NCBI RefSeq assembly: GCF_008831285.2 | Contig: NC_045145.1 | Location: 24,676,802-24,740,801, forward strand | Direction of reading: 5' to 3' | DNA: 64,000 nt | Source: Nymphaea colorata | Taxonomy: Eukaryota > Streptophyta > Magnoliopsida > Nymphaeales > Nymphaeaceae | In this document: in pieces, positions 1 to 64,000 of the stretch | Layout of the letters: each line of letters begins with the position of its first letter | Position numbering within the stretch: the first letter of the stretch is position 1 | Notes under the pieces: model-generated | Seen by the model: only the letters and a program-made list of their open reading frames with translations | What the model was told of the DNA's origin: nothing | Databases searched by the model: none | Translations under genes and position numbers: made by a program

Positions 1-10
1 GAGGCCTGCT

Positions 11-99
11 GCTGCGAGAGGCGCGTGAGGGAAGAGGCAGTGATAAGGACGAAGAGGGCTGTGGCTGCGAGAGCGAGAGGCGAGTGAGGGAAGAGGCAG
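11..99. repeat. GA/GC-rich imperfect direct repeat, two units
   Basis: Two similar units at about 11-40 and 64-99 share GCTGCGAGAG and GTGAGGGAAGAGGCAG. They are purine- and GC-rich compared with the DNA that follows. The window starts inside this region, so it may be the end of a longer repeat or of a GC-rich 5' flank. Confidence 0.5.
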
Positions 100-120
100 C
101 GAAACGCGACCGTGCCCTAA

Positions 121-309
121 CGGTCCGAAAAAAAATTCTGGAACATTATTCCACCCCTCTGGGTGGAATAATGTTTCCGGAAACATTATTCCAGAATCGA
201 CCTCAACGGTCGAAAATATAATTCCGCGTTTGATACGCAGGAATTTTTTTTAAAATTTGAAATATTATTCCATTGCTACAGTGGAATTCCTGCGTATCAA
301 ACACTACCC
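121..309. mobile_element. palindrome-rich MITE-like element
   Basis: Positions 164-193 form a perfect 30-bp palindrome centred on TTTCCGGAAA. A further arm at 140-156 pairs with 161-178 through CCACCC/GGGTGG. A 17-bp inverted pair lies at 229-245 and 285-301 (core TTTGATACGCAGGAATT). The right edge reads CACTACCC, so its complement begins GGGTAGTGTTTGAT, close to the left end of the MITE at 18027. Both elements also contain ATTCCACCCCTC. I infer a foldback or MITE family member. No target-site duplication was identified. Confidence 0.5.
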
Positions 310-3300
310 AGGTGAAGAATCTTACCGTAGAAAGTTTTGCCCGAAGAGGGAGATTCATATAAACTTCTACATTTAATTCTTACTAAAAAAACAATTATGA
401 CGTCAATTTGGTATAAGCCGCAACCTTTAATAGAAATTTACAAGAACCCTAATTAATGTCATCTTAGCTGATGGAGAGAAGGCTTCTGAATAGTCTATGA
501 CTCATCATATTATTGATTATTACCCAGGCAAGTTTATTCTAAGACTCATAGGATAAAATGAGAAAGCAGTGAGGCATGTCCCCATGCTGAGAAGAAAATG
601 ATTCATATGATGTAGTTAGCAAGCTGCCCATAGGTGTACTAGACCTTTTTTTAACTCAATGGTCTTTTCAGGTGGGCTGTTGACATCTTTACTAGCTTCT
701 TGACTTCCTGTGTAATAGATAATGACCTAAGGGGAATTAAGCTCAGTGGATTTTGTTAGAGATGGTTGTTTAGTTCAAGAGTATAAAGACTAGGCATATC
801 AGATTGTACAACATCTATCATCATAATTCTCAACTAAAGCATCTTCTTTGTAAAGAAAGACATATTCATCGTCTTCTTTAGGAACATCATCATAAATTTT
901 TCCCTTACCAAGAAAACTATCATTAAGAAACAGATAATTTGTTATTCTAGGGATAACAACAACTATATCTGTTTGATTTAGGTATACCCAAGTAAAACAC
1001 AAGGATTTTCTAAACATCAAATAAAAATACTCAAACAGTTTGCATTATGTGCTTGTGTTTTACTTCTACAGGCCCATTTTGTTGAGTACAACCACGTGTT
1101 TCTTGTGAACAATTTCTTCAATTTTAAGGTAATTTTCAAATTAACCTAAGATGAATTGTCCTCCAAAATAAGTTCTTAGAATTTTCAGATTTTTCTTAAA
1201 CTGAGTTTTAAAAAGTTTTGTGAAAATATTTGAAGAAACAAAGAAAGTCATTTCATCCGACAACTTAGTGAAAGAAGAAAGTACTCACATGTTGTCACCA
1301 TGACCATGTTTAGTGGCATGAATTTTCCACTCAAACTGACGTCGGTAGACAATACCTTTTCTTGTACTTGTTCACTAACGAAAAATTCATGCTTTAGCAG
1401 CAATTGAAAATACCTGTGATATTCCTCGGATTATTCACCTCCCATTTTGCAACCTTAGCCGGGGTTTATATAGATGAATCCATAGATTGTCATCATTGAG
1501 TACAAACAAAAAAATAATAAAATAATGCTTTGAACTCAAAGTTCAAAGAGTCACTTTTTCTTTTCTGAATTTTAGTTCCTTCAAATAATAAAATAATGCT
1601 GTTGTCACTTATTGCCTCATTAATAATTTATATAGCACTCCACATGTTTGGATTTTGGAAGGACTTAAGAATAGTTTCATAACAAAATTTTTGCCAACAC
1701 TTTAGAAGTTTAGATACTCATGGGTAGTGTATATTTCCCCTACTTCTGAGCTTATACAACTAAGCAGGAAAAAAAAGGTATACCACTTAACATGTGCAGA
1801 TCAAACCCAATGGATGTTACAAAATTTAAGCTAGTTGAATTATAACATCATAACTATGAGCTTCAAACATGTTATAGACTATTTGGGACATAACCTCTAT
1901 GGCAGTGATAAATGGGCAGCAAAACTGTTACAAGACAAGATCAAATAGGCCCTCTTCAGCTGCACCAAAGCTTACATCCGAATTTGCTGCTATGCTCTCA
2001 TAAAAGAGGGTGGCTTTTCCGTTTTTGTAGTCCTGTTTCAATGCCTCATTTGATATTTATGTTAATTCCTTTACCAACGCAAAAATAGTAATTTCTTTCT
2101 CATGACAAATTTAACCAGGCATCAGCAAAATTAGGCCATAAGTCCTAACCACAAATGCAAGATAATCAGAACTATATAAAAAAAATCTGAGCAATATTCG
2201 AAGCTAGGAGAAGATAGGAGAATAAAGCCTAAGTACAATAGGCAGGCCCAAATATAATTAAACAGATAAAAGTATTTAGCAACCAACTTGAGAATAGGTG
2301 ACCATTGGCATTGAAGGCCCAAGCTTGAGCATCTTAATAGCAACAATACAAGGAAATAACATTTGAAAGGAAATAACTCCAAATTTTCATATTATGTAAA
2401 TGTTATGGATGATCAAATAAGCATAATTCCATGAATTAAATAAAATGGTGATCCAGTTTATACATGTTTTTTATATTTTTTTCCTCTTTCATTCAGGATC
2501 ATTTTATGAATCTTTGAACTCCTAGTGAAAAATCTCATTTTATTTATATGTTCCATTCACTTAATGTCATGAAGCAGCCGTAATGAAATATGATATGGAA
2601 AACTCAGGAATTGAGACAAAAAAATCATCTTCTTCTTTTTAGCTTATCAGACAGGAAATGCAAAAGGGAATAAAACACATGGGAAAAAGTGTTGTCTGAG
2701 TGCGGGTGCAAATGTAGCATTTTCAAAAAAAGACAAAAAAAAGTCTCCACATGCATGCAAGGAGATATTACTATATACAGCTTTTCATTTGGCCTCACAT
2801 CAGGTCTCTCAAAAAGCCCAAGCAGTGATGCCTTTTTATCCAAACAAAGCCTGTAAGTTTGTGTTTCCTCTTACTTAATCATAAGAAAACATGCTTTGGA
2901 TTAGAAATATCTGAGTTTCTACATTGAGGTTTTCACTTTTCGTCAAATCTAACCAGTTTCATTTTTCAACTCTTAAAGAAACACATAAAAGTTTCACTGT
3001 AACTAATCTACAACAGTGTCCCACTAAACAGACCATGATAAAAATATCTACTAATTAAATTGAATAAATAACATTTGCCGACACAATTTCTCCTAGTACG
3101 TAAAGTGGGGCCTAATCAAAGAAATAGGAACAAAGGCATTTGCCATCTAGTTGTCTAATCTTGCACACACCATATAAGTGTCTAATCCTGCACACACACA
3201 TATCGACCAGCTGTCTCAAGAAAAGAACAGATCTCCATAAAGTATCATTATCAATTTCATAATAGATATCATATGGGATACATCTTAGCAACTAAGAATG

Positions 3301-5140
3301 AAGAATTAGAGACAACAATGCTGAATAGGCTTTTTAATACTTGTAAATACTAGAAGAGTAAACAAATGATCCTAAACTAAAAAATTTGAGTGAATAAATA
3401 TCAACTTCAAAAAAATTATTTGTCAACTCATTCATATTCATCTGATTGATTTCCTTTTTCTTCAGGCAGTTCCATTTCTGTGGAAAATTTAGAATTCTTT
3501 CATCATTTCAGTGCAACAATCACTCCAACTGCTGTCATAACTCAAAACATCATTGAGCAAGAATTTTCAACTTCCTTGGTCACAATCTACTATCACTACA
3601 GACATGATGCATGAAAATAAAAAACTTCTCAAAGAAAGGTGCCAGTTCATTCTCAAATGGGATGTATGCTAAACAAGCTTAGGAAAAATAGCAACTACTA
3701 CATGCTTGGCAACTAATCTGTACTAACAGGAAAAAAAAAGCCAGTGATTATTTGTTTGCAGAATGCAATGCAGAGATCTATGTTAAACTTTCAAGTGGTA
3801 CCTAAATGAAATAGGCATGTGAAAGCTATGCATGAAAATGGTTAGATAAAATAGCTCTGCTAATGTATTTTTTTCTGAAAAGAACACTCATTTAAAAAGT
3901 TCAAACCCATCAACCATGACAAGAAAATCTAGACCATGAAACACTTTCTTCAAATGCTTCTGAGGAAATTCAGAAATCACAAGTCTTTCTCTTTATATGC
4001 AGATATACAGATATATATATACATTCTGTCACACCCATATCTGAGGTTGCACTTTTTCTGCTATGAATTTTCCTGCTATACCTGCCTAGGCATACATGAC
4101 AATGACAAATGGTACTCAAAATGTCAATCAGTAAAAACTCCATTAAGAAGAGCTACCAAAAATATAGAGCAGTTGGGAAAATTTTGTCTATTCACGAATA
4201 TCTATTAATTAGGTAATTCTTTCTGAAACCATGCAAAGAGAAAAAATCATCCGGAATAGAAATTGAGAAAAAAAAGCCAATGCACAAACAGATGTTACAA
4301 AGTGGACATTTCAAAACCCTAAAAGATTGAAGAAAATGAATAAAAAAAGCCTTCAAAAAGTGGTGTAGGTTATATAACCAAAAAACTAGATTTTCAAAAA
4401 ACTGAAGCTCATGAGAGAAGCATGATTCCTTCAATTAGAATATCAAAATTCAGAACTCACAAATTCTCAAACATCGGTTTCCCATTTGCATAGTTAAAGT
4501 TTCAGCGCAGATAATGGCTGAGTGAATGAGCCAGTGGACACCCAAGCCTTTTTCTTTCTTTCATTGGCTTTTTCTCATGCTATAAAACACTGAAATAAAA
4601 TATTCACATTCACTTATTATTAAGAAACTTCATTTAAAGAGAAATATCCATCTCAATTCAACATTAGCCTGTCTTGTTAAGCTAGTTAGAAGCTAGCATC
4701 AACATAAATCCAAGTATAATACATAAATGAACTTACCTGAGGCCAATCTCCAATTGAAATGTTTAAAAAAAACAAAAATAAATTAAGAAGGTGAAAGTGA
4801 AACACGGCACAGGGAACTACTTGATCTGCAGAAAATCAATTAATTTTAGGACGAAAGTGACTATAAGAGACAATAAAAGAAAAAACTTCAGATCGTAAAA
4901 AGGGACTCATCGTTCATCTTTCAAAAGGGAGGAGCAAACACAAAACTCCCCATTGGCTCCTTCACATGTAAATTTCCACATACATATTTCCTTATCCAAC
5001 TTATCTCTAGAAGAATCCAATCCCAGTGGACCCAGTCACACAATTGCTTATATTATCGTAGAAGTTGGGGAAGGCTCAAACTAGTAACGAAGCAACAAAA
5101 TGAAATGCACGGGCACTTCATAAATGCAATGAAATAGTTT
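310..5140. other. unassigned AT-rich noncoding DNA
   Basis: No gene family, tRNA or transposon was recognised here. The stretch is uniformly AT-rich with short A and T runs. One open frame on the minus strand at 799-1020 (73 codons) has a varied, protein-like composition. It ends in Cys-Cys-Thr-Ile, which would read as a CaaX box if the protein were real, but nothing else supports it. Other open frames are short and of low complexity. Confidence 0.5.
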
Positions 5141-5225
5141 AGAACTTAACACGCTACCTTTTCTATATACACAAAAGTATTCTTCTTGAATGTTATATAT
5201 GTTGGCATATTTAACATCGGCTTAC

Positions 5226-5300
5226 ATATATAAGAGAGAGAGATTAAGTCGGGGCTTATACATGAGAGTGAGAGAGAGAGAGGGAGAGAGGGAGGGAGCA
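5226..5300. repeat. GA-rich microsatellite
   Basis: Interrupted (GA)n and (GAGG)n track, densest at 5265-5298, followed by ordinary AT-rich sequence. Confidence 0.85.
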
Positions 5301-6920
5301 AAGGGCTTGAAAATCCCTTGTGCATATCCTTCATCATTTTTTGTACAGCCAATCGAGTTTCTCTTCGTCCACATGAATCCATTTGGTTGTCCTTATGAAT
5401 TTTTTGTTTTTTCTTGTGAAGAACACATTTTAAATTGATTTTTCTTGATGTTTTGATCTAGTTTGAGATGCGTGAAAGTTTGATTTAAAATTGAAATTTC
5501 TTCTTGCCTTCTTAGTTGTAGTTTAGTATAGTGGGGACATGGTTTAGAGTAGTGCTCGTGGTTCAGAATGCCATGCTTGTTTGAGTCCTAGTTAAAGTAG
5601 TTGTAGTTTGATTGTTAACTGCCGTGTGTTCTCTTCATTGAGCTTGTGATTCTATTTAAATGCATGTATGTTAGTTGCACATGTCATGGCTATACCTATG
5701 TATATAAGGATGCATGTGTACACTTGAGTTGCATAGTCATCTGTATTTGCTGCTACTCCTTCTACATCGGTATCTTCACTTTGTTTTGTTTCTCACTTCA
5801 AGCCTCTTATTTATTGAAAAGGCTAGCCCCTTTCTCTTTTGAGTGCCTAGGACACTTGAATATGCTTTTTTGTGGAGGAGACTCTACCTGTCTTCATAAT
5901 TATTAATGGTGCAGTATAACAAGGAGGCAATAGGATTATCTACAAAGATTTGATCCCTGATTCTGCATCCATTGTATTTTCTCATTGAAATTGGTAGCCA
6001 ATTGAAGGGGGTTGTGAAGAAAGGGATTAGGGGCATTTTTATCACCTCTTCCTATGCATCAATGTATAGTGCCATTTTTGAAGTTGAAAGTTCATCTACA
6101 AGCCAACATGAGCCATTAATCAGTATTTGTGTGACATGATGATGGTATCATGCAGAAAACCATGCATCCATGCATGAATGGTGGTGAAGCAAAGGTGCGT
6201 GGAGGTCTGGCAAGACTTCGATTCTGTGATGATGTTGTCACCCCTTTCATGTCTTGTTTCAAGCATGCATGTCGAAGAGAATTTTTTATTAGGATGTATT
6301 ATTATTTTCTGCAAATAGTTGAACAATCAATAGGATTGACAATTCAACACCTTGTGTCAGCATTATCAGCATCTTGGCTGTTAGCAAATCTTGGACTCCA
6401 AGCGATTTGGCAATTTTGAAGATTGAGGTGCCTGATATTTAACTGCATTTTGAGTACTATGTTGCAGATAGAAAAATATGGAAGGAGAGAACAGGCAGTG
6501 CATCACTCTGGTCATCCATCTGAAGTGATACATAGTCAACGAGCCTTCAAAGATGAAACATCGGTGGCTGCATTGGACCGTGGAGTTTTATGATCCTCAT
6601 TTGCAATTTGAAGTGTTTACATTTCAAATCAAGTGGAAAAAGATTTTGGACTTACTATTTTGTGCAAATCTTTTGTTTCTCTTTATGCTTGCTCATCCTT
6701 CTGATGGCCATTTATTCTTTCGTTCCTTAAATTGGTCAGCTTTCTTTTTCCTCTATTTTAGTGACTTCTTAAGCAAGTCCATACAATATTGCCCATTATA
6801 GTGAATATTGAAAAGATTTTGATCCGAAGGGGTCACACATCACTCTTTGGAGTATAAGATTGTAGTGCGACTTCTTGGAATTGAGATGGTCTCGTCCAAG
6901 TGTTTTCCCCATTCTCTGGG
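5300..6920. other. unassigned noncoding DNA upstream of the GH2 pseudogene
   Basis: No protein family recognised. Several open frames of 80-90 codons exist on both strands, but their composition is that of random AT-rich DNA. The stretch directly precedes the first recognisable exon of the beta-galactosidase pseudogene and may hold its decayed 5' flank. Confidence 0.4.
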
Positions 6921-6923
6921 AAG

Positions 6924-7726
6924 ATGACGCCTGCTCCGGCCGGCAGAGTTGTCTTCATGATTTGGAGTGGCAATAGGGTTTGGGAAGATCAGGCGATCGT
7001 CAAGTGGCAGAAGCACGATGCTCATGTGCTATTGCGGTGCCATCACATGGTTGAAGGTGAGTCACATTTTTGTTCTTGATGAGACACTTGCTCAAACGAT
7101 CTTTGCATGTTGCTGAATTGCCTCGTGGCCTTGGAGTTGGATGAGGATCAACTAAGCATCTTGTGTGTGCGAGTGATTGTCTATGCACATTTTTTTGTTG
7201 TTTAGATTTGGTTAGTTGCTGTTCTGTACTGAATTATGATCTTATGTTGCTTTTCAGGATTAGTAGATTATTTGGAAAACTTTAGATAGGGATTTGCATT
7301 TGAGTTTGTATAATTAAACTTGTTTAGGTATAAAGCTCAATTTGTGATGGCACATGTACTGGGTTCATCTTTTTTCTTTTTTCATTTTTTTATTGCAGAT
7401 AGTTGAATTTGGCATTCTTCCTATATTTCTGCTATGTATTCTTGACATACCTGTAAAAATCAAAGTTATTCAACTGCTGTTTGCTGGACCTCTCAAGTAT
7501 TGGTGCAAGAGAAGCAAAGTTGATGTGCTAGTTTCCAACTTAGCCACATGGAATGACGATGCTGTTTCTAGTTCTTTAGAAAGTGTTAGCTATTGGGTTC
7601 AGGGCTTGCCATTTGTTCACTCATTGAGTGGTTACTGAAAATTATATTTGGCAACTGGCCCCACAAGAACACCTGTGAGGTTCTATGAGAGTACATTTGA
7701 AGATGTAAATTGCAAAGAGCTACCAG
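6924..7726 (+). pseudogene. plant GH2 (LacZ-type) beta-galactosidase pseudogene, first two exons
   Basis: The intact family member would hydrolyse terminal beta-galactosides. Exon 1 (6924-7056) starts at ATG 6924 and contains VWEDQAIVKW, HDAHVLLRCH and HMVEG, the N-terminal signature of plant family 2 glycosidases. It ends at a good donor (GAAG/GTGAGT, phase 1). Exon 2 (7497-7726) continues in the matching phase with PLKYW, TWNDDAVSSSLESVSYWVQG, LPFVHSLSGY and FYESTFEDVN, and ends at a plausible donor CCAG/GTTTGT. Two lesions mark it as dead. The acceptor before exon 2 reads TTTGCTG where TTTGCAG is expected (7490-7496). The Trp after LSGY is a TGA stop (7636-7638). No later exon (the NWQMHG and DRPIYTN segments known from this family) was found downstream, so more than 85% of the roughly 1100-residue protein is absent. 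Family recognition comes from remembered motifs, not a search. Confidence 0.8.
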
Positions 7727-9700
7727 GTTTGTCTTTTTCGCTCATATGCAAATAAGTGGAAGAGTTAGAAAGTTGAGACACAGTTGGCCACTGTCTTGTC
7801 ATTTAGTAAAATATAAAATGTCCTTGCATGTAAGATTTTCCTGAAATAGAAGATGTGGTTTATGAGGAAAAAAATGCTACTTTTATCTATTATGAACAAG
7901 GCAGTAATTGTTGTACTATAATATTCAATAGCAATGTTATTTTGCGCTATTCTATTTTTCTAAAATCCAATTAATTCTAAAACTTCACACCTTTTTCATT
8001 ACCTTATATTGTTTTCTTTATATTTATAAAGCTGTTCTAAAAAGTTTGAAAACATCATTCAGTTTATTTACCAGAACTATTTAAAATGTGGTTTTAAATG
8101 ACAACGTTTATCCTTATGTCTTTCAGAACATGCACGAACAAGGTGTTCTTGCTTTCAACATTTTAAAAATGGGAATCAAACACTTTCTACATGAAATGAA
8201 GAACCATGGGAGGACTAGACCTGTTAAATTTAGTGGGGCCCTCTAGAAAGAAGCCAACCGCCATGGCGCTTACAAAGACAACATCATGAAAAAAAACCAT
8301 AGATTTGAAAGGGAGAAGGAGGGCTTAAAGCACGTGACGGCACCAAAGGAGCAGGGCAAAGCCAAAAGAAGGAAAAGGTCTAGATTTCAGTCTTCTTTGT
8401 CGCTGGAAAATATTTGCACTTGCTTGTCACCCACATCTCCTCTTCCCACCCTGATTTCAGGAAGCTGCACTTAATGTCTCTTATTTCAATACAGTTGAAA
8501 CAGGTTTGATTGTTTTTTCCCTCTTCTTCTTTAAATTGGAAAAACATGTTGCTTGTCCTAAACAAAAGAAAGAGTTGCTGCTCAATGTGAATATTCTTTT
8601 GATTGAATTCAATTTTCCCCAATGGAAGATGCTTTTGGTTTTTGTGCCAACTTCAGAAGCATCAAACAGTTGGATGCATGAAGCCTGGACTTCTTTTTTC
8701 TTCCTTTTGTTATTTTTTTTCCACTTTTGGTTAAATAACTCTCTGTGAATATCTTGTGAAGAACACATGCCTTCATGTTGACTCATCATCCTTCAACTTG
8801 AAGGTCTTGAAGTACAATGGCTCATCACTAATAGAATTCATGCGGCGATGGTAAAATAAAAAAGTGGGGAAGTCGGCCTCAAAGGAGTTCGACTTTTTTT
8901 TCTCCGTTCTCAATGCGGTAATCTCATACGCGGTTGGTCTCGGATCGGCCACAATAAATTAAGTAAAAAAATACATTCTTTTATTATCTTGTTGCAACAT
9001 TTCCTCCTCATTACCAATACAACATTGCCACAAATTTTGTGTATTGTTGGGATACGTTTTCAAAATACATGACGTAAAAGTTAACATAACATAATGTCAA
9101 CAATTAGACATTAGACATGATTACACATTGTGTTTTGAAACAATAATATAAAGCTTTTGAAATACATTTTACAAGCACACAATGTTCCTCTTATCAAACA
9201 CACTCCTATTCATTTTATTCTCTTAGCTATCTGTTGCCTAATGGGTCAATCTCTGTGAAAACAACAGTGACAACCTGATTTGATATCCCAACTAAACTAA
9301 ACTTGATTATTTCAGTCTCAACCAGTCTAGGTCCCATGTGTGTGTGTGTGTGCAACACAATGGTTCAAGCCGGTTGAAGTTCATGGCATAATGTCAAGTA
9401 AGTCTTTCATATATATGGGGAAGAAAAGGAAGACAAGGCATGCTTTGTTGGAATAATATATCTGCCCACTGTCTTAATCCTCCTGAAAAATAAAATGAGG
9501 AAAAAAATAAAGAAATAAAGTAAAGAAAAAGAAAAGATCCCCAGGACTAAAGCATCAATAAGTCAAATTTTCTAACTTGGCCACAGCAAGGTTCTACTCC
9601 ATACAGCTCACACAAATTCATTTTGGCCTTTTCCCACATGATCACAGCTACAAATAAGCCCTCCAAGAGGAGTAAGAACACCATTAATCTCGACGTCGCC
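7727..9700. other. unassigned DNA between the two pseudogenes
   Basis: Mostly structureless. After TTTCAG at 8121-8126 an open stretch reads NMHEQGVLAFNILKMG and runs to a TAG near 8243. It looks like an internal exon, but I cannot name it. Poly-pyrimidine and poly-purine runs occur at 8510-8720. A short (TG)n lies near 9338-9352. Confidence 0.35.
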
Positions 9701-11033
9701 CATGGAAGGAACCAGGCTGCTCCTCTTCTTCCTGGTCTCTGCTTCTGACCTTCTCCATGGGGCTTCAAGTAAAGCGCCAAAGGTACGTATACTTGATATG
9801 ATACTCCATGATTAGTAGTTAAAATTTATTGACCTCTTCTTAGTTGTTACTATCTGTTAATAACAAGAATTATATTGACAAAGTTCTTGTGATAAAAGAC
9901 CATCGAAATAGATTTCATAGAATTGTTGGGCGTAATTGAGCATTTCCAAAACCAATGAATTTCGAGTCCAATTTTTCCATGAATTTAAGAGTTTACCGAG
10001 AATTAGATTGCTTTCTTCCTACCTTCTATTTTTGTTTTCCAAAGAAATTGTAGAAATTTTGTATCCAACCTTTAGCTTATTGGGTGTATCTTCTAGCTAG
10101 GCACATGTTGTATACATGGAAAGTACATTGAGTAGCAGCAACGAAGTTGAAGGAGAAAATTATGAGGATGCAAACCACCTGAAGTTATTGTCATCAGTTA
10201 TTCCATGGCAAGAAAGTCGCTTGTACTTGTTTCATTAACTTCAGAAAGGAATCACTTAATCTATGATTTTATTGTACAGTGAGGGCAGTGCGCGGGTGTC
10301 ATTAATTCATGTGTATAAGCACTGCCTAAGAGGATTTGCTACCATGCTCACAATGAAAGAGGCGGACACATTGTCCAGTAAATTATTTTTCTTCATCCTC
10401 AGGGGATTTCCGGAATCTGTAACTGAAGATAACCTGACACACTATTTCATGTTTGGCAGAATATCCCATAATCCTATTGGTTTTCCCTCATCCAGTTCTT
10501 AGACCACATACGACATGTCCATGAGACTTCTTGCAAGTTGTGTTCGGTGAGCTGGAGGCAAAGCTTGCGATGTCACCGGTCAATGGGGACATAATAATCA
10601 GAATGATCGATACAGGTGAATCCTGATCCGGAGAAAATTATTTGTTTCTCTTAACCAGCATGATTTTGAACGTGTCGCTGCTTGTTTCCCATACTCCATT
10701 TGAATTCTCCAGTCCCTTTAGAAAATTATTCATTTAGAGAAGGCTCAATCTGTTAAGTATATCGAGCTATATGTTTGAATGATGGAGAAGAAGGCGTGAC
10801 TCGGACCTTTTGTCTCAGACATACTCTTGCCATTCAAACACAGGGGAAGGCGCTTGGACAACCTTCAAAGAACATATGAAATTAAAGTGCACAACCTTTT
10901 GTCGCACTTGTGGTGGTGCCACATAGCTTTCACCAGCATTTGACTGTGCAATAAATGCTTCAAGGGGCATAGTTTAACTAGGTAGCATGGTGGTTTACAC
11001 TCAAAAGATCTAGGTATGAGTCTCATGTTCTAG

Positions 11034-14000
11034 GTGTTACGCCTCTGGGACACAAATGGTGGCAAGTGCAATGATGCAGACCTTCCTACAGGGAGGCCAG
11101 GAACCAGGGCCAGCACGGCCAAGCTAGGCCAAGAGAGCCGAGCGCCTTCGGCCAGGTTTGTGGCCAGCATAACGGAAAGCATAGATGGGCTAAAGAAGGC
11201 TAACGCAGAATTTGAAGTTGATGCAGTGGGCGGTGTGGGCGGAGCATCATCAGCGGAGTGTGGGCAGCAGGCTGAAGACTTCAAGGCTGAGCAGGCATGG
11301 GAACTAGACCTAGATCTGGTTATAGCGAGTTCGAACCCTGAGTGTAGTCCTGACCCGGTCCACGCATGGCAAGCCTAAGGCTAAACTTTGGCAGGTTATA
11401 TGGCTGAACCGGCGAGATATAAGCCAAACTCACTGAACTTCCGAGACATCTTGTCTCGATTTCCCTTTCATGCATTTCCTTATAGTCGAGTCCTTTATTT
11501 CAGCAACTGTCTCGGTTCTTGTGTTAGAACCGATTTTATTTCACGTACTTAAACTCTTTTGTAAGTCTTTTTTCAGTATGCAATCAAGAATTAGAAGTTG
11601 AGTTTTTCGTGTGAATTTGCTCTCGCCTCTCTCTTCCTCTCATCGTCTTACCGCCGGTGACTGGAATCCCAAGCTCCAACCCGTGGCTCTGGTCGAAGCA
11701 AAACAGGTTTGGAGACGACCTTTGAGGCCACTGGAAATCCTCTTAGAGCATCTTCATCCTAGGCACAAATTCCCCGAAAGAAGTTAGAGGCAGGAGAACT
11801 ATCTCGGGAAGGCTTGATGGAAATCGACTCGTGGCTCTAGTCGACTAGTAATCAAGCAATGACTGCAGCTGCTAGAGATTAAGCGAGGAACCGAATTCAT
11901 CTCCCGGTTCCTTCCACCTCGAGCAGAGCTTAAGATAGGTTAAGATCGGCCCTAGTAAGCTTCTTAATATCCGTCAAAATCAGAGAAAGGGACGCCAGAA
12001 AGGTAGATCGCAGCCTAGTCTATCGGACTGCTTGTCAAGGTGAGAATCCGAAGGTTCATCGGAATCCATTGGTAGAAGGCCAGTCAGATTTCTGTCAATT
12101 CGATGGTGAATCAACCTGAGAATTCTGTCCTCGGAAGCAGTAAGTCACTCCACATCAATTCGAGAATTGCTGTCCAGAAAGGAGATGAATTTTCCGCTAT
12201 AGCCGACCCTTGTTCAACCACATCGCTCGCTCGGCTTGCAGAAACCAAGCGGTGCCTGGGTGAAAGTTGCAGGCAAAATCTGAAGCAACCAAGTGCGAAT
12301 TTCACTCTCTCGTTCACCCCAGCATAATCGCCCAGATCTTAGCAACATCCCCACCAAGTTTCAGGTGAATCCGACCAGTCATCGTGAAGAACTCTCTCCC
12401 AATCGGAAATCTGTGTGCTACCGCCGGTGTAACCAATCGCTGTTACTTTTCCGATCAGTTTTCGGTCCAGCCCGATCATTTCAGTGGATTCCTGATTTGC
12501 CCATGGTCAGTTTGATTCATTACTAGAGTTCAAATTAATTGGCAAGGGTATTCCCATCATGTGGGCACTAAATCAAGTTAAGGAGAGGGCGCAGGCTGCA
12601 ACCGTTACATGTCGCAGCCTCCTCTTGAGCTCCCCATCTTAAAAGACTAGAGTTACAAATCCCTCCACCGAGTGTCTCTTCAGCCGTTCACCTCCACTCA
12701 CACCATCATCAGCCATCATTGAGGACTTAAGGTATGTATTCAATTTCCTTATCTAGGGAGACCCTTCTCAAACCTCTTAGCCTCTTCACCTCTCATAACC
12801 AACCCTTTCCACTTCAGGCAAGCCTTAATCAACCTCCACCTCATGCTAACTCCTCCTCCTCGTCATTACTAGCCTTCACCCATCATTAGTGAACCACTCC
12901 CCTCGCATGTCTCTTGACTTAAACCCCTTAGCCTAACTGATCCTAATCATTAGTGTCATCTTCTCTCGTGTAACTCTCCACCCTCTCTCGCACAACCCTT
13001 CACCTATCTCTAAGTCATAACCGACCCTCTTAGCAATTAACCTCCATCTCACGTCTAGACCAAGCCCACTCCACTACCAAACCACTTTCAACTAGACCTA
13101 ACCTGCTTCACCTAAACTGAGCCTACCTAAACCTATACCAAGCTCACCTCCTTGTTCAGAGATCGGCTTGTCGCCTTGGAGTCTAACTAGTTAGGTTCCC
13201 TCTCCAAGGATTGGTCGTGTGCATCTCAGTTCACCACCACCACTTCATTGGACAACATCTTCTTGCAGCCTCCATTGCTGCACCCTTCCACCGAACATAG
13301 TCATAAGCACCAAGGCGACCTCGGCCAGGCGGGCCGAGCCCCTGCCTCCATCCGGGCACTCCTCCATCACGTTGCTGTCTCTCTTGGCTGTCCAAGGCCT
13401 GCAGCAACCACACTCCATCCATCAGGTGTAGCAGGCAGCCCCAGTGCCATCCCCTTCCATTGTCGGGACACTCCATCTCTCTCAGCCAGCTTCCACCAGT
13501 CCACAAGCCGTCCTAGGCCAGGCGGGCCTAGCCTCCTTGCTGAGATATCCAAGAGTGGCTTTGCCACCGGCTTTCTCTCGGATCTATTGCTGTTTAAGTC
13601 GATCTCTCATCGGCTAGGTAACTTCTCAACATCCTATAGAATGGGTTTATAAGTGTAATTCTTTTCTAAACCAGGCTCTAGGCAATTGTTACTATCGGTA
13701 GTCCCTCCAAGGCACCTTGCCAAGACACGGCTCCTGATAGCCAGACCACCAAAGGGAAAGGGCATGGTTTGGCCGTTCTATGGATGAATGGTATGTGAAT
13801 GAATGTTGAGTGAGTTGTGAGAGTTAAATTTGTATCGCTCACGTTTGTACAAGCCTTGATCCCCTTAGTGTTGTAGTATAATTTAAACCGTGGGTCTGGG
13901 AAAACACACTTGTATTTTTTACCTAGGGTACTATTAAGCTGGGGTTGCTGTCTAGTGGGGATATAATTTGTAAATATAATTTGCTTAAGTTTGGACTTTA

Positions 14001-14049
14001 GGCTCCCGCGAGTTGATTCTGGACTTGGGATCTATTCTCGGGCGTAGCA
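11034..14049. mobile_element. probable non-coding LTR-derived insertion inside the subtilase intron
   Basis: The segment begins TGTTACGCCTCTGGGACA and ends TCTCGGGCGTAGCA. These ends are roughly inverted (TGTTACGCC versus TGCTACGCCC), as in many plant gypsy-type LTRs. Base composition is clearly more GC-rich than the host intron flanks, and the interior (11600-13700) is CT-rich without gag or pol motifs. The whole lies inside the intron 10616-14941. No matching 5-bp target duplication and no internal LTR-LTR repeat was identified. A decayed large non-autonomous retrotransposon is the best reading; unrelated GC-rich filler is possible. Confidence 0.35.
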
Positions 14050-14668
14050 ATCGCTAGCCAGGTCTAGGTTCCCACCATGCAACAAGTTCTAAATTTGAAA
14101 TTACACTGGATATGGATCTAAATTTGACCTGTCGGCATAAAAGATCGAAAAGCCTCCCACTACATTCAACTGACATTCTCCAAAATCAAATAAATCCCCT
14201 TGATCCCCTTGCCCTTATGAGTCGTTCAGAGATATTTTATGAGCATCCCAGGAATCTTGGTTCATTATGCAATAGAGAGATGCAAAAAAAACAGTCCACC
14301 ACATTCCTTTTCGAACACCTTATACCTTGCTTACAATCTTTTCGAGAAAGAGATTCCGTTGTACAAATCACTCTTCCTTTAGATGGGACCTGGGAATTTG
14401 GTGCTTTGAGATTTGGATAGGAAACCTTTAAATTTTACGAAACAGGGTTCTGGTCGAGCTTCTAATTTTTACTAATGCTACTCCATGCCGCACCTTATTT
14501 CTTTTATGTCTATCTATTTATTGCCACAACCATGAGATCCCATGTACCCACCTATCGATTCCAATCACATATGAAGCATATGTCATTGATAATCTGTCAA
14601 TCATTCGCTACCCAAACTTCAATTTTAATTCAAATTCCAATATCATTAGGCATTTGGTAAGAAAAATT

Positions 14669-14862
14669 GTGTGCTCTTTGAACACATTTTCTTAAAACAT
14701 ATGTTATGTTCTTATTTTGAGAAGAATGATCCAATCACGGTTATCGTTCCTAAATTAAGCAATCAAATGCCAGAAGTAAGTAATTGGATCATATTTCCTA
14801 AACAAAAGCATAGCATTCTTGAAACACATGTTCTAAAAATGTTCTGTGTTCCAAGTGCATAA
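14669..14862. repeat. imperfect long inverted repeat
   Basis: A left arm of about 65 bp (with GAACACATTTTCTTA and GATCCAAT) is partly complementary to the right arm (ATTGGATC and GTTCTGTGTTCC). The two meet around 14745-14790. It could be a degraded foldback MITE within the last part of the subtilase intron. Confidence 0.35.
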
Positions 14863-15417
14863 TATTCTCTTTTAGTAGTCTACTTAGACATAATATCAGG
14901 TATTACTTAACCAATTCACCTTCTCTTGTGGCGTCTGTTAGGAATTTGGCCTGAATCACCGAATTTCAATGATGTACCATTAAGAGGGAAAGGAACGTGC
15001 ATGGAAGGGCCAAACTACAAAACATCCAACTGCAACAGGTTTAAATTTATGCTCTAATTTGAAATCACATACCTATAGCCAAAATAGAGCTGATGGGCGA
15101 ACTTCGACTCAGGAAGGTGATCGATGCTTGGTATTAACTCATTCAGGGTGGCAAAAGTCCCCGAGTCAAATGGGCCCAGTACGCTGATGAGCTCGCCCAG
15201 GGACATAGTGGGGCATGGAAGCCACACCAAGTCGACCGCAGAGGGCTAGCACCATCGTGCACAACGTGACCTACTGCGGACTGGGGCAGGGAGTGGCTAG
15301 GGGTGGGTTGTCGACGAGCCAACTGGCAATCTATAAGGCGTGTTTGGAGGAGGGATGTTTTGGGGTGGACCCGCTCAAGGGGATAGTCGATGCTGTCAGG
15401 GAGGGGTGCACATCATC

Positions 15418-16133
15418 TTTTTATAATGTATTTTCTGTTTTTCTTGCAATCTCTCGACCTCGATCATCTTTTCCCAACTCCCTCTCTCGCTAATATTTCC
15501 CAATCGCTTCCACCATACTTGAGTCTCATGTTCGCTCATCATTGGATGCTGTAGCGGAAGACCTGGGAGATCGATCGGCATCATCACCTCGTTGTGAGCA
15601 ACGGAAAGCCACCACTCGAATGAGGGTTTCACACAACCCGTGGAACAAACGAGCAAGGGTTTGGACAACTATCTCTCTCTCTTTATATTGTATTTTCTGT
15701 TTCTCTTGCAATCTCTCGACCTCGATCATCTTTGTCCAACTCCCTCTCTCGCTCAATCTTTTGATATTTCCCAATCTCTTCCACCATTCTTCAGTCTTGT
15801 GGTCACTGATCATTGGATGCTGTAGTGGAAGACATGGGAGATCGATCGGCATCATCACCTCGTTGTGAGCGACGGAAAGCCATCACTCGAATGAGGGTTT
15901 CACATAACCCGCGGAACAAATGATCGAGGGTTTGGACAACTATATCTCTCTATTTATAATGTACTTTCTGTTTCTCTTGCAATCTCTTGACCTCGATCAT
16001 CTTTGCACAACTCCCTCCCTCGCTCGATCTTTTGATATTTCCCAATCATTTCCACCATTCTTGAGTCTCATGTTCGCTGATCATTGGACGTTGTAGCAGA
16101 AGACCTGAGAAGATCGATCGGCATCATCACTAT
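15418..16133. repeat. ~270-bp tandem repeat, about 2.7 copies
   Basis: Three successive copies start at about 15421, 15683 and 15955 (spacings 262 and 272 bp) with TTATAATGTA or a close variant. Each continues through TCTTGCAATCTCTCGACCTC, TATTTCCCAATC, TCATTGGATGCTGTAG and GATCGATCGGCATCATCAC. The last copy stops at about 16133. The array directly abuts the last recognisable subtilase codons, so the insertion or expansion cut off the gene's 3' part. Copies differ by roughly 10% by eye. Confidence 0.9.
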
Positions 16134-16149
16134 CAGGGATTAGATTCCA

Positions 16150-17240
16150 CCTCAGACTGAAATGCCTTACGATAAGCTTTTATGTAACATTGTGTATAAT
16201 ACATACATATGTGATACTTATATACATGTTCATATGGCTACATATTATATTATACATGTAATATGTATATAAGACATATATGCATGTATATGTATAATTT
16301 GTACATATGTAATGCTAATAGATGTGTATAATGTTATACAATAAGAATATATGTACACATATATACATTTGTATATATTATTGGTACATACATGTGAGAA
16401 CATACAATATGTATACACTTATGAATATGTACTACAATATGTATATAAAATATATGTATGTTATGTGTATATTATATATGTAATACAATGTCCCAATGTA
16501 CATATAGTATGTTACAGTAAAAATATATTATATGTACAGGTACATATATATAATATACGTATATATGTTATTTATAGTAATACGTTATATGTTTATATTA
16601 TATATACGTACATATGTGTACATACAATATATATATAAAATATATGTATGTTATGTGTATATGTAATACATTGTACCAATGTACATATAGTATGTTACAA
16701 TAAAATATATTATATGTATACGTACATATATATAATATATGTATATATGTTATGTATAGTAATACGTTATAACATATGTACGCACACACATATATATGTA
16801 CGTATACACATATACATTATATATACGTATATAATAGGTATAATTTCAGCATATAGGTACCTATACACATATATGTACGTTTGTATGTATACGTTAATAC
16901 ATATGTGTATGTATGTATGTAACACATATATGCAAACATATGGACGTACACGTTCATACTATATATATGTGCATATTAATATTATTTTATACATATATCT
17001 ATGTATGTACATACATATATATACGTATACATGTGCATATAATATACAAATATGTACTTATAATGAATGTATGCATATAATATACAAATATGTACTTATA
17101 ATGTATGTACATATAACATATATGCATATATATATATATACATATATATGTATTTACATAATACGTACATATACATCTAACATATATATGTACATATTTG
17201 TGTTATATGTGTACATACATATGTACATTAGTGTGAATAT
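16150..17240. repeat. extreme AT-rich, TATGTACATA-type low-complexity tract
   Basis: About 1.1 kb consists of alternating purine-pyrimidine words (TATA, TGTA, CATA). It includes an internal duplication: about 16437-16590 recurs at 16628-16775, sharing TATGTATGTTATGTGTATAT and CCAATGTACATATAGTATGT. Long open frames here are rich in Tyr, Ile, Cys and His only because stop codons are depleted in the repeated words; they are not genes. Confidence 0.9.
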
Positions 17241-17243
17241 ATA

Positions 17244-18020
17244 GATATATATTACATACATATATTAATATCTATATATAAATATATACAATGTCTACTA
17301 CCATACATATGTTATGTATGCATTATATATATTATATTATACATGTGTATACGCACATTACACAACACTATATGTACATATATATATATATATATATATA
17401 CATTTGTACGTGTGTACATTAGCATATATGTATATATATTATATGTATGTATAAATATTTATATATAGACATATAGCATATATGTATGTATATTATATAT
17501 ATGTATAATGTACAAAATTTATAAATGTCTAAGTGTATGTGCACTATGGAAAGATTATGCTGTTTGTAGGCCTTGCGTCTTAAAGTTCATAGATCTCAAA
17601 TCAAATCTCATCCCTTCTAACTTGAGATCAATGATATGTAGATATATATTACATACATGTATTAATATCTATATATAAATATGTACAATGTATAATACCA
17701 TTTATATGTTATGTATGCATTGTACGTAATATATATATTATATTATACATGTGTATACGCATATTACACAACACTATATATATATACATTTGTACATATA
17801 TACATTAGCATATATGTATATGTATTATACATATGTATAAATGTTTATATATAGATATATAGCATATATGTATATATATTATATATATGTATAATGTACA
17901 AACTTTATAAATATATATGTGTTTGTGCACTATGCAAAGATTATGTTGTTTGTAGGGCTTGCATCTTAAAGTTCATAGATCTCATATCAAATCTCATCCC
18001 TTCTAACTTGAGATTAATGA
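17244..18020. repeat. 397-bp tandem duplication in the AT-rich tract
   Basis: Copy 1 (about 17244-17635) and copy 2 (17641-18020) both start GATATATATTACATACAT and both end with AAAGTTCATAGATCTCA, CATCCCTTCTAACTTGAGAT and AATGAT. The non-AT end segment shows that this is a real segmental duplication and not convergent low complexity. Confidence 0.9.
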
Positions 18021-18026
18021 TCATAA

Positions 18027-18397
18027 GGGGGTGTTTGATGGCACTTCAAACTGGAATTAGAATGAAAACTCTAGTTCTAGTTTGATTTTTAATTTGATAG
18101 TCTAGAGTTTTGAGTCTAATTTTGAAAATGATGTTTTTGACAAAATCACAATTTAAAGTTTAAAATTGATGAAATAAAACTATGATGACATGTGCTCAAA
18201 GAAAAACGAATAAATTATAAATTTAAGGAATCATAATTCCACCCCTCAGAATAGAATCACGATTCTTAAATTTTGATTCAAGAATGAAACTATAATCTTA
18301 AAACATAAAATCTTTGATTGAGAATTCAATTCCCATTTCCTCGAAAAAGAAAATTTTATTTACATAATTATGCGATTCCGGCTTTGTCAAACAACCC
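18027..18397. mobile_element. MITE with imperfect terminal inverted repeats
   Basis: The left end reads GGGGGTGTTTGATGGCA. The right end, GGCTTTGTCAAACAACCC, has the complement GGGTTGTTTGACAAAGCC. The interior is AT-rich with GAATTAGAATG and ATTCCACCCCTC words shared with the element at 121-309. Possible target duplications are short (ATAA on each side), so the superfamily (hAT or Harbinger-like) is uncertain. Confidence 0.5.
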
Positions 18398-18996
18398 ATA
18401 AACGATTGTTTTCAAATTTGCTATTTGTCAAAACAGTCGATTTAAGATAAATCCTTTGTTAAACAAGATACAATCGAGAGAGATCCAAAAACTGACCACC
18501 ATCTAGACACATCTCTCTAAGAACATGGCCCCCCTTGATTGGAGGGGTCATTTCCCGGATCCCATCCTTCTTATGAGGTAAACAACTCATAAGTTTGATC
18601 TATATCAAACGCAAACAGAGAACCTTTCTATGGTTTAACCACACTAGACCCACGAAGGAAACATTTTGAGTCCACTGGACCACAACAGATGGAAAAGAAA
18701 AGTGACGAAATGGGTTGACCATATCCAAGTGCACACATCATATGATGATTTTTGTGTGTTTTTTTTTTGTTGTATTTTTTTCTCACATTTCCAAGTCGAA
18801 TTCAACCTCGCTCGCCCCATCCATACTGTAATATTGGATTGGGGCTCGTCATTGTCTTTGACCCTTCTGTTTTTTTCTTTTTGTTTCTCTCCTTTTGCCA
18901 TTTCAGGAAGACAGGAAAGAGGAAGAGTGACTGACATCCACTCAGAAAGGAGAAAAGTGGGGGAGAAGGAATAGGAGAAAGGGGAGAGAGGGAAAC

Positions 18997-19094
18997 ATGA
19001 TCAGAGAAGGGAGCCATGATTTCCACCAGGTGCAGCTCTTCATCGGTGAAGCTTTCTATGCCATCGCCGGTGCCAAGAAGCAAGCATCTCAAGG
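18997..19094 (+). CDS. putative first coding exon, unrecognised gene
   Basis: An ATG at 18997 follows a purine-rich leader like a 5'-UTR (18900-18996). It opens a frame with SHDFHQVQLFIGEAFYAIAG and AKKQASQ, then a plausible donor CAAG/GTATTC. The composition is protein-like, but I do not recognise the family. A second coding-like stretch lies 300 bp downstream at 19391. The two may be parts of one gene whose remainder was displaced by the retroelement at 19563. Confidence 0.3.
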
Positions 19095-19390
19095 TATTCG
19101 GATGAAGCAAACCTTGCCCAAATCTTATTTGTTATTGTTTACCTATTCTTGGGTTTGTTGTCGACTCCAACATCTCATTTATGTGTTTTGTGGTTTTCTT
19201 AGGGGTTGTTTTCTTCAGGGCTTGATTTTGGGGAATCAGGCGGAGAACTTGTTTTTCTTTGGGGGTTGATTTGGTGGAATCAGGCGGAGAAAACTCATCC
19301 AAAAGGGGTGCCGGCCGCACTGAGGGGTGATGTGCCCAACTCAAAGGAATTGGTGCCATCATCTTCACGATACCAGCTTTCCTCTGACCT

Positions 19391-19522
19391 ATGGAAGATC
19401 CGGCACCAGCTGAAACCCCAGCTTCCAATCCAGATGCCGCAGTCGACAAACCGGTAATGATGCCACCTCCTTCACCTGGTTTGTATCCCGAGTTCTACTT
19501 GTGCTACTTGGGAGAACGATAA
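19391..19522 (+). CDS. short Pro/Ala-rich reading frame, possibly an N-terminal gene fragment
   Basis: The 43-codon frame starts MEDPAPAETPASNPDAAVDK, continues VMMPPPSPG and ends LYPEFYLCYLGER. The disordered acidic-Pro start is typical of a real plant protein N-terminus. A possible donor lies at CCTG/GTTTGT (around 19478), so the end shown may be read-through into an intron. No family recognised. It is adjacent to the truncated gypsy element. Confidence 0.3.
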   Translation: MEDPAPAETPASNPDAAVDKPVMMPPPSPGLYPEFYLCYLGER

Positions 19523-19562
19523 TTGTGAAATCAGGCCTTCAGGAATCCTTTTTCTGTTTTGC

Positions 19563-21373
19563 TTATTGTGGGTTATGGATTCTGCTGTGCTGCACTAATC
19601 CACGCTCCAGCAGGTCCATCACTTGTCTTTTAATTTCGTCATTCTCAAGTACCGAATTGCGATACATGGAAAGGTTGGGTAGAGGGGCATCAGATTGCAA
19701 GTGAATTTCATGCTCAACTGGACGCTGTGGTGGTAGGCCTTGTGGATCTTCAAACATATCAGTATAAGAGTTGAGTAGTTTGGTGAGCATACCTTCTTCT
19801 TTCTCGTGCGTGTACATGAGATGAATTGTAGCATTCTTTTCACACGGCTGCACTAAACGTACAAGCAATAAGACAAATCTTTGGCATGCATTCACCACTC
19901 GTTTGACTTGTTCGGCTGTCATCAAATCTGTTGGAGGGGCGATGTTGTCCCGAGTGATCACAAACTGCTTCCCGTCTTTTGTGAGTTCATATTCTTGTGC
20001 TCGTCGATGGTAGTGACCATCACGGAGCCACAAATATGGACTTCCAAGAACCACTTGGCAAACATCAAGTGGAACAACATCACAAATAACTTCATCAATA
20101 AAACGAGAGGTGATGGCAAACTTCACCTTGCACTGGCGGTCCACTCGTTGTCCAACATCCTTTATAATCCATCCCAATGGATATGGGCGAGGATGTGGTG
20201 TGGTGACCAAACCAAGTCGTTCCACCAGACTTGATGAGATTAAGTTCTTTTGGCTTCCAGTGTCGAAGATTGTGCCAATAACTTCATTTTTCACCTGAAT
20301 CTTGATGGTGAAGAGTTCTTCAGCATGCTCCTCCTCCGCGGTTGAGATAACAGTATCAGATCTCGCCATCAGGGATAGGGCCGTGTCTGGCTGCTGCATT
20401 GAGCCAACCCTCTTAGGCTCATTTTCTCTAGCCATCACCGTATTAATCTGTTTCCCTCTATTCTGCTCCTTGAACCGCTTGGGTTTCAATTCAGGATGCA
20501 CCTTCCAGCATTTTTCTTTGTTATGTCCAGAAATTTTGCAATGATCGCAGTAAAAATCAGACTTGGAAGGATATGACTTGGAGTCCTTCGAAGTGTGATT
20601 TTTATCATATTTTGATACCTTCTGTTTGGATTTTGCAGAATTTTTGTAGTTGCTTCCCCTATTCTTTGCTTCAATAGCCATTACTGTAGTACTTGCGCTT
20701 GAGACATCCAACACTCGAAAAAGCTGCAACTCTTGGTGAATCGTATAATGTAGTCCGCCACAAATTTTTGTACAGCTTCCTCAGTGTTGATCGATACACC
20801 AAGAGCAACCGCAAGCCATCGGAACTCGGTTGTATATTCTTGAACTGATTGTGTGTTATACTGCCGCAACGTATACCACCTTGTCCAACGATCTTGCAAA
20901 TATCCCATTGGATAAAACTCCAACCTCAGGAGTCGTTTAAATTCCTCCCAAGTGATGCCCTGTCCTTCTCGAGATGCCAAGATACCATTCCACCATGCCA
21001 ATGCATGGTTGGTAAGTTTTAACCTAGCAAAGGCTACACGTTCTGTACCTGGATACTCATAAAGAGTAAAATAGGTTTCCATTTGAGCCAACCAAGAGTC
21101 CAGCTTCTCAGCGTCAATGGAACCATCAAATACAGGGATGTCGATCTTGGCCTCCACCTTGAACGGTCTTGGGCATTCCCTTGTGAGAGGTTGTTCGGGT
21201 CCCTTCTCCTCTTCTTGTCTTGTATTAGCGTCCTCCCTTTGTATTTTGATCATTTGTTGCTGAAAATGCTCAAGTTGCTCCATCCGTAACGCCATGGTTT
21301 CAAGGGTGTATTGCACGGTTTGAAGAGCAGCAACCAACCTAGCAGTCACTTCTTTGTCGCCGGGCGTAGACAT
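19563..21373 (-). mobile_element. truncated Ty3/gypsy-like retrotransposon: gag, protease and start of RT
   Basis: This is the internal region of an LTR retrotransposon on the minus strand. The upstream frame (21373-20681) carries a retrotransposon Gag domain (AFARLKLTNHALAWWNGI, ITWEEFKRLLRLEFYP, QYNTQSVQEYTTEFRWL). It loses frame near 20750. The next frame (20729-19563, 388 codons) has a CX2CX4HX4C zinc knuckle at residues 61-74 (CDHCKISGHNKEKC) and an aspartic protease site FDTGSQKNLISSS (DTGS about 156-159). It ends with the first residues of the reverse transcriptase domain (EHEIHLQ, DLLERGLVQHS). The RT palm, RNase H, integrase and the second LTR are absent, so the element is 3'-truncated at about 19563. 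It is inactive because of the frameshift and truncation. Confidence 0.88.
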
Positions 21374-21477
21374 GTCACTCTCTTCAATTTGTGGTCACCG
21401 TCGATGTTGTGTGAGATTTTGCAACAGCTCACCAGTGGCGCCGTGCGTCGATCGGGTCCCCACCATGCATGAAAAAC

Positions 21478-21494
21478 CTGTCTCTGACACCAGT
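21478..21494 (-). other. primer binding site next to the LTR
   Basis: On the minus strand the sequence after the LTR reads TGGTGTCAGAGACAG. It resembles the TGGTATCAGAGC sites complementary to initiator tRNA-Met, separated from the LTR end by two bases. This fixes the LTR boundary and the element's direction. Confidence 0.6.
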
Positions 21495-21876
21495 TGATCC
21501 GTATGAGGATTTGTTGAATCGGTCTCTCACCCAGACGCTAGCAAAATTTCCAGTGCCAAAATGACGAGGACCATAAGGCAAAACGCAGGATTTTCTCTCT
21601 TCTCCAAAAAAATGGAGAGGCCACTTACTCTTTTCTTTATTTTTCCTGCTTTCAGGTGCCTCCCTTCTGCGAGGCTTATAGCTGGGTGTATAACCACCCA
21701 TGAGTCACGTCTCCAAGGGCTCCCACAAAATTGGGGCCTCATGGGTGACACACATCTCCAAGGGCTTCCACAAAATCGGGCCTCATGGGCTACAATCTCT
21801 CTAACCACCAACCACTTGCTTTAGGTGCTGCCATGTTCTCCAACGTTTTCCAACTTGTTGGGCAAGTCCTGTGACA
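21495..21876 (-). repeat. single 382-bp LTR of the gypsy-like element
   Basis: On the minus strand it runs from TGTCACAGGACTTGCCC (21876) to CGGATCA (21495), with TG...CA ends and the primer binding site immediately inside. It contains a short direct repeat (CTCCAAGGGCT and CCCACAAAAT, at about 21712 and 21750). No partner LTR occurs near 19560, in keeping with truncation. Confidence 0.65.
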
Positions 21877-21910
21877 GGTGTCAAATGGTTGCTAGCTCGT
21901 AGACCGGGTC

Positions 21911-22777
21911 TTACTCCCGGATCAGTCTGAAATCAAGCGGAACATCCATGCACACCCGAGCGAAACCTAGTTTGTCCCTGTGCATCGTGCATTCATCTGC
22001 TCTAATGAAGGAGGCACCCATCCCCCTAGCAATAGCTTTAAAGCTATACAAATTCCTAAACAAAACTGGAAGTTGAGGAAGACGAATCCACAAAGGGATC
22101 GATTCCTTTTCATTCAGGCGTAATTCTGTACCTGGCTTCCAATGACTGGTAATCAGAAGCCGACCCCCAACTACCCATTTTCTGTACATTACCTCTCTGA
22201 GCTCTTCCGCAGAACTCACCTGCACCAAGAATCTCCCACTCCCAATAATAGAAAATGTTGGACTGTTTACTTTAATCCAAAGCTTTCGCAAGGCCTGGAA
22301 AACATACCTGTAGTCCATGCCCGTGCTCATTCTACCTCCTTAAAAGCCAGCTACTACCGCAAACCGATATTGCTCCTCCATTTTCTGGTACCCCTCAGCA
22401 GGGAAGACCACCGTGGGTTCATCGCCAGATCTGTCCACAGTCGCCACCGGGCACTCCTGAAAATCCAACTCCTGGCTACCAGGAACAACGCCTGCCCACC
22501 CTTTTAAATTCCTCATTTGAGGGGTGGTTGGAGCATCACCTTCGCCCTGCTGCATATCCTTGTCACCGCTATCTTCTTCCATTCTGTGCAGGTTGGAGTT
22601 GTCGCACTTTGCTAAGCTCCTTTGGGTTGATCCATCCGTGCTCCCCAGGTCTGGAAACTCACCCCTATTGTCGAGATGCATCAGTCCGCCGATTCCCATC
22701 TCCCCAGCAAGCTTTCCCTTTCCCACTCGATGCCCTAATCTTCTCCCCTCAGAGCTTCTCTCTCCTTCGATTTCCAT
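21911..22777 (-). pseudogene. LINE ORF1 (DUF4283-type) with one in-frame stop
   Basis: Two adjoining open stretches read as one frame broken by a TAA at about 22340-22342. The N-terminal part ends EEQYRFAVVAGF, and after the stop the frame continues RMSTGMDYRYVFQALRKLW. The DUF4283 core follows: SGRFLVQVSSAEELREVMY, LLITSHWKPG, IPLWIRLPQLPVLFRNLYS, AIARGMGASFIRADE and FARVCMDVPL. DUF4283 is typical of plant LINE ORF1 nucleic-acid-binding proteins, often followed by a CCHC knuckle. The knuckle, endonuclease and RT are absent because the frame is cut by the LTR element, whose LTR begins only 35 bp away. Nested insertion is inferred. Confidence 0.75.
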
Positions 22778-22866
22778 CCCCCTTGCCCCGGGAGTTCCCC
22801 TCCAAGCTTTCCCTTCCCCACATGATGCCCTAGCCTGCTCTCCCCTCAGAGCTTCTCTCTCACATC
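22708..22866. repeat. CT-rich ~95-bp direct repeat at the LINE 5' end
   Basis: AAGCTTTCCCTT, GATGCCCTA and CTCCCCTCAGAGCTTCTCTC occur at about 22709-22768 and again at 22804-22862. The first unit overlaps the ORF1 start codon and the second lies upstream of it (minus strand). This resembles repeated promoter/5'-UTR monomers of LINEs. Confidence 0.7.
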
Positions 22867-23146
22867 TCTAAGGGGAGCCTTGTTCATCTAGTTGGAACAG
22901 TCCTTGCTGCTAATCATTGAGGCCGTTGGTTTTGCTCGTCTACTAAGTTGCTGTCGAGCTCTCTCTTTATTTATTCTTTGATGTTCTTGAGAGAAGATGG
23001 ACTCTCAGTATATAGAGTGCAGGCCAGACTATTTTAGGTAAGATAATCTCGCAAATCCTGCATGATAAACAAAGTGTCAAGAAAAAAAGGATCAGATCTC
23101 TTATCAAGATCTGTTATTGTTATGCAGACTACATTTTAGGTGGTTA

Positions 23147-23296
23147 ATGGATTGGGATAGAAATGATAAGAGTAAATCAGCAAAACGTGGTTTTATGGAT
23201 ATTCAAAATAAGAATATTGCTGAAGACGTTGAGGATCTTGATGTCAATGAGAAGACAAGAATTAAGGAAGACATTGAGGATCTTGATATCAACTGA
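23147..23296 (+). CDS. 49-codon acidic frame with a repeated ED(V/I)EDLD motif
   Basis: ATG 23147 opens a frame with MDWDRNDKSKSAKRGF, then IAEDVEDLDVN and IKEDIEDLDIN, and stops at 23294-23296. The duplicated acidic motif also shows in the DNA (GAGGATCTTGAT twice). It lies just upstream of an LTR end and may be part of the transposon or the C-terminus of a lost gene. Not recognised. Confidence 0.3.
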   Translation: MDWDRNDKSKSAKRGFMDIQNKNIAEDVEDLDVNEKTRIKEDIEDLDIN

Positions 23297-23299
23297 AAT

Positions 23300-23590
23300 T
23301 ACTTAAAAATGAGACATGGCAGATTTGTTCCGTTATAACCTTCCTTTTTGTAATCCTTCATCCACTCCAAAAATTGTGGATAATGTAAGTGTAAGTGAGA
23401 AATATTTTTTTAGTACCCTCAATTTTTTAAGAAATTGTGTATTATCATGATCTTGTATACCAAAAATCTTGTAAGCGATAACTTTTTTTTGTACTATATA
23501 TATGTTGTCCAAAGGAATCATTAAAAACAAGTTCTCTCCAGCTTTATCTTTCGCGCTTCCTCTGAATAAGTTTTCTCATGTTATCAGAGC
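23300..23590 (+). mobile_element. LTR 3' end with tRNA-Met-type primer binding site
   Basis: The sequence TTTTCTCA ends at 23578 and is followed directly by TGTTATCAGAGC (23579-23590). That matches 11 of 12 positions of the initiator-tRNA-Met primer site TGGTATCAGAGC. A TATATATA stretch at about 23496 lies 80 bp before the end, as expected for an LTR promoter. The LTR start was not located and no gag follows. The downstream frame at 23730-24020 is not recognised and is interrupted by the LINE remnant, so only the 5' part of the element survives. Confidence 0.5.
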
Positions 23591-24168
23591 AAAACAAGCT
23601 TTTCCAAAAAAATCCAAGCTTTTGTAGAGAGGTCCTTCAGACACCTGGAATTGGAATAATCTTCTGCTCGACAGCTAGAATCGCCTGAAGAATCAGCGCC
23701 GGCCTTCCTCTCTGCTGCGTGATACACCTTTGTCTCCAGCAAATTATTCCACAGAATGGTGGGAAAGGAAGTCAGGGGAGGTGCCTTTCTCGCCGGATTC
23801 TTCTTGTACTCTGGCAGCAACCCCTATCACCGGAATTTCTCAGGGTCGACTGAATTTCTCTGCTGTGGATGTTAGTGACGAGCCTGTTGCAAATCTCCTC
23901 TCGGCAGCTCTTGTTCTCAGCCTACAGGTTCAGCTCGACAGCAGGTTCTCTCAACCCTTCACTGAATCACAAACTCAGGCAGTCATATTTGCTTCTGTCC
24001 AAAGGCTTTGGTTTCTTCTCTGATTTAAGACAGCAAAAGAGCATCTCCAGCGAAGGAAAGAGGGAGGAAACAGAATTTGGGTCTATTAGGGAGGAAACAG
24101 AATCATCTACACAGACTTGTCATATGAGTATATATTTGCTTTGCAATGGGAGGGAAATTTAATATTAC

Positions 24169-24785
24169 TCACATAGTTGATTTCTTGAAGAACAATTCCT
24201 CCCTCTTCCATCGGTTCTCCCTATAGCGCTCTGGCAATAGCTTGGAATGTGCATCGATTCCACAAAAATACTGGAAATTTAGGAACCTAATCCAGATTGG
24301 CACTCCCATATTCTCCTCAATCAATAAGGAGCATCTTGGATCCCATCTGCTTGCAGCCATCACTCTTCCACCCAGTTTCCATTACCCCCTTCTAAAAACT
24401 ACCCTGAGTTCGTCCTCACTGTGAACCCTTCCAAACCAGTCATTTATTTGTTAGTTTTCATTCCATCCAAACAACAAGAATCCTGAAAGTTATTTGTTAA
24501 TGGAGGAGAAAGAATCAAACCTGATGAGGACTCACGGTTCTCCCCTTCGATTTTTTTGTTATCAATTGATTCTCCATCTCCTGCTCTATCTTCTAAGTCA
24601 CTCATCAGCTGGTTGTCTTCAAGTTACTCCGCAATTGCTGGTCTCCTACAAATCAATATCTGCGTTCCAATCATTCTGGGTCTAACGTTCCTTTTCAACT
24701 TCCATCTGCCTATGGAGAAACTGAAACTTGTTATCCCCCAATTCTGGTTCTGCTTTTGATCTGGGTCTCTCCTTTATTAACTCCT
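24169..24785 (-). mobile_element. LINE ORF1 remnant (DUF4283), frameshifted
   Basis: On the minus strand the DUF4283 core appears as SRWDPRCSLL, ENMGVPIWIRFLNFQYF, then in a second frame FLWNRCTFQAIARAL-stop-GEPMEEGGIVLQEINYV. The change of frame and the stop show decay. The upstream half (24428-24785) is an N-terminal/leader segment that recurs at 63646-63988. The two copies differ by about 10% and come from the same LINE family. Confidence 0.6.
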
Positions 24786-24789
24786 GACG

Positions 24790-26285
24790 TAATGATAGAT
24801 CTTCAATTCCTTCCACCCATCTTTCTTTGCCACACCCTCTTGCGAAGAAACCATCAATTGATTAACTCTACACCGACTTGCCATATGAATATATATTTGC
24901 TTTGAGGAGTAATTGGCTATCGAGTTCTTCGTTGGTGTTCTTTGACCGGACTACCACACCTAACATCACATTAAAGAAGCTCTAATCTTTAGTTGGGTTC
25001 CTTGTTTGTTGATATATTAGGCAGCTAGTTATAGCCATGACTACCATTTACGTTTCTCCAAAGTTCAAAAACTAAGATAAAAATAGAATTTTGTTGGCAT
25101 TTGCATGGATCAAATATCTATTCTATGGAAATTTAACTGTTCAACCAAGTTTGTTAGTTATGCATAGTACCTAGTTTAGAAATGGTTGCTCGGTTATGCT
25201 GGAACTTTGGAATTCATGAAAGAACTTTGGGATTAATTTGAGGCAAATAATGCATCCTGTTGCTGCTTGATTAGGACCAAGAAACAAACATTCAGCAGTC
25301 GATGGCAGAATCACCACCAAATTTCTCATAACAAAAGTGAAAGAAATGCTCTCTGTCATTTGATTGTCTTACCTTCTTAGTCAAAAGCAGAATTTATGTT
25401 GCATGAACAGCAAGCTGGGGATTAGGTTCCTTGCATTTGTTAAGCAAAATCAATCTCTGCAATGGAGAAAGATCAGCAGATTAATACTGATATTCACAGT
25501 GATGTTTGCCAAGAATTGACTCAACCCTCAAAAGCACACAAAAAGAAACAAGCCAAAACACACAAATACAGGTTAGCAGTTAAACTGCACAAAAAGGGAG
25601 ATTAATTTCTACATAAGACTGAAGGAGGAAAAAAGCATATTATTTGACAATAATTTTTTAGGCGACTTACAGCATAACCAGTACTCAAATATTTAATTCA
25701 CAAGAAAAATAAGGTCAACATTACTTACACAAGTGAAAGCACACAAATAAGCAATTATTTCACATAAGACTGTAAAAATATTACAATCATATATACCTGT
25801 GGAAGATAAGTAGCTGATGCCAGCCAACAACCAACCAGCATCTAGCTCAAAAAAAAAAAAAACAGAATCAAAATATCATTTAAATGTTTGACATAAGCAT
25901 CTTAAACATGTTATCCAGGTGAAACAGGAACTAGGGGTCATCTGGTAATCACAACTGGATATTATTGTTATACTTATCTGCCATAATATTTGAGCCAAGT
26001 TACGATGTACGTAGCTTCACCCAGCCCTGTCAGAGGTAACGGGTATTCTTGTAGTGGCCGTATCACCATCTCTCGTATCTTTGGCCGAGTAAAGGCTGCT
26101 CAAGCCATTATAGTTCCAAGAAAATGATCAAATAAGATTATTTTGAGTGCTAAAAAAAATCAAGTTAGAAAACATGGAGAATTAAAATGAAAAAATAACC
26201 TGTGAAAGTCCGCCAAAGAGAACTTTAGAATTTGTCATTGAATGGATATGGTCAATCATAGCTGAAAGGTCATATAGAGACAATT
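24790..26285. other. unassigned AT-rich DNA
   Basis: No gene recognised. Near 26050 there is TTCTTGTAGTG, the form of a CACTA-element right end, without a matching left end. A poly-A run lies at about 25849-25862. Confidence 0.4.
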
Positions 26286-26289
26286 CCGT

Positions 26290-26720
26290 CCAAATTAGGG
26301 TTGTCATTTGTCAATGTATCTGATTTAATTGGATATCCAACCAAACCAGTTCAAAAAATATCGGATATGGAAAAAAATTTAACATCCAATTAAGCAATTG
26401 GAGCGGATTCGGGTTTAAGAAATGACATCTGATTGGATCCTGATTCAGATTTGGATGTACATATATATCCAACTGGATTCGGATTCAGATTCAGATATGG
26501 ATTGGATTTAGTTATAAATAAAAATCTTATACTCAAATGCTCTTACATTTTGAAAATCAGCCAGAATTGATTCAAAATTCAAATTCAGACTGTGATATTG
26601 GATTTTAGATCCATTGTTTGTATTCAAATCAGAATTTGAATATGGATATGTGAATATCCAAAAAAACAGATATAGTTCAAGATGTATCCTATTTGAATCT
26701 GAAACATTAACATCCCTATT
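26290..26720. repeat. GGATTC/CAGATT-rich dispersed repeat, copy 1
   Basis: About 430 bp of degenerate GGATTCGGATT- and CAGATTTGGAT-type words with the diagnostic core TTTAAGAAATGACATCTGAT (about 26414-26433). It ends AACATCCCTA. Related copies lie at 38370-38740, 39560-39945, 50100-50450 and 62670-62838. Confidence 0.75.
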
Positions 26721-26724
26721 CCCA

Positions 26725-28500
26725 ACCCCAATCCCAGGACTCCAGAATGACAATAAATAACGAAAGATACAAACCCCTCAACTTATTCCCTACTGGCCTG
26801 CAAGTGTCATACAATGGAGATAGCTAATAAGAAACTTTGTTAGATAATCAAAATTAAAAACTCTTATCATATATGTATGTGTGTGTGTGTGTGTGTCTGT
26901 GTGTATAGGGCAGATTTTGTATTTAAAAAATAGTAGATTATAAATTTTCAACGAACTCCTGGCAGAGGCTGTTAACAGTAAAATTGCTAGTTCTTTTTGA
27001 TAAATCCTATTTCACTTCTTATTTGGCTTAGTAATCAACTAACCAACATTGCTCAAAGCATGTAAATTTAAATAGTCGAAGGAAGGAACAAAAATTTGAC
27101 AGAAGTCATTAAGAATGTCATATTTATTCATGTGATCTCTTATTGTTAGATGTCATATGCAAAGTCTGGACGATGCGAAATGTACATGACCTTGAAATTT
27201 GACGATTGGAAGCTCCAATCTGATCACGTTTTGTTTCACTAAAGAAAAAAGACTTCACTGCTGCAAGTAAAATAGGGACTTGTTCGAAAGTAATAAGAAG
27301 AGCTAAGACACTAAATATAAACTCTGAATTGTTAGGCCACCAAAAGTTTCAAGGAAGCCCATCAATTTAGAAACTCAGTCATAGTTATAACAGAAAAAAA
27401 TATTAATTATCGAACTTTTTACTTATAAACTTTCAAAACACCATTTTTTTTAACAATTACTAATAATGTGACGTTTGGAAAACTTAAGAATGTAGAAAAA
27501 AGGTCAAAATTTCGATTTTCCACATGCTCCCCTTTCTACTCATTGAAGGTGAAGGTTGGAAAAGGAGAATCCCAAGTTTGAAGATGAAAAAATGTTGAAA
27601 GTGGGAGAGAAGAATAGATGAAGGAAGAGAGGTAAAAAGGACTTCAAAGCTCTTAGTTGGAGGGCTCAAGGAGTTCCCCAAATGCTAGCTCATTACCAAT
27701 GATGAAGATGTGGGGGTATTTATCAAAAAAAAAAAGCTAAAATTCAGCATTTGAAAGTTTTTTAATTTGTCAAGATTTCTTATGAATTTTAAATTTTTTG
27801 AATTTATTTTATTTTTATTTTGCTTTATAGGTTTTGACATATGGAGATTTGCCCTTAGCTCTGGAAACATCGTTTGGAGGGGGTTGGAAGGTATAAAGCC
27901 AACCCAAGAGGAGCAAAACCGCTTTCTTGGGGCCAATTTTTACCAAAAAAGGAAATTGTCAATGTAGCAGGCCCTATTCTGGGTGCACATGACTGTGCGT
28001 TGCGCTTGGTGCTGCTGTGCACTCTCAACCTTAGCACTCGATAGCACCATGCACCCTAGGCCAGAGCACTTAGTAGCACAACAAGTGCTCTAGGTAGCGC
28101 ACCAAGTGCTGCCAAAACTTTGCGTAAGGAGGCAAATTAAGGGTGGCCTTTGCCCCTTTGCCATCCCCAGGTAGGTCCCACCCTAAAAAAATAGAAGTTT
28201 AACAACAAAAAATATGTAATACTTTTAAGAGGTATAATATTCCTTTCATAAAACGGGTCTGACTCCATTTTTTATGATTCCAGGTACGTTTTGATCCGGA
28301 TCTAATTCCTTAAATGGGAGGGTCCCAGACCCATGTCAAAGGTTGGATCATGGATTGGGTAGGTGCTTAAGCTTGAAATATGGATTGTACATCCAGATTT
28401 GGATTTTAGGAAGCTAAGTAGAATTAAAAAGTGAGGGCGAGCTTGCGAATGATGTTGGGAATTGATTCTTGAGCACGATTTCAAACATTTGAGTTTGATT
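26725..28500. other. unassigned DNA with a GT microsatellite
   Basis: A (GT)n tract lies at 26879-26904. Short imperfect AGCAC/GTGCT repeats lie at 28030-28110. No coding family recognised. Confidence 0.4.
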
Positions 28501-28519
28501 TTTTTTTTATCCAGATTTT

Positions 28520-28810
28520 TTGTTTTTTATCTAATCTAGATCTCTGGGCGATTTTCTGAATCTATTTTCCTATTTTGGGCCTGACTTTGATTCTCAAGTT
28601 TATATGAGTTTTTAACCTTCGTTTTGGATCTAGAGCAGGATTTAAGGCTTAGTTTTAGTTCTAGAGCTCAGTTTTAGATCCAAATTGGGATCTAGGGATC
28701 TATTTTTTAATCTAAAATTGGGATTTGGATCAAGATCTGGATCTAAGTTTGGTTTTTGGATCTTGACTTTGGATTTTGGATTGGGTTTAGATCTAGATTT
28801 GACATGAATT
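28520..28810. repeat. degenerate GATCTAG/TTTGGAT minisatellite-like tract
   Basis: Irregular tandem words of 10-20 bp containing GGATCTAG, GATCCAAAT and TTTGGATTT recur through the segment. Individual units are too diverged to give a fixed period. Confidence 0.55.
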
Positions 28811-29036
28811 ATCAGCGTAGACTGAGGTAGGGCTTGGGTCGGAAGTTTAGATTTAAATTCAGAACTGCAATAAATTGAAGTATTTGAGACCCAAATTTTT
28901 TGAAAATAATTGTGAAGACGCTAGATATATATGAAACTTAAAAATATTAAGATTCTTAAAAGCTACCGTTCATTGTCTAATCTTCAAAGTTCAAACCACC
29001 CAAGAACAAAGAAGTTCATATGTATGGCGATCCAGA

Positions 29037-29334
29037 CGGGGCCGAATGCCATGCAGTGGCCCACATAACAGAATATGCAACGTGGTAGACATATTTCTAG
29101 TTGAACTTGTAATAAGAACAAAAAAAATCCACCATCCATATGGTGTGACATTGTGAAGGCAAAATATTTAGCGGCTACTCCAACTTTTTCATAATCGAAG
29201 ACAGCGCATTGAAGTGGATGTTCATTTTGTTAGGCACAAAGTTGCTCAAGGCACTATTGTTGCAAGACGAACATCATTTGAAGAGCAGATTGCAGATGGG
29301 CTTACAAAAACCATTAAGCTCTCATGGCTATCAT
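29037..29334 (+). pseudogene. Ty1/copia RNase H C-terminal remnant
   Basis: The reading AECHAVAHITEYATW, then after several stops KSTIHMV, YLAATPTF, and finally ALKWMF/HIEVDVHFVRHKVAQGT, SFEEQIADGLTKT, corresponds to the end of copia polyproteins. There the family has HIEID-HFVR-KVAQG and QLADxFTK. Stops and at least two frame changes make it non-functional. The rest of the polyprotein is missing. The terminal TAA lies at about 29337, just before the small element at 29373. Confidence 0.7.
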
Positions 29335-29372
29335 GTTAATTGAATCAAGCTTAACATAGGAGCATCCTTATG

Positions 29373-29422
29373 CAAGGCAGAGCCATGGTACGGCTCACAA
29401 GGGCCCTGGCCCAACCTCAAAA

Positions 29423-29481
<59 letters not shown>

Positions 29482-29608
29482 ACATGTAAATTTTTACAAA
29501 TTTCACTTATTCTATATCAAAATTTTGAAAAATGATATTTCATCCCTAGTAAAAAAATTTAGAAACTTTAATTTGGCCGCTCCATGAAAAATTCCTAGCT
29601 CCGCCCCT
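29373..29608. mobile_element. 236-bp short element with perfect 9-bp target-site duplication
   Basis: The 9-bp sequence ATCCTTATG occurs at 29364-29372 and 29609-29617, exactly flanking the unit. The ends are roughly inverted: AGGCAGAGCCATGG on the left and CCTAGCTCCGCCCCT on the right (complement AGGGGCGGAGCTAGG). The interior has A22 followed by (TA)n (29419-29475). It is non-coding. A second family member with its own 9-bp duplication is at 40653-40839. A 9-bp duplication suggests a Mutator-type transposase in trans. Confidence 0.75.
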
Positions 29609-29619
29609 ATCCTTATGGG

Positions 29620-31285
29620 TCCAACACCAAAGGGTTTGGTACCTCTTTCTTAGACAAAAATACCAAAGTCGCTGCCCAGGTGATGTTACTTGAGAGAGAA
29701 AGTTCTGTGCATCGTGCACATGTTACCTAATAAAGGATGGAAGGACATTTTGGTCATTTGTTAAAAAGAAATGTCATTTATAGTTTTTTACTTTTTTTCA
29801 TTTTCATTTTTGCTTTTTACAAAAAGTTCTTTTTCACTGTTAACTAAGGGTATTTTAGTCATTTACCATACTTGCTCACTAAATTCATGTCAGGTTTGTA
29901 ATTTGAGGCATTCCTATTCAGTTTAGATGGTCTTATTTGTTCACTGCATGAAGTATTGCAGCATTTCTTAGACAACCCATGGCATGATGTATCTTCTTCA
30001 GAGAAATGGGGTTGCAGTGACAGCCAGGATGTTCAATTAATGAAGAGGCAAAACAAGCTTTAATTCCTAACCACAATTATGGATGTTCAATGAGTCGAGC
30101 CAACTCTGGTGCACTCTTGACCTTTCTTAGTCAAACTCAGATCAAGCTCAACTCATCTAATAAAGGAGCCGTGTTCGGGTTAAAGTTAAGTAAACGAGTT
30201 GAGTTCAATCTTGGCAAGCTCAACTTACGTAAACTCTCATGGTCAGATGAGAAATGCTATAGATTTGTATAAAAATCCTTCAATGAAAAGGCCAATGTCC
30301 TGGTCATATTCAACTGCATATTGTTACAACTCAAGAAAATAGTATAAAAAGTTGAAGGCTTCTCTTTACCTCTCAACCTCAATCCAACACCTCCCAACCA
30401 CAAGAATTCAAACACACGTCTCTCTCTCCTTCTCCCTCTCTCTCTCTCTCTTTATACATTTATTATGTATATATACATATATATATTCCCATTTCGGTAC
30501 TGGTTTTACTATATGCATATACAATGCCAGTTGATTTTATGGAAAATCTTAATTTTTGATTGTTATAAGAGCCACCAGTGTTATGATTCAAAATACACAT
30601 CTAATTAAACCTATAACATAATCTCAACAAGCTAATGTGCTATAACTACTTATTTAGCACAAGTGTTGTGACTACTTATCCATTACAAACATTCTTTGTT
30701 CCAGTTTGCTTTATGAAAATATTTGATTCTTTTACTGTCAAAGTTTTCGTGATACAAACTTACAGCAGCAGCAGCATTCGACCTTCTAGATGACTTTTAT
30801 CAAGTGATAAGGGAACACAAACTTACATCAGCAAGCCTTCTACCTTCCAGAAGACTTCTTATCAAGTGAAAGGAAAAAGAAAGTTACTAGATTGCCCCAT
30901 GGCCCTTAGTGACAGATTCATTTTGGATTTACATTGGCTTAGACTTCAAACAGAAGTTCAACCTTTTAGCAAAAAGTCTTACATCTTTGAAAAGGTGTCA
31001 GCCACCAATGTCTCAATCATAGTCCTTTAGGGGCCACTTGGCACCAATAACAGATTGTTACCATCCAACGATTCTACCTAAAATTTAGGGTAGATTCATA
31101 CATCATTACTTTACATGGTTCGATGAATCTGCCCCAATTTTTAAGTCTGTTTTACTAGATACTAACAATTTGTTACTGGTGCATAATACCCCTTAACACT
31201 ACAATTGCATGAGGAACAACAAAAGTACAAAGACATCCATGAGCACAAGTTGTTCTATCAACCAGATGGGAAGAGGACAAATTGT
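29620..31285. other. unassigned DNA with CT/TA microsatellite
   Basis: A (CT)n track lies at 30419-30454. A segment near 30090-30240 has AGCTCAACTC-type words similar to the hAT-like elements at 50604 and 61624. No gene recognised. Confidence 0.4.
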
Positions 31286-31289
31286 AGAA

Positions 31290-31461
31290 ACTTCTTATCA
31301 TCTCCCCATCCAAAATGTAAGTCTCTGCTGCTTGTTTTGATGACTCCTTGATTATCTTTACCAAATATGGAGATCTTGAATTTATTTCTTCTCCACTTTG
31401 AGATAAGACTTTTATGGAACCATCCATTAATTTGTGAAATTGAGCACGTTGTCCATCATAA
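31290..31461 (-). pseudogene. isolated exon of an ATP-dependent DNA ligase (adenylation domain)
   Basis: On the minus strand, after an acceptor CTTGTAG, the frame reads YDGQRAQFHKLMDGSIKVL, SQSGEEINSRSPYLVKIIK, ESSKQAAETY and ILDGE. In plant DNA ligases (LIG1/LIG6 type) the catalytic lysine precedes YDGxRAQ, and the motif after it is the SRNGE...FILDAE region. Here the exon starts just after where Lys would lie, so the nucleotide-binding lysine is not on it, and no neighbouring ligase exon was recognised. Asp-Ala-Glu is changed to Asp-Gly-Glu. It is best read as a displaced or relict exon. Confidence 0.6.
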
Positions 31462-31469
31462 CTACAAGC

Positions 31470-32873
31470 GCAATGTTTCTTTATAAATGAACCACAATGA
31501 ACAAATTTAATAAAATAAGGATTAATAATGTAAATGGCTCAAGCTGAAGAATTTGCAATAAAGAAGAGGAGAAGTAGCAGAGTAAATGGCTTAAAAATTT
31601 GTACAGGGGATTACAAGGAAAAAGAGCCAAATAAAGGAAAAATGGTGGAACAAACTTATATTCACAATATAATTAACTTAATCCAGCATTATGACAGCTG
31701 ACCTATCAGAGCTTGTTTGGGCACATGTTGGATCAACAACGATGCCAGGAACCATGAAACAGTCGACAAATGAAACTAGATGCTTGCCGATGAGTGAAGA
31801 AGTAAGTAAATCATATGAAAAAGACATTTAAAAAGGAAAAAAAATTGTACAAGCCTTGAAAATTCCAACATCAAACTCGGCTGGAAATAAGTGACCATTC
31901 TGAAATGAAAAACTAAAAACTAATTAAGCACTTGCAGCTGGAATTACTAGATAACATCATTGTCACAAATACCATTTCCCATGTTTTCATCGGTGACAGA
32001 TTTCCTCTGTCCGCTAATTTTCATACAAAAATGGTATTCAGAAATAGTTCTTCAAACTTTGAAACAGACAAAAATGATCCTCTTTGATTAGACGTCGCAC
32101 AAGTGAAGCGACTTGTATAGAGTGGTTTGAGATGATGAAGCAGAATTTCATCTCTTGCGGCAAAGCAGACATACCCATTTCAGTTCCTGATTATTGCGAT
32201 CCAGAAAGCAAGAGCTACAGAAAAAGGAGACCGATTACAAAACCAAAAAGTCATTGTTGAAGCGGTAAGAGAGCTTCCATGAAATAAACCCCGAAACTGT
32301 GGCTGAAAGTATTTTCAGTCATGACATGTCCTGTGGCTGTTAACTAAGCTGACTTTGGCAAAAACCCTTGTAGCTATTAACTTTTTGTCATGGTTTTGAC
32401 CATAGTCACAAGAAAACATCTTGAGTTTTAAACCGCAAGTTTTTTCTCGGCTACAATACGGTGAGCTTGAAAATAAAGGAGAAAAAACAAGAAAAATACA
32501 ACAAATTTTTAAAAATTAAAAAAAATTCAAATTAAGAAAAAATAAAATAAGTGAGAAACTATAAACACAAACATCAACAAATAAGTAGATTTGCGACAAA
32601 TAAAATTAGAAAATGAAAAAAAACTGTTTAAAAATTTTAAAAATGAAGAAAAAGGAAAAAATGCAAAAAAAAATCTAGGTTTATTGATCATGTCCATTTG
32701 TTTTTCTTTTAAAAAACACGTTTTTTGTGACTGGCTATTTTATCAACCGGCCATGATGTACCTAGGCCACTAGCCATGGTTTTTGCTGTGACCGTTATTT
32801 GCAACAGCCATAGTTGCTTGTACATTAGCTATGGAAAAAGTCATGGCCATTGTAATTATTCTACATTTTGTTT

Positions 32874-32929
<56 letters not shown>

Positions 32930-35900
32930 CATAGAAATAAGTAATTGTACTATAAAAGATATTGTTTATACAATTCAAAATTATAAAAAAATTACATAAA
33001 AATAGTAGAAAATAAGTGTCCTTTGAGCACGCCTGCTTCTTTCTTATCAAAAAGCTCCACAAGCCATTTCTGGTCGAAATAGAGAAAATAAATAGAAAAA
33101 TAGCAGGTTCATACACATCTAGAAAATTTAATCCCAGAGACTAGTATGGTGAAACAATTCTAATTTTCTCATATTAGCAGCTTAGCATCTTATTTCTCCC
33201 AGAAACAATTCTAATTCTCTCATTTTCATGTAGTGTAGCTATACTTGTATCCAAATAGTCAAAAAGTTTAAGAATGATGGAAAGGGGTATGTGAAAGAAC
33301 ATATCATCTCTGGTACAGTAAGAAAAATTTCATAAATAAAATAGAAATATATTGCACGTTATACACAAATAACTAGTAGAGACATACAATACTGTAAATG
33401 ATCAACCTTTTGGGCAAACAAATCTTGGCCTGCTCAGAAATCTCCTATTTTTTCTGTCATTAGAAAACAAAAAAGAAAGATAAAGCAATCTTCACCTCAA
33501 AATAAGTTCCTAAATTCCATTCCAATTTATGGATCATGAAGAAAGCTAAGATCTTGATCACCTACAAACAAAACAAAAAATGGAGGATTGGATGAAATAA
33601 ATGAGTACTTATAGCCAAAATCAAGGCTCCGTGAAATAGTTTTAGAAGAAAATAATAATAGGGCAAAACTTACTATGAAATACTTCAATTTATTGGAAAC
33701 TGAAACAAGAAGACAAACAATTGATTCATCCAAAAAATTAGTCCCATGTAGAACCAAAACATGCAGTTGAAACCAAGCTTGTGAAATGTATCAGCCAAAA
33801 CAACAAATATCTCTTGCATAATTGTCAGGAAATAAAATAGGCCTTGTCAAACTGATTGCAAAACACTAAGGACTAGAGAAAAGAACATAATGCACAAAAA
33901 ATGTCTTTAAGAATGCTTGGTTGAAACCAATATCAGAAATATTTTTTTCAGTATGCTAAAATGCCTGGTTTATTGGATCCATTACAAGCTTCAATTGAAG
34001 AGTAGACCACAACCCCCTGGTAAACAACAATATATTTGATACATAGTCACATAAAAAATAGTGTTCGGCACTAACATAACCTTGATAGCTGGTATATTTT
34101 CAAATAGAAGTTGATTGGTAATGCTGGATAAGAGCATGAGGTGAACATGATGTCAGTGTAATATGATATATTTACCTGATATTATTATATTTATCTGAAA
34201 TTATTAAATTATTAGAGCATGAGGTGAACATGAATTTCTCGAGGATAACACGGCAAAGTTGTATATCTCTGAAATATTTCGAAAATAAAAAAAAATTAAA
34301 AAAATTTAAAACATTTAAAAAATCCTGAAAAATATAAAAATAAAATAAAATATAAATTAATAAAAAATATTAAAAAACGTGTATAATTCACGTTTTTTTT
34401 TGTTTTTTATATTCTGACATTTTTTAAAAAAGATGCGTTGTATTGCTGTTTTATTGGTCTGACTTATTTTTCACGTATTTAACCGTCTTATTCAATTAAG
34501 TTGTGATATTTGTGACAGTGGATCAACATAGACAAAAAGAAATCTCATCACCATAACAATGGCAAATCATCCTCTGGTTAAAATGCTAATCATTGGTTTG
34601 AGTCAGATTGATCCAGATAAAAGTTTGATGAAAACAGTAATCTCAGAGTAATTACGGAACTGGGACAAAAAAAATACCAACCTGCACAAAAAAAAAACAG
34701 GAAAGAAAGAAAGAAAGAAAAAGCATCAATACCATAAAGAGAAAATCAACTACAAGACTAAACTATTATCAAGGTCCACATAGATCCATACGCCCACAGC
34801 TTTATCTACCAAAGGATTGTTGCACAAGCTTGGAAATGATAAAGGGAAGTTCATAGATTTGGAAATTCCATACTGCCTTCACTATCAAAGCTGCTGCCCT
34901 TTTAGATATTGAATCCAATTACATTATTCAAAATGTACTTTAATGTCCTTTTCTCCTTCACATATAATTAGCCACCTCTTTGGTAGTTGTGCTTTTTGAA
35001 AAGTGAACCATACTTGATGCTTGGCAAATTTCTAATGTCACATATTTTTTGAAGTGCCATTGTTCCATGCAAAATATGAAGCACCACTCCTCTGTGTCTG
35101 CTCATAAACAAAACACATCAGAGAGTAGCGCATATTTGACATGTGCATACATTATATATAAGAATGCCTGATCTTTATTACATCCTAGTAGGATAACACA
35201 CTCAAATTTTGGTTTAGTTATGAATGTATATCATCATGACTGCATACAATGATATTATGTACATGACTGCATGCATTGATGATACTAGTTAAAACCTGGA
35301 TCCTCACTTTAGTATTTTCCATTGTCAAATGGGCTGATGCAGGGTCAGATGAGGGACGGTCATATCTTTGGATTTTGAAATCTAAGTGATCTAAGATCAA
35401 ATTTTGTGGACTCTACAACAATGATGTATAGAAAAACATATTTTATCATGTAAAGGAAAAAAAAATTGCTTAACTTACACCTTGTTTTCTAATATAGCAG
35501 AATATTTTTGGATTTCTGGAATATCTCCAAGGAATATTTGTTGTTAAGGTTTAGGGATGTACAACCATGGCTATGGCAAAAATGGTATATTGGGTCATCA
35601 TGTATGGGGCCCTAAACTAGATACTTGAGCATCACAAAAATGCAGTGATGAGCGTTTCTTGGTCCTCATGGATAGTCTGATTGACCTTTATTTCAAGGAC
35701 TATTCAGATAGACCTGAAGGAACATTTACATTTCATATTTGATGTTCAAGACTTCAAAAATTAGATACATTCGACCGAAGCACAAAGCAAAGTCTTTAAT
35801 ATCTGTTCCCTTTGGATGTAACTAAAGGCATAAAATCAACCATGCTCCTGATTTGCGAGTTGAATGCACTCTTGAAAAAGCTCAAATACAATGATCTTTA

Positions 35901-36410
35901 TCATAAATGCATACACTTTCATGCTTAACATGATTCGTGTCCACTACCACTAACAACATCTGGAGCTTCAGAAAATAATATATGCAGGACAACATGGATA
36001 TCTTTGATTTACCCGCCAACAACTGGAATCCAGAAGTACATACCAAGGACAACTATCATATTCTATAATTTCTAAAAAAACATGAGGACCAAACTCTAAC
36101 AGTAAACAGAAAGTACAAAGTCCAAAAGGAAAAGAAAAAAAAAAGGTGACACCGTGGCGTCTTTCATCTCATGCTCAAGCTCATGAAACCGATTATTGAG
36201 CCCATTGAATATATTGATGTTCTGGTGATCTTCCCAAGTTACTTCAGGCTCCACTCCACGTGCTTATTCATAAGTCCATTATTTCAGTAGGAAGCTTCTT
36301 GCTTTTGTGAGTTAAAAATTGCACCAAGACAGCCACATACTTCATATTCATGCACGAAATATCTAACAAATTCAGTAGGTATGAATAACCTCATGAAGCA
36401 ACGAACAGCA
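31470..36410. other. unassigned AT-rich DNA with simple repeats
   Basis: Noncoding by inspection. Adjoining (TA)n and (GA)n tracts lie at 32876-32928. A-rich tracts are at 32450-32680 and 34260-34390. A GAAA repeat lies at about 34704-34720. Minus-strand coding-like stretches occur at 31680-31860 (HLVSFVDCFMVPGIVVDP) and from ATG 32172 (MSALPQEMKFCF). They could be further exons of a lost gene, but I cannot assign them. Confidence 0.4.
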
Positions 36411-36483
36411 AGGATTAAGCGATGCAATGGGGAAAAAAATGCACAAAACACAAAAGAGATCTATCGGTATCCAACATAAATCG

Positions 36484-37047
36484 TCAAGTGGAGGAACTCT
36501 CTCTCTTTAACCATTCCTTAATGTTTGCCCCATGCATAAATCCACCGGCATTCTTGAGGCTGGATGAGAAGAACTCTACAAGTGAGAAAACGACATTGCT
36601 TCTGATCTCGTGGTCTAGGATAAGATCATGTTCGAGTAGGCAGGGGAGGAGCCTCTGTTTGCTCTCTGCTTCATCGATAGATGAGGGAATCAAGTGGAGG
36701 AAAAGAGTCCTGGCTCTCTTGTACTCCTTCTCATCGACAAGAACCTCGTCATGTTGGAAGGCTGCAGAACGAGAGAAGCATGGAAAGGCGATCACAGATT
36801 GCCCGTCCTTCTCTCTCTCCCTTGAAAATGTTTGCCTCCTCTTATTATCTTGTAAAAGTATTCTGCTAAAAGAGGAACAACTTTTACCATTTTGTCCACC
36901 ACAGACCTTTCCATGGGAATGATCGTGGCAGAAGCTATCTTTTATTGTAGTCGGCCCACGAGCAAGACGAACAAAGTAAAAGAGAACCAAGGATGTGCAT
37001 GATGCTCTGCTGGTATATCTCCCATGAAATACATCCAGAAACACCAA
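36484..37047 (-). CDS. hypothetical 187-residue protein
   Basis: This is the longest open frame in the window without a recognised family. The C-terminal half looks helical (RTLFLHLIPSSIDEAESKQR, LLPCLLEHDLILDHEIRSNV, FSLVEFFSSSLKNAGG). The opposite strand is also open for 166 codons over the same region, which weakens the case. DNA words from its 5' flank (GAACAAAGTAAAAGA, CTGCTGGTAT) recur at 37196-37260 and CCCTGCTGG at 37309, so the region is internally repeated. No TATA or splice evidence. It may be a gene fragment. Confidence 0.25.
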   Translation of the reverse strand: MVFLDVFHGRYTSRASCTSLVLFYFVRLARGPTTIKDSFCHDHSHGKVCGGQNGKSCSSFSRILLQDNKRRQTFSREREKDGQSVIAFPCFSRSAAFQHDEVLVDEKEYKRARTLFLHLIPSSIDEAESKQRLLPCLLEHDLILDHEIRSNVVFSLVEFFSSSLKNAGGFMHGANIKEWLKRESSST

Positions 37048-37330
37048 GAAAGGAATCTAACTTAGGATCCCTCAATTCTTCCACGAGATTATGAATAATA
37101 TAACAAAATATCTACAAAGAACGCAACATTGCCACATGGATAAGAGAGCAAGAGATGACCGACCTTGTCTCCTGCAAATCGCTAAGATTGAAGCCCACCA
37201 AAATGGTGAACAAAGTAAAAGAAGCAAGGATGGCGTTGAAGCCCTGCTGGTATCTCCAAGAGAGAGAGACCCAGCACACATTTGATCAAATTTAATGATG
37301 GCTTTGAAGCCCTGCTGGCGTTGAATGGCC
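36930..37330. repeat. imperfect direct repeats flanking the hypothetical frame
   Basis: Related words at about 36970-37025, 37200-37255 and 37295-37325 (GAACAAAGTAAAAGA, CAAGGATG, GAAGCCCTGCTGG) indicate two to three diverged copies of a segment of roughly 110-230 bp. Confidence 0.5.
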
Positions 37331-37554
37331 TCCATTTGGCTTCTAGCAGCTCTATAGTCGTACCGCCTCCACGACTCCACGACTCCACGTGCTTTGGTGG
37401 TTCAAATTTAACGATGTCTCCATTCATCGACATGTTAAATGAAACCCACAACGGCCAGGCCATTGCAAACATTCTCGTGGACCTCTTCTTTTACTGTTTT
37501 GATCCGGAGATAAAGTGGCCAAGCTCCGGTTGCATATTAAATAAATATTAGTTA

Positions 37555-38365
37555 TAAGTTGGCAAAATGAATAAAGAAGACAATTAAATCTAAATTAAAT
37601 AAATAATAACAAATTCCCAAACGAATAAATGTGATGGGTGGGGTTTCGTTCAATCCAGTATTCAATCTAACTTTGCCTTAATGGTTTGAGAATGGTTGAC
37701 TTTCTCATTCTCTTTTCTTTTTTCTTTTACCTATTATTATTTTAGCTCATGTTCTCCATATGTTTGTTTCTTTTCAAGCCAGCCATTCTTTGTTAATTTT
37801 GTTTCTTTTTAGACTTACAACTGTTTGGTTTTTTTGTACTAAGGGCTTCATATTTAATATTGTTGTATCCGATCGACCTGTTATCACATGAAATCTTCTC
37901 ATAGTTGTACTTGGTCTCTACCGCTTGCTTTCGAAGCCATTTGACGAAAGCAATAGTTTGTTTTTGTTTTATGCATTTACCTCAAAAATTGAAGTAGGTT
38001 CATAAAACAATATGAAATAATGTTCGATGAATGTGCTCCACCCATTCGAGCAGATTTGTGGAACAATAACACGCTGTTCTTATTGCCAAATATAAGAGAT
38101 TCATGAAACTATAATATGTTGTTCTTATTACATAACAACCCCTTCATGATGAGTAGGCTGAATTACGTAGTCAGGAGGAAGTTCACGATATGGTGATAAA
38201 TTAAATTCTTTGTGTCCTGTGTTTTATGAACTTTTAGATTTTTTCTTATTCTTTCAATTGATTTTTTTCCCAATAACTCAGGTACCCTGCTATTCAATTG
38301 GTTTTTTTTTTATCTTGACAAAAATTGCAGGTGGCCACATGATGCAAGGTCTGTGAGATTAACTA
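37555..38365. other. unassigned AT-rich DNA
   Basis: Nothing recognised; no gene, inverted repeat or terminal motif seen. Confidence 0.4.
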
Positions 38366-38369
38366 GGGA

Positions 38370-38740
38370 TTTTCAATGGATCGGATTGAATCATATATAC
38401 TTATATTGACTTTTAAATATTCATATACTCAGATTCAAATTCATACTCAAATATGAACAAAGAAAAAACAAACCTGAATCCAAATCTGAAATCCGGTTTT
38501 ACAATCTAAATCTGATTTTTTACATTCATATCTGAATCCAATTCCGAATTTTTTAGCCGAATCTAACCGATTTCCAAAATGTAAGGGCATTGGATATAGA
38601 ATATTCATTTAAAAACTAAATCATATTTGAATGTCAATTCAGTCGGATGTTTATTCGTGTCAAATCCAATCAAATGTCATTTCTTAAATCTGAATCCAAT
38701 CCAACTTTTTGATCGGATATTAAATCGTTTTCAATATTCA
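38370..38740. repeat. GGATTC-type dispersed repeat, copy 2 (inverted)
   Basis: It carries ATCAAATGTCATTTCTTAAA (about 38677-38696), the complement of the core seen at 26414, plus many TGAATCCAAT and TCAAATTC words. Confidence 0.7.
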
Positions 38741-39559
38741 ATCTTTTTAGAACGGTTCGCTTAGATATCAAAATGGTTTCTTTTCAAGGATAGATGTTCT
38801 AAAAGAGGCAGGTGACGAAAATCAATAAAAGGATGGCCTTAGAAACTGTTATTTGTAAGATCAAGAACTTGTAAAAAGAAGAGGTGGTTGATGTCAATGA
38901 GGTCCAAAGTAAGCAACTACCCTTTAGGCACTACGACTGCATGAAACTCAATTCCAATTGCAGAAGGAGATGGTGGAATTCCAATTTTTTGGGTCTTTGG
39001 TGAAGAAAAACGTGAAAAAAACATTTTTTTCTCTTTTTTCTAATATTTTTATTTTGTCATGTTTTTCAATAAAAAATGTTTTTGTCCTATCTTACTGATT
39101 TATTTTTTGCATTTTTAATGAATATTTAAAAAAAAAGCACATTTTTTTATCACCAAGATTTAAAAAAGTGTCATAGAAAAAATTGTAAACGTCGACTTTA
39201 ATGCATATTGTATGGCTCATCATGCCCTTAATTTGGACAAGCTTGCTTTCGGTATGACGTTACTTGTACTGGAGAAGTTGAAAGGGGAGACCTTTCAATG
39301 CGAATTGGTCATGGCTTCCAAAAACAAACAGATAAAAGGACGGCTTGATTTGAAAAATGACAAATCAAAGGCGATGACTGTCATTTTCATATCAGTTGGA
39401 TCTGATTGTTTCTTATTATGAACTCGTGAGTAATACTAAGGGTGAATTTTGGTTTTTAAATAGATAAATAAATAAATAATATATATACATATATGAATGA
39501 CTAGTAAGAAATGGACGTAAGAATGTTAATATAACTAATTTGGATTGGAGATCTCAAAC

Positions 39560-39945
39560 CATTATGTAAAAAATCAAATATGAAAAAAACAATTAATATA
39601 CAATTAAAAAATTGGATCAGATTTGGATTTAAGAAATGACATTTGATTGAACCTAGATTTATATACAAATATAATAAATATCTGATTAGACTCAAATGCA
39701 AATAGAAGTTCAATTTTATTTTTAGATAAACATCATATACCTAATTCTCTTACAGGCCCAATTGGTTCAATTGGATTCAGATTCAAAAGTAAATGTAAAA
39801 ATTGGTTTAGAACTGTCTTATCGGATTTCGGATTAAAATCAAACATGACTATTTTTTATTCATATTTGAATCCAAATATGTAAACAACCCAAAAGTTAAA
39901 GATATTTTTTCATTCTATTCCAATCGGTTGGCATCCCTACACGAA
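39560..39945. repeat. GGATTC-type dispersed repeat, copy 3
   Basis: It contains ATTTAAGAAATGACATTTGA (about 39628-39647) and TTGGATTCAGATTCAAAAG. It ends GGTTGGCATCCCTA, matching the terminal CATCCCTA of copy 1. Confidence 0.7.
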
Positions 39946-39961
39946 CACACCATACTTTATG

Positions 39962-40260
39962 TAGGGGTGGGCATTGGGTCAAGGTTGGCCCGTTGGGCCC
40001 AGGCCCGGGCCAGATACATGAAACCTGGGCCCCGGCCCTGCCAGGTTATAAATAAAAAAAGTATTTTTTTTAATGTCATATATATTTTTCAGTAATAAAA
40101 TATATTTTATTAAATTTAAAAAAATAAAAAAATCACTTTTTAAATGTTAACACGCAAGTGCCAGGTTTTTTTGGCCCAGACCTAGGCCAGTGCCGGGCCT
40201 GGTCCTGGCCCCCGCCAGCGGCCCGGCCCGGAGCCCGACCTTAACTTTGTGATGTGCATT
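39962..40260. mobile_element. hAT-like MITE with GC-rich arms and AT-rich centre
   Basis: The left end TAGGGGTGGGCATTGGG and the GGCCCG-rich arms are complementary to the right arm (GGCCCGGCCCGGAGCCCG). The centre (about 40050-40155) is nearly pure A/T. TAGGGGTGG ends are common in plant hAT non-autonomous elements. The right end is degraded (GATGTGCATTGG). Related element at 48826-49145. Confidence 0.6.
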
Positions 40261-40535
40261 GGCTAGTACAAATTGGAGATGTAACTGTATTTATTTATTT
40301 ATTTACTTATTTGAATTACATATTCAAACAACTACATGGTTAGAAGAAGAGTATGGAATCTGATAACCGAAACTGGTTGAAGTGGCCGATCCGTAACTTG
40401 ACAGACAAATTTAAAGGGTTGGATTCAACACTTCTATACTAGATGGTTGAATGGCTACACATTAGAATTCTGTTGCTACAACACCATAAACCGCTTACCA
40501 TAAATTATTGTCACACCATCAACCATCGTTAATAC

Positions 40536-40538
<3 letters not shown>

Positions 40539-40592
<54 letters not shown>
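40539..40592. repeat. (TA)n microsatellite
   Basis: About 27 uninterrupted TA units followed by TGTA repeats. Confidence 0.95.
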
Positions 40593-40603
<11 letters not shown>

Positions 40604-40652
40604 AAGCACAGGTCACCAGTAATGCTTTCCTGTACCATCATTGTTGGCATCA

Positions 40653-40839
40653 TGGGCAGAGCCAAAAGGGGGCGGCAAAAGCCTTCCCCTCCTCTCCTTC
40701 CACCCAAAAAAAAAGGTTACATATAATTTTAAAAAATTATTTTATATAAAAATATTTAAAAATAATGATTTGGCTCCTATCAAAATTTTAAAATTATAAT
40801 TTGACATATCTCATGAAAAAGTTTTGACTGCACCCCTCA
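40653..40839. mobile_element. 187-bp short element with perfect 9-bp target-site duplication, second copy
   Basis: TTGGCATCA flanks it at 40644-40652 and 40840-40848. The left end TGGGCAGAGCCAAAA and the complement of the right end (TGAGGGGTGCAGTCAAAA) are imperfect inverted repeats. The interior is AT-rich with ATTTAAAAATAATGATTTGG. It is related to the unit at 29373 by its ends, its AT interior and its target-duplication length. Confidence 0.75.
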
Positions 40840-40856
40840 TTGGCATCAAGATAAGG

Positions 40857-41300
40857 TAAGGTATTTGCATCAAAAGCTACGGGTTTCTTTTTTTTTTTTT
40901 TTGCAGGAGGGGGTCGTCTTCTTTTCTAGAGAGAAACATGGTGGGGCGAGTCCAAATGCTAGTTCCCCTACAAAACGTTATCTGATCTTTATGGTAGGAC
41001 TGCCTACCTAACGTGTACACACACAAATACATACACATGTATAAAGGCAGAAATGAATCTTCTTGTGTACAGGGAAATCAAATATGTCAGATTTTGGGTA
41101 GTTAAAAATTAAAAACTATCACTTAAACATAATTGTCACCTAAGTACTATGAATGATTTATGGTGCAACAAGATTAAAGGAGGTTTGAGTAATAATTGAT
41201 TTTTAATGATTAGCTATCCACCAACATCTAACATCTGGTAAATTTAAAACTTCCTATAGCCAATTGTTTCCTTTTCTATTTTCATTGTTCTTTTTGCACT
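40857..41300. repeat. diverged third copy of the start of the 3.5-kb duplicated unit
   Basis: It shares AAGGTATTTGCATCAAAA, GAAATCAAATATGTCAGAT, TAAGTACTA, ATGATTTATGGTGCAA and GATTGATTTTTAA with 41828-42185 and 45355-45720, in the same order. Divergence is far larger than between the two main copies, so this is an older duplicate that lacks the peptide gene. Confidence 0.75.
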
Positions 41301-41467
41301 CTCCGCCCCGATTCCATCTCTCTCTCTAGCGCAACCGCTTGGGTTGGGTGGTGTGTTAGAGTCATATCCTCAGTTCAAAAGTTAAATGGTGCTATCTTGA
41401 TTGTATTGAAAAATGTTGAGATTAAAATTATGGGAGTCATTGTGGAGGCAATGTAAACCTGTTCTTG

Positions 41468-41469
<2 letters not shown>

Positions 41470-41511
<42 letters not shown>

Positions 41512-41566
41512 TTATTTATTTATAATATATATATATATATATGTTTATAATATATATATATATATC
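41470..41566. repeat. compound (TA)n/(TTTA)n microsatellite
   Basis: TA units to 41508, TTTA units to about 41521, then TA units again with a TGTTTA interruption. Confidence 0.95.
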
Positions 41567-43103
41567 ATAAATTCAAAGTAATAAATCATAAAAAGAAATC
41601 TTGGTCTCTTCCTTGCGTCATGGTAAAGAAAATCATATGAGACTCGACTGAGCAGCCAGAGGAGGCAAGTGTGTATGGTATGAGCAATTGCGTATGCAAG
41701 CCCACAAAAAAAATTCATATTTTTATATTGATATGTTAGAAATTTTTTTCTCATTTAGATACTAGTGCCTATAAAAATTTTAAAAATTTTATATCTAGTG
41801 CCTCTTAGTAAGAAATTTTCACTATCAAAGGTATTTCCATCAAAAACAAAGTTTCATTTTTTTTTTTTTTGCAAAAGAGGGTTTGCCTCCTTCGAAGAGA
41901 AAGAATTGTCCTGTCCTCATGATAAGACAGCCTGCCGAATATGTAAACACACAAACACATTACTGCATATATAGGTGGAATTGAATCATCTTGTATATGG
42001 AGAAATCAAATATGTCAGATGAAGTAAAAAATCGTTGCCACATAAGTACTACCAATGATTTATGGTGCAAAAAGATTCATGGAGTTTTAGTAATGATTGA
42101 TTTTTAACGCTTAGCTATCTAACGACATTCAACATTTGGTGAATTTAACCTGTTCTATTTTTCATTGTCTTTTTCATAACGTTATCTTATAACAAATTAA
42201 AGTAGAGAGATAGTGAAAAGGATGAACACTTCACCAACTTTTTTATATGGCATTCCCATTCTTTTTTTATCACACTTTTCAAAGCTTTCCAAGCTTCTTT
42301 TAGGTTGGGTTTGATGGCCTCGTATAGCTGAGACTTGACATTGCATAAAAGGGTGTTTTTTAGGAGATTCTCATTTTATTATACATGTTCAAAGTCATGG
42401 ATTTAAGATCGGAAGTCTGATCTAAATCCATGCATCTAAAATCTTAAGAATCTCATATCACCAGGGATTTATCATCAGGTTAAACAAACACAACCTTACT
42501 AAAAGCTTTAGTCTCTATGGTTTTTCCAATGAGAAATGGTTTATAAAAAGAGAGGGGGGTCCTACGTCAAATTAAATTTTTTTTTTCAAATTGAGTTCCT
42601 CCTTGAGCCCTTGGGCCGGCCAGTTGGGCCAGAGTATTTCCAGCATATTAGGCTTAAAACTTGGCTTGGCCCCAGTCCAGTCCCGGTGAAATAGTTTGTT
42701 TGTTTCATGAACTTGCCTTAAAGATTGTACTTGACTTATAAAGTGATTTGAGTTTGGCAATAATTCTAGGTAAGCAGTATAAAATTTTATTCTACCGTAG
42801 GAGAGACTAAGGTTCCACCTAGCATCTCATTCATTTTAGGGTATAGGGCTTGCTTTCAGTTTCTTGGAATACCTATCCTGCCATGATTTAAATTGTATTT
42901 CAGTACCCAGCACGATACACATATAAAGTTAGCGAATAGTCTAAAAAAAGTAAATAAAGCAATAATTGAAAGTACCGACATTCAACAATTATCATTATTT
43001 TTACTCAAGTTCTTCATGTAAATTTTCTAAATTGTACGAAAGCTCTTGATTCCAGAGTTCCCGTGTTTGAGCTCAAACCCTTGAGCCTGCAGCTTCGTTT
43101 CAC

Positions 43104-43111
43104 TATAAATA
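43104..43111 (+). promoter_or_regulatory. TATA box of peptide gene copy 1
   Basis: TATAAATA lies 60 bp before the start codon in a sequence conserved with copy 2. It is a normal distance for a short plant 5'-UTR. Confidence 0.7.
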
Positions 43112-43163
43112 GTCACTAAGGCAGGCACCTGGGCCACCGTGCCCCTCTCCATCACCAAATTTA

Positions 43164-43382
43164 ATGGCTTCCCTTTCCCGTTCGTTCATCCTCTTCCTCG
43201 TTCTGGCACTGGTTGCAACTGCTCTCGTTGAGCAGGGATCAGCAATCGATAGCCACCACAGTCCTGATGAGACTGGTTGTGTTGTTCTCCCCAAGGGATG
43301 CAATCCACAGGCTGCACATGCTGGTCACTCGACCAACAGGAAGATGAAGGAACCCCTCCTGTCAAGCTCTCCGACTCCCTGA
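43164..43382 (+). CDS. small secreted peptide precursor, 72 residues, copy 1
   Basis: It probably encodes a secreted, possibly processed peptide. The first about 27 residues form a clear signal peptide (MASLSRSF, then FILFLVLALVATAL and a cleavage-like VEQGSA/ID). The mature part of about 45 residues is His/Pro/Lys-rich with two cysteines (C39, C46), a GCVVLPKGC segment and a Ser/Pro tail ending LSSSPTP. The start is the first ATG after a TATA box, and the frame is conserved in the tandem copy. Against copy 2 there are five base changes: three replace residues (R6H, G38D, N47D) and two are silent. I do not recognise the family. IDA-, CEP- or SCOOP-type signalling peptides are only loose analogies, and two Cys could form one disulfide. 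It is the best candidate for a functional gene here, together with its paralogue. Confidence 0.7.
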   Translation: MASLSRSFILFLVLALVATALVEQGSAIDSHHSPDETGCVVLPKGCNPQAAHAGHSTNRKMKEPLLSSSPTP

Positions 43383-43486
43383 TGATCAGTCCTCCTTCAG
43401 TTTCACCACCGCTGCTCAATGACTTCAGATCATACCAAGTGAACCCATGTCTTCCCACTCTTAAGAATTTATACTACAGATATTTC

Positions 43487-43557
43487 ATATATATATATTA
43501 TATATATATATTATATATATATATATATAATATATATTATATATATTATATATATAT
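43487..43557. repeat. AT dinucleotide tract in the 3' region of peptide gene copy 1
   Basis: 71 bp of ATAT/TTATAT. The corresponding place in copy 2 (about 47095-47172) holds different, templated sequence and only a short remaining (AT)n. Confidence 0.9.
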
Positions 43558-46500
43558 CCGGCTTGCAGCGATGGCCATTATGTTGGGTTTGTTCCTGTTG
43601 TAAACGTGTTGGTCAACGACTCCAATATTACAAGCACAGAGTTTCTCTCTCTCTCTCTCTCAGATGCAGGATTCTAATCAGCAGTTTCGACCCCATTCCC
43701 CAAAGTGAGCCTTGAATATCAGCAGAAAATAGAGAACAAAGCTGGATCTCAGGATCGCTTGAGCTAATTTTCTTACGTTGGTTGATTCCCAGAAATCTGG
43801 AGAAACAAAGCTTCCTTTCTTTCAAGAATGATCAACTGTTAGGTTAAATGATTTTACGCCCTTGAGAATAATATACGGCCGATATGGGTGGGGCATTGAT
43901 TGACAGGCCATTCCATCTTCTTTAGTTATCTAAGCTGCAACTCCAACCCTGTCCTTGTCCGTTGGTGTCATGGCTTTGCCCCTTTGTGAATGATGCCTCA
44001 CGTGTCAAGTCTTTTTCTAAAATAAAGTTGAATATGACATGCAAAATATGAAATCCATATGAAAGGGGCAGTTTGTTTTCATTTTACATTATTTTCCCAA
44101 TTACTGGAGTTTTCCTCTTGGTCCTTGCGAGGGCTTTACTTTTTGACTTGGCGACTAAGTTCAAATATCTGACTGGAACTTCTTCGTTTTTTCGATGTTT
44201 TGGTGGAAAAAATAAAACAAAATCACTTTGAGGAAAACTGTGAAGAAACTAACAGCAATGCATGGAACAAAGAGAAAAAAATTTATTTTAAGTGTTAACG
44301 AGCTGCTCCGGTGAGATAGGGGCAAAGTAAAATATAATGTTCCATATCAAAGTTTCCAAGCTGTTTTAAGCACTGTCCCATGCAAAAAAAAAAAAAAAAA
44401 AAAATTGTGCACTCGAGATATAATGTTCGGAATACCCCTGATCAGTCAAAATGGGAAACCTTTCTAAGGAGAAAAAATAGGTAGTAAAAAAGTTGAATGT
44501 CCAACAAAAACTTCCTTTTTTTTTGAAAAATCTCCAAAAGGCCCAACTTCCCCTTCTTTTGCTTTTGGGTGCATATCTGACACTCTCTTCAGTAACAGAA
44601 TCTTTCATCTACCCAAAGTTACATATACAGAGTTTAGGTTCTGTGTGGAGCTATATAGTGTTGGGCCAGAAACACATCTGCAAGAGTTTGTATTTTTTCC
44701 TTTCCTTTTACTGCCCGCCTCATGTTGGGGTATTTTACCTCTGAAGACTTTGTCAAGTTTTAAAAATTTCAAGATGTACTCATAATCGAAATCGGTACAA
44801 GAAAGCATGGGCATCTATAGTGTGATTAATATTGATGGAGAAGATCCAAAACAGTGGCGTATGAATATTATGATGCCGATGTTTATTGTCCTCATGATTT
44901 TGATCATGATGGTGGTATATTGTGACTTGTGAGTGCAGTGACGGTTGTTTAATATATGCAGTGACCAAGCAATGCAATAGTTTTTTTTTGTTTTTTCTTC
45001 TTTTACACTGAGGGGCACTTGATCGAGCTTAAGTCTGGCGTGGGCACCATGCGTAATTTTGAGTGCACTTAATAAAGTTTTGATTTGCGGTTATCGGCAC
45101 ACCATCCCCCATGTATCTCCTCTGCTCAGGCCAAAAGATTGTTTAAAGACTGCAAAGTAGATATTCTTCCTGTTAAGACGTTGAATTGACCAAACGAGTG
45201 GATTTAAGTTTGCTTGGGCATCGGGTCGGCCTGGCCTGACTTGGAAAACCGAGTCCGAGCCTAAGCCCTGCCCAATTAAATTTAAAAATATATAATTTTG
45301 ATATGAAATAATAAATTTATATCTAGTGCCTCTTAGTAAGAATTTTTCACTATCAAAGTATTTCGATCAAAAACAAAGTTTCATTTTTTTTTTTTTGCGA
45401 AAGGGGGTTTGCCTCCTTCGAAGAGAAAGAATTGTCCTGTCTTCATGATAAGACAGCCTGCCGAATATGTAAACACACAAACACATTACTGCATATATAG
45501 GCGGAATTGAATCATCTTGTATATGGAGAAATCAAATATGTCAGATAAAGTAAAAAATCGTTGCCACATAAGTACTACCAATGATTTATGGTGCCAAAAG
45601 ATTCAAGGAGGTTCTAGTAATGATTGATTTTTAATGCTTAGCTATCTAACGACATTCAACATTTGGTGAATTTAACCTGTTCTATTTTTCATTGTCTTTT
45701 TCATAACGTTATCTTATAACAAATTAAAGTAGAGAGATAGTGAAAAGGATGAACACTACACCAACTTTTATATGGCATTCCCATGGGTTATTATCTCTAC
45801 TAGGAGATGGAAAAGGACTAAAATACCTTTCAAAAAAGGGATGGTTTCTTTTTTTATCACACTTTTCAAAGCTTACCAAGCTTCTTTTAGGTTGGGTTTG
45901 ACGGCCTCGAATAGCTAAGACTTGACATTGCATAAAAGGGTGTTTTTCAGGAGATTCTCATTTTATACATGTCAAAGTCATGGATTTAAGATCGGAAGTC
46001 TGATCTTAAATCCATGCATCTAAAATCTTAAGAATCTCATATCACCAGGGATTTATCATCAGGTTAAACCAACACAACCTTAATAAAAGCTTTAGTCTCT
46101 ATGGTTTTTCCAATGAGAAATGGTTTATAAAAAGAGAGGGGGGCCTACGTCAAATTACAGTTTTTTTTTTTAAATTGAGTTCCTCCTTGTTGGGCCGGGT
46201 CAAGTTCCCTCTAGCCCTTGGTCCTGGCCAGTTCGGCCAGAGTATTTCCAGCGTATTACGCTTAAAACTTGGCTTGGCCCCAGTCCAGTCCCGGTGAAAT
46301 AGTTTGTTTGTTTCATGAACTTGCCTTAAAGATTGTACTTGACTTATAAAGTGATTTGAGTTTGGGAATAATTCTAGGTAAGCAGGGATAAAATTTTATT
46401 CTACCGTAGGAGAGACTAAGCTTCCACCTAGCACCTCATTCATTTTAGGGTATAGGGCTTGCTTTCAGTTTCTTGGAATACCTATCCTACCATGATTTAA

Positions 46501-46713
46501 CATGTATTTCAGTACCCAGCACGACACAAATATAAAGTTAGCGAATAGTCTAAAAACAAGTAAATAAAGAAATAATTGAAAGTACTGACATTCAACAATT
46601 ATCATTATTTTTACTCAAGTTCTTCATGTAAATTTTCTAAATCGTACGAAAACTCTTGATTCCAGAGTTCCCGTGTTTGAGCTCAAACCCTTGAGCCTGC
46701 AGCTTCATTTCAC

Positions 46714-46721
46714 TATAAATA
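46714..46721 (+). promoter_or_regulatory. TATA box of peptide gene copy 2
   Basis: TATAAATA lies 58 bp before the ATG, in the same context as copy 1. Confidence 0.7.
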
Positions 46722-46771
46722 GTCACTAAGGCAGGCACCTGGGCGACCGTGCCTCTTCATCACCAAATTTA

Positions 46772-46990
46772 ATGGCTTCCCTTTCCCATTCGTTCATCCT
46801 CTTCCTCGTTCTGGCACTGGTTGCAACTGCTCTCGTTGAGCAGGGATCAGCAATCGATAGCCACCACAGTCCTGATGAGACAGATTGTGTTGTTCTCCCC
46901 AAGGGATGTGATCCACAGGCTGCACATGCTGGTCACTCGACCAACAGGAAGATGAAGGAACCCCTCCTGTCAAGCTCTCCGACTCCCTGA
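46772..46990 (+). CDS. small secreted peptide precursor, 72 residues, copy 2
   Basis: Tandem paralogue of the frame at 43164, same length and signal peptide. It differs by His6, Asp38 and Asp47, giving ETDCVVLPKGCDPQ around the two cysteines. The change of Gly and Asn to Asp on both sides of the Cys pair makes this copy more acidic. Promoter and 5' leader are nearly identical to copy 1, but the 3' region is rearranged (see 47095-47207), so transcript ends and stability may differ. The family is unknown. The intact frame after an otherwise indel-rich duplication supports coding function, though the duplication may simply be young. Confidence 0.7.
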   Translation: MASLSHSFILFLVLALVATALVEQGSAIDSHHSPDETDCVVLPKGCDPQAAHAGHSTNRKMKEPLLSSSPTP

Positions 46991-47094
46991 TGATCAGTCC
47001 TCCTTCAGTTTCACCACCGCTGCTCCATGACTTCAGATCATACCAAGTAAACCCATGTCTTCCTACTCTTAAGAATTTGTACTGCAGATATTTC

Positions 47095-47207
47095 ACAAAC
47101 CCAACATAATGGCCATGGCTGCAAGCTAGCACCTCGTTCTGGCACTGGTTGCAACTGCAGATATATATATATCCGGCTTGCAGCCATGGCCATTATGTTG
47201 GGTTTGT
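47095..47207. repeat. templated filler: 32-bp inverted repeat plus patch of gene sequence
   Basis: 47095-47126 is the exact reverse complement of 47176-47207 (32 bp). Between them, 47132-47158 is an exact 27-bp direct copy of 46804-46830, part of the signal-peptide codons of the peptide gene ~330 bp upstream. The rest is a short (AT)n. Copy 1 has only an AT tract at this place. Confidence 0.95.
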
Positions 47208-48825
47208 TCTTGTTGTAAAAGTGTTGGTCAACGACCTCCAATATTACAATCACGGAGTTTCTCTCTCTCTCTCTCTCAGATGCAGGATTCTAATCAGCAG
47301 TTTCGACCCCATTCCCCAAAGTGAGCCTTGAATATCAGCATTAAATAGAGAACAAAGCTGGAGCTCAGGATCGCTTGAGCTAATTTTCTTACGTTGGTTG
47401 ATTCCCAGAAATCTGGAGAAACAAAGCTTCCTTTCTTTCAAGAATGATCAACTGTTAGGTTAAATGATTTTACGCCCTTGAGAAAAATATACGGCCGATA
47501 TGGGTGGGGCATTGATTTACAGGCCATTCCATCTTCTTTAGTTATCTAGAATGCAGCTCCAACCCTGTCCTTGTCCGTTGGTGTCATGGCTTTGCCCCTT
47601 TGTGAATGATGCCTCACGTGTCAAGTCTTTTTCTAAAATAAAGTTGAATATGACTTGCAAAATATCGAAATCCATATGAAAGGGGCTTTTTGTTTTCATT
47701 TTACATTATTTTCCCAATTACTGGAGTTTTCCTCTTCGGTCCTTGCAAGGGGCTTTACTTTTTGACTTGGCGACTAAGTTCAAATATCTGACTGTAACTT
47801 CTTCGTTTTTCGATGTTTTGGTGATAAAAAATAAAACAAAATCACTTTGAGGAAAACTGTAAAGAAACTAACGGCAATGCATGGAACAAAGAGAAAGAAA
47901 ATTTATTTTAAGTGTTAACGAGCTGCTCCGGTGAGATAGGGGCACAGTAAAATATAATGTTCCATATCAAAGTTACCAAGCTGGTTTTATGCACTGTCCC
48001 ATGCAAAAAAAAAAAAAATTGTGCACTCGAGATATAATGTTCGGAATACCCCTGATCAGTAAAAAGTGGGAAACCTTTCTAAGGAGAAAAATAGGTAGTA
48101 AAAAAGTTGAATGTCCAACAAAAACTTCCTTTTTTTTTGAAAAATCTCCAAAAGGCCCAACTTTTCCTTCTTTTGCTTTTGGGTGCATATCTGACACTCT
48201 CTGCAGTAACAGAATCTTTCATCTACTCAAAGTTACATATACAGAGTTTAGGTTCTGTGTGGAGCTATATAGTGATGGGCCAGAAACACATCTGCAAGAG
48301 TTTGTATTTTTCCTTTCTTTTTACTGCCCGCCTCATGTTGGGGTATTTTACCTCTGAAGACTTTGTCAAGTTTTAAAAATTTCAAGATGTACTCATAATC
48401 GAAATCGGTACAAGAAAGCATGGGCATCTATAGTGTGATTAATATTGATGGAGAAGATCCAAAACAGTGGCGTATGAATATTATGATGCCGATGTTTATT
48501 GTCCTCATGATTTTGATCATGATGGTGGTATATTGTGACTTGTGAGTGCAGTGACGGTTGTTTAATATATGCAGTGACCAAGCAATGCAATAGTTTTTTT
48601 TTGTTTTTTCTTCTTTTACACTGAGGGGCACTTGATCGAGTTTAAGTCTGGCGTGGGCACCATGCGTAATTTTGAGTGCACTTAATAAAGTTTTTGACTT
48701 GCGGGTATCGGCACACCATCCCCCATGTATCTCCTCTGCCCAGGCCAAAAGATTGTTTAAAGACTGCAAAGTAGATATTCTTCCTGTTAAGACGTTGAAT
48801 TGACCAAAGTGGATTTAAGTGAGCT

Positions 48826-49145
48826 TGGGCATCGCGGCCTGGCCTGACTTGGAAAACCGAATCCGAGCCTAAGCCCTGCCCAATTAAATTTAAAAATATA
48901 TAATTTTAATATGAAATAATAATTAATATAATTAATTATAATAAAATATTGTGTATATATATATATAAATTAATAAAATTTTTTAAAAATAACTTGTTGG
49001 GCTCGAATCGGGCTTATCCGGCCCACCCGGGCCAGCCCCATAACGACTCGGGCTGGCCCGGGTCCATTTTTCTCGTGCTCGGGCCCGAGTCAGGCCGGGT
49101 GCCGGGTATCCGGCAACAGCCCGACCTGGTGCCCTGCCTCAGCAT
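48826..49145. mobile_element. hAT-like MITE with GC-rich inverted arms
   Basis: The left arm GCTTGGGCATC...GGCCTGGCCTG pairs with the right arm, whose complement reads GGCAGGGCACCAGGTCGGGC. The centre, 48885-48995, is almost pure A/T. The left ~90 bp is also present at 45220-45313, truncated by the segmental duplication. It is related to 39962-40260. Confidence 0.65.
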
Positions 49146-49351
49146 GTATAAACCGGCCCAATATGCCCCACTGCTTGTCCTTCCGACGCAAATGTTGCTG
49201 AGAGAAAATTTTGTCGTTCGTTTGCAGTGGCAGCCAATACCATTATGATGTTCCAGTGGATCTCCCAAAAAACTTTGATGATTTGGGGGATTTGATATTC
49301 TACCAACTTTTGGTATCCAAGGAAAAACTTCAACCATGTGGATAGCTGCCC

Positions 49352-49470
49352 CACTACAAAAAATTGGTATTTTACCAATGGCCAGGAAACATTGGTAAAG
49401 GAGGAAAGAACATCAGTAAAAATTTTACCGTCGTTTAGTCGGGACATCAGTTAAGAGAATATTGGTGAAA
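49352..49470 (+). mobile_element. CACTA (EnSpm)-type terminus
   Basis: CACTACAAAAAATTGG at 49352 is a canonical CACTA left end. It is followed by repeated subterminal words related to ATTGGTAAA and TTTACCG. No matching inverted right end was identified, so this is one end or a solo fragment. Confidence 0.45.
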
Positions 49471-50099
49471 ATGTCACCGACTTTTCAAAGCTGTCAAAAA
49501 GTAGGACTTATGCAAGATTTCCAGAAAAAAATGGTGGAATTTGTAGTTTCTAACCCTAAAACAAATTTAATTATTATATATCTTAGTCATTTCATCTATG
49601 AATGGAATGGCGTACTGGACAGGGCAGGGGCTGGTAGCGGGTTCAAGTTCTCATGGCATCAACTCCTTGTGTTGTAAAAGGAAGCACACCAATATGCAAA
49701 TTGAATCATATCACAAAAACAAACCTACCACTCTAGGAGGAAGGAGGAAAAGGGTGAAAGGCTTCAACTTTCAACCCAGCAGTAAAATGAAATACTCATC
49801 TAGCTCACAACAGATGTACTTCGGCCACTTCTCCTATGGAAAAGTAGCTTGTCACCTTGAGCAATACTCGTATGCAGCATTTTTTTGCCAGAGGATGGGA
49901 TGGACAACTGAAATAGCAACTATGGAACAATGGCAGGTAATCTAGGGGCTGAGAAGCACATGGATGTAATCTCATTGTCACCAAACAAGGTAATGAACAT
50001 GAAAATGACGTTTATAGGAAACATTGGTAAATGACTTTATAGGATTTATAATTTCTGAACAACTCTTCCTATCTCTCACTGCAAAAGAAGAAATGTCTA

Positions 50100-50450
50100 T
50101 ATCAAATCTGAATCCAAATTTGAATATAATTCAAATCCTAGGCAAATCTGATTGTCAAATTCACATCTAAATCTGAGTCTGACTTTTAAACAGACTGAAC
50201 CACTTTATAATATGTCCGGAACGAACTTTCAAATGGATGGATATCAAATAGAGGAGATTTATTTAACATGAATCTGAAATCGATTCCAAATCTGTTGAAA
50301 TATTTAGTTAAATCTGAATCTGAATACGATCATGTGTTATTTCTTAAAGCTGTATTTGGTCCGACTGATTCAGATGATAATTTGTTATATAATCCAATTC
50401 TTTTAAAGTAGTTAATTTGGTCAGATATATGATCCAAATTGAATTTATTA
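50100..50450. repeat. GGATTC-type dispersed repeat, copy 4 (inverted)
   Basis: Many AATCTGAATC and TCCAAATTTGAAT words, with GTGTTATTTCTTAAAGCTG at about 50333, a decayed version of the core. A (TG)n tract follows at about 50475-50493. Confidence 0.6.
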
Positions 50451-50603
50451 ACACTTATATAGATGATATATATATGTGTGTGTGTGTGTGTGTATCATTA
50501 TGTCAATTATGTGTTTCTTGTGGAGCATCCGATTTTTTTATCTGACGTTCCTTGTTACTTAAAAAAGTAAAAGTAAAAAACAAAATAGTTGAGGCGGCAG
50601 CTG

Positions 50604-51409
50604 TAGGGCTGCACACAAGCAGAGTCAAGCTCGAGCTCAGATCTAGTCATGTTTAGTCAGCTCGAGCTCGACACAAGATCCATAACTCGAACTCAAACTC
50701 GAAATTGACTCGAGAGACTGTGTTTGAGCTTGAGCTCGACTCGTGGGCTCGTTTTAACTCATTTATCCTGTATGTTTTCCCCAGAAAGCATAAACTATTC
50801 TACATTGTGTTTCATCTCTGAAGTTAGAACTCAATGCAGGAACACCCAATTTCCAGAAACCCAAAAAGAACACATACAAAAAATAAAAAAGGACTGTAAT
50901 GTATCCCAACCGACACATACAACAATCCTGGAAGAGAAACTTGAGGGGCTGCTTACCTTTGGTCATCTGCCACCAACGGAGGAGGAAATGTAGGGTGAAG
51001 ATAGATGAGAGAAAAAATGATAAGGGAAAGCGTGGGTGAGGAGAGAAAAATGAGAGGGAAAACGAATGAGGTTGATTGATTGAAAAGAGTAATGATGAGG
51101 GTAGGTGGTGGGTGTAATGATGAAGGTAAGAGGAAGCATGGGTGAAGAGAGAGAAAAGGAAATGAAAAATTCAAAACACGTAAAGAAAGCAATGAGAAAA
51201 AAAATAATAAAAAGTTTGTAAAATTTAACAAACCAAGCAAAAAGCCCAGCTGAGTCGAGTCCAACCAACTCAAACTCGGCTTGCTAATATATTCGAGCTT
51301 ATATTTAAGCTCGAGCTCAACTCATACAGAAAACGAGTGGAACTCGAGTCAGGTTTACTCGAGTGAGTTCGAGTTGAGCCCAAGTTGGCTCGACTCTTTG
51401 TGCAGCCTA
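50604..51409. mobile_element. 806-bp non-autonomous hAT-like element
   Basis: The left end TAGGGCTGCACACAAGC and the right end CTTTGTGCAGCCTA (complement TAGGCTGCACAAAG) form terminal inverted repeats. They are flanked by GGCAGCTG (50596-50603) and GTCAGTTG (51410-51417), a 6/8-matching 8-bp target duplication. Subterminal regions are packed with AGCTCGAG and ACTCGA words, typical of transposase-binding arrays. The interior (50780-51230) holds purine-rich non-coding DNA; no transposase seen. Confidence 0.7.
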
Positions 51410-51959
51410 GTCAGTTGTGACCATGAATGGGGAGAAACTGTCACCTCCCTTTGACGGTGTTGGCAACCATTGGCTCAAAACCACCGGGGACATCGGCGAC
51501 ACATTAACAAGAAGAAATCGTCGCCTCCTCCTCGCTGTGTTGGAGAACCACCGGCGGGCAATAGCAGAGCTACCTTGTGGCTGGATTGTATGATAACGGA
51601 TTGTATGCCAACACTAGACTCAGGCCTAGCTATATGCAGGGCCCACACCAGACTTAGGCTGCTGTCCCGTAGTCCAATATGCATTCATTCCATCGCAATA
51701 ATAAGATGTATTAGTGCCCCTCTTCCACCACTACACTCAATCGTCTATTGTCATCTTGAATAGGTCTAACCAATTTGCAAGGGCAGAAATTAATCTCGCT
51801 CTCATGTTTCAGATTTTGCTCCCAAAGCTATCCACATACAGAATAACAATCAACTACAAAGTTGAGAAATTGTTTAACACCTCAAAAGTTTAATCCTTTA
51901 TATGTAAGATTACGAAGAATTTTGAAAGACTTATAAAGGAGGCTGTTAAGTGATTGATT

Positions 51960-52064
51960 ATCTTAGTTCATTTGAACTTGCAAGGGGGTGGGTTAGATCT
52001 GTTAAATCAGGGGTTCAAATCCGGTGTAGGAGTATGACTCAAGTTGTTACAATAGTATCAAAGC
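51960..52064 (+). mobile_element. TRIM-like LTR end with primer-site-like sequence
   Basis: AGTTGTTACA ends at 52051 and is followed after one base by TAGTATCAAAGC (52053-52064). That resembles the tRNA-Met primer site TGGTATCAGAGC at 10 of 12 positions. GGGGTTCAAATCC at about 52010 resembles a pol III B-box, an alternative SINE-type reading. No second LTR found. Confidence 0.3.
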
Positions 52065-52885
52065 GGCTTCAACACTTGAACCTATGATCACACATGCAAA
52101 ACCAAAATCCAAATGAAACCAAACCTGGATGCCCTAATATAGCTAACTACACTATGAAAAGATCCTCCCAACATCTTTGCAAGACCCAAACCCATAAGGG
52201 AGCACGAGATACAACCTCCAATTTTAATGACATGCCGATCTCCAAATTGATGTGAACAAATACTTACTCCCCACCTTCCACTTACCCATCTGCAAAATAA
52301 GCTACATTTTCTTTTGAAGAGGCTGAGTCCTCTAATAAGCTTCTTTGAAGGTAGCAATAGGTGTCAAACTGATTGTCAGAAATATCGGTATGGGGTTTTT
52401 AATAGCAAGATTTTTGTTGAGTATGATTCGGGAAAGTTGTTTTCTTAGGAAAATCTCAGAAAAAACTCAAAAAGGTTAAAAATAGCTATAAATTCATTAA
52501 ATCAGAAAGTAATAAGAAAACATAAATAAAACTATATAAAAGTGATAAAGAACATTTAATGATGATAAACATCATGAGATATAATTTAGTTTGAGTTTAA
52601 ATTTGAATCCATGATAATGTCAATGCTAAAAAACAGAAAAATGAAAAATAGAAAAAATTGCAAAAAAATGTGAAAAAATATGATAAATATAATTTTCTTT
52701 TTTTTTCAACATATCGATTTCCCTTTTTCTAGTTGTTCTTATTTTTTATGTTAATATGATGATATTTTTTAAATATCACGATATTTGTGACACTATACAC
52801 TTAATTTCTGTCGGGCCCCCAGAGGTGTGAACAAAATTGAATAGGACTTCATCAATTTTTGGACAAATAAAAGTTGAGTGACACT
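52065..52885. other. unassigned A-rich DNA
   Basis: A-rich tracts at 52440-52690; no gene or terminal repeats recognised. Confidence 0.4.
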
Positions 52886-52888
52886 CAG

Positions 52889-52932
52889 TTTCTAACCATA
52901 CAACAACTTATTGGCATCTACCAACGTTGATT

Positions 52933-52973
<41 letters not shown>

Positions 52974-54135
52974 GAACAATAATAATTGGAGTCCAAACCT
53001 TCATTTGGATGAACCCAGGGTTTTTGAACTAGGATCCTGTACTTTATCATGTATTGACCAACAACATCATCAACTTAGACGTGGCACCTTAAAAGTAAGG
53101 AACTGAAGCTTTAACAGTACCATGTATTTGTCATCCATCAAAGAATGAAAGTCTTTTTGTAAAATTTACATACATTTAACTGTGTAGTCTCATGCTAAGG
53201 TCTCAACAATAAACATTTTGGATGAGATATTGCTTGATCACGGATTCAACTTGTCCCATGAATAAAGAATTAATTTCACAAAATTGGGTTTACAGGAAGA
53301 TAGCGCAAACCAGAGGACAGAATGAAATAATTCTCCACACATAGAGGCATTTGTAGGTGTTATAACTTGAGTAGAGCAGCCATAAAAATGGTTTTCTCAC
53401 CATTTCATCAAATTGAATGAATGGTGCTTGAATCCACTGCATTCTGTCAACATGAAATCAAATGATGTTTAAAAGTAGTTAAACGTGACAAACTACTATA
53501 CAGGGAACAAGAGAGATTGATTCAAAGCTTGTGCCAACTAAACTAGTTAAAACATATCTTCAATGCCTTCCCTAGTCTTCAATTGTGCGTAGTTAGGGGA
53601 CTAAATTACTTTCTCCCCTATTAAATACCTACCAGCAGTATGCATTCGAGTCAATATCCGTTAAGCATTTCCAATTCTATCAAGCTTCAAGCGTTGACAT
53701 TGAAGATGTCAGAGTAAGCGAGTCATAAACGTCCATAACCCGTCCGCACTAAATGCGGCGTGCTCAGCACTATTCAATTCAGATTGGAAGTCTTCAAGAG
53801 GACCCTCAATTATGTATCAATATATTTAAATTTGAACCTTAGTCCTGAACCTATCTTTTGATCATGACATCTTTGGACACTTTTCTTCCATCTTTTGAGT
53901 ATTAAAGGAAGATAAAAAAACCAAAAACTTTAATTGGCTGGTAAAAGAGTTTAAAACATGAAGCAAGACATTTAGCCTATCAGGAGGTGAAGTGTAAGCT
54001 TCAAAATGAAATTGGTAAAATATATATTTCAAAAAAAAAGAGACAAAAACTGAAAACGAACAACTAATTTAAATGATAGGCACTAAGCAGCAATGTCAAA
54101 TTTATGGTGGACGACAATTTACTTATAGCAACAAA
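52889..54135. repeat. second segmental tandem duplication, copy 1
   Basis: It begins TTTCTAACCATACAACAACT and is colinear with 54136-55645. Shared landmarks include ATTGCTTGATCA, CATTTCATCAAATTGAA versus CATTTCACCAAATTGAA, CATTTCCAATTC, GAGTCATAAACGTCCAT and ATCAATATATTTAAATTTGA. Divergence is moderate (about 15% by eye). A (TA)n tract lies at 52937-52970. Confidence 0.85.
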
Positions 54136-55645
54136 TTTCTAAATTTTAACCACACAACTATCTAACATCTGGCAACATAGACTTTTCCTATATACACATT
54201 GAGACCACCTAATTAACAACAAGAATTTGTATCTAAACCTTGAGTTGGATGTTTGTAAAGGGATTGTTTCGGGGTTTTAGAACATTATGCGAGTGTTCCA
54301 TTAACCTGCCTCAAAATTTGGGCAGATTCATAGAACATTAGAACTAGATGTCAATGAATCTCCCCTAATCTTTGGGGCATATGCATAGGACACTTTCAAA
54401 GTGTTCCATTTACCAAATGATTTGGTTTTAGCTTGAACTTGGATCTTGCACTCTATCATGTATTGATCCACAACATGTTCAACTTCGACACTGTGCCTTA
54501 AAAGCAAAGAAATGAAGCTTTTACAAAAACAAGTTTTAGGGTTTGATGAAATCACAAAAATACACTTTCATTTAACTGCTTTTGTCTTTTTATGTAATCG
54601 ACAACAGTGGCATGCCTTTGTCATCCAGCAAAGCATGAACTTATTTTGTGAAATTCTCATACATTTAACTGTGTGTATCTTCATGCTAAGGCCAGAACAA
54701 TAAACCTTTTGGATGAGATATTGCTTGATCATGGATTCATTTTTTCCTTGAATAAAGAATTAATTTCATAAGGTTAGGTTCACAAGCTGATAGCACAAAG
54801 CAGAGAGGTTGGGGGGAAGCGTGAGGGTTTCAAACTTCTCATTGGGCGGCGAGATGAAATACTTTTCCTGCTCACCCAACTATGATTGGAGCCTGCTGGA
54901 GCATTTGGTGGGTGTTATAACTTGAGTAAAACAGCCATATAAATGATTTTCCAACCATTTCACCAAATTGAAGGAATGGTGCTAGAATTCACAGCATTCT
55001 GTCAAAATGACATCAAATGTTGGTTACAAGTAGTTAAATGTGAACAAACTACTATACAAGGAACATGAGAGATTGTTCAAAGCTTTTGTAGCCCAAATAA
55101 ACTACTTAAATAATCTCTTCATTCATCAGTCCCTTTCCTGGTCTTCAAATGTGAGTAGTTGGGGGACGATCAGAAATCTGCGCGCGAGTCAATATATGTC
55201 AAGCATTTCCAATTCAATCAAGCTTCAAGTTTTGACATCAAAGATGTCAGAGTAACTGAGTCATAAACGTCCATGACCCATCCGCACCAATTGCAACATA
55301 CTCAGCACGAGTCAATTCTTTGGAAGTTTTCAAGAGGTTCCTTAATTACGTATCAATATATTTAAATTTGAACCTTAGTCATGAACCTATCTTTTGATCA
55401 TGACATCTTTGGACACTTTTTTCCCGTCTTTTCAGTATTAAAAAAAGATAAAAAAACCAAAAAACTTTAATTGGCTGATATAGGCGTTTAAGGCAAGAGG
55501 CAAGACTTGAGCCTATCACGAGGTGAATTGTAAGCTTCAACATGAAATTGGTGAAATATTTAATTAACATAAAGACAAAAACTGAAGAAGAACAACTAAT
55601 TAAAATGATAAGTAAGCATTAAATAACAGTGCCAAATTAAACACT
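54136..55645. repeat. second segmental tandem duplication, copy 2
   Basis: It begins TTTCTAAATTTTAACCACAC directly after copy 1 ends. It has a ~160-bp extra block at about 54265-54425 and a ~75-bp extra block near 54528-54605. The order of shared landmarks is unchanged. No coding sequence is evident in either copy. Confidence 0.85.
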
Positions 55646-57055
55646 GCCAGATAATATCAACGCTTGATTTCACTTGGGCCAAGTGCTATTTGAAGGAGGT
55701 TAGTTCAATAACTCATTAAACTCAAACTAATTAAACAAGCTTGGCCCAAACTAAATCAATTCAATCATGGCTGTTCGGTTCAACAAGAACTCTGCATAGA
55801 TAATTTTTTGGACCAATGTACCTGAGTGGAAATAATTAACTAACAATGGAAAGGAAGGGACCAGGTCCATGTAGATTTTGTAAAAACTCATGCAACAAGT
55901 ACTTTGGTATTTACTCTTATCTCTGGAATGAGGAAAAATGGTTGTAGGCACTCCAAATTTTCCCTTTCTAAAACCACACGAAATTGAGTTATAAAAAATG
56001 TTGGGAATGTTACGTTCATTTAAATGGAATTTCAAAAGAAGAAGAGCAATGTAAAAAATTGACATCTGTGTGAGTGCAGTCCAAGTACAAGAACAAGCTT
56101 CACCATAGAAATGTGAAGCTTAAGGAAGTCAGTAGGGTTCATTTATGAAATAATCCAGATTGATGGCAAGCTTGATGTGGAGGTCGATCCAGACAAGAAC
56201 TAATGGAGCAAAGGATCTTCAAACCTGTTAAATTAATGCTAGTCCTGGAATCAGCTGATCCGACGGACTAATTGTATCAACTGTACAAAATGCATCGGTC
56301 AGTGCTACTGACTCGGCTTGTACTTGGCATGTTATTTAAATAATTAGAACACTAGAAAATATACTTATTTTGAATTAATGTAGGGCATGCAGTTCTCATT
56401 ATCAATAAAATATGTGTGGAGTTTGAAACAAATCTACAACGACTAAATACAAAACGTTTGTATGCTTTTTGGTTATGGACAACTACATACTACACACACA
56501 CACACACACATACATATATATAGACACAAAGAAGTTCTTACCATCTTACTGGAAAAGCTTTGGGATGTGGAAGTATGTATAAATTAAAGGGGGAAGAACT
56601 TAATTTTTACTACGATAACTTGTTCCTTGATCAGATAGACCGATGCTTATTGTTCCTCACATTAAATGCCATTGGAACTAAGGGTGCGTTTCTTTAACCA
56701 CAGATTTGAGACCCACAATGTTCTGAGATCACTAGGATTTCAAATATATGAATTTCAGCTTGAATACCCCCCATCCGACTTTATATCCATAGTTTTTTAC
56801 ATGTTACCTGATATAAAATCCATATTACTAAGATCCTTAATTTACTTATACTGAGGATCTTACAATGCAGACTCAGAAAAGAGGCTATCGAATGCTACCT
56901 AATCAAGTGTGACAACCAGAAGGAAAATGAGAGATCGATCCAGAGCTTCTGGTGCCAAAATATGCTACTTTAAACATTTCCCTGTCATCGGCCTAGACCA
57001 TCTAAATATTGATGGGCTAGAACATTAATTGATAAATTGATGCCCCCCTCATAAT
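55646..57055. other. unassigned DNA upstream of the receptor kinase pseudogene
   Basis: Nothing recognised except a short (CA)n at about 56495-56509. The frames present are not protein-like. Confidence 0.4.
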
Positions 57056-57059
57056 GGTA

Positions 57060-57410
57060 TTTTTGCTAGTAGTTGAGTGATTAAAATTTCTTGGGCCCCC
57101 TACTAACTGCCACCAAATATGGAGTTAATACACGTCAAGCATTCCCTGTCCTATCTTGAGCCGTTCTACATTATTCAAGTTGCCCTGATAGTTGAGTCAA
57201 TGATTGGCAGGTTTTTGATGGGGAGCTCACAAGATTCATTAATTGATTTTTATCATCTTCGGATCTAACTCAAACCATAAGTCTGATCCAAACTTTGAAT
57301 CATGACGTCTTTTTCATTGGATGATTTAAGGGAGGAATTAGAAAAACGGAAGAAAGAGTTGAAAACTGGCATAAAGAAAACATGATAGTGGAAATATACT
57401 AATGAAGTAA
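57060..57410. repeat. diverged third copy of part of the 53-55-kb unit, in the kinase upstream region
   Basis: Shares CACGTCAAGCATTCCCTGTC (compare GTCAAGCATTTCCAATTC), AATCATGACGTCTTT (compare GATCATGACATCTTTGG), GTTGAGTCAATGA and similar words in the same order as the two tandem copies. It lies 100-450 bp before the receptor kinase TATA box. Confidence 0.5.
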
Positions 57411-57513
57411 GGGCTACGTGGCCATGAGAACGCCATTAATGTGATCAGCCATGTCATGGTTGTGCAAGATTAACAATTTTTTTTAAAAAAGACACCGTTT
57501 CTCAAAGATAATC

Positions 57514-57521
57514 TATAAAAG
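57514..57521 (+). promoter_or_regulatory. TATA box of the receptor kinase pseudogene
   Basis: TATAAAAG lies 70 bp before ATG 57584. An upstream in-frame ATG at 57527 lies only 6 bp after it and would precede the expected transcription start, so 57584 is preferred. Confidence 0.6.
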
Positions 57522-57583
57522 GGGCTTTGATTCCTTATCATGGTTATGCAGGCACAGAATTACCACCAACAACTTCGGCTGGT

Positions 57584-60154
57584 ATGGCTGCAGCCAGTTT
57601 GTCACCTTTTCCCATAAGCTTTCTTCTGTGTTGCTTCCTTACCTTGACTATAGTGCTTGGCGAGGAAGAGGTATCACCAGCTTTTGTTTCTCTAAGCAAT
57701 GTGACCGATGAATTTGCATTGCTATCCTTCAAATCCCAGGTAACCAGAGACCCCTACAATGTACTCTCAAACTGGAACTCAAACATTTCCTTCTGCCAAT
57801 GGAATGGAGTTTCATGCAGCCGTAGTTCACAAAGGGTTGTTGCTCTGAACCTCACCGACAAGGCACTTGAAGGTACCCTCTCCCCATACATCAGCAATCT
57901 CTCCTTCTTGCAAGTTCTTCATCTTATCGTTGATTTTAGCCGCCTCCCTTCATTGAAAATACTTTCCATATGGGGAAACCATTTTAAAGGGTTAATTCCA
58001 CAAACACTAAGCCATTGTCAAGGTCTCCAAACACTGTCAGCAGCGGGCAACCAATTCTATGGAAGCATCCCAAAGTTTCTAGGCAGTTTGTCAGAACTCA
58101 AGTACTTAAACATTGGTGGTAATAGGCTCACTGGCACCATTCTAGTTGCTTTGGGTAATCTCTCAAAACTGGGGTGGTTTTTTATCAGTGAAAATCAGAA
58201 ACAGGGGAACATTCCTTCTAAGTATGGAAGCCTAACCCACTTGATGGCCTTTAGCATGCAAAGGAACAATCTCACTGGTACACTGCCTGAGAGCTTGTTT
58301 ACCTATCCGCTCTTTGGGGTTTGAGTTTCATGACCAATCAACTAACAGGCATCTCCCAAAAGATGCTGGCTGCTTCCTGCCCAATCTCCGATGACTCTAT
58401 ATGCATATAAATAATTTTGATGGCCCTCTCCCAGCTTCTCTTTCTAATGCTACAAGACTTCAAGTTCTTAGTGCAGAAAGCAATAAATTTAGTGCTCAGA
58501 TACCATTAGAATAGGTAGTCTGTCACAACTCAAGTACCTTTCACTTGGGGAAATACGTTGACCAATGTCCCTGGCAACCGAGAGCTCTCCATTCTCACAT
58601 CCTTCACTAGGTGTCGGATGCTAGAGGAACTTTATCTATCACAAAACCTTTTGAACGGCATTCTTCCTACCTCTGTTGGAAACCTGACAGCCACCTTGTC
58701 GAAACTTGACCTTTCCTCTAATCAGATTGAAGGTACTATCCCATTAGCCCTAGCCAACTTGACCAAGTTAATTTCCTTAAAGTTGAGTTCCTACAAAATA
58801 AAGGGCTCATTACACCAAATATAGGACAGATGCACAGCTTATAGGTGTTGCTTCTTGACAACAATGCATTAGAAGGCCCAATCCCACTATCATTCTACCA
58901 GTTGGTCTGCATGTATGCTCTTGATATTGGACACAACATGCTAATTGGGTCAATTTCAAGCTCTATAAACAATCTCATTAGTTTGTACAGGCTGTATCTA
59001 AGTTCAAACAATTTGTCATCAACACTACCGCCTCGTCTTTGTGAGTTGAAGGACTTGTGGGAGCTATACTTGCAGGACAACTCCTTCACTGGTCACCTGC
59101 CATTGGGTATCGGGAATTTTATCATCATGGACCATATGGATATCTCTGCAAACAAGCTGAGTGGAGAATTGCCTGCATCATTATCAAAGCTCCAAATGCT
59201 AGAGTATTTGAATCTCTCTCAGAACACATTTGATGGTCGCATTCCTGAACAACTTCATCACATGCTAAGCCTTGGCACTATTGACCTTTCCCATAACAAG
59301 CTTTCTGGTGAGATACAAAATCATTGGAGAAACTTCAATACATCCAGGTCTTGGACTTGTCCTTCAATCTATTGGAAGGAGAGATTCCAAGTGGTGGAAA
59401 GTTTGCAAACCTTTATGTCGAGTCATTCCTAGGGAACTATGCACTACGTGGAGCTCCCAAATTCCAAGTCCCATTGTGCTTACACAAAACAGAGAGACAA
59501 AGTAAGAGAAATGTAGCTGAAGTCATTGTCACTTGCACAATTGGAGGCTCAACACTTTTGGTCATTGTTTGGACACTCATTGGTATCTCATGCTATAGAA
59601 AGAAGCGGTTGTTGAAACATCCCAATGACATTGAAAGGTTACAAGAAATTACAGTTCCGATGATTTCTCACAGAGAGTTAGTGCACGGAACGAGCAACTT
59701 CAGTAATGCAAATTTTCTTGGGAAAGGTTTGGTTCAGTGTACAAAGGAATTCTAGCGGATCGAACGACAGTGGCTGTTAAGGTCCTTAATTTGTTATTTG
59801 AGGGAGCATCTAAAAGTTTTGACATCGAGTGCACTGTCATGCGCCAAATCAGGCACCGAAATCTCGTGAAAGTCATTGCGTCTTGCTCTAGTAGAGATTT
59901 CAAGGCTTCAGTTCTCCAATACATGCCCCTTGGGGGCCTAGAAGTCTATCTAGATTCAGATGGCCATCACTTGAATCTCGTTCAGAGATTGGATATCATG
60001 ATAGATGTGGCTTGTGCTCTAAAATATCTTCACCATGGTTACTCGGAGAACATGACAGCATACGTCAGCGATTTTGGCATTGTAAAGATTCTAGTTGGTC
60101 AGAATTATTCTACTCTTACAGCCACTCTGGGAACCACAGGGTACATTGCACCAG
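57584..60154 (+). pseudogene. LRR receptor-like kinase pseudogene (Xa21/EFR/FLS2-like, LRR-XII)
   Basis: The intact family comprises plasma-membrane receptors for microbial patterns with a non-RD cytoplasmic kinase. In order: signal peptide (MAAASLSPFPISFLLCC), LRR N-cap (TDEFALLSFKSQV, SNWNSNISFCQWNGVSC), and about 15-20 LRRs (NLSxLxxLxLxxNxLxGxIP). Then come a transmembrane helix (STLLVIVWTLIGISCY, about 59547), a juxtamembrane part and the kinase (FLGKG, VAVKVLN, HRNLVKVIASCS, YVSDFGIVK, GTTGYIAP). Exon 1 ends CCAG/GTATGT at 60154, the intron position usual for this subfamily. Lesions: TGA at 58322, stops around 58410 and 58508, a stop near 58822, frame changes near 59320 and 59727. The kinase goes from HHGYSEN straight to MTAYVSDFG, so the HCDLKPxN catalytic loop is deleted. 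LRR numbers are also reduced near 57930. The second exon was not found; a gap lies 760 bp on. Confidence 0.9.
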
Positions 60155-60413
60155 GTATGTATCTCTTTTTATTTTTGTCTTTTTATAAATTTGTGTTTCA
60201 CGAAGTGTGAGTATAATTGCCTGAACCATTTCTTGAGTCAACGTGACCTCACTTTGAGTTCTTATATGTGTGTGTGCATGTGAACACATTCTCTTCTCTT
60301 CAATTCACAGAGAAAGTGGAAGAGAGGATGGGATCACATGAGAGGGGCTGGAGAGGTCATAAGGTGAGATAGAAAGACAAAGAGAGAGTGGGTGGGTTTG
60401 CCAGTCCTAGTTG

Positions 60414-60488
<75 letters not shown>

Positions 60489-60681
60489 TTCATTCATTCA
60501 TCTATTTATATTGAAATCAGCTGGCTAAGCTTTTTTTTTTTAATTTTGTATTGTTTAAAACATTGCAAAAAATGCATTGATGATAGTCAATGTTTTGGCA
60601 ACCCTTTTTAGCATTGAGACCATTTTTAGGGTCACAAAATAAGAAAAGAGTCATCCGTAACATAGGTAGCCCACTGATTTC

Positions 60682-60738
<57 letters not shown>

Positions 60739-60914
60739 GGTCTTGACTTACATGGTTTAGCTAATTTACTCTTTTGTGGTTTGCAATATAATATCAATAA
60801 ATATATTAATTGATGTGCAACAACCCCATGATCCTTCTAATCATCATGATTTGGTAGTTCACGCATATAAGAACAACACACAAGTGGTTCCTAGCTCAAT
60901 AATGTAAAGGTCAT
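60155..60914. other. intron or downstream DNA with CT and TA microsatellites
   Basis: (CT)n at 60415-60447 runs into (TA)n at 60449-60485, and a second (TA)n lies at 60685-60734. No receptor kinase second exon (expected to begin with EYG) was recognised before the gap. Confidence 0.6.
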
Positions 60915-61014
60915 NNNNNNNNNNNNNNNNNNNNNNNNNNNNNNNNNNNNNNNNNNNNNNNNNNNNNNNNNNNNNNNNNNNNNNNNNNNNNNNNNNNNNN
61001 NNNNNNNNNNNNNN
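60915..61014. other. assembly gap, exactly 100 N
   Basis: A run of 100 undetermined bases, the conventional length for a gap of unknown size. It is flanked by repeats at 60685 and 61127, which likely caused the break. Confidence 1.
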
Positions 61015-61126
61015 TTTTGAAAAAATAAGATAAATATACCAAAGAATCATCCACTCTGGCCGATCTTTACAATGTCCCAATCAGTCTATGATGGGTAGCT
61101 GCCTTGAACGTCTATTGGTTCTAAAC

Positions 61127-61320
61127 AGGATAGGAAATGGTTGATGTACATCGATTCTACATACTACTAGCATTTAACCGGGGTGCCTGGCAATGTTATC
61201 ACCATGAACAACTATCAATTAAAGTCTTTTACAGATTCCCTTCCAGAAAAATTCGCGTTCTTTTGTTTAATTCAATTTGTTGGAAGAGTCAAGTCTACTG
61301 CCCTCAATCAATCACAAAGG
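61127..61320. repeat. dispersed direct repeat A, copy 1
   Basis: GGATAGGAAATGGTTGAT, ATCGATTCTAC, ACTACTA and TTGTTGGAAGAGTCAAGTCT recur in order at 62838-63020. Confidence 0.8.
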
Positions 61321-61623
61321 TTGTCAATAATATTACACTGAGATTACCCTAGGTTAAAAAAATTATATTTTTTTTTTTTTAAAACTTTCTGATTTAATTT
61401 TTTTAATAAGAAAAAACAGTAAATAGGCAGAAATGGATCAGCCGGAGTTTCAAAAAATAAATGTTATTATTTAAAAAAATGATTTGATGATCTGATAAAC
61501 ATAATGATGAGAAATTTATGAAACACTTTTTAAAATATTAAAGTAAATTTTGAACCTAAAAATCGTTAGCTTCACCACTATGTACGCTCGTGAATGGGTT
61601 TTTAAATTGACCAGGGTCTTGAA

Positions 61624-61932
61624 TAGGGTTGCACATGAGGAGATGAGCTCGAGTTGAGCCAGCTCAAGCTTGAGTCGACTCAGAAATCTCAAGTTGAGCT
61701 CAATAAAACAAGCTTGAGCTGGACTCGACAATACAACATCGAGCTCAAACTCAACTCATTTGACTCGTTTATGTGAAGCATGTTTCCTTTTTTTTAAACT
61801 CGTTCATTTATAGTTGAGCTAACTAGAGTTCTTACAACTCAAACTCAACTGCTTTAACATTTCTAGTATACGCTTGAACTTGAGCTGAAGTTTATGAGTG
61901 GTTTTTAAGCTGGCTTGACTCATGCAGCCATA
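61624..61932. mobile_element. hAT-like fragment of the AGCTCGAG-rich family
   Basis: It starts TAGGGTTGCACATGAG and ends GACTCATGCAGCCATA (complement TATGGCTGCATGAGTC), similar to the ends of the element at 50604. The interior has GAGCTCGAGTTGAGC and AACTCAACTC words. No matching target duplication, so it is degraded or internally deleted. Confidence 0.5.
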
Positions 61933-62052
61933 AACTCGAGTGGTAAATGACGACTCATGAGTCATGGAGACTACAGTGAAACTTGACTTGAAAGTCAAGA
62001 AAAGGATTGAGCTTGACCCCAACTTAACCCACTCCCACACAGCCATATAGAC

Positions 62053-62244
62053 AGCCGACAAGCCAACAGCTGGCACCCCAAGAATGATGTTTGGCCGGAT
62101 GGCACCCTGAAGAACTATGCACCGAACATTTGCGTGGTCAATGGGGCAAGACTTAGCGACTCAAACCTAAATAGTGTCAATGCCAAGTGGAACGTGAAGA
62201 CAATTCACTTTAAGATCACATCAATGGACTTTTTCTATTTGTAG
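62053..62244 (+). pseudogene. unrecognised coding-like fragment
   Basis: An open stretch with no Met start reads SWHPKNDVWPDGTLKNYAPN, ICVVNGARLSDSNLNSVN, AKWNVKTIHFKITSMDFFYL and stops at 62242-62244. The composition (Trp, Asn, Asp, Pro, few Leu repeats) is unlike the random frames around it. It seems to be a remnant of a real exon. I do not recognise the family. It directly follows the hAT-like fragment. Confidence 0.35.
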
Positions 62245-62370
62245 CTCTTCATATTTCTACAACAGCGCCTTACTTGGCACAGAAGACTACATCAACAAGT
62301 CTCTTTCTTAGCAGCCCTCACCGTAACAACTTATACAATTTCAATATCTTGTTCTCTTTTTGCCACATTT
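62222..62370. repeat. dispersed direct repeat B, copy 1
   Basis: CATATTTCTACAACAGCGCC, TTACTTGGCACAGAAGA, TTCTTAGCAGCCCT and CTCTTTTTGCCA recur in the same order at 63050-63220. Confidence 0.75.
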
Positions 62371-62669
62371 TGACTCCATTTTTCTTTTTAAATGGACATT
62401 GGACAAGTTTTCTATTCTTAATTAATTTTATATTCCTCAATTCCTTATTCCAAAAAATTAAATTTTAATTTTTTTTATTTGCATATAAATCACATAGGCC
62501 ATTTGTTATTAGAAATTTTTTACACAAGCCAAATTGATTTGTTTTTTAATTGCCAACTGGTAAGTTTACATTAATTGCCCAGTATTGGCTTTGCCCTGCA
62601 CTCCCAATGAGGCATTTTGCTCCCTATAAATTCATACCATGTGAGGGGTAACTTTTTTTTTTTACTAAT

Positions 62670-62838
62670 TTTCAAGGGCATCTTCCAATTTAAATCAGAT
62701 ATCCACCCAAACTGTTAAAAAAAAAACAGATGAGAAAAAAATAATATTTAATTAAGAAGTTAGATCATATTCAGATTTAAAAAAGGACATTCAATCAGAT
62801 TCATATATACATAAATATCTGATCAGATTCAAATTCAG
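62670..62838. repeat. GGATTC-type dispersed repeat, copy 5 (short)
   Basis: It contains AGATTTAAAAAAGGACATTC, a decayed core, with AATCAGATTCATATATAC and CTGATCAGATTCAAATTCAG words. Confidence 0.5.
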
Positions 62839-63020
62839 ATAGGATAGGAAATGGTTGATATAAATCGATTCTACGTACTACTATCGGTGCCAAGCAATCT
62901 TATGATCATGAACAATTAGCAACGTTCTTTCGTAGATTCTCTTCTTCCAAGAAATTTCACCTTCATTTTTTGTTTAATTTAAATTGTTGGAAGAATCAAG
63001 TCTACTTCTCTTTAAAAGAA
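62838..63020. repeat. dispersed direct repeat A, copy 2
   Basis: It matches 61127-61320 with about 80% identity by eye. Adjacent repeat B is also duplicated, so A and B probably belong to one larger duplicated block. Confidence 0.8.
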
Positions 63021-63049
63021 AGTGATATCATTTGTTATTTCCACACTCA

Positions 63050-63220
63050 GTGCCAATGGGACCTTTTCTAATTGGTAGGACTTCTTATTTCTACATCACC
63101 GCCTTGCTTGGCACGGAAGATTAATCAAAAATTATGTTCTTAGCAGCCCTTATCGTAACAACATATTTCCAATATCATGTGCTCTTTTTGCCAGGTTTTC
63201 TACTCTATCCTTTTTTGGTT
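63050..63220. repeat. dispersed direct repeat B, copy 2
   Basis: It matches 62222-62370. In this copy A precedes B directly (62838-63220). Around the first copies, A and B are separated by about 900 bp that include the hAT fragment, so the hAT element and flanking DNA may have been inserted between them. Confidence 0.75.
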
Positions 63221-63645
63221 TCTTAATTGAGTACACTCCATTTAGTGCATGGGCTTATTGGACATTTAGAACTCAGCTATGTACAATACCACTGATCAGG
63301 TGATCGACGTTACTGGAATCAGTCAGAATCAGCTGGAATGGGGCGACAAATCACTTCCAATAAATGCTTCCATTGGGAGGACCGAGAGTCGTTATTGTTT
63401 GTACTGGAAAGGCGTTGTGGTTTTTTGTAATGAAGGGCCAAACCGGACACATAGTGTTGGATGTGTCCGTAATAAAGTGCCTTCATAGGATATATTTGGT
63501 GTAGTGGACACATTACTCTGGACTAATGTTCCCTCATGTGCAAGCATCATCAATCACCTTCCCTTTCTTACCAGCTGTTCTTCCATTTTCTCTCCTGGAC
63601 AAACCTGGTGGTGAGTCATTCACCATAACCTCACTCTCCAAACCA

Positions 63646-63988
63646 GTCATTTGTTTGCTAGTTTTCATTCCATCCAAACAGCAAGAATCCTGAAATGTAT
63701 TTTTTAATGGAGCAGAAACAATCAAACCTGATGAGGACTCACGGTTCTCCCCTTTGATTCTTTTTGTTATCAATTGATTCTCCATCTCCTGCTCTATCTT
63801 CTCGTTGCCCACCAGCTGGTTGCACTTCAAGTTACTCCGCAATTGCTGGTCTCTTGTAAATCAATTCATTCCAATCTTTCTGGGTCTAATGTTTCTTTTC
63901 GACTTCCATCTACCCACGGAGAAACCGAAACTTGCTTTCCCCTAATTCTGGTTCTGCTTTTGATCTGGGTCTCTCCTTTATTAACTCC
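63646..63988 (-). mobile_element. LINE ORF1 leader remnant, second copy
   Basis: It matches 24428-24785 in the same orientation, sharing CTGATGAGGACTCACGGTTC, TTATCAATTGATTCTCCATC, AAGTTACTCCGCAATTGCTG and TGATCTGGGTCTCTCCTTTA. The minus strand is open for 102 codons (63842-63534) with NEKIEQEMENQLITKR and ENGRTAGKKGKVIDDA. It has no DUF4283 core within the window. Assignment to LINE rests on the copy at 24169. Confidence 0.55.
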
Positions 63989-64000
63989 TCATTTTTTCCC

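What the first reader, a model, noticed from the sequence alone, without database searches (positions are those of the whole stretch)
47095..47207. Templated filler DNA next to a duplicated secreted-peptide gene
Seen: in duplication copy 2 the AT tract present in copy 1 is replaced. The replacement has a 32-bp segment (47095-47126) that is the exact reverse complement of 47176-47207, then a 27-bp exact copy (47132-47158) of the gene's own signal-peptide codons at 46804-46830. Inference: a break in the AT tract was healed by repeated template switching, first on the opposite strand just downstream, then on the gene ~330 bp upstream. This is the signature of polymerase-theta-type end joining or replication template switching. 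It leaves a hairpin in the 3' part of the transcript with antisense and sense copies of nearby sequence.
Basis: partly seen in the sequence, partly recalled or inferred. Interest (0 to 1): 0.8.

Follow-up and report, generated by a model that had tools for sequence, protein, structure and literature searches.

The report
Self-copied repair patch beside peptide gene
An AT-repeat beside a small, probably plant, gene was once replaced by scraps copied from neighbouring DNA, leaving a perfect hairpin; this looks like a clean example of a known kind of mutation rather than a new phenomenon.

Summary
47095-47126 is the reverse complement of 47176-47207 (32/32) and 47132-47158 equals 46804-46830 (27/27).

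The window lies in a 407.8-Mb genome and its segment is a dispersed repeat: 25 places found (a lower bound), 24 with a readable site. 21 of 24 carry an AT tract; 3 carry the patch, identical over 141 bp. Its core occurs nowhere else in the assembly at up to 3 mismatches. So the patch is derived, arose once, and was then copied in ~99% identical segments. A one-locus assembly error is very unlikely.

The 5-nt linker is covered by a 10-bp tract from 46428-46437 (chance 0.015-0.018), and the right end, more weakly (0.07-0.18), by an 11-bp tract from 47081-47091. If both are accepted, all 65 patch bases are templated, joints overlap by 1, 1, 4, 5 and 4 bp, and the three direct tracts lie in genomic order.

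Best explanation: one episode of serial template switching in the AT tract, by Pol-theta-type end joining or fork restart; sequence cannot choose. The hairpin (z = -7.1) could in principle feed small RNAs against the family; untested. New member of a known kind.

The parts
46772..46990 (+). 72-aa ORF of copy 2 (hydrophobic N terminus, read as a secreted peptide); source of the 27-bp tract
   Evidence: ORF; no Pfam family reaches its cut-off; 72-aa ORF in 19 of 24 tract-bearing copies; signal peptide inferred from the hydrophobic stretch, not predicted by a tool
43164..43382 (+). 72-aa ORF of copy 1
   Evidence: 97.7% identical to copy 2 at DNA level
43487..43557 (.). AT-rich tract of copy 1: the unpatched state of the site
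47096..47160 (.). The templated patch (65 nt), with 47095 as shared flanking base
47095..47126 (.). Patch tract d: 32-bp inverted copy; left arm of the hairpin
   Evidence: exact reverse complement of 47176-47207
47176..47207 (.). Template of tract d; right arm of the hairpin, native flank starting 4 bp right of the AT tract
   Evidence: present in unpatched copies too; full 32 bp in L012 and L013
47126..47135 (.). Patch tract c: 10-bp direct copy bridging the 5-nt linker (probable)
   Evidence: equals 46428-46437; chance of a match this long covering the linker 0.015-0.018
46428..46437 (+). Template of tract c
   Evidence: not in the 1.3-kb stretch of copy 1 examined
47132..47158 (.). Patch tract b: 27-bp direct copy of coding sequence
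   Evidence: equals 46804-46830
46804..46830 (+). Template of tract b, inside the ORF
47154..47164 (.). Patch tract a: 11-bp direct copy running into the AT remnant (possible only)
   Evidence: equals 47081-47091; weak on its own, chance 0.07-0.18
47081..47091 (+). Template of tract a, just left of the patch
   Evidence: not in the 1.3-kb stretch of copy 1 examined
47161..47172 (.). Remnant of the ancestral AT tract
   Evidence: sequence compared with 21 unpatched sites
41781..45322 (+). Copy 1 of the tandem unit
   Evidence: self-BLAST
45309..48929 (+). Copy 2 of the tandem unit, with the patch
   Evidence: self-BLAST, (94.0% and 96.0% identity in two pieces); 2.65% substitutions over the roughly 3.2 kb used for the tree

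Best explanation
The patch is the scar of one episode of serial, microhomology-guided template switching in the (AT)n tract of copy 2. SHOWN: in this family the usual state is an AT tract; the patch is in 3 of 24 readable sites, which form one clade; it contains an inverted 32-bp copy of the flank (d, starting 4 bp beyond the tract) and a direct 27-bp copy (b). PROBABLE: the linker is a 10-bp direct copy (c). POSSIBLE: the right end is an 11-bp direct copy (a). If all four hold, no patch base is left over, the direct tracts lie in genomic order (46428, 46804, 47081) and rejoin the AT tract, and overlaps at the five joints are 1, 1, 4, 5 and 4 bp. INFERRED: DNA synthesis primed from one broken or stalled end copied these pieces in turn. 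Read from the right-hand end, the growing strand anneals by ATAT in the left flank, copies a, skips leftwards to b and then c by 5- and 4-bp microhomologies, snaps back on its own strand for 32 nt (d), and is joined to the left end. In this direction every template is a strand that ends 3' at the break, as Pol-theta-mediated end joining of resected ends needs. Read from the left, the same chain is a fork that switches to the opposite strand and then re-copies the left flank with two skips (serial slippage, MMBIR-like). The sequence cannot choose between them. The result is a perfect 32-bp stem beginning 105 nt past the stop codon. The segment was later copied, so that three loci now hold it.
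For: Exact identities. Match chain covering every patch base. 21 of 24 readable family sites have an AT tract and none of those 21 the patch. Pattern search of the assembly finds the patch core at 3 places, all with 0 mismatches, and 0 reversed-control hits. The three patched copies form one clade with full support and differ from each other by 0-0.16%, against 2.65-2.81% to the window's copy 1. The linker tract is unlikely by chance (0.015-0.018). Templates a and c were not found in the stretch of copy 1 examined, and copy 1 lacks the full 32-bp template d, which points to copy 2's own flanks. TMEJ in Arabidopsis leaves templated insertions and uses about 3 bp of microhomology on average (PMC10923293, passages read); the five overlaps here average 3.0. 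Short foldback inverted insertions at breaks, most about 5-34 bp, are documented in yeast (PMC11724301, passages read).
Against: Tract a's two extra bases fit by chance 7-18% of the time, so that switch may not be real; without it, two bases are untemplated. Templates b and c lie about 265-291 and 658-667 bp from the site, far for local end joining. Overlaps at two joints, both sides of the inverted tract, are only 1 bp, whereas the yeast foldbacks used a 10-bp imperfect inverted microhomology and were mostly under 14 bp. Two relatives (L012, L013) also contain all four template sequences, so ectopic templates are not excluded. By plain distance the patched copies are as close to L013 and L012 as to copy 1. 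The overlaps at the small tracts are partly a consequence of how those tracts were found. No experiment or read data.
Confidence: 0.85

Rival explanations
1. Stepwise origin: a tandem duplication of about 660 bp (46428 to the AT tract) later lost two internal pieces, and a separate inverted duplication added the hairpin arm.
For: The three direct tracts are in genomic order and end in the AT tract, as shrunken remnants of a tandem duplicate would be.
Against: Needs at least four mutations; none of the 21 unpatched sites shows an intermediate, and the patch is letter-perfect to its templates. It would have to fit between the copy 1/copy 2 split (2.65%) and the later copying (0-0.16%).
Confidence: 0.08
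2. Assembly error or chimaeric consensus at a repeat.
For: The site is in a repeated family next to AT repeats; there is a 100-N gap at 60915-61014 of the window; two other copies, L027 and L028, have zero-length branches and L028 lies at a contig end. The patched units of the window and of L010 are identical over about 3.2 kb, so those two alone are not independent witnesses.
Against: Same patch at three loci, one of them inverted; over 9.9 kb L010 and L011 are 99.4% and 99.2% identical to the window with 25 and 38 gap openings, L011's patched unit differs by 0.16%, and the AT tract of the window's copy 1 differs from that of the other two. No N in the three fetched loci.
Confidence: 0.03
3. 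The hairpin is a selected structure (microRNA-like or RNA control element) rather than a mere repair scar.
For: RNA fold of 47040-47260 has z -7.1. Rfam covariance models of several microRNA families match the stem with small nominal E-values (best mir-8186, E 9.7e-9, 42.5 bits; MIR4227, E 6.6e-6), and the mir-8186 alignment shares a short GCUGCAA stretch.
Against: All Rfam microRNA matches listed are far below their gathering scores (42.5 against 80 for the best), the best family hits both strands almost equally, and outside the short shared stretch the alignment is mostly pairing with little sequence agreement. I judge this the generic response of hairpin models to a perfect stem; I ran no scrambled-stem control. 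The stem is only in three recent copies and has no compensatory change to test. No expression data.
Confidence: 0.04

Closest known systems
Plant filler DNA / Pol-theta (TEBICHI) templated insertions (PMC10923293, passages read)
   Same: Insertion made of flanking sequence joined by short microhomology; the paper calls such fillers a hallmark of TMEJ and reports about 3 bp of microhomology on average
   Different: Here up to four tracts, two templated about 265-667 bp away; no loss of non-repeat flank; natural and kept in a gene family rather than induced; enzyme unknown
Foldback inverted insertions at breaks in yeast (PMC11724301, passages read)
   Same: Short inverted copy of the flank next to the break, inside the reported size range (most about 5-34 bp)
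   Different: The paper's majority is under 14 bp and primes from a 10-bp imperfect inverted microhomology; here the tract is 32 bp, has 1-bp overlaps and is part of a chain with direct tracts; the yeast events need Pol delta and end joining, untestable here
Template-switch mutations that create RNA hairpins (PMC8794818, abstract and start of introduction read)
   Same: One event creates a perfect reverse-complement stem
   Different: That model has four switch points for one reverse-complement copy; here direct tracts are added
MMBIR / serial replication slippage (PMC2621351 and PMC3597517, search listing with start of abstract)
   Same: Serial switches joined by microhomology, discontinuous duplications
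   Different: Much smaller scale; a replication origin is not shown
Inverted-duplication model of plant microRNA birth (PMC3237417, search listing with start of abstract)
   Same: Inverted copy of a gene's own neighbourhood
   Different: Stem copies the region past the stop codon, 32 bp only; no small RNA evidence

Membership tests
Templated (filler) insertion from template switching | Inserted bases match nearby sequence beyond chance | tested here: met
   32-bp and 27-bp exact tracts; linker tract chance 0.015-0.018
Templated (filler) insertion from template switching | Insertion is the derived state at a site with a known ancestral state | tested here: met
   AT tract in 21 of 24 readable sites, patch in 3 of 24, one clade; same genome only
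Templated (filler) insertion from template switching | Microhomology at the joints | tested here: inconclusive
   Overlaps 1, 1, 4, 5, 4 bp, but the small tracts were chosen for their overlap; tract a has chance 0.07-0.18
Pol-theta-mediated end joining | Dependence on Pol theta (TEBICHI) | not testable with these tools
   needs genetics
Pol-theta-mediated end joining | Templates close to the break on strands that end 3' at the break | tested here: inconclusive
   A one-direction reading from the right end uses only such strands, but templates b and c are 265-667 bp away (coordinates)
MMBIR / serial replication slippage | Several microhomology-joined tracts copied in series | tested here: inconclusive
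   two certain, one probable and one possible tract in a chain; does not separate it from TMEJ
Plant microRNA or hairpin-siRNA gene | Stem long enough to be diced | tested here: met
   32 perfect pairs, 49 nt between the arms
Plant microRNA or hairpin-siRNA gene | Match to a known microRNA family above its gathering score | tested here: not met
   best 42.5 bits against 80
Plant microRNA or hairpin-siRNA gene | Small RNAs cut from the arms | not testable with these tools
   no RNA data

The most novel reading that the evidence does not exclude
In a single mutation, one member of a dispersed secreted-peptide family gained a perfect 32-bp hairpin next to its coding region. If transcribed and diced it would make antisense small RNAs that match the same region of most sister genes: 17 of 21 unpatched sites keep at least one perfect 21-nt match to the arm. 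The patch would then be a newborn trans-silencer of its own family, caught between the repair event and its first copying.
Probability: 0.07. Interest if true: 0.7.

Novelty: new member of a known kind. Interest (0 to 1): 0.36.

Why it matters
A natural filler insertion is hard to read without its ancestral state. Here some two dozen sister copies in the same genome supply that state, bracket the event between a split of about 2.65% and a re-copying of 0-0.16%, and show a nearly complete template path. It also shows how one repair event can create a perfect hairpin beside a gene, a possible starting point for small-RNA control.

Tried and rejected
Assembly error: rejected as the main reading because three loci that are not identical to each other overall share the patch. 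Correction of an older, imperfect inverted repeat (arm homogenisation): considered because copy 1's right arm has GCAGCG where copy 2 has GCAGCC; rejected because 17 of the 21 unpatched sites printed have the copy 2 base (my count by eye; the 4 exceptions are the copy 1 lineage including L015), so copy 1 is the changed one, and none of the 21 sites shows the left arm. MicroRNA family membership: rejected (no scrambled-stem control was run). Named protein family for the 72-aa ORF: none above cut-off in Pfam (one weak DUF1218 match for copy 2, E 0.15, 13 bits against 25.3). Selection on the ORF: mean pN/pS 0.63 among 13 distinct sequences from 20, too weak to decide. Microhomology at the tandem-duplication joint: looked at by eye, nothing clear beyond AT-rich letters; not pursued. 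Species: not identified.

Rows dropped: of 25 places, 24 gave a readable site; L030 did not yield both anchors and was left out. One search warns that its counts are lower bounds. L024 and L022 are rearranged or distant and have unreliable distances. L027 and L028 have zero-length branches (their flank alignments differ slightly) and may be one sequence assembled twice, so the 21 unpatched sites may be 20. In one search the 20 sequences include L014 with one inserted base left out of the count and exclude L016, L022, L024, L025, L030 and the two partial copies as incomplete or gapped.

Full report
What was claimed and what is there. The two identities in the finding are exact: 47095-47126 against the reverse complement of 47176-47207 (32 of 32), and 47132-47158 against 46804-46830 (27 of 27). 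The 27-mer also occurs once in copy 1 at 43196. Aligned base by base, copy 1 has an AT-rich tract where copy 2 has the patch, while the sequence on both sides runs on with few differences. Of 125 perfect inverted repeats of 16 nt or more with loops up to 300 nt in the window, 123 fail a complexity and GC filter; the other two are this one (32 nt) and an 18-nt pair.

Where it lies. The window is G000:C8:24676802-24740801, in an assembly of 407.8 Mb and 783 contigs. That it is a plant is inferred, not tested. A search of the assembly with 47080-47220 gave 25 places on contigs C2, C4, C8, C11, C12, C13 and C15, a lower bound. I fetched 22 regions that hold all 25 places. The surrounding segment is itself repeated: many of these 10-kb regions match the window colinearly from about 38 kb to 51 kb, i.e. 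to their own ends.

Polarity. 24 of 25 places gave a readable site. In 21 of 24 the two flanking anchors are separated by an AT tract, sometimes with a few other letters, with 22 to 74 bp between the anchors; 3 of 24 have the patch. The three are C8:24723881 (this window), C8:24573514 and C8:24552473 (inverted), identical over 141 bp. A pattern search of the assembly with the 29-base patch core, up to 3 mismatches, found these three and no reversed-control hit. On a tree of about 3.2 kb per copy with the tract left out, the three patched copies form one clade (support 1.0) and differ by 0-0.16%. The clade of copy 1 sequences is its sister with support 0.91 on a very short branch; by plain distance the patched copies are as close to L013 (2.51%) and L012 (2.62%) as to the window's copy 1 (2.65%). 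So the patch most likely arose once, after copies 1 and 2 separated, and the tandem pair was then copied: the 9.9-kb regions L010 and L011 are 99.4% and 99.2% identical to the window, with 25 and 38 gap openings. The patched units of the window and L010 are identical; that of L011 differs by 0.16%. A further tandem pair at C8:12235192 (L015) shares the tandem arrangement, but its second copy has lost the segment from about 46908 to 48810, including the site, so it cannot say whether the patch was already there.

Fine structure. Listing exact matches of 9 nt or more between the patch and the 3.6-kb copy 2 gives a chain that leaves no base unexplained: d 47095-47126 (inverted, from 47176-47207), c 47126-47135 (from 46428-46437), b 47132-47158 (from 46804-46830), a 47154-47164 (from 47081-47091), then the AT remnant. 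The same list holds one redundant 10-bp inverted match inside d (to 45891-45900) and AT-tract self-matches. Neighbouring tracts overlap by 1, 4, 5 and 4 bp, and one base (A, 47095) is shared with the left flank. Replacing the 5-nt linker by random bases, a match of 10 nt or more covering it arises in 1.5-1.8% of trials when 1.5 or 3.6 kb is searched; it lies outside a 0.4-kb search. For the two bases that define tract a the figure is 7-18%. So c is probable and a is possible only. The sequences of a and c were not found in the 1.3 kb of copy 1 examined and copy 1 differs in the 32-bp arm, so copy 2's own flanks are the simplest source, although the relatives L012 and L013 also contain all four.

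Mechanism. Taken from the right-hand end of the AT tract, one growing strand could have annealed by ATAT just left of the tract, copied a, skipped leftwards to b and c at 5- and 4-bp microhomologies, folded back on itself for the 32-nt inverted tract d, and been joined to the left end. All templates in this reading are strands with a 3' end at the break, which is what resected ends offer to Pol theta. If each of four tracts could have fitted either end at random, agreement of all four has a probability of 1 in 8 (my arithmetic), so this is a consistency argument, not proof. Read from the left, the same chain is a replication fork that turns onto the opposite strand and then re-copies its own left flank with two skips. 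Templates at about 265-291 and 658-667 bp favour the second; the 3-bp mean overlap and the plant habit of making fillers by TMEJ (PMC10923293, passages read) favour the first. I put serial template switching at 0.85 and do not choose the enzyme.

The hairpin. As RNA, 47040-47260 folds at -82.9 kcal/mol, z = -7.1, 0 of 200 shuffles as good; the matching stretch of copy 1 has z = -2.0, 7 of 200. Rfam microRNA models match the stem with small nominal E-values (best mir-8186, E 9.7e-9, 42.5 bits against a gathering score of 80), almost equally on both strands; the alignment shares a short GCUGCAA stretch and is otherwise mostly pairing with little sequence agreement. I take this as the response of hairpin models to a perfect stem, without a scrambled control. 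The arms lie 105-217 nt past the stop codon; whether that is transcribed is unknown. 17 of 21 unpatched sites keep at least one perfect 21-mer of the right arm, so a hairpin small RNA could in principle reach most of the family.

The gene. The 72-aa ORF is present in 19 of 24 tract-bearing copies. Pfam gives nothing above a cut-off. Mean pN/pS over 13 distinct sequences (from 20) is 0.63. It is read as a secreted peptide from its hydrophobic start only.

Comparison with what is known. Templated fillers at plant breaks, foldback inverted insertions in yeast (PMC11724301, passages read) and template-switch origin of RNA hairpins (PMC8794818, abstract and start of introduction read) cover the kind of event. 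What is unusual is the number of tracts, their order, and the possibility of polarising and bracketing the event inside one genome. I made seven answered searches of the paper library for related events, not for this locus, and make no claim that this locus is unpublished.

Verdict. Observation confirmed; interpretation right in kind, incomplete in detail, unproven as to enzyme and effect. A new member of a known kind, interest 0.36.

Noticed in passing
window 38000-51500 and L009-L030: A segment of more than 10 kb carrying the 72-aa peptide ORF is dispersed (25 places found, including tandem partners, on seven contigs), several close to contig ends (C8:65 kb and 221 kb, C8:25.08 Mb, C12:20 kb, C11:24.26 Mb); the ORF is 72 aa in 19 of 24. 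What multiplied it (large mobile element or subtelomeric duplication) is unknown.
   Followed up: partly
window 57512-60207: Pieces of a leucine-rich-repeat receptor kinase gene (Pfam LRR and kinase hits) lie about 10 kb from the peptide gene, and part of it (59058-60000) is also beside the family copy at C12:19565 (L014): possible linkage of a peptide gene with a receptor gene.
   Followed up: no
L015 (C8:12230800-12240700): A further tandem pair of the unit, in which the second copy has lost about 1.9 kb (window about 46908-48810) including the patch site and the end of the ORF.
   Followed up: partly
window 15416-18021: Tandem and AT-rich arrays (periods 271, 182 and 386 bp) next to each other.
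   Followed up: no
window 19566-22339, minus strand: Ty3-type retrotransposon gag frame, a frame with a below-cut-off aspartyl protease match, and a DUF4283 frame.
   Followed up: no
L027 and L028: Nearly identical unit copies on C11:22.13 Mb and at the very end of C8 (zero-length branches; flanks differ slightly); possibly one sequence placed twice by the assembly.
   Followed up: no
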